Below, one piece after another: positions 1 to 28,418 of a stretch of 28,418 bases of DNA (its first letter is position 1; every line of letters starts with the position of its first letter). The DNA comes from a virus: positions 1 to 28,418 of the IMG/VR virus record IMGVR_UViG_3300034152_000961; one strand, written 5' to 3'. The notes below the pieces were generated by a model, which was not told the DNA's origin, did not search any database, and saw only the letters and a program-made list of their open reading frames with translations. Position numbers and translations under genes: made by a program.

Positions 1-214
1 GATTTTCGCCGGGGGGTTTTGTAAATAGCGCAACATGTGGTATTTCATAACCGTCTGTTTCTGGAAATTTTGGACCGTCTGGGTCCTCGGCATTTGTTTG
101 TGCTGTATGAAGTGTCCTATACAACACGCACGATAGTCTATCACAATATTCGTATGTTCCATATGGGCCGGGTATCAAGCCCATTTGGGTTGCTCGTTCA
201 CCAAATGTTATCAT
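1..214 (-). CDS. Partial CDS, unknown protein (3' end outside window)
   Basis: This is an open frame that enters from position 214 and runs off the left edge, giving 71 residues starting MITFGERATQMGLIPG. The ATG overlaps the TGA of the gene before it (ATGA arrangement). AGGTAGG stands about 7 bases upstream as a ribosome site. The visible part has two Cys, is Pro- and Asp-rich around residues 42-55, and shows no family motif I recognise. The frame stays open to the edge and the packing matches its neighbours, so it is probably a real gene. No function can be offered. Confidence 0.65.
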   Translation of the reverse strand, partial: MITFGERATQMGLIPGPYGTYEYCDRLSCVLYRTLHTAQTNAEDPDGPKFPETDGYEIPHVALFTKPPGEN

Positions 215-579
215 AAATAACCTACCTTGTGGTGATTCAAAAGAATTTGTTTCACAGCCTGTTTGATCTCATCCTCAAACGCTACACGAAACATTTTCAA
301 ATGCGCACCAAAGAGTTTCTTGGCTAAAAGTTTAGCCGTTATATCAATAAATTCTGCCGCAGTTAAATCATTTGTGATAGGAGTAGTAACTCTGATATGA
401 TCATATCTTGATTTTAAAATGTCTATTCGAGGTGTTGGTTTATCTATATAAGTCATCATCAAGTCTGCTCTAAAGAGAGTTTCACGAAGTGTGGGGTGTC
501 TAACAGTGAAACTAGAACCACCTATATCTGGTTCTGGTTTGTAGAATACCCTACCGATTTCGGGTTCAAAAATATTCAT
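211..579 (-). CDS. Hypothetical protein, 122 aa
   Basis: I do not recognise this protein. It begins MNIFEPEIGRVFYKPEPDIG. The first half has short beta-like stretches and the second half (about residues 70-118) looks helical with many Lys and Ala. It has no signal peptide, membrane segment or Cys cluster. The start overlaps the stop of the methyltransferase-like gene (ATGA), and GGAG lies about 5 bases before the ATG, so translation is probably coupled to that gene. Confidence 0.7.
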   Translation of the reverse strand: MNIFEPEIGRVFYKPEPDIGGSSFTVRHPTLRETLFRADLMMTYIDKPTPRIDILKSRYDHIRVTTPITNDLTAAEFIDITAKLLAKKLFGAHLKMFRVAFEDEIKQAVKQILLNHHKVGYL

Positions 580-1166
580 AGTCTCTCCAAGCAGAAATGA
601 AGATAAAGATCCCTACCATCTATATTGATATGGTCAGGTTCGCCAAGTCGAAACTTAAAACGACCTTCAAATTCACCATAATATTTTGCCCGTTCTTTGG
701 TCCATATCGAAGCGTGTGGGTCATATGGTTCGTTTAGAAGTTCTGTTGTCACAGTTATGTTATGCTTTTCGAAATCACGATCATTTACATCTTCGTCGAG
801 AATCATCTGCGCCAGTATTTTATAATCAGGCACAGCTATATTAGCAATAGATCCCTTTCTCATTACAGAGGCTAGAAGATAAAAGAAATAATTAACACGA
901 GTAAATGGTACATGTTCAAGAAATCTGAATATTCTGACACGATCAAATTTCATAATGGTTCTTTCAAGGAATGTAAAAATATCTTCGTCTATTCTATAAT
1001 GTTGACGTTTAAAAACTGCACCATTCTTAAAACCTATATAATTATGTTCTACATCTTTTGGGTTTGATGCAATATAAAAAGATTTGTCAACGCTAACGGC
1101 AAAAATTGGTACATCATTATATTCCATTTCGTCTTTGCCAGCTCCTAAATTCAAAACAGTTGTCAT
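576..1166 (-). CDS. SAM-dependent methyltransferase-like protein
   Basis: This is a 196-residue protein that looks like a class I (Rossmann) methyltransferase. An N-terminal VLNLGAGKD matches the glycine-rich SAM-binding motif I. A later segment, FRFLEHVPF, fits the post-strand-4 'EH(V/L)' motif common in small methyltransferases. The substrate is unknown: it could act on DNA, a nucleotide or a protein, and there is no DPPY/NPPY motif of the kind seen in amino-DNA methylases. The start chosen is the ATG at 1166, because GAGG lies 5 bases upstream. An in-frame GTG six bases earlier, at 1172, has no ribosome site at the right distance. The start lies just past the stop of the preceding gene. 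Confidence 0.6.
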   Translation of the reverse strand: MTTVLNLGAGKDEMEYNDVPIFAVSVDKSFYIASNPKDVEHNYIGFKNGAVFKRQHYRIDEDIFTFLERTIMKFDRVRIFRFLEHVPFTRVNYFFYLLASVMRKGSIANIAVPDYKILAQMILDEDVNDRDFEKHNITVTTELLNEPYDPHASIWTKERAKYYGEFEGRFKFRLGEPDHINIDGRDLYLHFCLERL

Positions 1167-1168
1167 TT

Positions 1169-1903
1169 TCACCTCACATATTGGAATACAACGCTTTGTG
1201 CAAATGGTAAAATATAAAAATTATAATATCTTTCTCTATCAATGTCATCCGTATCCATGATGTTTATCACACTTTTACTAATTTCCAATTCTCCATACTC
1301 TTTCAAATAAACATTGTAACGATCTTCTCTGGTTGGAACTGCAAAAAGATGTGCGTTCTCTGTTTTCATCAACCCATCTTTTATTTTTTGAAGAGCAACA
1401 AAAATAGAAGTTTTGTTAGAGAAGTTAATGTCGCAAAATTTTCCGTAAATTTCGTCCATTGCTTCATATCTTGACGAAACACCCTTTATGGATATTTTCT
1501 TCTTTGAAAAATCTTTAGCTATAAAACTTCGCTTGTTTATAGAAGAAATAAATATATCAAAATAATTCCTGAACTCTAATGGTATTTGACCAATGTTTAA
1601 CTCGGTCATTGGTTTATTTAATATTACGCCGTCATATTGACGAAGAATAATATTGTCTTTTTCAATGTGGTTTTTAGAAAGATAGAGATCGATTAATGAT
1701 TGTGTTGTTGTTCTTAGAAGTGTGGTCAGGCGTGGGTTGTTCTTCATCATCTTGCCTATGGCTATATTTCTTTCAAGTTTGTTATCTGGGTCTATACCAG
1801 AAATATCATGCCCAAGATGTTTTAAAATGTTATAATGGCAAGATGGAATGTCATAAGAGTATATATCTTTTAATACAAATTTACATTTATCATTTATTTT
1901 CAT
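1169..1903 (-). CDS. Hypothetical phage protein, 244 aa
   Basis: I do not recognise this protein. It is 244 residues, Lys/Ile/Asn-rich and soluble, and starts MKINDKCKFVLKDIYSYDI. A segment around residues 42-95, with ERNIAIGKMM, NPRLT and RQYDGVIL, looks conserved in style and may mark the family core, but I cannot name it. It has no membrane segment or zinc motif. The gene follows a strong hairpin (1910-1933), and I see no clear purine-rich ribosome site before its ATG, unlike most neighbours. It may therefore be translated weakly or by another mechanism. Confidence 0.7.
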   Translation of the reverse strand: MKINDKCKFVLKDIYSYDIPSCHYNILKHLGHDISGIDPDNKLERNIAIGKMMKNNPRLTTLLRTTTQSLIDLYLSKNHIEKDNIILRQYDGVILNKPMTELNIGQIPLEFRNYFDIFISSINKRSFIAKDFSKKKISIKGVSSRYEAMDEIYGKFCDINFSNKTSIFVALQKIKDGLMKTENAHLFAVPTREDRYNVYLKEYGELEISKSVINIMDTDDIDRERYYNFYILPFAQSVVFQYVR

Positions 1904-1909
1904 AGTAAA

Positions 1910-1933
1910 GCGGGTGGCTTGTAAGCCACCCGC
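1910..1933 (-). terminator. Strong hairpin, terminator-like
   Basis: A perfect inverted repeat: GCGGGTGGCTT and its complement AAGCCACCCGC are separated by two bases, giving about 9 pairs around a 6-base loop in practice. On the minus strand it follows the stop of the 265-residue gene by a few bases and is followed by TTTACT, a weak U-run. It may act as a leaky terminator or as a 3' stabiliser of the upstream message. Confidence 0.6.
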
Positions 1934-1940
1934 CCTCCGA

Positions 1941-2738
1941 TTATGCTAAAGTTTCTAAAAGAACGTTATCAATCTGGAAGAGATGGTTGATATCAAACAT
2001 GTCTGCTTGTCTTTCAAGCAACCATTTTACTGCATCTCTATTTGTTGTGAAATCATCCACAGCTTTTGAGCTTTGTTTGTATCGGAGTTGAAGTGCTTCT
2101 TTATCTAATGGCGAGTCCATTTTTTCTGCAAACCCAACACCGTCATTCAATGGAATGTTAACTTCCGTATCTTTTCGTCTCACTCTTCCGATATTATAAG
2201 GAATAAGACCGACACCGGCTAAATTGTAACAAGCCACAAGAATCAGACCAGTTCTGACACCATATGCTTTTACAACAACATCGTTACCTAGGTGGTAATA
2301 GAGTACAAACCCGCTATTGTGGGCTTTCATATCATAGCCGGGGAGATCAAGAACTGGGTGAACGTTGGCGTCATCGTATTTTCTCAGTTCACGATATATT
2401 TCTCCGGTTTCTTCATCTTTTTCGCCACTCAGATCGGGAACTGTTACAACCAAGTATCTTTCTGTCTTGACCCCGGTTGTGGCGATTCTTATGGGCTTGA
2501 GGTCTGGAAATTTTTCTTTGTTTTCATTGAACCAATCATATAAATTTGTAACTGATGCTTTAACAACATTTGTGGGTGCTTCTTCCACCACACTTTCTTC
2601 AGATTGGCTCTGTTCTACCTGTTCTTCTTCTGAGGCCTGTGCTTCGTCAGTCTCTTCTGGTAGATCAAGTTCTGAGTCTTGAAATGAAACCTGTGGCTCT
2701 TCAGCCTGTTTAATCATTTCAGATAGGTTGTCATTCAT
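1941..2738 (-). CDS. Hypothetical protein with acidic N-terminal tail, 265 aa
   Basis: I do not recognise this protein. Residues 1 to about 58 are low-complexity and very acidic (runs of Glu, Ser and Gln), probably a disordered tail. The rest (about 62-265) looks like a folded alpha/beta domain with a Gly- and hydrophobic-rich core near GLILVACYNLAGVGLIPYN. The ATG at 2738 is preferred because GGAGGT lies 6 bases upstream; the ATG at 2744 would touch that site. Base composition is a little more G+C-rich than nearby genes and a strong hairpin follows, so the protein may be abundant. An acidic tail on a phage DNA-metabolism protein can serve as a partner-docking segment, but that is only inference. 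Confidence 0.75.
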   Translation of the reverse strand: MNDNLSEMIKQAEEPQVSFQDSELDLPEETDEAQASEEEQVEQSQSEESVVEEAPTNVVKASVTNLYDWFNENKEKFPDLKPIRIATTGVKTERYLVVTVPDLSGEKDEETGEIYRELRKYDDANVHPVLDLPGYDMKAHNSGFVLYYHLGNDVVVKAYGVRTGLILVACYNLAGVGLIPYNIGRVRRKDTEVNIPLNDGVGFAEKMDSPLDKEALQLRYKQSSKAVDDFTTNRDAVKWLLERQADMFDINHLFQIDNVLLETLA

Positions 2739-3099
2739 GTTCATACCTCCACTTTTCTAAATCTTTTTCTGCACTTTCACGCCATTTTTCAACATCAATA
2801 TTGGCGTATGTTTCCAGCGCTGCACCGGCAAGCGCCATTATTTTTATAACATTGGCATAAGCCTCACTTGGTGTATTTAACCCAGTGTCTAGTTCCATTG
2901 AGTAGTTTAACCACTCAGGTCTATCATTTGGGCCAGCCCAAGGACCTGTATACGATTTAATGGCTCGATCAATATAATCTTTTAGAAACAAGAGAAAACT
3001 TGGAAAACTGAGGGCTTTGATGTGTTTATATTCACCAAAAGCTTTCCTTTCATATTCTCTCTCTTTAATGTACAACTTTATCACTTCTTCTGGCGTCAT
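2731..3099 (-). CDS. Small helical protein, possibly nucleotide pyrophosphohydrolase-like
   Basis: A 122-residue, mostly helical protein starting MTPEEVIKLYIKEREYERK. The pattern of an N-terminal ER.YER helix, a central FLKDYIDRA helix and a C-terminal VIKIMALAGAALETY helix recalls small phage proteins near the all-alpha MazG-like group, but no complete metal-binding motif is visible, so the function is open. The start at 3099 was chosen because GGAGGT lies 5 bases upstream; longer in-frame starts would run into the TIM-barrel gene and lack a ribosome site. The ATG sits immediately after that gene's TAA. Confidence 0.65.
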   Translation of the reverse strand: MTPEEVIKLYIKEREYERKAFGEYKHIKALSFPSFLLFLKDYIDRAIKSYTGPWAGPNDRPEWLNYSMELDTGLNTPSEAYANVIKIMALAGAALETYANIDVEKWRESAEKDLEKWRYEHE

Positions 3100-3100
3100 A

Positions 3101-3790
3101 TTATACCTCCAAAATTCTCTTGATGTATTGAGCATTTTTAAATATTTTTGAAGAGTATTCTGGCATATACTCAAGCACAATGATTCCTTCCCAATTATAT
3201 AAAAATTTCAAATTTCTCACAAAAGGTACAAGGTTAAGTTCGCCTTCTTGTGAATTGAATGGAAGGTGTTGGCTTCTTTTATTTCTGTTTGATAAATGAA
3301 TAATTTTGGTATATTTTAAAATGAAAGGTAGTATTCTAAAATCAAACCAGACATCATCAGCATGACTCGTATCTAGAGTCATCCACAATTTATCTCGATC
3401 AAGATTTTCAATTATATCAAGTGGTGTTCGAAATATCTTTTTGCGTTTCCATTGAAAATTTTCAATACATAGATGAAATTGTGGTTTCAAATCACTTAGA
3501 AATTCTCGAATGCCAAAGTTTGGGTGAATAACATAATGATCACAACCAGTTTCAGTTTTAATAAACTGAATCATATTTAATATGTCTTTTTTGGTTTGTT
3601 TTAAAACATCAAGCGGTAGATGGGCAACTTCAACTTCAATACTGTGTTCTTTTATTTTATTGATGATAATATCATTATATTCTTTAAAATATTTATATTG
3701 CCACAAACCAAGCTGGATAGGCATATTGATATTAATAATATCGTTTTCAACGAAGTATTTACAGTTAATTGATTGCGCAACTTTAATCAT
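3101..3790 (-). CDS. Xylose-isomerase-like TIM-barrel protein
   Basis: A 229-residue protein with the hallmarks of the xylose isomerase-like TIM-barrel superfamily, which includes sugar-phosphate isomerases/epimerases and endonuclease IV. CIENFQ near residue 123 supplies the strand-end Glu. TLDTSHADD near residue 150 carries the Asp/His metal ligands. IHLSN near residue 182, a following QHLPF...GEL segment, and a C-terminal VLEYMP Glu complete the pattern. The protein is short for the family (usually 250-280). The start ATG overlaps the folE2 stop, so the two are probably made together. The substrate is unknown: a pterin or sugar-phosphate role is suggested only by the neighbour, and an AP-endonuclease-like role is also possible. 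Confidence 0.75.
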   Translation of the reverse strand: MIKVAQSINCKYFVENDIININMPIQLGLWQYKYFKEYNDIIINKIKEHSIEVEVAHLPLDVLKQTKKDILNMIQFIKTETGCDHYVIHPNFGIREFLSDLKPQFHLCIENFQWKRKKIFRTPLDIIENLDRDKLWMTLDTSHADDVWFDFRILPFILKYTKIIHLSNRNKRSQHLPFNSQEGELNLVPFVRNLKFLYNWEGIIVLEYMPEYSSKIFKNAQYIKRILEV

Positions 3791-4674
3791 ATAAACCTTC
3801 TTCCATCAAAGCCATTATCTATACCTTTCCAATTTATTGCAATTGCGTTTGATGTATGTATAGACTCTTCATGCGTACACTTTACGATCCAGTCCTTTAC
3901 CGGCATATCACTTAAATTTTTTGAAATGATTCGAATAGCATCTTCAACAAACAGAGGGTTTTCTGCTGCAACACGCGCTATTTCCTGTTCATCATTTCTT
4001 TTAATTATCGGGTAAGGTAGCGTTTTGATACCATTTTCCACTGCGTCAATAATATCTTCTAACCAAACATAGTTTTTTAAGTCACTCTCAACGAGAATGT
4101 CTGCAAATGCTCTTTGGTTGTGCGGAAACCCGATTGCCCCTTTTTCATATAAGTGCATACACAGTTCAGCGGAACATGGACAATATGCTGCATATTGAAC
4201 ACGAACGCCTTGAAAAAATCGATAATTATCTAAAGGCTCGTAACTATCATTATCAACAAGATTGCTTTGGTACTGACCTTCAAATCTACACGGATAATAA
4301 ATTGGAAAGGAATTGCTTGATAATGGTGATTTCTTGTTTCGCGGCAACTTAAATTCAAATTTCATAAAAGAATTATCGGAACCAACTTTTTCTTGTAACT
4401 CTTTTAGTATTTCTTGAATAACCCACCTCTTGAGTGGTTTATCCAAATGCGTACCCAAGGTCCTTAAAAATCTAGACATTGAAATACCTTTCAGATGTTC
4501 TGGTACGTTAGTTCTCATTGAAACCAACCCATAAAGATTCATTGGTTCACCGGTCAATTCTTTAAATGTTGGTCTTCGTTCCAAACGGAAAGGTACTTCA
4601 ACGCCCTCGACGCCGACTTGTTTAATTGGTATTTTAAGAGTCGGTTCTGTTTTTTGAATATCTGGCAGATTCAT
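3787..4674 (-). CDS. folE2: GTP cyclohydrolase FolE2 (type IB)
   Basis: Converts GTP to 7,8-dihydroneopterin triphosphate, the first step of folate and of 7-deazaguanine (preQ0/queuosine) synthesis. The 295-residue length is normal. Family landmarks appear in order: N-terminal LPDIQ...VGVEGVEVPF; TNVPEHLKGISMSRF (55-69); YCPCSAELC (164-172) with the metal/active-site Cys; PHNQR (184-188); WLEDIID (204-210) with Glu206; FVED (242-245); and EESIHTSNA (269-277) with the conserved Glu and His. The start is supported by this family-typical N-terminus and by GAGG about 9 bases upstream, although it overlaps the previous gene by 41 bases. QueD, the next enzyme of the 7-deazaguanine route, lies about 20 kb away at 24862-25290, so a phage base-modification or host tRNA role is likely. 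Confidence 0.95.
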   Translation of the reverse strand: MNLPDIQKTEPTLKIPIKQVGVEGVEVPFRLERRPTFKELTGEPMNLYGLVSMRTNVPEHLKGISMSRFLRTLGTHLDKPLKRWVIQEILKELQEKVGSDNSFMKFEFKLPRNKKSPLSSNSFPIYYPCRFEGQYQSNLVDNDSYEPLDNYRFFQGVRVQYAAYCPCSAELCMHLYEKGAIGFPHNQRAFADILVESDLKNYVWLEDIIDAVENGIKTLPYPIIKRNDEQEIARVAAENPLFVEDAIRIISKNLSDMPVKDWIVKCTHEESIHTSNAIAINWKGIDNGFDGRRFI

Positions 4675-5080
4675 TTTGTAGAACCTCTTTCATAAATTTT
4701 ATTTCTAGAGCATTCTTCCATACTTTTATAAAAGGTTCGGTTTTATCTTCCCAATCATGTTCACGATCATTTGAGCAGTGGAATTCAACGTGCGATGTAT
4801 GTAACTCATTATCTTGTCTCTCTATTGCATTAGAATCATGATTAAATGAATAGGAAGTGCTGGGGGTTACCCAATCAAAGATTATTTCAGAACCACATTC
4901 TTTACAGTTTACTTTGAATGAGCATATTTTATCGGCTTGGGCTTTGACAATTGCCCTAGATAACATAGATGTGCTTTCTTCAAGGCTATGAATTTTTTTC
5001 GGAGCTTTTGCCCAAGCATCTATCATAATTTCATTTACTTCTTTTTCACTTAAGAACAGAATTTTCAACAGATTGTCCAT
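4634..5080 (-). CDS. Hypothetical protein with Cys cluster, 148 aa
   Basis: I do not recognise this protein. An N-terminal helical part (about 1-50) is followed by a Cys-rich region with CSFKVNCKECG (Cys at about 53, 59 and 62) and a later HCSND segment near residue 100. Together these could bind one zinc in a ribbon-like fold. A C-terminal helix ends KNRTDS. The last 41 bases overlap folE2 in another frame. The closest ribosome site, AGGAG, is about 12 bases from the ATG, which is rather far. Confidence 0.65.
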   Translation of the reverse strand: MDNLLKILFLSEKEVNEIMIDAWAKAPKKIHSLEESTSMLSRAIVKAQADKICSFKVNCKECGSEIIFDWVTPSTSYSFNHDSNAIERQDNELHTSHVEFHCSNDREHDWEDKTEPFIKVWKNALEIKFMKEVLQNESARYSKNRTDS

Positions 5081-5137
5081 GTCGTTTTATTTCTCCTATA
5101 ACTAATTCTTTTGGGTCAAACATGAATTTGTCTTTCA

Positions 5138-5266
5138 CTATTTTATTTCAACACGTTCTTTTTTCATTGAAACATATTGATAGAACTTACCATCTAGTTC
5201 AACATACGGTGTGTAAGCTGATGTAGTCGAACTTGTTCCGTGTATGTTGTACCAAGAATTTATCAT
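5138..5266 (-). CDS. Small ORF, 42 aa, translationally coupled to rpoB
   Basis: A 42-residue frame starting MINSWYNIHGTSSTTSAY and ending MKKERVEIK. Its ATG overlaps the TGA of the RNA polymerase beta gene (ATGA), the same coupling used by most genes here, and its TAG lies at 5138-5140. The peptide is polar with a Tyr-rich centre (YTPYVELDGKFYQYVS) that could form a small beta-sheet. There is no known family. The overlap and the lack of any other gene in 5138-5262 support it. Confidence 0.55.
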   Translation of the reverse strand: MINSWYNIHGTSSTTSAYTPYVELDGKFYQYVSMKKERVEIK

Positions 5267-8259
5267 TTGTAATCAACCCCCAAAACAGTTAGATAAGACT
5301 TAAGGAGTTTAACTGATTCCGGTGTAGTATCTAGATCGATTTTGTCGCCGGGTTCAATCAGATCACGAATATATTTATTTTTTAAATCTATACAATCAGA
5401 CTTGGTTGTTAGAAATTCAAAAAGGTTACACGGGGCATCGTGACCAATCAAACAAGCAGTTTCCATTTCACCGCACCTCTGCCCCCCCTTGTTCTTCCTA
5501 CCACCAAGCGGTTGAAGTGTTCTTCTAGCATAAGCTCCAATTCCACGAGCAGCCAACTTTTCTTCAGCTATGTGAACCATTCTAAAGAAATAAATATGCC
5601 CAACAGATATTTCGTTAAGTAAATATTTTCCGGATATCGGGTCAAATATTTTTTGTTTTGGCTTGGTTTTGGTGTATGATAGAGCCTTTTCAAGATTATC
5701 AAGTGAAATAGATTCAAATGGCGGTTGTATTAAAGTTATTGATTTTACAAAATTTTCGTCAATTGTATCAGGCAACTGTTGTGCAATCTGTTTGTAATAC
5801 CAACCATTTTTTGTATTATCAATTATATCAATGTAATCCAGAAAATATTTCTTGATTTCTGAATTTGAAATATCTTTTTTTAACATTTCGAGCATGGTTC
5901 TTTTTAGGTCGTAGAGAGACGATGTTAACTCAAGCTCATACAGTTGGCCTATATTCATTCTGGAAATGATTCCCATTGGGTTAATACATATATCAGCATG
6001 GCGTCCGTCTTCAAGTTGAGGCATTTTCTCATGTTCTACAATTGTAGATATAACACCTTTATTTCCATGCCGGTTGGCGATTTTATCACCAACCTGAATG
6101 GGTCTTAAATGAACACCAATCATTTCAACTCTTATTCCGTTTATTTCTTCTCTCTTAAATTTGTAGCGACCTTCAAAGTTGAATTTATCTAAAGCATGTT
6201 CTTTTATAAAAATATTCGCCTCTTTTTTATCGAGTCTTGATCTAATGATTTTTATAACGTCATTGTTTTTTTCTTTTTGTTTAGCTATAGTTTTTTCAAC
6301 CCACTCTTTATACTGCGGTATGTCTCTATTCCATTCATTAGCATATATATTCACGTCTGATACCATAAATTCTTTCTTTGCCAACAATTTTATATCATCC
6401 GAGAATACGGAATATATGTCATCCAAATTTAAAGATTTCATTATTGCGTATGGGTTTCCTTTTTTAACTATATCAAATTTCTTAGGAAGTGGGTCATATT
6501 CCCCATCTTTCAATGACAAAAGAACTTTATTTGGTGGAATATCAAAAGATAAGTCTTTGAAATGAACAGATGTTAAGACACCTTCTTCAACCAATCTTTT
6601 AGAAATAACAATTCCGTCTTCGTAATTGTCGCCGTAATAAGACATTACGGCGGTTAACAAATTTCTACCTATTTTAATCGATCCGTTTTTACAGAAATTA
6701 CTTTCTGCTAAAACGTCACCTTTCTTAAATTTGTCACCTTCTTTTACATAAAGATTCATGAAGTCCATATGTTCAACATAAATCATTCTCTGTGAAACAT
6801 CAAACATGTCTATTTGTCCATTATCGTATTGAACAATTAGATGTCTACCATCGGAGTATATAACCTCTCCATCTCTTTTCGCAACTTTCACAAATTGCGT
6901 TTGATCTGTATAAAGATATTCACACCCCGATCTAATCATTGGTGTTTCAAAATTTCTCAACATAATTGCTTGGCGCATTTGAGAAGAGGCCATCTGAAGT
7001 CTGGTCTGGTCATCATGTTCGCAAAAAGGCACCATAGAAACGGGTATAGAAATTGGTTGTTGGTCGCATATCAGATTTGTAAATTTTAAGTTTTCATCGA
7101 ACTCAACGTTGGGTATCAAGTTTTGTAAGACGCCGCAATTATCTCTATCAGGTGTGTCAACGGGGCAAACTCGACCAAACATAGAGGGGCATATATCTCT
7201 CAAATGCCTTGGTATGTTCTCTCTCGCAAAACCGCCGGGACCGAGCAAACTTATTCTGGAAAGTTTAGTTAATTCTTCAATTGGGTTTATAGAAAAATCA
7301 AACTGAACAATATCAGAAACATTTGATTCAGATATTATCTGTGATGAATTAACGTTAAACTTAGGTTGACGAGCCGTTCTATTTGCGAAACACAAGTCGA
7401 AAATAGCTTTGGCGACTTTGGCCAGAATCATGTATTCAAAACATCTTATTCTTTTGTTTGTAAATAATGTGTCATCAACATACTGTGTTTCTAAAATGTT
7501 CAATACTTCATCAAGTATTGTTTCACTTTCTATGAATCTGGCAGTCATTACATCCACTTTTGGTATTATATCTAATGCATATATTATGTCTTCGCCTTTC
7601 GATCTTGCATTATATTTCGAATATAATCGACCAACTTCTAGAATAAAGTCGTCTTGTGTATAACCCTTTGATTCTTCATAATAAAGAATCAGGTCATTAA
7701 CAAGATATTCTAATATTGTTTCTGGTTTTTCAATCGGTTTGGCTGTCTTTAAATCAAATCTTTTAACAACCTCATTAATTCCAAAATACGCAAATAACAT
7801 TAATGATAGAGGCACTTTTCTACCCATAAATGTCATTTTTGCGTATGGTGCCTCTTTATCTTTGAAAACCATAACAGTCGCAACATTGGTTCTTAATTTG
7901 ATAGATTCGCCTCTCGTTACAATAGGCACATCAAATAACTGAAATAGAGGTATCTTTTTTCTACCATTGATAAAAACGTAATTATCTTCAATTAGTTTTG
8001 GTATAAACAGATTTAGATCGATCTCGGCGCTTGCCTTTTTTAATCTTATCGTCAGATTTTGTTTGATGGTTTTAGACAATTCACCGGATGAGAAACGAGG
8101 GTCTTTTATAGAAAGTTCTTCAATACTAAACCCAAGCTCCTCTACCGGTTTAAGAATTTCCGCTATCGTATTTAACAATTTAGAATAGTCTTGCTTCCTT
8201 ATAGTAAAGATGTTATTGTCAACATCTTGAATTTTGAATACTGGGTTGATTGGCCTCAC
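5263..8259 (-). CDS. rpoB: DNA-directed RNA polymerase beta subunit (phage, unsplit)
   Basis: Phage-encoded beta subunit of a multisubunit RNA polymerase, 998 residues against about 1340 in E. coli, so several lineage inserts are missing. Conserved blocks run in the normal order. GPGGFARENIPRHLRDICPS and GRVCPVDTPD form the fork region. GRNLLTAVMSYYGDNYEDG and VISKRLV follow. GDKIANRHGNKGVIS carries the catalytic-centre Lys/His/Arg region. GGRKNKGGQRCGEMETACL and a C-terminal PESVKLLKSYLTVLG complete it. The frame is continuous, unlike phiKZ-type phages where beta is split into two genes. The start is GTG at 8259, overlapping the beta' stop (GTGA), with AGGAG about 10 bases upstream. The gene lies after rpoC, the reverse of the bacterial order. 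No alpha, omega or sigma subunit is recognisable nearby. Confidence 0.95.
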   Translation of the reverse strand: MRPINPVFKIQDVDNNIFTIRKQDYSKLLNTIAEILKPVEELGFSIEELSIKDPRFSSGELSKTIKQNLTIRLKKASAEIDLNLFIPKLIEDNYVFINGRKKIPLFQLFDVPIVTRGESIKLRTNVATVMVFKDKEAPYAKMTFMGRKVPLSLMLFAYFGINEVVKRFDLKTAKPIEKPETILEYLVNDLILYYEESKGYTQDDFILEVGRLYSKYNARSKGEDIIYALDIIPKVDVMTARFIESETILDEVLNILETQYVDDTLFTNKRIRCFEYMILAKVAKAIFDLCFANRTARQPKFNVNSSQIISESNVSDIVQFDFSINPIEELTKLSRISLLGPGGFARENIPRHLRDICPSMFGRVCPVDTPDRDNCGVLQNLIPNVEFDENLKFTNLICDQQPISIPVSMVPFCEHDDQTRLQMASSQMRQAIMLRNFETPMIRSGCEYLYTDQTQFVKVAKRDGEVIYSDGRHLIVQYDNGQIDMFDVSQRMIYVEHMDFMNLYVKEGDKFKKGDVLAESNFCKNGSIKIGRNLLTAVMSYYGDNYEDGIVISKRLVEEGVLTSVHFKDLSFDIPPNKVLLSLKDGEYDPLPKKFDIVKKGNPYAIMKSLNLDDIYSVFSDDIKLLAKKEFMVSDVNIYANEWNRDIPQYKEWVEKTIAKQKEKNNDVIKIIRSRLDKKEANIFIKEHALDKFNFEGRYKFKREEINGIRVEMIGVHLRPIQVGDKIANRHGNKGVISTIVEHEKMPQLEDGRHADICINPMGIISRMNIGQLYELELTSSLYDLKRTMLEMLKKDISNSEIKKYFLDYIDIIDNTKNGWYYKQIAQQLPDTIDENFVKSITLIQPPFESISLDNLEKALSYTKTKPKQKIFDPISGKYLLNEISVGHIYFFRMVHIAEEKLAARGIGAYARRTLQPLGGRKNKGGQRCGEMETACLIGHDAPCNLFEFLTTKSDCIDLKNKYIRDLIEPGDKIDLDTTPESVKLLKSYLTVLGVDYK

Positions 8260-10970
8260 TCGATTTTTTCTCCTTTTAGTATTTTGTCAAGTACGCCATA
8301 ATACCTTCCTTCATACATAATCCCCTGAAGAATGCTTCTTCTTGGGTTTGAAAATGCCATCGCAAGAATCCAACTCTCTTGGTTGGGAACAGATTGAATA
8401 CTATAATAATTAGGTTTAATTTTATTTCTATTTGATAACAGTCTCCATTTTCGATAGTTTACCCACATAAGCTGTGCAACAACGCATTCATAGTGAACGT
8501 GATAAATATTTTTGTTGTAGACATCGAAAAGCTCATCGACTATTTTAACATAATTTTTATTTTTGAATTTGTGCAGAATAGTTGCCACGGCTGCTAAATC
8601 GCCGATAATATCCTGCTGTTTCATCTCTGAGTCTTTTTGAGCCTCACCTTTTATTATAGCAGATCCTGATGTATGAAAAGTTCTTAGAACAAGTTGGGTC
8701 GAACTTTCCCCAAGAGTTTGGGCCGCTAATATTCCAATAAATCGACTGTTAATACTTTTGTATAATTCACCATAACATTTTTTACAAATTTTCGGTGATT
8801 TGCAAAGAATTGGGCTTCTAATCTTAATTTTCTTACCTAGAATCAAATTCCAATTATTTTTAGTTATCAGCGCCAATGAGCCATCTTTTTTTCTCACCCA
8901 GCGCCCAGTTAACATTTTTGCTTTCTTTTCGTTTTTAACATCAACCTCAAGAAAATCTTCGGTGCCGCAATCATCAAGTTCCATATCTAATTGTAGGTTG
9001 GCACACGTAAATATCAATTTTCTGGAAAGATACCCCGAGGTTCCGGTGTTTAAGGCAACATCGAGAAGACCTTTTCTACAACCATATGTAGAGTAGAAAA
9101 ATTCTTCTTGTGTTAGACCGTCAATTAAGCTGTGTTTGATTGGAAGAGGTAGAATTTCACCTTCAAAGTTTGAAATAAACCCTCTGGTCAAAATCAACTG
9201 TTTAACCTGATCCCAGCTTCCTCTGGCACCAGAATCAATAAAGTAAGAATACACAAATTTCTTTTTAAGCTCTTTATTTAATTTTGGATCAGATACAGCA
9301 TTGAGTTGTTCTCGAATACTTGGTTTGTCATAAAGATGCTTTCTGAATCCTTCAACGCCATCAAATTTACAGTCTGATAATGACATAGTACAACCAAAGA
9401 GCGTTGAATATTTAAAACCAAGTTTTTTGATATTGTCTAAAACAGTTCTTGTTACTTGGTCATTATATTTATCTTTAACATCATTTAAAATAGCAATTAA
9501 TTTGTTTTTGTTTACCTCACCTTTGACGACTTCGTAATCATCAGGAAGACAATTATTGAACTCTGCTTCTCCCATAGAAATTATATGACCTTTATAGTCA
9601 ATCTCTTCTTTAAGATCATCAAATTTCTTTGAGGTCAAAGCAAAGATGCCTAGAATAATATCTTGACTTGGTGTTGTCGTAAGTTCTTCATTCGCGGGGC
9701 TGCTCAGATTCTTAGTAATTAGAATTTTTTCTCTAACTTCTTTTCTAGCATCTTCTGTTATTGGCACATAAACAGCCATTTGGTCTCCATCAAAATCGGC
9801 ATTGAATGGGGGGCAAACCATTGGATGAATTTTAATAACATTATCTAAACTGATTTTTATTTTGAAACTTAACATACCCAAACGATGTAATGAAGGTTGA
9901 CGATTCAATATACAATATTCATTTTTAATTACATCTTCGCAAACTTTATAAAGAACTGGAGATTGCATTTCGATACAATCATCGACAAAATCGATAGCTT
10001 TGTTAAGAAGTTTGAATTTTCCTAATTCAATAATTCGTTTGGCAATTGGTAGTTTATATATTTCTAACACCATAAGGTATGGTAAAACACACTCATCTAA
10101 ATTGAGTGTAGGGTCTGGTGTTATAACGGCTCTTCCGGAAAAATCAATTCGTTTTCCTAAAATATTTCCGCGAATTAACCCTTCTTTTTTGGCCATTTTT
10201 TCCAATATTTTCTGGTATAAATCATTCACCAGTTGCTGTAATTGTTTAAAATATGTATAATAAAGTTGTTTATCTCTTTTGATGTCGATAATCGTATCAA
10301 GCATTATTTCTCTTTTTGTTAATATCTGAATATAATTACTGTTGATACGATCCATCTTATTTTGCCCGGTAGTCTTAGTTGAAGAAGGTCTTAAATCTGG
10401 CGGTAAAACAATAATCTTATCAATCATTAGATTATCTAAATTATCTTTGATCATTTTCCATTCAACCACACCCTCTTCGATATAAAGATTAGAAACGTAT
10501 TCTATAAGTTTTAAAATCGCCTCATCTTTTTCAAAAGTCTGAACTTTTTTAGGTAATCTTTCCGGTGTTAAAGTAACAATTGCTTCACCATCATGATCAA
10601 TGTAAAGAATACTCTTTTCATTCTTCATTAAATCATCGAGGGCTTTCTTAAGATTTTTTCCTCCCAATTCTACTAAGAGGTCATAGAATATGGGATTAAC
10701 TATTTTAATCGGTAATGTAATCTTTGCAAATCGTTTTCTTCTTTCTGAACTGTTTACAATTTCAACACCACAAGTCTCACACGCTTTTGGGTTGTCTTCT
10801 GAAACACCATAATATATATCACACTGACAAGTATAATTTTTTAATGGCCCAAAAATATGTTCAGAAAACAATCCACCAGAATGAAATTTTTTCTTTGTAC
10901 CAAATATTTTTGGTGTTTGTATTTCCTTCAAAGGCTCACAAAAGTCATCAAACGTGAGTAATTTTGGCAT
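8256..10970 (-). CDS. rpoC: DNA-directed RNA polymerase beta' subunit (phage, unsplit)
   Basis: Phage-encoded beta' subunit with the catalytic Mg site: NADFDGDQM at residues 390-398, Asp392/394/396. It is 904 residues against about 1400 in E. coli. Features in order: an N-terminal zinc-binding domain (Cys48, 50, 64, 67); GKRIDFSGRAVITPDP (272-287); NRQPSLHRLGM before the active site; the bridge-helix/trigger-loop region with YSTYGCRKGLLDVALNTG and SGYLSRKL; a second zinc site (CGTED...CKSPKICKKCYG); and C-terminal GILAAQTLGESSTQLVLRTFH. All key residues seem intact, so the enzyme is probably active. The start ATG has AAGGAG 7 bases upstream. It precedes the beta gene in the same transcript, and the small genes and Ubl cassette lie directly upstream. 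Confidence 0.95.
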   Translation of the reverse strand: MPKLLTFDDFCEPLKEIQTPKIFGTKKKFHSGGLFSEHIFGPLKNYTCQCDIYYGVSEDNPKACETCGVEIVNSSERRKRFAKITLPIKIVNPIFYDLLVELGGKNLKKALDDLMKNEKSILYIDHDGEAIVTLTPERLPKKVQTFEKDEAILKLIEYVSNLYIEEGVVEWKMIKDNLDNLMIDKIIVLPPDLRPSSTKTTGQNKMDRINSNYIQILTKREIMLDTIIDIKRDKQLYYTYFKQLQQLVNDLYQKILEKMAKKEGLIRGNILGKRIDFSGRAVITPDPTLNLDECVLPYLMVLEIYKLPIAKRIIELGKFKLLNKAIDFVDDCIEMQSPVLYKVCEDVIKNEYCILNRQPSLHRLGMLSFKIKISLDNVIKIHPMVCPPFNADFDGDQMAVYVPITEDARKEVREKILITKNLSSPANEELTTTPSQDIILGIFALTSKKFDDLKEEIDYKGHIISMGEAEFNNCLPDDYEVVKGEVNKNKLIAILNDVKDKYNDQVTRTVLDNIKKLGFKYSTLFGCTMSLSDCKFDGVEGFRKHLYDKPSIREQLNAVSDPKLNKELKKKFVYSYFIDSGARGSWDQVKQLILTRGFISNFEGEILPLPIKHSLIDGLTQEEFFYSTYGCRKGLLDVALNTGTSGYLSRKLIFTCANLQLDMELDDCGTEDFLEVDVKNEKKAKMLTGRWVRKKDGSLALITKNNWNLILGKKIKIRSPILCKSPKICKKCYGELYKSINSRFIGILAAQTLGESSTQLVLRTFHTSGSAIIKGEAQKDSEMKQQDIIGDLAAVATILHKFKNKNYVKIVDELFDVYNKNIYHVHYECVVAQLMWVNYRKWRLLSNRNKIKPNYYSIQSVPNQESWILAMAFSNPRRSILQGIMYEGRYYGVLDKILKGEKIE

Positions 10971-10972
10971 AC

Positions 10973-11197
10973 TCAGCTCCTTGTTTTGAATTTCTCAGAT
11001 AAGAAATTTCCTATTTGATATAGATGTTCTTGAATTTTGTTAGAAATGATTCTATCAAAGTCTGGCATTGCTTCATGAACTATTCTTTGTATATCTTCAT
11101 GCGCAAGCTGCAAACCTTCCTCTTCGATTACGTTCTTAACGATATTCCTTATCGCTTGTCTAAAAGCATCTTCAGTCTTTGTCTCCGTTTTGTCCAT
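10973..11197 (-). CDS. Small helical protein, 74 aa
   Basis: I do not recognise this protein. It is 74 residues, almost all predicted helix, starting MDKTETKTEDAFRQAIRN with a mixed acidic/basic pattern and no Cys. AAGGA lies about 8 bases before the ATG, and its stop is 2 bases before the rpoC start, so it is co-translated with the polymerase. A polymerase accessory role would fit the position, but no sigma or omega motif is visible. The start overlaps the end of the 82-residue gene. Confidence 0.65.
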   Translation of the reverse strand: MDKTETKTEDAFRQAIRNIVKNVIEEEGLQLAHEDIQRIVHEAMPDFDRIISNKIQEHLYQIGNFLSEKFKTRS

Positions 11198-11420
11198 CGC
11201 ACTTTTCCTTTTTGTCTGTTATTTTTTTAATGCCTTTTTTAATTTTTTGTTTTAATATGATTTTATTATCATTCCAAACTTCTTCCAATTTAGTAACTAC
11301 TCCATCCAATAATACATCCAGAATTCTTCTACCGCTTTTTTTAACTGTAATGTCTAGCTCGTCTATTGTCTCATCAATAACTTTTTCTATATCATCATCC
11401 CTTCGTTTTGGTTCTGTCAT
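11172..11420 (-). CDS. Small charged protein, 82 aa
   Basis: I do not recognise this protein. It starts MTEPKRRDDDIEKVIDETID. An acidic first third is followed by a hydrophobic-heptad helix (ILDVLLDGVVTKLEEVW) and a very Lys-rich tail, giving a strongly dipolar helical protein. The ATG at 11420 is preferred, with GGGGGT about 10 bases upstream; an in-frame TTG at 11438 has no ribosome site. It overlaps the ends of both neighbours. It sits between the Ubl cassette and the RNA polymerase genes. Confidence 0.6.
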   Translation of the reverse strand: MTEPKRRDDDIEKVIDETIDELDITVKKSGRRILDVLLDGVVTKLEEVWNDNKIILKQKIKKGIKKITDKKEKCDGQNGDKD

Positions 11421-11790
11421 AGGTTTTAATACCCCCAACGATATTCATTTTTTCGACCAACAACTGGTCGATTATTGCTTCTGGTTCAAAATAACAATCA
11501 TCAAGATTGTAGAATGCCATATGGTATTCCGCTTCTCGCATCAAAGATTCATCCCACATTTTAAATCTAAGCTCATCTGGTATACAGAACTGATTTGTTA
11601 GAGGGTCTGAATTTGGATGTTCTCCGTCAACGTAAATCTCATTCAATTTTCCGTCTACCAATCTGACCTTATATTTTTTAATCAAAAACTTTATACTTGA
11701 GGCCAAGATTTCATAATATTCATTCTTATATTTCATTCTAATAGGTTTTATAAACTTTTTAAACTCCTTATTTTCCAATCTTGCTGTCAT
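11395..11790 (-). CDS. Unknown protein of the Ubl cassette with an HPN...Cys stretch
   Basis: 131 residues with no sure family. An N-terminal basic helical region (about 1-45) precedes EHPNSDPLTNQFCI (57-70), where His58-Pro59-Asn60 stands 9 residues before Cys69, and a Trp follows at 79. This loosely recalls the HPN...ICL...W region of E2 ubiquitin-conjugating enzymes (HPN and Cys about 10 apart), but the flanking strands do not match well and the protein is short. The likeness may be chance. Its ATG overlaps the stop of the second E1-like gene (ATGA), so it is part of the same unit, and a cassette function is likely even if the E2 idea fails. Confidence 0.6.
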   Translation of the reverse strand: MTARLENKEFKKFIKPIRMKYKNEYYEILASSIKFLIKKYKVRLVDGKLNEIYVDGEHPNSDPLTNQFCIPDELRFKMWDESLMREAEYHMAFYNLDDCYFEPEAIIDQLLVEKMNIVGGIKTYDRTKTKG

Positions 11791-12629
11791 GCGGCACCTG
11801 TTTCTGGAACGAGTTCAACAACATTATCTTTAACCGAAATAATATAATTTTGATAGTCGCACTGATTATTAATAAGAAAGTTTAAATTTAAAATTATGTC
11901 ACCGCCACTTTTAATATTCCCACGCGGTATAAGTTTGGTTATAGATGGGTTTTGTGGGTCTCCAATGAGAATTTCAAGGTCTTTGATTTTATTTGCTTCT
12001 ATTATGGGAATTATATTTTCTCTAAAATTTATCAATCGGTCTTCTCCGTCACTGTGATCATATATAATATCACAACTTTCAGAGTGTGCTTTAATAAAAT
12101 CAATGTCGTAGCGACTGACAGAGTTTGTATCGATAAGAGTTTTGATTTCACCGCTTTTTACAAGTGAAGCGACTATAAAAGCCGCTGTTTTCAAATCGTC
12201 TTTGGTGAGTGGAGATATATATCTCCCTTCATGATGAACTTTATAATTTACATATTTTCTACAATCGACAATAACGCTTCTTGCTGAAATATAAGCTCTA
12301 ATATTAATAGTTCCTTTTCTATCATATATAAAATCTCTACAATCGAAAATAAGATCCGATTTGGGTAAGCTTGTATATCGTTCTATGAAGCATGTGTCAA
12401 TAGTTTTTACATTCAAATCCGAATTTTTTTCGGAAATTATGTCTTTCAAAGCTTCAACCTTTCTCAAACCAACATCTATTGGTCGGTAGATTGAATTTAT
12501 CAAGTTTTTAGATTGTACCTCATCAAAATCAACAAATGTTAATTCTTCGGTATTCTCTAAATTTGCTAAGGCCTCAGCTATGTATCCTCCTAAAGTTCCA
12601 ATACCGATAATCGTGAAAGTTCTATACAC
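11787..12629 (-). CDS. Second E1/ThiF-like adenylating protein of the Ubl cassette
   Basis: 280 residues with an E1/ThiF-type Rossmann fold at the very start: GIGTLGG (9-15) binds ATP, FVDFDE (32-37) holds the Asp pair, and SKNLINSIYRP (40-50) matches the family's 'NLNRQ' region, followed by DVGLRKVEAL. The C-terminal half is unlike ordinary ThiF. It has Cys80, 97, 123 and 186 but no clear catalytic-Cys context, and the CxxC zinc pairs are absent. It could be the partner of the other E1 in a heterodimer (as Aos1 is to Uba2) or a specificity factor. The start is GTG at 12629, required to keep the Rossmann N-terminus. It follows the Ubl gene and the UUCG hairpin. Confidence 0.75.
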   Translation of the reverse strand: MYRTFTIIGIGTLGGYIAEALANLENTEELTFVDFDEVQSKNLINSIYRPIDVGLRKVEALKDIISEKNSDLNVKTIDTCFIERYTSLPKSDLIFDCRDFIYDRKGTINIRAYISARSVIVDCRKYVNYKVHHEGRYISPLTKDDLKTAAFIVASLVKSGEIKTLIDTNSVSRYDIDFIKAHSESCDIIYDHSDGEDRLINFRENIIPIIEANKIKDLEILIGDPQNPSITKLIPRGNIKSGGDIILNLNFLINNQCDYQNYIISVKDNVVELVPETGAA

Positions 12630-12659
12630 GCTTCCATCGTTCCCCTTTCCAAAGATGAT

Positions 12660-12681
12660 GGGAGAGGCCGAAGCCTCTCCC
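12660..12681 (-). terminator. Perfect UUCG hairpin after the Ubl gene
   Basis: On the minus strand, GGGAGAGGC and GCCTCTCCC form a perfect 9-bp stem closed by a C(TTCG)G tetraloop, one of the most stable RNA loops. It lies about 24 bases after the Ubl stop and about 31 bases before the next start. The following ATCATCTTT is a poor U-tract, so partial termination or protection of the upstream message from 3' decay is likelier than full termination. Confidence 0.7.
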
Positions 12682-12704
12682 TTTATGCTACGTTGGTTAC
12701 CTAT

Positions 12705-13199
12705 TTAGCAACCTTTCTTACCCGCAGCTTTCACGAACTCCAGTTTGTCGCCGTCCTGAAGCACATGATCATTGTTGGTTTTTTCGCCATTGACGAGGCC
12801 GCTGGCTTGGGTATCGATATTGAGGATTTCTTTCAGAAAATCACGAACCTCGCCAACGGTCTTGCCGACAACGGGGAAATTTCCTGAAGATGCACCGCAT
12901 GATACCTGGATGGTCGTGCTGTAGCTGCTTGCTGAGGCACCACTTCCAGTTTTCTTTGCGGCGACACCGGCATGAAACTGATCCATCGGGCCGGTTGATC
13001 TCTTGGTTGTTTTCGGAGACACCGATGCAACCCCCGCTGCTGCTGCTCCGTGGGTCGCTGCCTGTTGTTCGAGGATCATGTTGATGGCTTGGGCCTTCGG
13101 TTTTTTGCTGATACCTGTAATTCCGAGTTGGTTGAAAGCCATTTTCTTCAGGTCTTTGTCTCTCATTCCTTCAAGTTCTGTACGAGTGTAAACTGGCAT
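12705..13199 (-). CDS. Ubiquitin-like beta-grasp protein with N-terminal SAP/HeH-like region, C-terminal Gly-Cys
   Basis: 164 residues, the likely modifier of the cassette. Residues about 4-43 (YTRTELEGMRDKDLKKMAF, then LGITGISKKPKAQAINMIL) look like a SAP/HeH helix-extension-helix nucleic-acid-binding motif. Residues 44-92 are an Ala/Gly/Ser-rich linker. Residues 94-158 look like a ThiS/MoaD/ubiquitin beta-grasp: two strands, helix TVGEVRDFLKEIL, then LVNGE and LQDGDKLEFV. The tail is AAGKKGC, ending Gly163-Cys164 instead of the usual Gly-Gly, so removal of the last Cys (perhaps by the neighbouring JAMM protein) would expose a Gly, as happens in UFM1 maturation. AAGGAG lies 7 bases before the ATG. 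The gene is visibly richer in G+C (near half) than its neighbours and a strong hairpin follows, suggesting high expression. Confidence 0.8.
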   Translation of the reverse strand: MPVYTRTELEGMRDKDLKKMAFNQLGITGISKKPKAQAINMILEQQAATHGAAAAGVASVSPKTTKRSTGPMDQFHAGVAAKKTGSGASASSYSTTIQVSCGASSGNFPVVGKTVGEVRDFLKEILNIDTQASGLVNGEKTNNDHVLQDGDKLEFVKAAGKKGC

Positions 13200-13222
13200 A
13201 AAAATTCTCCTTGTTCACTTTT

Positions 13223-13909
13223 TCACACGGTTAACGGTTTTCGTTGAGCTGGGTTTGCACCCATAGTAACAATGTCAAAATAGACTTCGGAAATATTGAT
13301 TTCCTTTAAAATAACAGTTTTGTAAAAAGCCCAGCACATTAAAGTGGCGACACCAAGGTTCGTGAAATATAGCTGGGGTTCAGATTTCGCCAGTTCTTCA
13401 CATGACATTTCATCTGGCGATTTGTCGTCTGGGGTTTCGATTTCCGGATGGTAGTCGCTCAGGCTCGGTGTTACGTCAACACCCCCTTTCCTGACATATA
13501 ATTGAACGTTACCATCTGTCAACTCGTTACCGCCTGACAACAATATTATATCATTCATACCAGAACAGTATGATGATACCAAATTTCTCGTTTTGTGATT
13601 GTCCACACACAGAAAAACGATGTCGCCTTCTTGTATTACTGTATTGATGTTTTCTGGTGTGATGTAGTTAGGGAAGCTATCAAAATGAAGATTTTCGAAA
13701 TTTAATTGCATTTCTCTCATTTTGATTTCAGCCTTATTGCCTAGCATTGCAAATTCTTGTCTTTCCAGATTTTTCTCTTCGTAATTGTCTCCGTCTATTA
13801 ACAAGAAATTTGCTTTGAAGTCTCTATGGTAATTTACATATCGAGCTATTTTGTTAATCAGTATTGAGCCTATTCCACCTAAGCCTATAACGACAATTCT
13901 GTTATGCAT
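13223..13909 (-). CDS. E1-like ubiquitin-activating (ThiF family) enzyme, PRTRC-ThiF type
   Basis: 228 residues from the chosen start. ThiF/E1 adenylation fold: VVIGLGGIGS (6-15) for ATP, LLIDGDNYEEKNLERQEF (36-53) with Asp39/Asp41 and the Asn/Arg/Gln set, and CVDNHKTR (101-108), the family's 'D...R' site. C-terminal MSCEELAKSEPQ holds Cys170, a good candidate for the thioester-forming Cys, as in PRTRC ThiF and related E1s. It would adenylate the Ubl C-terminus and pass it to the E2. The ATG at 13909 has AAGGAAA about 6 bases upstream; the ATG at 13927 overlaps the JAB stop and has no ribosome site. It lies between the JAMM gene and the Ubl gene. Confidence 0.88.
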   Translation of the reverse strand: MHNRIVVIGLGGIGSILINKIARYVNYHRDFKANFLLIDGDNYEEKNLERQEFAMLGNKAEIKMREMQLNFENLHFDSFPNYITPENINTVIQEGDIVFLCVDNHKTRNLVSSYCSGMNDIILLSGGNELTDGNVQLYVRKGGVDVTPSLSDYHPEIETPDDKSPDEMSCEELAKSEPQLYFTNLGVATLMCWAFYKTVILKEINISEVYFDIVTMGANPAQRKPLTV

Positions 13910-13920
13910 ATGAGTTTCCT

Positions 13921-15384
13921 TCACCATTTAAATAATTTATTGTGTTTCTTTCTTCTCTTTTTATTTTTCTTAGATTTGGTTGGTAAATCTATCGCATCAA
14001 TGTTATCCAGAAAATCTCCGCTTGCGGCATTTTCAAGAATTAGTTTTTCCGGATCATCATTTGGTGGAAGCAACGTATCATCAGGATGAACCACATCATT
14101 TTTATCGACGCGATTATGCTTGAGCGGAACGACAGGCATTTTGCTTTTATCCCAACGACTTGAACAGAGTATATCAAACGCCCAATCTAGCTTATGATCT
14201 CTATAAATGCAGTCAATACACTTATTGTGGTCTAGAAAGTGATGCTTGGGAAATTCGATTTGTTCAACTTTGGAATTGGTATTAGAGCTTTTAGGTTTAT
14301 CTTTCATTGCATTTAGATGATCATGAATAACAACGGGCAAGTCGTCTGTTGCAGGTCTCACATTCTTCCCACTATTTATGGGCAAAACGGGTTGGTGGTT
14401 GATCGGCCTACCATTGACCACACCATTGACAAATCCCGCTGCTGGTTTTCTATTGGTGCCATAATACCAATCATAAAGATCACCATATTCATCAAAATCA
14501 TCATAGAAAACATTTGATGCATAATTTCCGTATGCGAATCTCTCCGTGCGGTTGTAGTACCCCGGACGTTTGTAATAACCACCAGCGCCATAGTAGCTGG
14601 TATATGTATATCCATATTCAACAAAATCCATCCATTTTTCATTAAATTTAAAATGCTTTAGAGCGTCTTTAGAAAGTTTATAACGAGCGTTTTGTGCTGT
14701 TTGGACGGGTTTTGCATTGACGCTATCATTTACTTCAACCAATTTTCCAAGTTGAGAATCCCATTTCCAATACTTTGTGTTTGAATACGTGGGTTGAATA
14801 TAACCCGCGTGTTCTATTCCTTCAAGATAATCACTTGGTTCAGCATAAAACCTCTGTCCATTTGACATCAATGAAACCGACAATGAAAAATCGTCTGATG
14901 CGACATGACCGAAGGTAATGTGGAGACCGTCAAAAGATGTTTCATCGTCGTGATCTGTACCAGAATGAAATGCTGAAAAGTTGGCGTGACTATGAATCGT
15001 TCCGATCAAATCGTAACCTTCAATTTGAACCGAATCTCTTTCATACGATATTGATGCACTAGAGACTTTTTGCTTTGGTGGAATTATTGCAAACTGTTTT
15101 GTCTTTTTATCAAAGAATATGAGAACCATACCCTCTGATTTGTGTTTGTCATATACCGCTCTTAAGAATGCTAAGACAGCAGCAACTTTTTCGACCGGCA
15201 ATCTAGGAATGTGCATTCTTGCCATTTTGTTGACAGGCTCTAATGTAGAAATTGCATCTACCTTTGTTATACTCTCCATTATATCGAGTTTTTTCTTCAG
15301 ATAGATTCCCTCTTTACAGACAATGTACATTATATCATCGTTCGGTATTTCTTGTGAGCCGTCATTAACAAAGACTCTAAACAT
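13921..15384 (-). CDS. JAB/JAMM-domain isopeptidase with Tyr/Gly-rich and Cys-rich extensions
   Basis: 487 residues. The JAMM zinc-protease motif is complete: His131-Ser-His133, Ser141, Asp144 (HxH-x7-S-x2-D), with Glu84 as the probable upstream catalytic acid. Such enzymes trim ubiquitin-like precursors or remove them from targets; here the Gly-Cys tail of the Ubl is a plausible substrate. Beyond the domain, residues about 256-308 are strikingly rich in Tyr and Gly with Asp (low-complexity, probably disordered). H386xxC389xxC392 plus Cys407 could bind zinc, and the tail (470-485) is Lys/Arg-rich. The start has GGAGG 7 bases upstream and overlaps the E2 gene's stop. The E2-JAB-E1 order is as I recall it for PRTRC modules. 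Confidence 0.88.
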   Translation of the reverse strand: MFRVFVNDGSQEIPNDDIMYIVCKEGIYLKKKLDIMESITKVDAISTLEPVNKMARMHIPRLPVEKVAAVLAFLRAVYDKHKSEGMVLIFFDKKTKQFAIIPPKQKVSSASISYERDSVQIEGYDLIGTIHSHANFSAFHSGTDHDDETSFDGLHITFGHVASDDFSLSVSLMSNGQRFYAEPSDYLEGIEHAGYIQPTYSNTKYWKWDSQLGKLVEVNDSVNAKPVQTAQNARYKLSKDALKHFKFNEKWMDFVEYGYTYTSYYGAGGYYKRPGYYNRTERFAYGNYASNVFYDDFDEYGDLYDWYYGTNRKPAAGFVNGVVNGRPINHQPVLPINSGKNVRPATDDLPVVIHDHLNAMKDKPKSSNTNSKVEQIEFPKHHFLDHNKCIDCIYRDHKLDWAFDILCSSRWDKSKMPVVPLKHNRVDKNDVVHPDDTLLPPNDDPEKLILENAASGDFLDNIDAIDLPTKSKKNKKRRKKHNKLFKW

Positions 15385-17962
15385 TAATTAGCCTCCGTTC
15401 ATCTTTGACCATAAACTGGACGTTGAAGTTGTCGGTTTGTGTATAGGCACCGTGCATGTTCGGTATAGCAGAAATCTTTAAAGCATTTCTCATTTCAGCA
15501 GCGCTCATTCTAGGTTCTATGAAACCATATCTTCTCATATTAGATTTAAAATACATATCTACTATATAATAATCCATACGATCTCTGAACTGTTGAATAT
15601 TCAAAGCTTTTAATGCAGGTGTCCACTCCTCCGTATTGCATAGTATGTAATTGTGGGATGCTGAAAATGAACCTGATGTAATTTCTACAACATCGCCTGT
15701 TTGATATTTTATTTTGGAGAGTTGAATTGGCGCATGTTCCAGTTTTTTCCATTGCGGCGATTTCATTGGGATTATGTCAAAGTTCTTGGTTATGTCATCT
15801 GCCCATAGGGTGCAACAATTCGAACATAGTGCCAGAGGCTCTTCCAGACCAGTATCTGTCAAGAAACCAATAATTATATTTGTGTCTTTCTTTGGAAAAT
15901 TAGCTATTCCACCAATCTTTGCTTTTATTTTCATACCAGCGGAAAGCTTTTTATATGCGTTTGTTATTTTTCTTATCTTACCAACAGCCACATAATCCTT
16001 AGAAAGATTATAAATTGTTTCTTCTGATAGTTTTCCATTTTTATCTTGAAGAATTATTCCTATATTTCCAGTTTCATCACTCTTTTTGAAACCGATAATA
16101 AGATGTACTCTAAGCATATTCGTTGGTGTTGACCAATCTGCTACTACGACTCTATCACCGACATCGAATCTTAAATCACAGTCAAAACTCTTAAAAGATA
16201 CATGGTCGTCTTTCAAACAGTTTTTTCGTACCATTTCATAATTTGGATTCGATACTCTGGTGACATCTGATGGGTACATTATTCCTTTACGGGTGAACAA
16301 AACATCTTTTTTGTATCTGTCATAGGCATCGATTTGGTATAGAGAATTCATATATCTAAATACTCTTGGGGCTTCTATAGAGTCATCTTTATTAAGAAGA
16401 ATTCTTGTTTCTCTGTTTGGATTTATATTAACTCTAGACCCACCTCGATTCACAAATTGATAAATGAGTTCTCCGTTTGATTGAACATCAATACCGCTGA
16501 ATTTTATTGTCGTATACCCAAACAAACCACCAATATATTGATTTCTTGCTTGTGACGAAGAGCCGGTAGATTGAGCTATGAATATTTCCATACCGGGTTT
16601 TAATTTTATGCCTTGGTATTCGGGATTTTTCACAATAAACTTTTTCATTGATTGCATATTTTCCGGTATGATATATTCGTTGCCTAAACAGAATTCAATT
16701 TGATCTTCAAATTGTATAATTTTTTGTATTTTCTTATACTGTTCTGGCGCAGATGAATCATTTCTAAATACTACAATATCTCCAACCTTATATTTTTTAC
16801 CTTTTACAACAGCAAAAGCTTCTTCTCTCTGTCTTCTCATTTCAGAAAGAATTAAAGATTTAAAATCTGAATCAAGCTTCAGCACTTCAATTTTGTCATT
16901 TTTTTCATCAAAGGCTTTTAGATGAGTTACTTTGCTAGTCGCAAAACGCGGGGCGAGAAAGTCAACAATACGATATGTTTTATCATTCATTTTAAAATCA
17001 TCGCCCACTTTGATAATTTCATCTGACGACACCATGAAAGAGTTTGCTATATTGCTCATAAGATCATTTTGGCTCTCATCTTTTATGCCGTCACTGCAAT
17101 GTGTACTCATAATGCGATATGCCAGATCCATTATGTTTGTAATTCTTGAAGTCTGCCCTGAGCCAGATGTTTTAGAAATAACATCGCCCAGTGTGAATCT
17201 ACTTGGTAACCATTTGGCTTTATAAATGAACATTGGGTCTTCTTTTGAATAATGTTCCCACTCAAGCCAATTTCTCAGATATGGTAATTGCGCTTCCATG
17301 TAACGCGCAATACAATGTGAATAGTCTTGATTATAAGCATTGTTCCAAAATAGATTTATGATACCTGATACGGCTTGAGCGAGTGTGTTTTGAGCGCCTC
17401 TGACACCATCACCAAGACACATTCCACCATTATCTGGGTTTGAAATGTTATATAAATAGGCAACAAATAATTGGTCGCCAAGGCCGGTAAGAGGCAAAGG
17501 TCTGAAAAATATGCTGCCACCATGATACTCGTTAGATGGCCCGAAAGATAACACGTAGACTATATATGGAAATGCGAAGGTATATTGTTTAAGGCCGCCT
17601 CGAATTCCACTGTACCCCCAAGAATCCAAGACCCCCCAACTTCTAAGTTGGCTAACCGCTCTACTAATATCAACATCAGCCCTGACAGTTCGAATGGCCG
17701 GTGGGTCTTCAATTACGGTTATAACCCTTCCATCCATAGTATCGCTGATATATCTACAGTTCTGTGGTAGAACGGTATGCATTGGAATGGCATTATCGCT
17801 AATTGATTTTTTTAGGCGGTTTACAAAAGTGTTCGTATCAATTGTGTTGATTCTAGAAATTAATTTGCTTTTTTCCTTTTGGGGGTCTGGTGAAGGTTCT
17901 GCTTGATAAACAGTCGCGTATCTATTTGTAATTCGTAATTCTCTCATTAACTCCTTGTGCAT
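15377..17962 (-). CDS. E2-like ubiquitin-conjugating-fold protein with long beta-rich extension
   Basis: 861 residues. The N-terminal part (about 80-250) resembles prokaryotic PRTRC-B/E2 domains: strand FPYIVYVLSFG (131-141), then GSIFFRPLP, then NISNPDNGGMCLGD (172-185), where Cys182 sits in a GxCLG setting like the 'HPN..G.ICL' active site of E2 enzymes, followed by a helix. It would accept the Ubl from E1. The remaining 600 residues contain about six repeats of a 'GD-x-hydrophobic strand' unit (VGDDFKM 319, VGDIVVF 393, PGMEIFI 456, VGDRVVV 601, AGMKIKA 675, TGDVVEI 755), which look like tandem SH3-like small barrels that could select targets. AAGGAG lies 7 bases before the ATG. No known E2 I can recall is this long. 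Confidence 0.75.
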   Translation of the reverse strand: MHKELMRELRITNRYATVYQAEPSPDPQKEKSKLISRINTIDTNTFVNRLKKSISDNAIPMHTVLPQNCRYISDTMDGRVITVIEDPPAIRTVRADVDISRAVSQLRSWGVLDSWGYSGIRGGLKQYTFAFPYIVYVLSFGPSNEYHGGSIFFRPLPLTGLGDQLFVAYLYNISNPDNGGMCLGDGVRGAQNTLAQAVSGIINLFWNNAYNQDYSHCIARYMEAQLPYLRNWLEWEHYSKEDPMFIYKAKWLPSRFTLGDVISKTSGSGQTSRITNIMDLAYRIMSTHCSDGIKDESQNDLMSNIANSFMVSSDEIIKVGDDFKMNDKTYRIVDFLAPRFATSKVTHLKAFDEKNDKIEVLKLDSDFKSLILSEMRRQREEAFAVVKGKKYKVGDIVVFRNDSSAPEQYKKIQKIIQFEDQIEFCLGNEYIIPENMQSMKKFIVKNPEYQGIKLKPGMEIFIAQSTGSSSQARNQYIGGLFGYTTIKFSGIDVQSNGELIYQFVNRGGSRVNINPNRETRILLNKDDSIEAPRVFRYMNSLYQIDAYDRYKKDVLFTRKGIMYPSDVTRVSNPNYEMVRKNCLKDDHVSFKSFDCDLRFDVGDRVVVADWSTPTNMLRVHLIIGFKKSDETGNIGIILQDKNGKLSEETIYNLSKDYVAVGKIRKITNAYKKLSAGMKIKAKIGGIANFPKKDTNIIIGFLTDTGLEEPLALCSNCCTLWADDITKNFDIIPMKSPQWKKLEHAPIQLSKIKYQTGDVVEITSGSFSASHNYILCNTEEWTPALKALNIQQFRDRMDYYIVDMYFKSNMRRYGFIEPRMSAAEMRNALKISAIPNMHGAYTQTDNFNVQFMVKDERRLINV

Positions 17963-17963
17963 T

Positions 17964-18335
17964 TCACGCTCCTTTGTAAAATTTGTACAGTCTCGCGTAT
18001 TCCATTAGAACACGTTTCGGTTTGTCTTCTTTTATCTGTTCAGCCCAAGAAACTCGCAAAGGCGGGGGTGTTTCATTAGCTCTTTTTATATCAACTGACC
18101 AAAGCCTTGCAACGTACTCTTGAGTCGGTTCACGTTCCAACGTCAAAAATGCATATTCTTTTTGTGTTCTACCCGGTACTTCTAAACAAAGGAAAATATT
18201 AGGTCCTTTTGGCATTAATGCGGAATGTTTTATATTTTTAGATTCTTCATCTTTTATTTGATCACATATTGTTCTTATTTGCTCAACATCATCTTTGTTT
18301 TTCAAATCTCTAAGAAGTTCTGTCAATATTGTCAT
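17964..18335 (-). CDS. Hypothetical protein, 123 aa
   Basis: I do not recognise this protein. An N-terminal charged helical part (about 1-40, MTILTELLRDLKNKDDVEQI) precedes a beta-like centre (NIFLCLEVPGR, YAFLTLE, YVARLWSVD) and a helical end (RVLMEYARLYKFY). Its start overlaps the 108-residue gene (4 bases) and its stop is 1 base before the E2-like gene, so it is probably co-translated with the cassette and may serve it. It has no membrane segment or zinc motif. Confidence 0.7.
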   Translation of the reverse strand: MTILTELLRDLKNKDDVEQIRTICDQIKDEESKNIKHSALMPKGPNIFLCLEVPGRTQKEYAFLTLEREPTQEYVARLWSVDIKRANETPPPLRVSWAEQIKEDKPKRVLMEYARLYKFYKGA

Positions 18336-18658
18336 TCGATTTCCCTACGATAGTATATTTTGTTGCCTATCCTTACCCAAGATAAACGATCAAACGGAAC
18401 AGATCGCCAACCTTGTTTATCTATATCATAAACATGAAGAATTTTATTTTTTCTAATCTGATTAACAATTTGCTTTAAATTTACTGTTTTTGGATGATCT
18501 TCTTTTGGTATACGTGTGAAATTAAGAGTGGCCGTCATATCTCTCATTTCATTATTTTTTTTACGAAACCTCAGCTTTACGACATCGGCTTTGAATACTT
18601 TATCCCAGAATTCTAAGCCGGTATCTAATGTTTCTATTTCTGGATTTTTCTTGGGCAT
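18332..18658 (-). CDS. Small WYL_2/SH3-barrel-like phage protein (DUF2693-like)
   Basis: 108 residues. The pattern KADVVKLRFRKKNNEMRDMTATLNF near residue 23 onward, then VYDIDKQGWRSVPFDRLSWVRI near 76-97, matches a small beta-barrel family common in T4-like phages (DUF2693, also called WYL_2). 'D.dk.GWR..p.dri' is the signature. No activity is known; a regulatory or nucleic-acid role is guessed for such domains. It sits between the radical SAM gene (overlapping by 1 base) and the 123-residue gene. Confidence 0.65.
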   Translation of the reverse strand: MPKKNPEIETLDTGLEFWDKVFKADVVKLRFRKKNNEMRDMTATLNFTRIPKEDHPKTVNLKQIVNQIRKNKILHVYDIDKQGWRSVPFDRLSWVRIGNKIYYRREIE

Positions 18659-19686
18659 TAATTCTCCCTCCTGATATTTAAATGCACAATATCTTCTACA
18701 TTATCGCACATGCTCATAATTTGGCATGTATGATTACAAAGTTTACAAAGTTCTTTTTTGTCTTTATGGATACATAATAAGGCAAAAGGACTTATGAGTT
18801 TACAGTTGGTATTTCTTGCAAAGAGACTGTGTGCCATAACATGTGTTGGGGTATATTTTCCACCTATTCGAAGACATAATCTAACAGACCCATCAGCATC
18901 AATTGTTATATTATGTAGACCGTCTTCTAATTTACAATCGAGGTTTGATGGTAGTATTTCCCACAGCTTTGGAAGTATCTCTTTCATATGGACTCTCAAA
19001 TCAAGATTATCTCTAATTTTATTGAACTGCTTTGTTAACTCGTCTGACCGATGAACCAACTGTTTTGTGTCAGTTATGTTCGAAAAATCATAGTACTCTG
19101 ATTTATTTATGTCCAAAGCTGTTATGCTGCTTGTTATTCCAGATTTAGATAGAGTTTCAACCAATCGGTACAAATACCCCACAGTGTCGTTTGTTATTGT
19201 TATTTCTGCCACAACGTCTGGCACGAACTCTTTGTATTTAATTAAATTTTTGAACCCCTCTAGGCTCTTCTTAAACTCATGATCTCTCTCGTCTGTATAA
19301 ACAAAGATTCCCGGGTCAACAGACGATGTTAGACCCATAACCTTGTGTTTAGAAATTAAATCTTCTATTCTATTTTGAATCTCATCTGTATTATTTGTTA
19401 TGATTGTATAGTGAATTCCTTCTTTATTACAGAATTCTATAATTTCTGATAAATCGTCTCTAAGGAAAGGTTCACCCCCGTAAAATATATGAAAGCAATC
19501 GGGATTATGTAGTTTGAACATTTTAAGAACACGAATTACATAATCGCATTCCATTTCATTCTTTATAAAGTAGTTGATTGATTTTTTCAGGCTATGAGAA
19601 GAAACATCCCGAATAATACCGCAGTAATCACATCTGAGATTACATCTTCTCGTTAAAAGCCAATTAACAATTCTTATTTTATCCAT
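18658..19686 (-). CDS. Radical SAM enzyme with SPASM-like C-terminal Cys cluster
   Basis: 342 residues. The radical SAM cluster Cys15-x3-Cys19-x2-Cys22 lies in RRCNLRCDYCG, and the GGEP SAM-binding motif is at 70-73. A C-terminal set of Cys (251, 271, 295, 305, 314, 317, 321, 327) with LCKLCNHTC looks like a SPASM or twitch auxiliary-cluster domain, typical of enzymes that modify peptides or proteins. This argues against QueE, which is shorter and lacks such a domain. The start overlaps the SbcC gene's stop (ATGGATAA) and its end abuts the WYL_2-like gene. The substrate is unknown; a peptide or protein made by the phage, perhaps linked to the Ubl cassette, is inference from position. Confidence 0.85.
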   Translation of the reverse strand: MDKIRIVNWLLTRRCNLRCDYCGIIRDVSSHSLKKSINYFIKNEMECDYVIRVLKMFKLHNPDCFHIFYGGEPFLRDDLSEIIEFCNKEGIHYTIITNNTDEIQNRIEDLISKHKVMGLTSSVDPGIFVYTDERDHEFKKSLEGFKNLIKYKEFVPDVVAEITITNDTVGYLYRLVETLSKSGITSSITALDINKSEYYDFSNITDTKQLVHRSDELTKQFNKIRDNLDLRVHMKEILPKLWEILPSNLDCKLEDGLHNITIDADGSVRLCLRIGGKYTPTHVMAHSLFARNTNCKLISPFALLCIHKDKKELCKLCNHTCQIMSMCDNVEDIVHLNIRREN

Positions 19687-21865
19687 TTATATTCAATACC
19701 TCATCAGCTTCAATCTGGTCAATGTGACGATGTGATATTACAACAACGGTTTTATTTTCAACCAATTTTCTCAACACTTTGGATACACGCCCAATATTCT
19801 CGTCGTCTAAACTGTCGAATATCTCATCAAACATCAATATGTTATATTTTACATTCTGAATATTTTCTTGGAGTTCACCCAGTGTCAGTATAGTGGCTAT
19901 GTCAACAATTCTGGTTTGCCCACCAGATAACTGAACTCTTTTATCACCTTTGGTTTGAGTATCAAGAAAGTTAACAGAAATCTTATCTCTTATTTCGCCT
20001 TTTTTGGTTTCCGATAGTGTGTCAAATGACACTATGTAGCGACCGTTTGAAATTTTATCTAAATAGTGTTGGACACGCTTGTTCATAAACGGAATGGACT
20101 CGTCAATAAGCATTGACGGAATACCGGTCGGTGAAAAAGAATCTTTCCAAAATTTAGCTACCACGAGCATTTTTTTGGTTGCCTTGACTTCTTTGCTCAA
20201 TTTTATTTTGGCAGATTTGAATTTATCAAGTTTTGAAATTTCATCTTTCAGAGTTGTGGTGTCAAATTCTCTATTGGCTAATTGCTCGATTTCTTTTTCA
20301 AGTGCCAATTTCTCATTTAAAAGATTTGTAATAGTTTCTTCTATTCTTTTTCTCTCACGGTCTTTTTCTTGAGCTTGTTGTAATTGAGATTGAAGTTCAC
20401 CAAGTTCTTTTGAAAGAGATTGATTTTCATTATCTTTTTCGGCATTTATTTCAATTGCTTTGGATATGGCAGCACGTTCTATTTGACTAAAAGCCTGTTG
20501 TGTTTTTTCATTTATTTCAGCTTCTTTCTTTTTTAATTCATAATCAATCGAATTAATATTTGCCTTAACCGTTTCAGCTTTAGTGTCTATATTAGCAATT
20601 TCATGCTCACCCTGTTTGATTATGGATTTAATTTCATCTTGATATTCTGTAATTTGGTTTCGATAGTTTATAATTTTGTTTTCATACCCTTCCAATTCAA
20701 GCTTAAGATGATCTTTAGATGAGGCTGATATCTCTTGCTTACACGTTGGGCATTTTGAAACATCAAGATTCAAAGCAGTCTTTATTTCGTCACGATCATT
20801 CTCGCATTGAAATAAAAGGTTCTCTACACGATCTTGATTTCTTCTAGCACCGTTTTTACTTTCAATAAATAACAGAGCGGTTTTTTCTCTTTCATTGATT
20901 ATATCTTCAAGTTGTTTTTTAAGTTCCTCTTTACCCAAACTCATTTCATCTCTTATTTTGTTTATCGCTTCTTCGGCCCTTTCACGAAACTCGTTCTTTT
21001 TATTGTTTTTCATGAGTTCTAATTGAGAAAGCCTAGAATTATAGCGATCATCTATATCTTTTAAACTGTTTTTAACAGTTGTAATTTTCTCTATAAGGGT
21101 TTCAATTGGTGGGTTAATATTAATTTTTAGTAATTGCTCTCGCCAGCTTTGAATGAGTCTCTTTGAAGAAACTATTTGAGATTCAATTTCTACTATTTTA
21201 TTTTTTATCGATTGATAAAAAGCTTTTTCAAGCTCCTTCTGCTTGGCAATACTTTCTTCGGCATCTTCAATTGAATTGTTTATCATTGATAGAGCAGTAT
21301 CTAGCTTTATCACATTTGCGTCTAAATCTTTTAATTTATCTTTTGCTTTATCATAATAGGCGGCCCACTTATCAAGAGTTAAAACAATTCTGAATATTGC
21401 CTTTTTCTGGGAATCTTGTAAATCGGTGAAGAAGTCTTTAATCTTTTGACCAAACATTATCGTGTTTGGAAATAACTGCCTATGTGTTATTAAGTTTTCA
21501 ACAACAGGCAAGACTTCCCTATGTCCTTGTTTTATTTTTTCTTTACCTCTTTTAAGAATGACAGTGTTACCATAACTTTTATATTTTTGATAGCGAGTGA
21601 TATTGTATTGTTCATCGTTTACCTTAAAGTTTAAAGAGACCTTACAGTTTTTTCCGATTTTATTATTAACCACATCATCGCCTGACATACCTTTGCTCGT
21701 AGTGCCAAAAAGCGCATATGGAATCGCATCAAGAAGCATAGTTTTTCCGACACCATTTGGCCCAGTTATCATCAGCAGATTATTATTTTTAAATTCTATT
21801 TCTATCGGATCAATGTAAGGGCCATAATTTTCCATATATACTTTTTGAAATACTACATCTCTCAT
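19679..21865 (-). CDS. sbcC: SbcC/Rad50-like ATPase (T4 gp46-like)
   Basis: 728 residues. ATPase subunit of a recombination/repair exonuclease that handles broken DNA ends and supports host DNA breakdown in T4-like phages. Walker A is GPNGVGKT (35-42). Two long coiled-coil arms surround the zinc hook CPTC (372-375). The ABC signature is QLSGGQTRIVDIATIL near 640-655, and Walker B is ILMFDEIFDSLDD near 675. Shorter than cellular SbcC (about 1050), but close to phage versions. It overlaps the SbcD stop by 4 bases, the classic pairing, and acts with that nuclease subunit. Confidence 0.93.
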   Translation of the reverse strand: MRDVVFQKVYMENYGPYIDPIEIEFKNNNLLMITGPNGVGKTMLLDAIPYALFGTTSKGMSGDDVVNNKIGKNCKVSLNFKVNDEQYNITRYQKYKSYGNTVILKRGKEKIKQGHREVLPVVENLITHRQLFPNTIMFGQKIKDFFTDLQDSQKKAIFRIVLTLDKWAAYYDKAKDKLKDLDANVIKLDTALSMINNSIEDAEESIAKQKELEKAFYQSIKNKIVEIESQIVSSKRLIQSWREQLLKININPPIETLIEKITTVKNSLKDIDDRYNSRLSQLELMKNNKKNEFRERAEEAINKIRDEMSLGKEELKKQLEDIINEREKTALLFIESKNGARRNQDRVENLLFQCENDRDEIKTALNLDVSKCPTCKQEISASSKDHLKLELEGYENKIINYRNQITEYQDEIKSIIKQGEHEIANIDTKAETVKANINSIDYELKKKEAEINEKTQQAFSQIERAAISKAIEINAEKDNENQSLSKELGELQSQLQQAQEKDRERKRIEETITNLLNEKLALEKEIEQLANREFDTTTLKDEISKLDKFKSAKIKLSKEVKATKKMLVVAKFWKDSFSPTGIPSMLIDESIPFMNKRVQHYLDKISNGRYIVSFDTLSETKKGEIRDKISVNFLDTQTKGDKRVQLSGGQTRIVDIATILTLGELQENIQNVKYNILMFDEIFDSLDDENIGRVSKVLRKLVENKTVVVISHRHIDQIEADEVLNING

Positions 21866-22872
21866 GATATTATGTCCTTTACTATTTCTAAATATATCTC
21901 ATGTTCGTCCTTTGGTATTTCTTTTATATCTAGAAATTTTTGCATTATTTCATCATCTGTCATCGAAGAACTTAGGCCACGGTTTGTTATGTCCTTTTCA
22001 CTTTTATCTACAACAATGAACTGATCAGCAATATCATTTAAATCGGTTTCGTCCGTCTTTACCAATTTAACATAATGCCCGGCGTCTTTTGCTTTTTGGG
22101 CTTCTTCCAATATTTTATTTTTATTTGATTTGGTTATTTGCAACTGAATGTGCTTTTTATAATTTTTGGTTGGTATACTTTTAACTTCAAGTGTTTGAGA
22201 ATCAACAACCAGAAACCTTTTTTCATCTTCTCTCTCACCCCAATCTAATTGAATAGGCGATCCAACATAAAACAGACTTATGTCGTCTCTTATTATCTCT
22301 TGGGGTTTATGATAATGCCCCAAGAGAACCAACTTATATTTACCGATCAAGTCTTTTAGACCTAAATCAGCTATAATACTTAAACCAGAATTGAGAACGC
22401 CTTCATTTAGACCAAAATGAGAAATCAGAATATCAGATTTATTTTTCTTAATAATATCAACGATATTTGTAGAATATGGCACGAATAACATGTTTTCCAT
22501 TCTTTCAAAATCACCAAATGGTATCCTTTTTACATATGGCTCATAATCAAGTGAAGTTAAAGCTGATACCGCTTCACCACCTTTTGCTGAAAGGTCATGG
22601 TTTCCATCTATCACAATAAAATTCAATTTTCTTTGATAGTGTCGAAAAAACTCAAGCAATACGTTCTGTGCGATGGAATATATGATGGACTTATTATGAA
22701 GCAGATCGCCACCAAGCACCATATATTCAATTTGATTGTCAATACAATAATCAGCTATTTCATAAAGCACATTTTTTATACTGTGAAGGCGTTCTGGTAG
22801 TTTTGAATCATCGTCTATCCTGTCTTGACTATATGAAGACAGGTGTACGTCTGCGGTAAAGGCAAATTTCAT
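21862..22872 (-). CDS. sbcD: SbcD/Mre11-like nuclease (T4 gp47-like)
   Basis: 336 residues. Calcineurin-like metallophosphoesterase: FTADVHLSS (metal Asp/His), LGGDLLH, VIDGNHD, ISHFGLN and LGHYHKP appear in order, all with the expected metal ligands, followed by a C-terminal cap/ATPase-binding part. It forms the two-metal nuclease that works with SbcC on double-strand ends. The ATG at 22872 was chosen since GGAGGT stands just upstream and the protein begins MKFAFTADVH in family style; an in-frame TTG at 22893 has no ribosome site. Confidence 0.93.
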   Translation of the reverse strand: MKFAFTADVHLSSYSQDRIDDDSKLPERLHSIKNVLYEIADYCIDNQIEYMVLGGDLLHNKSIIYSIAQNVLLEFFRHYQRKLNFIVIDGNHDLSAKGGEAVSALTSLDYEPYVKRIPFGDFERMENMLFVPYSTNIVDIIKKNKSDILISHFGLNEGVLNSGLSIIADLGLKDLIGKYKLVLLGHYHKPQEIIRDDISLFYVGSPIQLDWGEREDEKRFLVVDSQTLEVKSIPTKNYKKHIQLQITKSNKNKILEEAQKAKDAGHYVKLVKTDETDLNDIADQFIVVDKSEKDITNRGLSSSMTDDEIMQKFLDIKEIPKDEHEIYLEIVKDIIS

Positions 22873-22882
22873 TTTACCTCCA

Positions 22883-23044
22883 TTATTCAACAACGGTGGT
22901 TTCTACTGCTGTGCTTGTTTTATTTGTATAGTAAGATTTGGTAAAGAAACTTAAAGCTGTTATTGTGAGTATCGAAATAATAATAATCAAAATAATCAAT
23001 TCTATTAATGTGAAGCCAAATTTAGAACGTAATATCTTCTTCAC
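22883..23044 (-). CDS. Tiny type IV pilin-like peptide (53 aa)
   Basis: Starts at GTG 23044 with GGAGG 5 bases upstream and ends TAA 22883-22885, overlapping the previous gene by 23 bases and ending next to the SbcD ribosome site. The N-terminus reads (M)KKILRSKFG|FTLIELI, a textbook prepilin signal: short basic leader, Gly at -1, Phe at +1, Glu at +5, then a hydrophobic helix (LIILIIIISILTITALSFF). Processing by the host prepilin peptidase PilD would leave about 43 residues with no globular domain, so it cannot be an ordinary pilus subunit. A membrane-anchored mini-pilin that interferes with host pili or the general secretion pathway is possible. Confidence 0.75.
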   Translation of the reverse strand: MKKILRSKFGFTLIELIILIIIISILTITALSFFTKSYYTNKTSTAVETTVVE

Positions 23045-23441
23045 GACTGCCTCCAAATATTTGTTTAAGTTTATTAATTGTTTCTAAAGCTTCGTCAATT
23101 TGTGTATCTTGCATCATCATACTACCAACCGCAGCTTGCATTTCTTCAATGGATCTTCTATCCATGATTTGTCGTTTATTTAAATTACTATGTTGTTCAT
23201 GTAGATAATCTACGTCATCTTGAATTCTCGTTAAAATTGATTTTGTTTCAATGTCATCATCAATTATTTTTTGAATCGCTTCAAAATCAATTTCTTTGAG
23301 TTTATCGATGACTTCTGATAAGCTTTTTATTTTATTAACAAAACTCTCAAGATACAGAATATGTTCAAACATATTATTAAGAATTGAATCTAGCTGTTCT
23401 CCAAATGGTGTTCCTATTTCGTTAAACTTTCGTTCAGTCAT
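23022..23441 (-). CDS. Coiled-coil protein, 139 aa
   Basis: I do not recognise this protein. Nearly all of residues 15-125 are helical with heptad-like hydrophobic spacing and many Glu/Asp/Lys, so a coiled coil is likely. It includes a Met/Gln-rich stretch (EMQAAVGSMMMQD near 100). No catalytic motif is seen. It starts 5 bases after the helicase stop, with GGAGG about 9 bases before its ATG. It precedes the pilin-like peptide and SbcD. Confidence 0.7.
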   Translation of the reverse strand: MTERKFNEIGTPFGEQLDSILNNMFEHILYLESFVNKIKSLSEVIDKLKEIDFEAIQKIIDDDIETKSILTRIQDDVDYLHEQHSNLNKRQIMDRRSIEEMQAAVGSMMMQDTQIDEALETINKLKQIFGGSREEDITF

Positions 23442-23446
23442 CCACG

Positions 23447-24862
23447 TCAGCCTCCATCTCTTTGCATAATAATCTGTATTGCTTCATTTTTGTCGATTTT
23501 GTTTATTTTACCATTCTTGACAATAAGAAAATCGACCTGCCAACCTTTTTTGGCATAATAATCTAATCGCCTGTATAGTGTTCTTGATATTCTTTTACAA
23601 CCATAATCAACCATATCAAATACTATTGGTGTCTTTTTTCCTTCTTTTGATCTTGTAATTCTACCTATCAATTGCTCTATATTCGCAATTGGTGATGTCA
23701 CGATCATACAATCTTTTTGTGGTGCATCAATACCATCACGACATTTTCCCGGCGTTGTAAATGTTATTTGAGCTTCCATCTTCTCGGTTGTCTCAGATCG
23801 ATAAAATCTTGATTTGTCTTTGAAATCGAACCAGTTATATATTTTGTCAATCAACTTCACTCGTTCCATCATTACAATAACTTGTCTATCTGTTAATTGA
23901 TTGAGCAAACCCTTAATTGTTTTGATAAATGGTTCTGATTTAGTAATTTTATTAAGATACCGACTTCTTTGAAATTCCCCGCCCCAATACAGATAGTATT
24001 GACTTTTGGGAACGTCTATTTCATAATCAAGTAACAAAACATTGATATGAGCGTCCATCGTATCTTCGAAATCTTCTTCTGAGAACACTTCTCCTAGATG
24101 ATATCTTATGATGTCATCATTTCCATCATATCGATATGGTGTTGCACTTAAACCAAAAGTTATTTTCGCAGGTACGTGTATAGAACACTCAGCGAATCTT
24201 GGCGCACCCACTGTTGTATGAACCTCATCAGCGATCATCATTCCAATGTTTGCTTTGTCCAATTCAGTCAGAAACCCCTGTTTATGGTTCTTTAGCAACG
24301 AAACAAAGGTTTGAACTGTACAGATAACAATTGATTTGTGTATATCTTTTTTATATGACCGCGTTTTTAATTGAGCAATCTCAGTTTCCTTCAAATCTGT
24401 AAATTGTAAAAGTCGTTCTTTCCATTGATCTGATAAAGCATTTCTGTGAACAAGAATTATAGTATTGATTTTTCTTTCAGCTATTACATAGATTGATATA
24501 ACAGTTTTTCCTACACCCGGAGCTAATTGAATAATTCCTTTGTTATTTTTTATCATGTGAGACATGGCAGCTTTTTGAAGTTCACTTCTTGGCTGTATTT
24601 TATGATTAATAAAAATTGATCGTCCGACATGTCTCATATCAACAATTTGGGGCGCAGGTATAAATCGATTGACATCAAACCATCTAGGCACAATAAGAAA
24701 TTTATTAGATTCTATGAAGAACCTGTTAGTCGTTATACTTCCGGTTTGATAAGCCTCGTTATCTCGCTCTAAATGTTTTTTAATTTGTTTGTAAAAAGGT
24801 TCATTTTCATATTTTCTAGAGATAATCAGACCAGATCGTTGTATGATTTTTATATTTGACAT
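23447..24862 (-). CDS. SF2 DNA helicase (XPB/UvsW-like)
   Basis: 471 residues. Superfamily 2 helicase: Walker A APGVGKT (114-120), LVHRNALSDQW (motif Ia area), DEVH box (212-215), SATPYR (239-244, motif III) and QLIGRITRS near 400 (motif VI, arginine fingers). The N-terminal 90 residues form a separate small domain of unknown type. In T4, UvsW plays such a role, remodelling branched DNA and regulating origin use; a similar job is likely here but the sequence is not specific. Its start overlaps the QueD stop by 1 base (TAATG). Confidence 0.88.
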   Translation of the reverse strand: MSNIKIIQRSGLIISRKYENEPFYKQIKKHLERDNEAYQTGSITTNRFFIESNKFLIVPRWFDVNRFIPAPQIVDMRHVGRSIFINHKIQPRSELQKAAMSHMIKNNKGIIQLAPGVGKTVISIYVIAERKINTIILVHRNALSDQWKERLLQFTDLKETEIAQLKTRSYKKDIHKSIVICTVQTFVSLLKNHKQGFLTELDKANIGMMIADEVHTTVGAPRFAECSIHVPAKITFGLSATPYRYDGNDDIIRYHLGEVFSEEDFEDTMDAHINVLLLDYEIDVPKSQYYLYWGGEFQRSRYLNKITKSEPFIKTIKGLLNQLTDRQVIVMMERVKLIDKIYNWFDFKDKSRFYRSETTEKMEAQITFTTPGKCRDGIDAPQKDCMIVTSPIANIEQLIGRITRSKEGKKTPIVFDMVDYGCKRISRTLYRRLDYYAKKGWQVDFLIVKNGKINKIDKNEAIQIIMQRDGG

Positions 24863-25290
24863 TAGCGATTTCCAATATTAAATGTCGTGTACTCTGCCTT
24901 AGAATCTTCATTTTCCCAAACTGCCACCTTCCAAACAAATGGCATTGTTGGATAACTTCCCACATCTTTTATCAGTTTATCAAATAAATATTTTGCAATC
25001 ACTTCAGCGGTTGGGTCGCATGGAAACGTGATCTTTTTGCATACCATTTCACCATTATTGATAAAGTCATTTTCATCTAATAAAAGTGCATGATCAAATT
25101 TGACGAGATGTGTATTAACAATTCTTTTTAAACTTGCAAAGTCAATGACCATATCATTTTCATTTAGACCATCTGATGCTACTGATACCTCGATAGTTAA
25201 ATTGTGACCATGAATATATTGGCATTTACCTAAATGCTTACTTAATCGGTGACCAACAGGCACTCGAAATTTCTTAGTTACGATATACAT
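24862..25290 (-). CDS. queD: 6-carboxytetrahydropterin synthase QueD / PTPS family
   Basis: 142 residues, the usual size. QueD makes 6-carboxy-tetrahydropterin from dihydroneopterin triphosphate, the step after GTP cyclohydrolase in preQ0/queuosine synthesis. Zinc His14, His27 and His29 lie in VGHRLSKHL and YIHGHN, with catalytic Cys23 between them. VIDFASLK (48-55), LVKFDHALLLDEND, PCDPTAEVIAKYL and WEN near the end all match the family. FolE2 at 3787-4674 supplies the substrate. QueE and QueC are not in the window, so they must be elsewhere in the genome or come from the host. It overlaps the topoisomerase gene's end by 13 bases, with GGAGA about 9 bases before the ATG. Confidence 0.92.
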   Translation of the reverse strand: MYIVTKKFRVPVGHRLSKHLGKCQYIHGHNLTIEVSVASDGLNENDMVIDFASLKRIVNTHLVKFDHALLLDENDFINNGEMVCKKITFPCDPTAEVIAKYLFDKLIKDVGSYPTMPFVWKVAVWENEDSKAEYTTFNIGNR

Positions 25291-26582
25291 CTTTCATAGT
25301 CTCCTATGACATACTCATCAATATTTTTTAGATCGCTTTTTCTTCCATTTCTTTCTTCCACCAATACTTTACTATCAGTTTGCATTGTAAGCAATTTTTT
25401 GATGCGATATTTTTCTATAAGGCTATTTATGGCGTTTGAATTTATACCACTTTTCTTTTCAATATAATTTACAGCATCATCGACACTATAACCTTGCGCC
25501 ATCGCCTCAGACAAATGTGGTTTTATTTTTTCTAAAGTGTAGAGTTCGTTTATTTTATTCTTAAGCGTTTCTATTTCATGCTTTAGTTTAACTTGACTAA
25601 TATTTTTATATGCCTCAAAGGTATCTATTAACATTGAATCTACAGATTTTAATTTAACTTCATCATTTTCATTTATTACCAGATTTTCAAAAGATATAGA
25701 ACCTTTTATAGCTTCCTCAAGACTATCAGCAAAGTCCTTGAAAAGTTTGTCTCTATTTCTCTCTCTTAAAATCTGAAAAACAATTTCTGTTTTGTCAGTT
25801 GACAAATCTGTAAAACCAACAATACCAGAATCAAGTTCTTTTGAAAATCTATTTAACAAACTCTCGAACTTATTTCTCGGTGGCCACGATCTAAGTATTA
25901 TTTTGCTGTTTCTGGCAATTCGTTCAGTCACGCCTTGTATGTCAACTTTCGCCTTTCCTGTTACCAACAGTTCTTCCAAAACTCTGTTTGGAGATAATAT
26001 GTTACAATCGGTTATAGGCAAAATCGTTGGCTTCGTTTTTCTTCTTTTAAGCAACCAACTTAAACGTTGATACAAATGACTAATTTCATAACAAGGAATA
26101 TAGGTTTTGTAACCAAATCCAATTCCTTGTGTGAACTCCTTTCCAATAAGACAAATTGGAAAAAGAGTCGGTAGACCTTTAGGCTCTTTTTGACCAAGTT
26201 CATTTGTAATAACTTTTGAATATTCTATGTAATTAAATGCCAGATTGACCATCATTGGGGATAATTTAACTTCTGTATATCTCGACGCTGCTGCGCCGTT
26301 TTGCTCAACACCAACATTTGAACCAAAGTTTCCTTGACCGTCAAGAAAACCTTGCCTTACCATCTGTACAATTGTACCATATACAGAACCATGCGGGTGA
26401 TAGTTACCAATAACATGCCCATCAATTCTGGCTGATTTTACAAATTTATTTTTTGCTATTACAAACGCTGAAAATAAAGTTCTTCTTTCAACTGGTTTTA
26501 ATCCATCAATAGAAGATGGAAAGTTGCGCCAATTTGAATATTCGCCATACTGCTTATAAAGTGTTGGGATATTCGTATCCAT
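25278..26582 (-). CDS. Type IIA topoisomerase DNA-cleaving subunit (GyrA/ParC, T4 gp52-like)
   Basis: 434 residues. The cleavage subunit of a type II topoisomerase: DGLKPVERR (26-34, family DGLKPVQRR), GNYHPHGSVYGTIVQMVRQ (59-77) and AASRYTEVKLSPM (98-110) with catalytic Tyr102. A C-terminal coiled-coil-like region (ISQVKLKHEIETLKNKINELY) follows. The length fits T4 gp52 (about 440) and lacks the beta-propeller C-terminal domain of GyrA, so it should relax DNA rather than supercoil it. The ATPase partner subunit is not in the window. The start overlaps the previous gene by 29 bases. Confidence 0.93.
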   Translation of the reverse strand: MDTNIPTLYKQYGEYSNWRNFPSSIDGLKPVERRTLFSAFVIAKNKFVKSARIDGHVIGNYHPHGSVYGTIVQMVRQGFLDGQGNFGSNVGVEQNGAAASRYTEVKLSPMMVNLAFNYIEYSKVITNELGQKEPKGLPTLFPICLIGKEFTQGIGFGYKTYIPCYEISHLYQRLSWLLKRRKTKPTILPITDCNILSPNRVLEELLVTGKAKVDIQGVTERIARNSKIILRSWPPRNKFESLLNRFSKELDSGIVGFTDLSTDKTEIVFQILRERNRDKLFKDFADSLEEAIKGSISFENLVINENDEVKLKSVDSMLIDTFEAYKNISQVKLKHEIETLKNKINELYTLEKIKPHLSEAMAQGYSVDDAVNYIEKKSGINSNAINSLIEKYRIKKLLTMQTDSKVLVEERNGRKSDLKNIDEYVIGDYERCIS

Positions 26583-27006
26583 GAATCAAATACTCTTCCT
26601 TCATGTTTGGAAATATCGATTTAAATGTGTTGACTTTTAGATCATGTACATAAGCCTCATCAAGACTAAACCCCTGTTTGATTTTAATTGGATCATATGC
26701 TTTCTTGTGAAGATCCCCATGCATCATTGAGAAGATAATCTTATTTAGATGAGGCGCATAAATATAATTATAATCAGTCATTCTACTATCGTTCCAATCC
26801 CAAGGCCAACCATCTTGAGGTTTGACACCGAATGGGTGAAATGATAGAAATTCATCAAGTTCTATTTCAAAACATTCAGTATTATTTTGAATTAACACTT
26901 CGGCTGAAAGAAGAAAAGGGCTTCCATACCGTTTAACACTTCCAAGCCATACTAACGAGCCATTTTTTCTTTCTACATCATACGTATAGAAATCGGCACT
27001 ATCCAT
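26554..27006 (-). CDS. Hypothetical protein, 150 aa
   Basis: I do not recognise this protein. It is rich in Tyr, Trp and Phe (for example DGWPWDWND near 66-74), with beta-like N-terminal segments (SLVWLGSVKRYG) and one Cys near residue 45. It looks like a compact alpha/beta protein without membrane segments. AGAGGA lies about 8 bases before the ATG. It overlaps the topoisomerase gene, with which it is probably co-expressed. Confidence 0.7.
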   Translation of the reverse strand: MDSADFYTYDVERKNGSLVWLGSVKRYGSPFLLSAEVLIQNNTECFEIELDEFLSFHPFGVKPQDGWPWDWNDSRMTDYNYIYAPHLNKIIFSMMHGDLHKKAYDPIKIKQGFSLDEAYVHDLKVNTFKSIFPNMKEEYLIHGYEYPNTL

Positions 27007-27021
27007 TTTATTAATCCTCTT

Positions 27022-27522
27022 CTAATCATGTAGAAGACTCAGCAAAAGCTCAAGCGCCTGTTGCTCATTTTTAACCCACGCGTGAACTGTATCTTGAACG
27101 AATGGGTGTTTGCACAGGTAGTCTTCTTCTGTGTTACCGTCAAATATGCCAACAACAGGTTTTTCGGGCTGGTCATGATACCAAGCCAGTTCGTAGATTG
27201 TACCGATGAAAGGCGTTTCTGGTGAATAATGATTTGCATTGAAAATGCAAGCATTTGAATAAATTTTAACATATGACTTATCAATTGCTGGAAATAGTTT
27301 AGATTGAAGATTCTTAACAACGTTGGTTGAGAAATCAACATTTTTACCATTTGCCTCTGCTAACATTCTCTTGCTAAAGCTGTTATTGCAGGGATCAATA
27401 ATCTTGATTTTACTTTCAATCTCTCTTGGTAATTTCTCAACAATTTCTCGAATAACTTTTCGCCATTCATAAGTTACAGGGTTTTTTGTTATTTGACCAA
27501 TTAAATATACACTTAAATCCAT
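27022..27522 (-). CDS. Nucleoside 2-deoxyribosyltransferase-like protein
   Basis: 166 residues. N-terminal VYLIGQI (5-11) and KIIDPCN (40-46), then YSNACIFNANHYSPETPFIGTIYEL (88-112) with Glu111 as the likely nucleophile, then PVVGIFDG, fit the deoxyribosyltransferase/DUF4406-like Rossmannoid fold ('N...S.GT..E...A...PVi'). Such enzymes transfer or remove bases from deoxynucleosides, so a role in phage nucleotide supply or modified-base handling is plausible. Substrate specificity cannot be read. The ribosome site is AAAGGA about 10 bases upstream. Confidence 0.7.
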   Translation of the reverse strand: MDLSVYLIGQITKNPVTYEWRKVIREIVEKLPREIESKIKIIDPCNNSFSKRMLAEANGKNVDFSTNVVKNLQSKLFPAIDKSYVKIYSNACIFNANHYSPETPFIGTIYELAWYHDQPEKPVVGIFDGNTEEDYLCKHPFVQDTVHAWVKNEQQALELLLSLLHD

Positions 27523-27529
27523 TTTTCGT

Positions 27530-27988
27530 TTATCCTTTCAATACGAATGTGTTTCGGCTTTGCTCTACTGGCCAATAATACGGCGTCGATGGGTCTTCGG
27601 ACCAGCCATATTGACTATAAAATTTATAGTCTTTTCTTAGCAAATTCGCCCTGTGTGATGAGTGTACTATCTCTAAAGTACCAAACCAAGGCGGTAAATC
27701 AAAACTATCTTTTTCTGGAATAATTAACATGTTGTTTTTATAGCCTCTTTTTATCCAAAGCCTAATTGACATATTCATATAGAAGGTAAGTGCGTCTTCG
27801 TAACCTCGCCACATGTTAACCGCCGGGTGATTAGACCAAGCGATTTTACCAGTTCGAGGGTTTGGTTTTATATTGCCAGTTAATATATTTCGTATTTGAA
27901 ATGCTTCAACTCTCTGTTTACCAAGTCTTCTATAATCCAGACAGTTAAGTGATTTTTCAATATCAGGATACGGGACGAATGTTTGCAT
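27530..27988 (-). CDS. MSMEG_6728-like family protein (possible pyrimidine-dimer glycosylase relative)
   Basis: 152 residues starting MQTFVPYPDIEKSLNCLDY. The series RRLGKQRVEAFQI, then SNHPAVNMWRGYEDALTFY and IKRGY, matches a widespread small family (MSMEG_6728-like) that some databases place with pyrimidine-dimer DNA glycosylases. If that holds, it would take part in DNA repair, but no enzyme assay is known to me. The ATG at 27988 was chosen because the family starts MQTF and AAGGA lies about 4 bases before it; the frame extends upstream to 28027 without a ribosome site. Confidence 0.75.
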   Translation of the reverse strand: MQTFVPYPDIEKSLNCLDYRRLGKQRVEAFQIRNILTGNIKPNPRTGKIAWSNHPAVNMWRGYEDALTFYMNMSIRLWIKRGYKNNMLIIPEKDSFDLPPWFGTLEIVHSSHRANLLRKDYKFYSQYGWSEDPSTPYYWPVEQSRNTFVLKG

Positions 27989-28415
27989 CTTTTCCTTTAT
28001 CGTCCTTTTCTTCTTCGTCTTCTTCAAATAACTTTTCTATATTTGGTGGCAACACATCACCGGGGTCTATTGGATTAACGGCTTCTTCCCCCATAAAAGC
28101 TTTCATTTCATCTTGAACTGACTTAATGAATTTTGTGTTGAGTTCTTCGGCTATACTTGGTTCTACATCACCGTTCTCACTTCTTTTCATAGATTCATAC
28201 ATCACCATCAGAAAACTATGAATCATGTCAGCACAATCATGAAGAACACCTTTAACATCACTCAAAGTGTCATACCTAATACCATGATTTTTGATGTAAT
28301 GCATGGCCAATTTGAAATAAATATAGTGAAGTTCACCTTTTGTCGCTACTTGATCTTGCATTGATTCAATATGTTTGTCAAATTTTCTTCTTTCACTCTG
28401 CGGTATAAATGGCAT
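27963..28415 (-). CDS. Small phage family protein (DUF6899-like)
   Basis: 150 residues. MPFIPQSERRKFDKHI at the start, GELHYIYFKLAMHYI (27-41) and ENGDV near 105 recall a small family of unknown function frequent in large phages (pattern 'PYI.q.eR..fD....l.....GELNY.i..l...Y....NGDV'), possibly DUF6899. The C-terminal 35 residues are acidic (EEDEEEKDDKGKD) and overlap the next gene. The gene begins three bases from the right edge with GTAATG, consistent with coupling to a gene outside the window. Confidence 0.6.
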   Translation of the reverse strand: MPFIPQSERRKFDKHIESMQDQVATKGELHYIYFKLAMHYIKNHGIRYDTLSDVKGVLHDCADMIHSFLMVMYESMKRSENGDVEPSIAEELNTKFIKSVQDEMKAFMGEEAVNPIDPGDVLPPNIEKLFEEDEEEKDDKGKDANIRPVS

Positions 28416-28418
28416 TAC

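Follow-up and report, generated by a model that had tools for sequence, protein, structure and literature searches.

Uncultured tailed phages of a widespread group, which have an RNA polymerase of their own, are predicted, from sequences and structure models, to encode two adjacent ubiquitin-like (Ubl) tagging machineries. The locus was analysed in the phage record IMGVR_UViG_3300034152_000961 (positions 1–28,418, one strand; the whole stretch of 28,418 nt is called the window). It probably comprises two tandem Ubl-conjugation modules, A and B, in a tailed-phage lineage with its own multi-subunit RNA polymerase, acting by the mechanism proposed below. The sequence and the models support this reading in gene content, gene order, active sites, the Lys-Gly pattern of the modifier tails, the split and fused forms of the E1-Ubl2-E2 set and the hairpin between the modules, while we infer the enzymatic activity, the order of transfer, the targets and the link to transcription.

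Table 1. Features of the window in and around the two modules
Feature	Position	Strand	Evidence
Radical SAM gene, conserved upstream	18658–19686	-	
WYL_2/Sm-like gene, conserved upstream	18332–18658	-	
Conserved gene, 123 aa	17964–18335	-	
E2L (module A E2-like, 861 aa)	15377–17962	-	residues 44/44, Prok-E2_D in homologues, HMM match, repeat test
Prok-E2_D-type domain of E2L (about residues 60–250)	17213–17785	-	
JAMM metalloprotease (module A, 487 aa), PRTRC_A-like, with N-terminal domain	13921–15384	-	profile match, conserved residues
E1a (module A E1), PRTRC_ThiF-like; probable start 13909	13223–13927	-	profiles, conserved residues, tree
Ubl1 (module A modifier, 164 aa)	12705–13199	-	ThiS match, tail conservation, codon bias
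C-terminal beta-grasp of Ubl1	12705–12926	-	
RNA hairpin, terminator- or 3′-end-like, directly 3′ of Ubl1, between modules	12660–12681	-	z -3.7
E1b (module B, 280 aa)	11787–12629	-	AF2 model, Cap2 fold match, separate gene in six distant loci, tree
Ubl2 (C-terminal domain of E1b, about residues 216–280)	11787–11984	-	
E2b (module B small E2-like, 131 aa), His58-Pro59-Asn60...Cys69	11395–11790	-	conserved motif, predicted fold
Small gene between module B and polymerase, in part of loci	11172–11438	-	
Small gene (74 aa) just upstream of β′, conserved in most loci	10973–11197	-	
RNA polymerase β′ (unsplit, 904 aa)	8256–10970	-	
RNA polymerase β (998 aa)	5263–8259	-	

The locus and its phage lineage

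An ORF check places all cassette genes on the minus strand, at the positions first noted. The phage-borne gene set for Ubl conjugation claimed in the preliminary description is confirmed: the genes and their active-site residues are in place and conserved, and the cassette is kept across dozens of phage contigs. It is also richer than first noted, as module B was partly missed. Residue conservation was scored in a core-clade alignment of 44 homologues (42 for E2b) and, for the wider counts, in about 100 non-identical proteins per family; the homologue contigs all come from uncultured phages and are mostly incomplete records.

The window phage has unsplit RNA polymerase β and β′ genes, which lie side by side, and TerL and a gp23-type capsid are present in larger contigs of the group. 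These features are shared with the mReC phages (Weinheimer & Aylward 2020, PMC7481178), and the group, made up of Caudoviricetes contigs with unsplit β/β′ genes, fits this T4-type tailed lineage. The text of that paper does not mention ubiquitin, ThiF or JAB, and in the searched literature no earlier report links such modules to the mReC lineage; as far as was found, paired polymerase-linked Ubl tagging has no earlier description for any bacterial virus. Among cultured phages there was no match to E2L or E1b, and E1a matched only distant ThiF proteins, e.g., from Bacillus phage KLEB27-3 (31%). None of the PHROG models fits E2L, JAMM, Ubl1 or E2b.

A search for the gene order, as first proposed, finds it recurring in most loci recovered with E1a or JAMM: rSAM-WYL2-123aa-E2L-JAMM-E1a-Ubl1-E1b-E2b-(88)-74-β′-β. 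An independent survey seeded with β′, which counted loci whose upstream sequence exceeds 9 kb, found both modules just upstream in 48 of 59 loci, module A in 50 and module B in 53. A single-protein scan with one distant β′ recovered only itself. Small-molecule genes, namely FolE2, a QueD-like PTPS and the radical SAM gene, are also seen near the cassette.

Module A

E2L contains an N-terminal Prok-E2_D-type E2 domain with Asn172 and Cys182, and both residues as well as Trp206 are found in all 44 core-clade homologues; the Cys is kept in 93 of 97 proteins of the wider set. The window E2L alone has no Pfam/NCBIfam match. Prok-E2_D matches 31 of the 44 homologues (best 1.2e-6), the match spanning the Cys region, and the E2L HMM recovers a plasmid Prok-E2_D protein at 6e-13. 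Beyond the E2 domain there are about 550 residues with ~75-aa blocks starting K-x-G-D, for which the repeat test gave weak to moderate values (best pair 79%, others below 50%), so that repeats are partly supported.

The JAMM protein retains Glu84, His131, His133, Ser141 and Asp144 in 44/44 core-clade homologues, and His131 in 107/107 of the wider non-identical set. Its match to PRTRC_A (44.8 bits, E 9.7e-12) is under the cut-off of 101.8 bits. E1a probably starts at Met7, a conserved Met. Its GxGGxG motif, Asp45, Arg56, Lys69, Asp109 and Cys176, the candidate thioester Cys, are invariant in the 44 sequences of the core clade, and the Cys is present in 98 of 105 non-identical E1 proteins. E1a matches Pfam ThiF (5e-19) and PRTRC_ThiF (50.3 bits, E 1.9e-13, under the 144.75-bit cut-off), and in the E1 tree it groups with plasmid PRTRC-type E1s, on the same side (100/99). 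The active residues listed in the preliminary description, E2-like Cys182, JAMM His131/His133/Ser141/Asp144 and E1 GLGGIG with Cys170 (Cys176 when counting does not begin at Met7), are all present and kept throughout the core clade, and the enlarged E2 of 861 residues was correctly described, being about 860 aa long across that clade.

Ubl1 does carry the extra N-terminal domain ascribed to it, a Rho_N/SAP-like helix pair (4e-4), ahead of the C-terminal beta-grasp; it matches the ThiS model at 9e-4. Its tail in the window phage is ...AGKKG followed by Cys. The Gly-Cys end claimed for the modifier is real in the window but not general: among 96 non-identical hits, 59 end in KG, 18 in KGC and 14 in KG with some other extension, at most 16 residues long (for example GSKG followed by CWVLYLRKHPSYRGKK), which makes Lys-Gly the conserved end and Cys one of several extensions. 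The five hits without KG look spurious. Lys-Gly followed by a stop, Cys or extra residues is the pattern expected for a modifier trimmed by a JAMM protease. Ubl1 has its own codon bias in 52 of 53 loci, and the strong RNA hairpin behind it has z < -3 in 52 of 61.

In the proposed mechanism, JAMM would trim Ubl1 past its Lys-Gly end, E1a with ATP would adenylate the Ubl1 glycine and then take Ubl1 on Cys176, and the Prok-E2_D domain of E2L would accept it on Cys182 for transfer to target proteins, which the long C-terminal part of E2L may choose. JAMM could also remove Ubl1 from its targets. Given the nucleic-acid-binding-like domain of Rho_N/SAP type on Ubl1, a tagged target would gain such a domain.

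Module B and the phage RNA polymerase

E1b has an E1 adenylation fold that extends from residue 1 to about residue 185 and, fused to it, the C-terminal domain Ubl2, which ends in PETGAA. It matches Pfam/NCBIfam ThiF at 8e-15, and its AF2 model (pLDDT 89.6) retrieves Cap2 (Z 19.2 over residues 1–185), MccB (Z 17.6) and BubCD (Z about 16) in a fold search that the E1 domain filled. The crossover Cys of E1a is missing, and N-x-x-N-S replaces N-x-x-R-Q, so the canonical Arg is absent; for both reasons the chemistry of E1b may differ. The E1b lineage is separate from E1a in the E1 tree, where the two form separate sets, and a recent E1 duplication is rejected. Nor is there support for either module having arisen by simple duplication of the other, with hhalign values of 2.1% for Ubl2 versus Ubl1 and 0.8% for E2b versus E2L.

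The AF2 model shows Ubl2, compared by element order, as a beta-beta-alpha-beta-beta domain (strands 218–224 and 227–234, helix 242–255, strands 262–267 and 270–275) with an exposed C-terminal tail, residues 276–280. The last residue is Ala in 72 of 80 fused proteins (...ETGAA/GGA/GSA), where a beta-grasp modifier would be expected to end in Gly. Six distant phages have a split form made of an E1, a separate Ubl-like protein of 85–97 aa and an E2; all six separate proteins end P-x-x-x-x-Ala, with Pro at -6. Eight deep loci contain 49 ORFs of 60–130 aa, of which exactly six are Ala-ended, all of them between E1 and E2b. Since it occurs as a separate gene in these phages, the tail domain appears to be an independent module. 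The profile comparison of fused and split Ubl2 (3.0% probability, P 0.005) gives no confident homology.

The gene of E2b, which overlaps that of E1b by 4 bases, was first taken as anonymous; its product carries an invariant HPN...Cys motif in the core clade and is predicted to fold like an E2. P16, H58, P59, N60 and C69 are kept in 42/42 core-clade sequences, and among 74 non-identical ones HPN/HPH/HPL...C is found in 68 (HPN...C in 63, HPH...C in 4). Only E2s are among the matches of a PDB profile search (best E 0.066). With the AF2 model (pLDDT 90.1), the best 50 VIA rows are all E2-fold, but at a Z of only 3.7–4.4, and Foldseek against the PDB gave no match at E ≤ 0.001. PDB profile searches with Ubl1 and with Ubl2 returned no ubiquitin-like chain above noise.

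Two E1-like genes, as reported in the preliminary description, are indeed present, but the second is not a spare of one cascade. It is of a different E1 lineage and has its own Ubl-like domain and its own HPN...Cys E2-like gene, giving two modules. In module B, E1b would activate the tail, ending in alanine, of the Ubl2 domain fused to it (a free protein in the distant phages) and hand Ubl2 to E2b, which would take it on Cys69 in the HPN...C motif.

It is unlikely that only module A conjugates and that E1b and the 131-aa protein, having E1/E2 folds as their origin, are a non-conjugating accessory pair of the RNA polymerase, in which the E1b C-terminal domain recruits a partner, as the ubiquitin-fold domain does in eukaryotic E1s. 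The missing crossover Cys and Arg, the usual fusion of this domain, its Ala terminus and the location of E1b in the polymerase operon, after the hairpin, would all agree with such a pair. However, a recruiting domain has no need of the conserved extreme C-terminus, the same Pro(-6)...Ala end recurs on the free protein of the six distant loci, and H-P and Cys are kept in about 92% of the E2b sequences. A sulfur-carrier role for both E1s and Ubls, with thiocarboxylates made for base, tRNA or cofactor thiolation (ThiS/ThiF- or MoaD/MoeB-like) and E2-like genes that do not conjugate, is improbable. E1b and Ubl1 do match ThiF/ThiS models, and FolE2, QueD-like PTPS and radical SAM genes are nearby, but the E1s are accompanied by two conserved E2-like proteins whose Cys and Asn (or HPN) motifs are invariant, the Ubl1 tail is KG and not GG, no rhodanese or cysteine desulfurase was found among the scanned neighbours, and the nearby deazaguanine-type genes require no sulfur.

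The genes of module B lie in the polymerase's own gene cluster, although this synteny could be explained by vertical inheritance in one lineage, with no functional link. Because of the conserved position beside the phage RNA polymerase, tagging of host or viral transcription machinery by either module is at most a reasonable hypothesis. It is a tentative possibility that the two systems are independent and that the E1-Ubl2 and HPN E2 module evolved with the phage's own RNA polymerase and modifies or regulates it, which would make it a viral counterpart of eukaryotic ubiquitin signalling, dedicated to transcription and using a modifier end other than glycine.

Comparison with known conjugation systems

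Complete E1-E2-Ubl-JAMM cascades have been known from bacterial operons (PRTRC, CBASS, Bil, Bub) of cells or plasmids, several of them anti-phage, whereas here phages own two such predicted cascades as core genes. They provide testable cases of protein tagging inside infection, of an alanine-ended modifier, of fusion between an E1 and its modifier, and of a phage RNA polymerase with a conjugation module kept beside it, while the split and fused forms are a natural dissection of module B.

Module A is distantly related to the plasmid PRTRC systems, which correspond, in our reading, to operon type 6d of Iyer et al. 2006 (PMC1779556). PRTRC had been named as the nearest known relative, and the PRTRC_A, PRTRC_ThiF and Prok-E2_D matches and the E1 tree bear this out. 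Both have the same four parts, a JAMM with an N-terminal domain, a Prok-E2_D-type E2, a PRTRC_ThiF-type E1 and a small Ubl, and share a conserved terminal Gly in an AGxKG-type tail. A Paraburkholderia plasmid PRTRC_C ends in AGAKG followed by AYA, and two plasmid JAMM proteins have a fused N-terminal Ubl with KKG followed by A. Module A scores far under the curated NCBIfam PRTRC cut-offs and is homologous, not a member by the strict rule. Against the PRTRC B protein, the E2L homologue of locus L003 reaches 11.2 bits at the Cys region (cut-off 131.45 bits), Ubl1 does not match the PRTRC_C model, and the PRTRC ParB-related, D, E and F proteins were not found among the scanned cassette and neighbour proteins. 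Unlike plasmid PRTRC, module A has the very long E2 and the Rho_N/SAP-like domain on Ubl1, and resides on tailed phages together with module B and RNA polymerase.

E1b shares its adenylation fold with Cap2 of CBASS type II and MccB-type E1s, but unlike Cap2 it is fused to a Ubl-like domain and not to an E2, E2b is separate, and the crossover Cys is lacking. Cargo for anti-phage or inter-phage defence, a CBASS- or Bil-like operon used against competing phages, is a very improbable explanation. The resemblance of the E1 domains to Cap2 and to PADLOC E1-E2 models would suggest it, yet the PADLOC matches span the adenylation domain only, a generic similarity, and the window has no CD-NTase, no E1-E2 fusion Cap2, no effector and no Bil-type protein. 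Moreover, defence cargo is normally variable, whereas the modules are syntenic across the lineage and belong to its core. The Bub and Bil operons have a common general logic with the phage modules, a single operon with genes for E1, E2, Ubl and peptidase, and BubCD is among the structural matches of E1b, while the BilD model match is only 0.04; they differ from the phage modules in gene make-up, in the tails and in their genomic setting.

Phage-encoded Ubl and JAMM proteins are represented by TAPI (Ubl) and TAPK (JAB) of lambda/T1 tail assembly (Iyer et al. 2006, PMC1779556). Those function in tail assembly with neither E1 nor E2, in contrast to the complete predicted cascades described here, which lie beside replication and transcription genes.

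Two putative conjugation modules and their phage carriers

The presence of Ubl-conjugation genes in this phage, a complete IMG/VR virus record of 28,418 bases, is confirmed, and they form two modules. Module A comprises an 861-residue E2-like protein (E2L), a JAMM protease, an E1 (E1a) and the 164-residue modifier Ubl1, while module B comprises a 280-residue E1 (E1b) ending in a Ubl-like domain, Ubl2, and the 131-residue E2b. The preliminary description, which saw one cassette, at 11395-17962, with a second E1, gave coordinates and active residues correctly and was right in kind, that of bacterial-type Ubl conjugation. It was incomplete in the number of modules: in the tree E1a groups with E1s of the plasmid PRTRC type and E1b with a separate set (100/99 for each), E1b has its own Ubl-like tail domain and E2b its own HPN...C motif.

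Genes of the conjugation region and selected neighbours in the window
Gene	Position	Strand
FolE2	3787-4674	
RNA polymerase beta subunit	5263-8259	-
RNA polymerase beta' subunit	8256-10970	-
Two small genes between E2b and beta'		-
E2b, 131 aa	11395-11790	-
E1b	11787-12629	-
Ubl1	12705-13199	-
E1a	13223-13927	-
JAMM	13921-15384	-
E2L	15377-17962	-
123-aa protein	17964-18335	-
WYL_2/Sm-like protein	18332-18658	-
Radical SAM	18658-19686	-
PTPS/QueD-like protein	24862-25290	

Further neighbours are SbcC/SbcD, a helicase and a topoisomerase IV A-type subunit. FolE2, the PTPS/QueD-like protein and the radical SAM protein together suggest a 7-deazaguanine-type modification of DNA or tRNA. At almost every locus the conjugation operon begins with the radical SAM gene, which has a Cys-rich stretch at its end.

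A scan of viral contigs with E1a retrieved 70 loci, and one with JAMM additional loci; the scans overlap, with many contigs common to several, and residues were counted over non-identical proteins. Sought elsewhere, as the preliminary description proposed, the order rSAM-WYL2-123aa-E2L-JAMM-E1a-Ubl1-E1b-E2b-beta' recurs in most loci found. A beta'-seeded survey, meant to avoid selection on the cassette, counted the 59 loci in which the upstream sequence exceeds 9 kb: 50 have the full module A, 53 have E1b and E2b, and 48 have both modules. Catalytic positions are nearly invariant in the 44 core proteins per family, and, with roughly 100 non-identical proteins per family, His131 and Asp144 of JAMM are present in 107/107, the E1a cysteine in 98/105 and the E2L cysteine in 93/97.

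The terminase large subunit was found in all 12 large contigs tested and a gp23-type capsid gene in five of them. Taken with the unsplit beta and beta' subunits, these genes fit the mReC phages, a lineage of uncultured Caudovirales (PMC7481178). Such a module is absent from that paper and from the jumbo-phage papers PMC7824862, PMC13282480 and PMC7598289, and E2L and E1b have no match in the cultured phages of INPHARED. At L159 (12394-16425) the beta' subunit has 1343 residues, about 440 more than at the other loci.

Compact versions occur on some bacterial and archaeal MAG contigs, in L083 (Methylomirabilota) and L086 amid ordinary chromosomal genes. The L083 E2-JAMM-E1 operon (4669-8639), immediately after an AAA+ ATPase (PF00004, 3.5e-25) and amid ordinary bacterial genes, is a cellular relative of module A, with a possible unfoldase as its partner. 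L084, binned as Woesearchaeota, is clearly such a phage; it has the phage gene order and its own RNA polymerase.

Module A and the modifier Ubl1

In the most likely scheme, JAMM would mature Ubl1, E1a would adenylate and then load it, E2L would conjugate it, and JAMM could reverse the conjugation. The window's E2L alone has no Pfam match; Prok-E2_D is matched by 31 of 44 homologues (best 1.2e-6) over the stretch with the Asn and Cys, and the family profile retrieves a Cytobacillus plasmid Prok-E2_D protein at 6e-13. Since the E2 of L084 has only 233 residues, the core clade probably gained the extended C-terminal portion, in which blocks of ~75 residues start K-x-G-D. In another phage clade (L059, L061, L063-L066, L072) the region covered contains only module A, in which Ubl1 is short and E2L is present in several copies; L061, L063, L065 and L072 have two or three, with a Ubl1 of 83-110 residues that lacks the N-terminal domain.

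In Ubl1 a Rho_N/SAP-like domain (4e-4) is followed by a beta-grasp at the C-terminus (ThiS, 9e-4). Among 96 non-identical matches the tail is exactly KG in 59, KGC in 18 and KG with another extension of up to 16 residues in 14, the remaining five being apparently spurious. Among plasmid proteins, PRTRC_C reads AGAKG followed by AYA, and in two plasmids with the Ubl fused ahead of JAMM the joint is KKG followed by A. The simplest reading of this strong tail pattern is that KG would be the mature end, JAMM cutting off the residues downstream.

In 52 of 53 loci Ubl1 exceeds the remainder of the cassette in third-position GC (0.52 in the window vs 0.24-0.39 in other cassette genes), and a stable hairpin lies directly 3' of Ubl1 (z < -3 in 52/61 loci; mean -22 kcal/mol vs -5 to -9 after other cassette genes). 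On these grounds Ubl1 is probably made in excess; the hairpin sets module A apart from module B and the polymerase. In L004 (8724-9953) Ubl1 is seemingly cut off before its last strand and continues across the terminator hairpin into E1b as a single 409-residue frame, which may be a deletion, an assembly error or a real fusion.

Module B and the RNA polymerase

The AlphaFold2 model of E1b (pLDDT 89.6), the second E1 of the preliminary description, shows the E1 adenylation fold, shared with Cap2 (Z 19.2). Its modelled C-terminal domain (strands 218-224 and 227-234, helix 242-255, strands 262-267 and 270-275) has the predicted strand order of a minimal beta-grasp and ends in PETGAA, a C-terminal Ala being found in 72 of 80 fused E1b proteins.

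E2b of the window has no database match, nor does Foldseek with its model (pLDDT 90.1) give one at E <= 0.001. It is called E2-like, with a confidence that is fair though short of complete, because HPN...C is invariant in 42/42 core homologues, the PDB matches of its profile are ubiquitin-conjugating enzymes only, at that stretch (best E 0.066), UQ_con is the best Pfam family as judged by members, and the best 50 VIA rows are all of the E2 fold, at Z of only 3.7-4.4. E1b would activate Ubl2 and hand it to E2b, more likely directly from the adenylate to the E2b cysteine, since the crossover Cys and the usual Arg are both missing from E1b.

Six distant polymerase loci (L243, L249, L251, L255, L256, L320) carry a split form, in which an E1 of 175-200 residues is followed by a separate gene for 85-97 residues and an E2b of 210-262 residues with HPN/HPH...C. 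Among 49 ORFs of 60-130 residues from eight such loci, exactly these six separate genes encode a C-terminal Ala, and all six have Pro at -6, as in PETGAA. The best match of the Ubl2 profile is the L320 protein (E 0.0099), and global profile alignment of the two forms gives P 0.005 at a probability of only 3%. The two forms are therefore linked less by sequence similarity than by their position, length, predicted topology and tail. The split form shows that the tail domain is a module in its own right, as expected of a modifier.

Several of the deep phages have JAMM genes near the split module, and two E1-like genes at E <= 0.001 are present in five of the six records. Upstream of the split module B in L249 (2696-5601) a second set consists of a 443-residue protein with HPNVNAGDDVIC, a 264-residue E1 and JAMM; deep relatives therefore also have two sets, differently built. 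Between JAMM and the split E1, L249 (5611-7302) and L256 (3295-5037) encode a class II glutamine-amidotransferase-like protein, as judged from N-terminal sequence only.

The polymerase is the first candidate target, because module B adjoins it down to ~40% beta' identity and L221 has module B but no module A nearby, although vertical inheritance alone could account for this linkage.

Comparison with known systems

JAMM and E1a are homologous to PRTRC_A (9.7e-12) and PRTRC_ThiF (1.9e-13) of plasmids, yet both score well under the curated membership cut-offs. In Bacillus phage KLEB27-3 (L005), Vibrio phage D69 (L006) and L007 a PRTRC_A-like JAMM adjoins ThiF, and in KLEB27-3 a 255-residue protein precedes JAMM at the position expected of PRTRC_B. 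The general kind, bacterial Ubl conjugation, is already known; what is unusual is that a phage lineage owns the modules, that an E1 is fused to a modifier with an alanine end, and that the genes are linked to those of a multi-subunit RNA polymerase.
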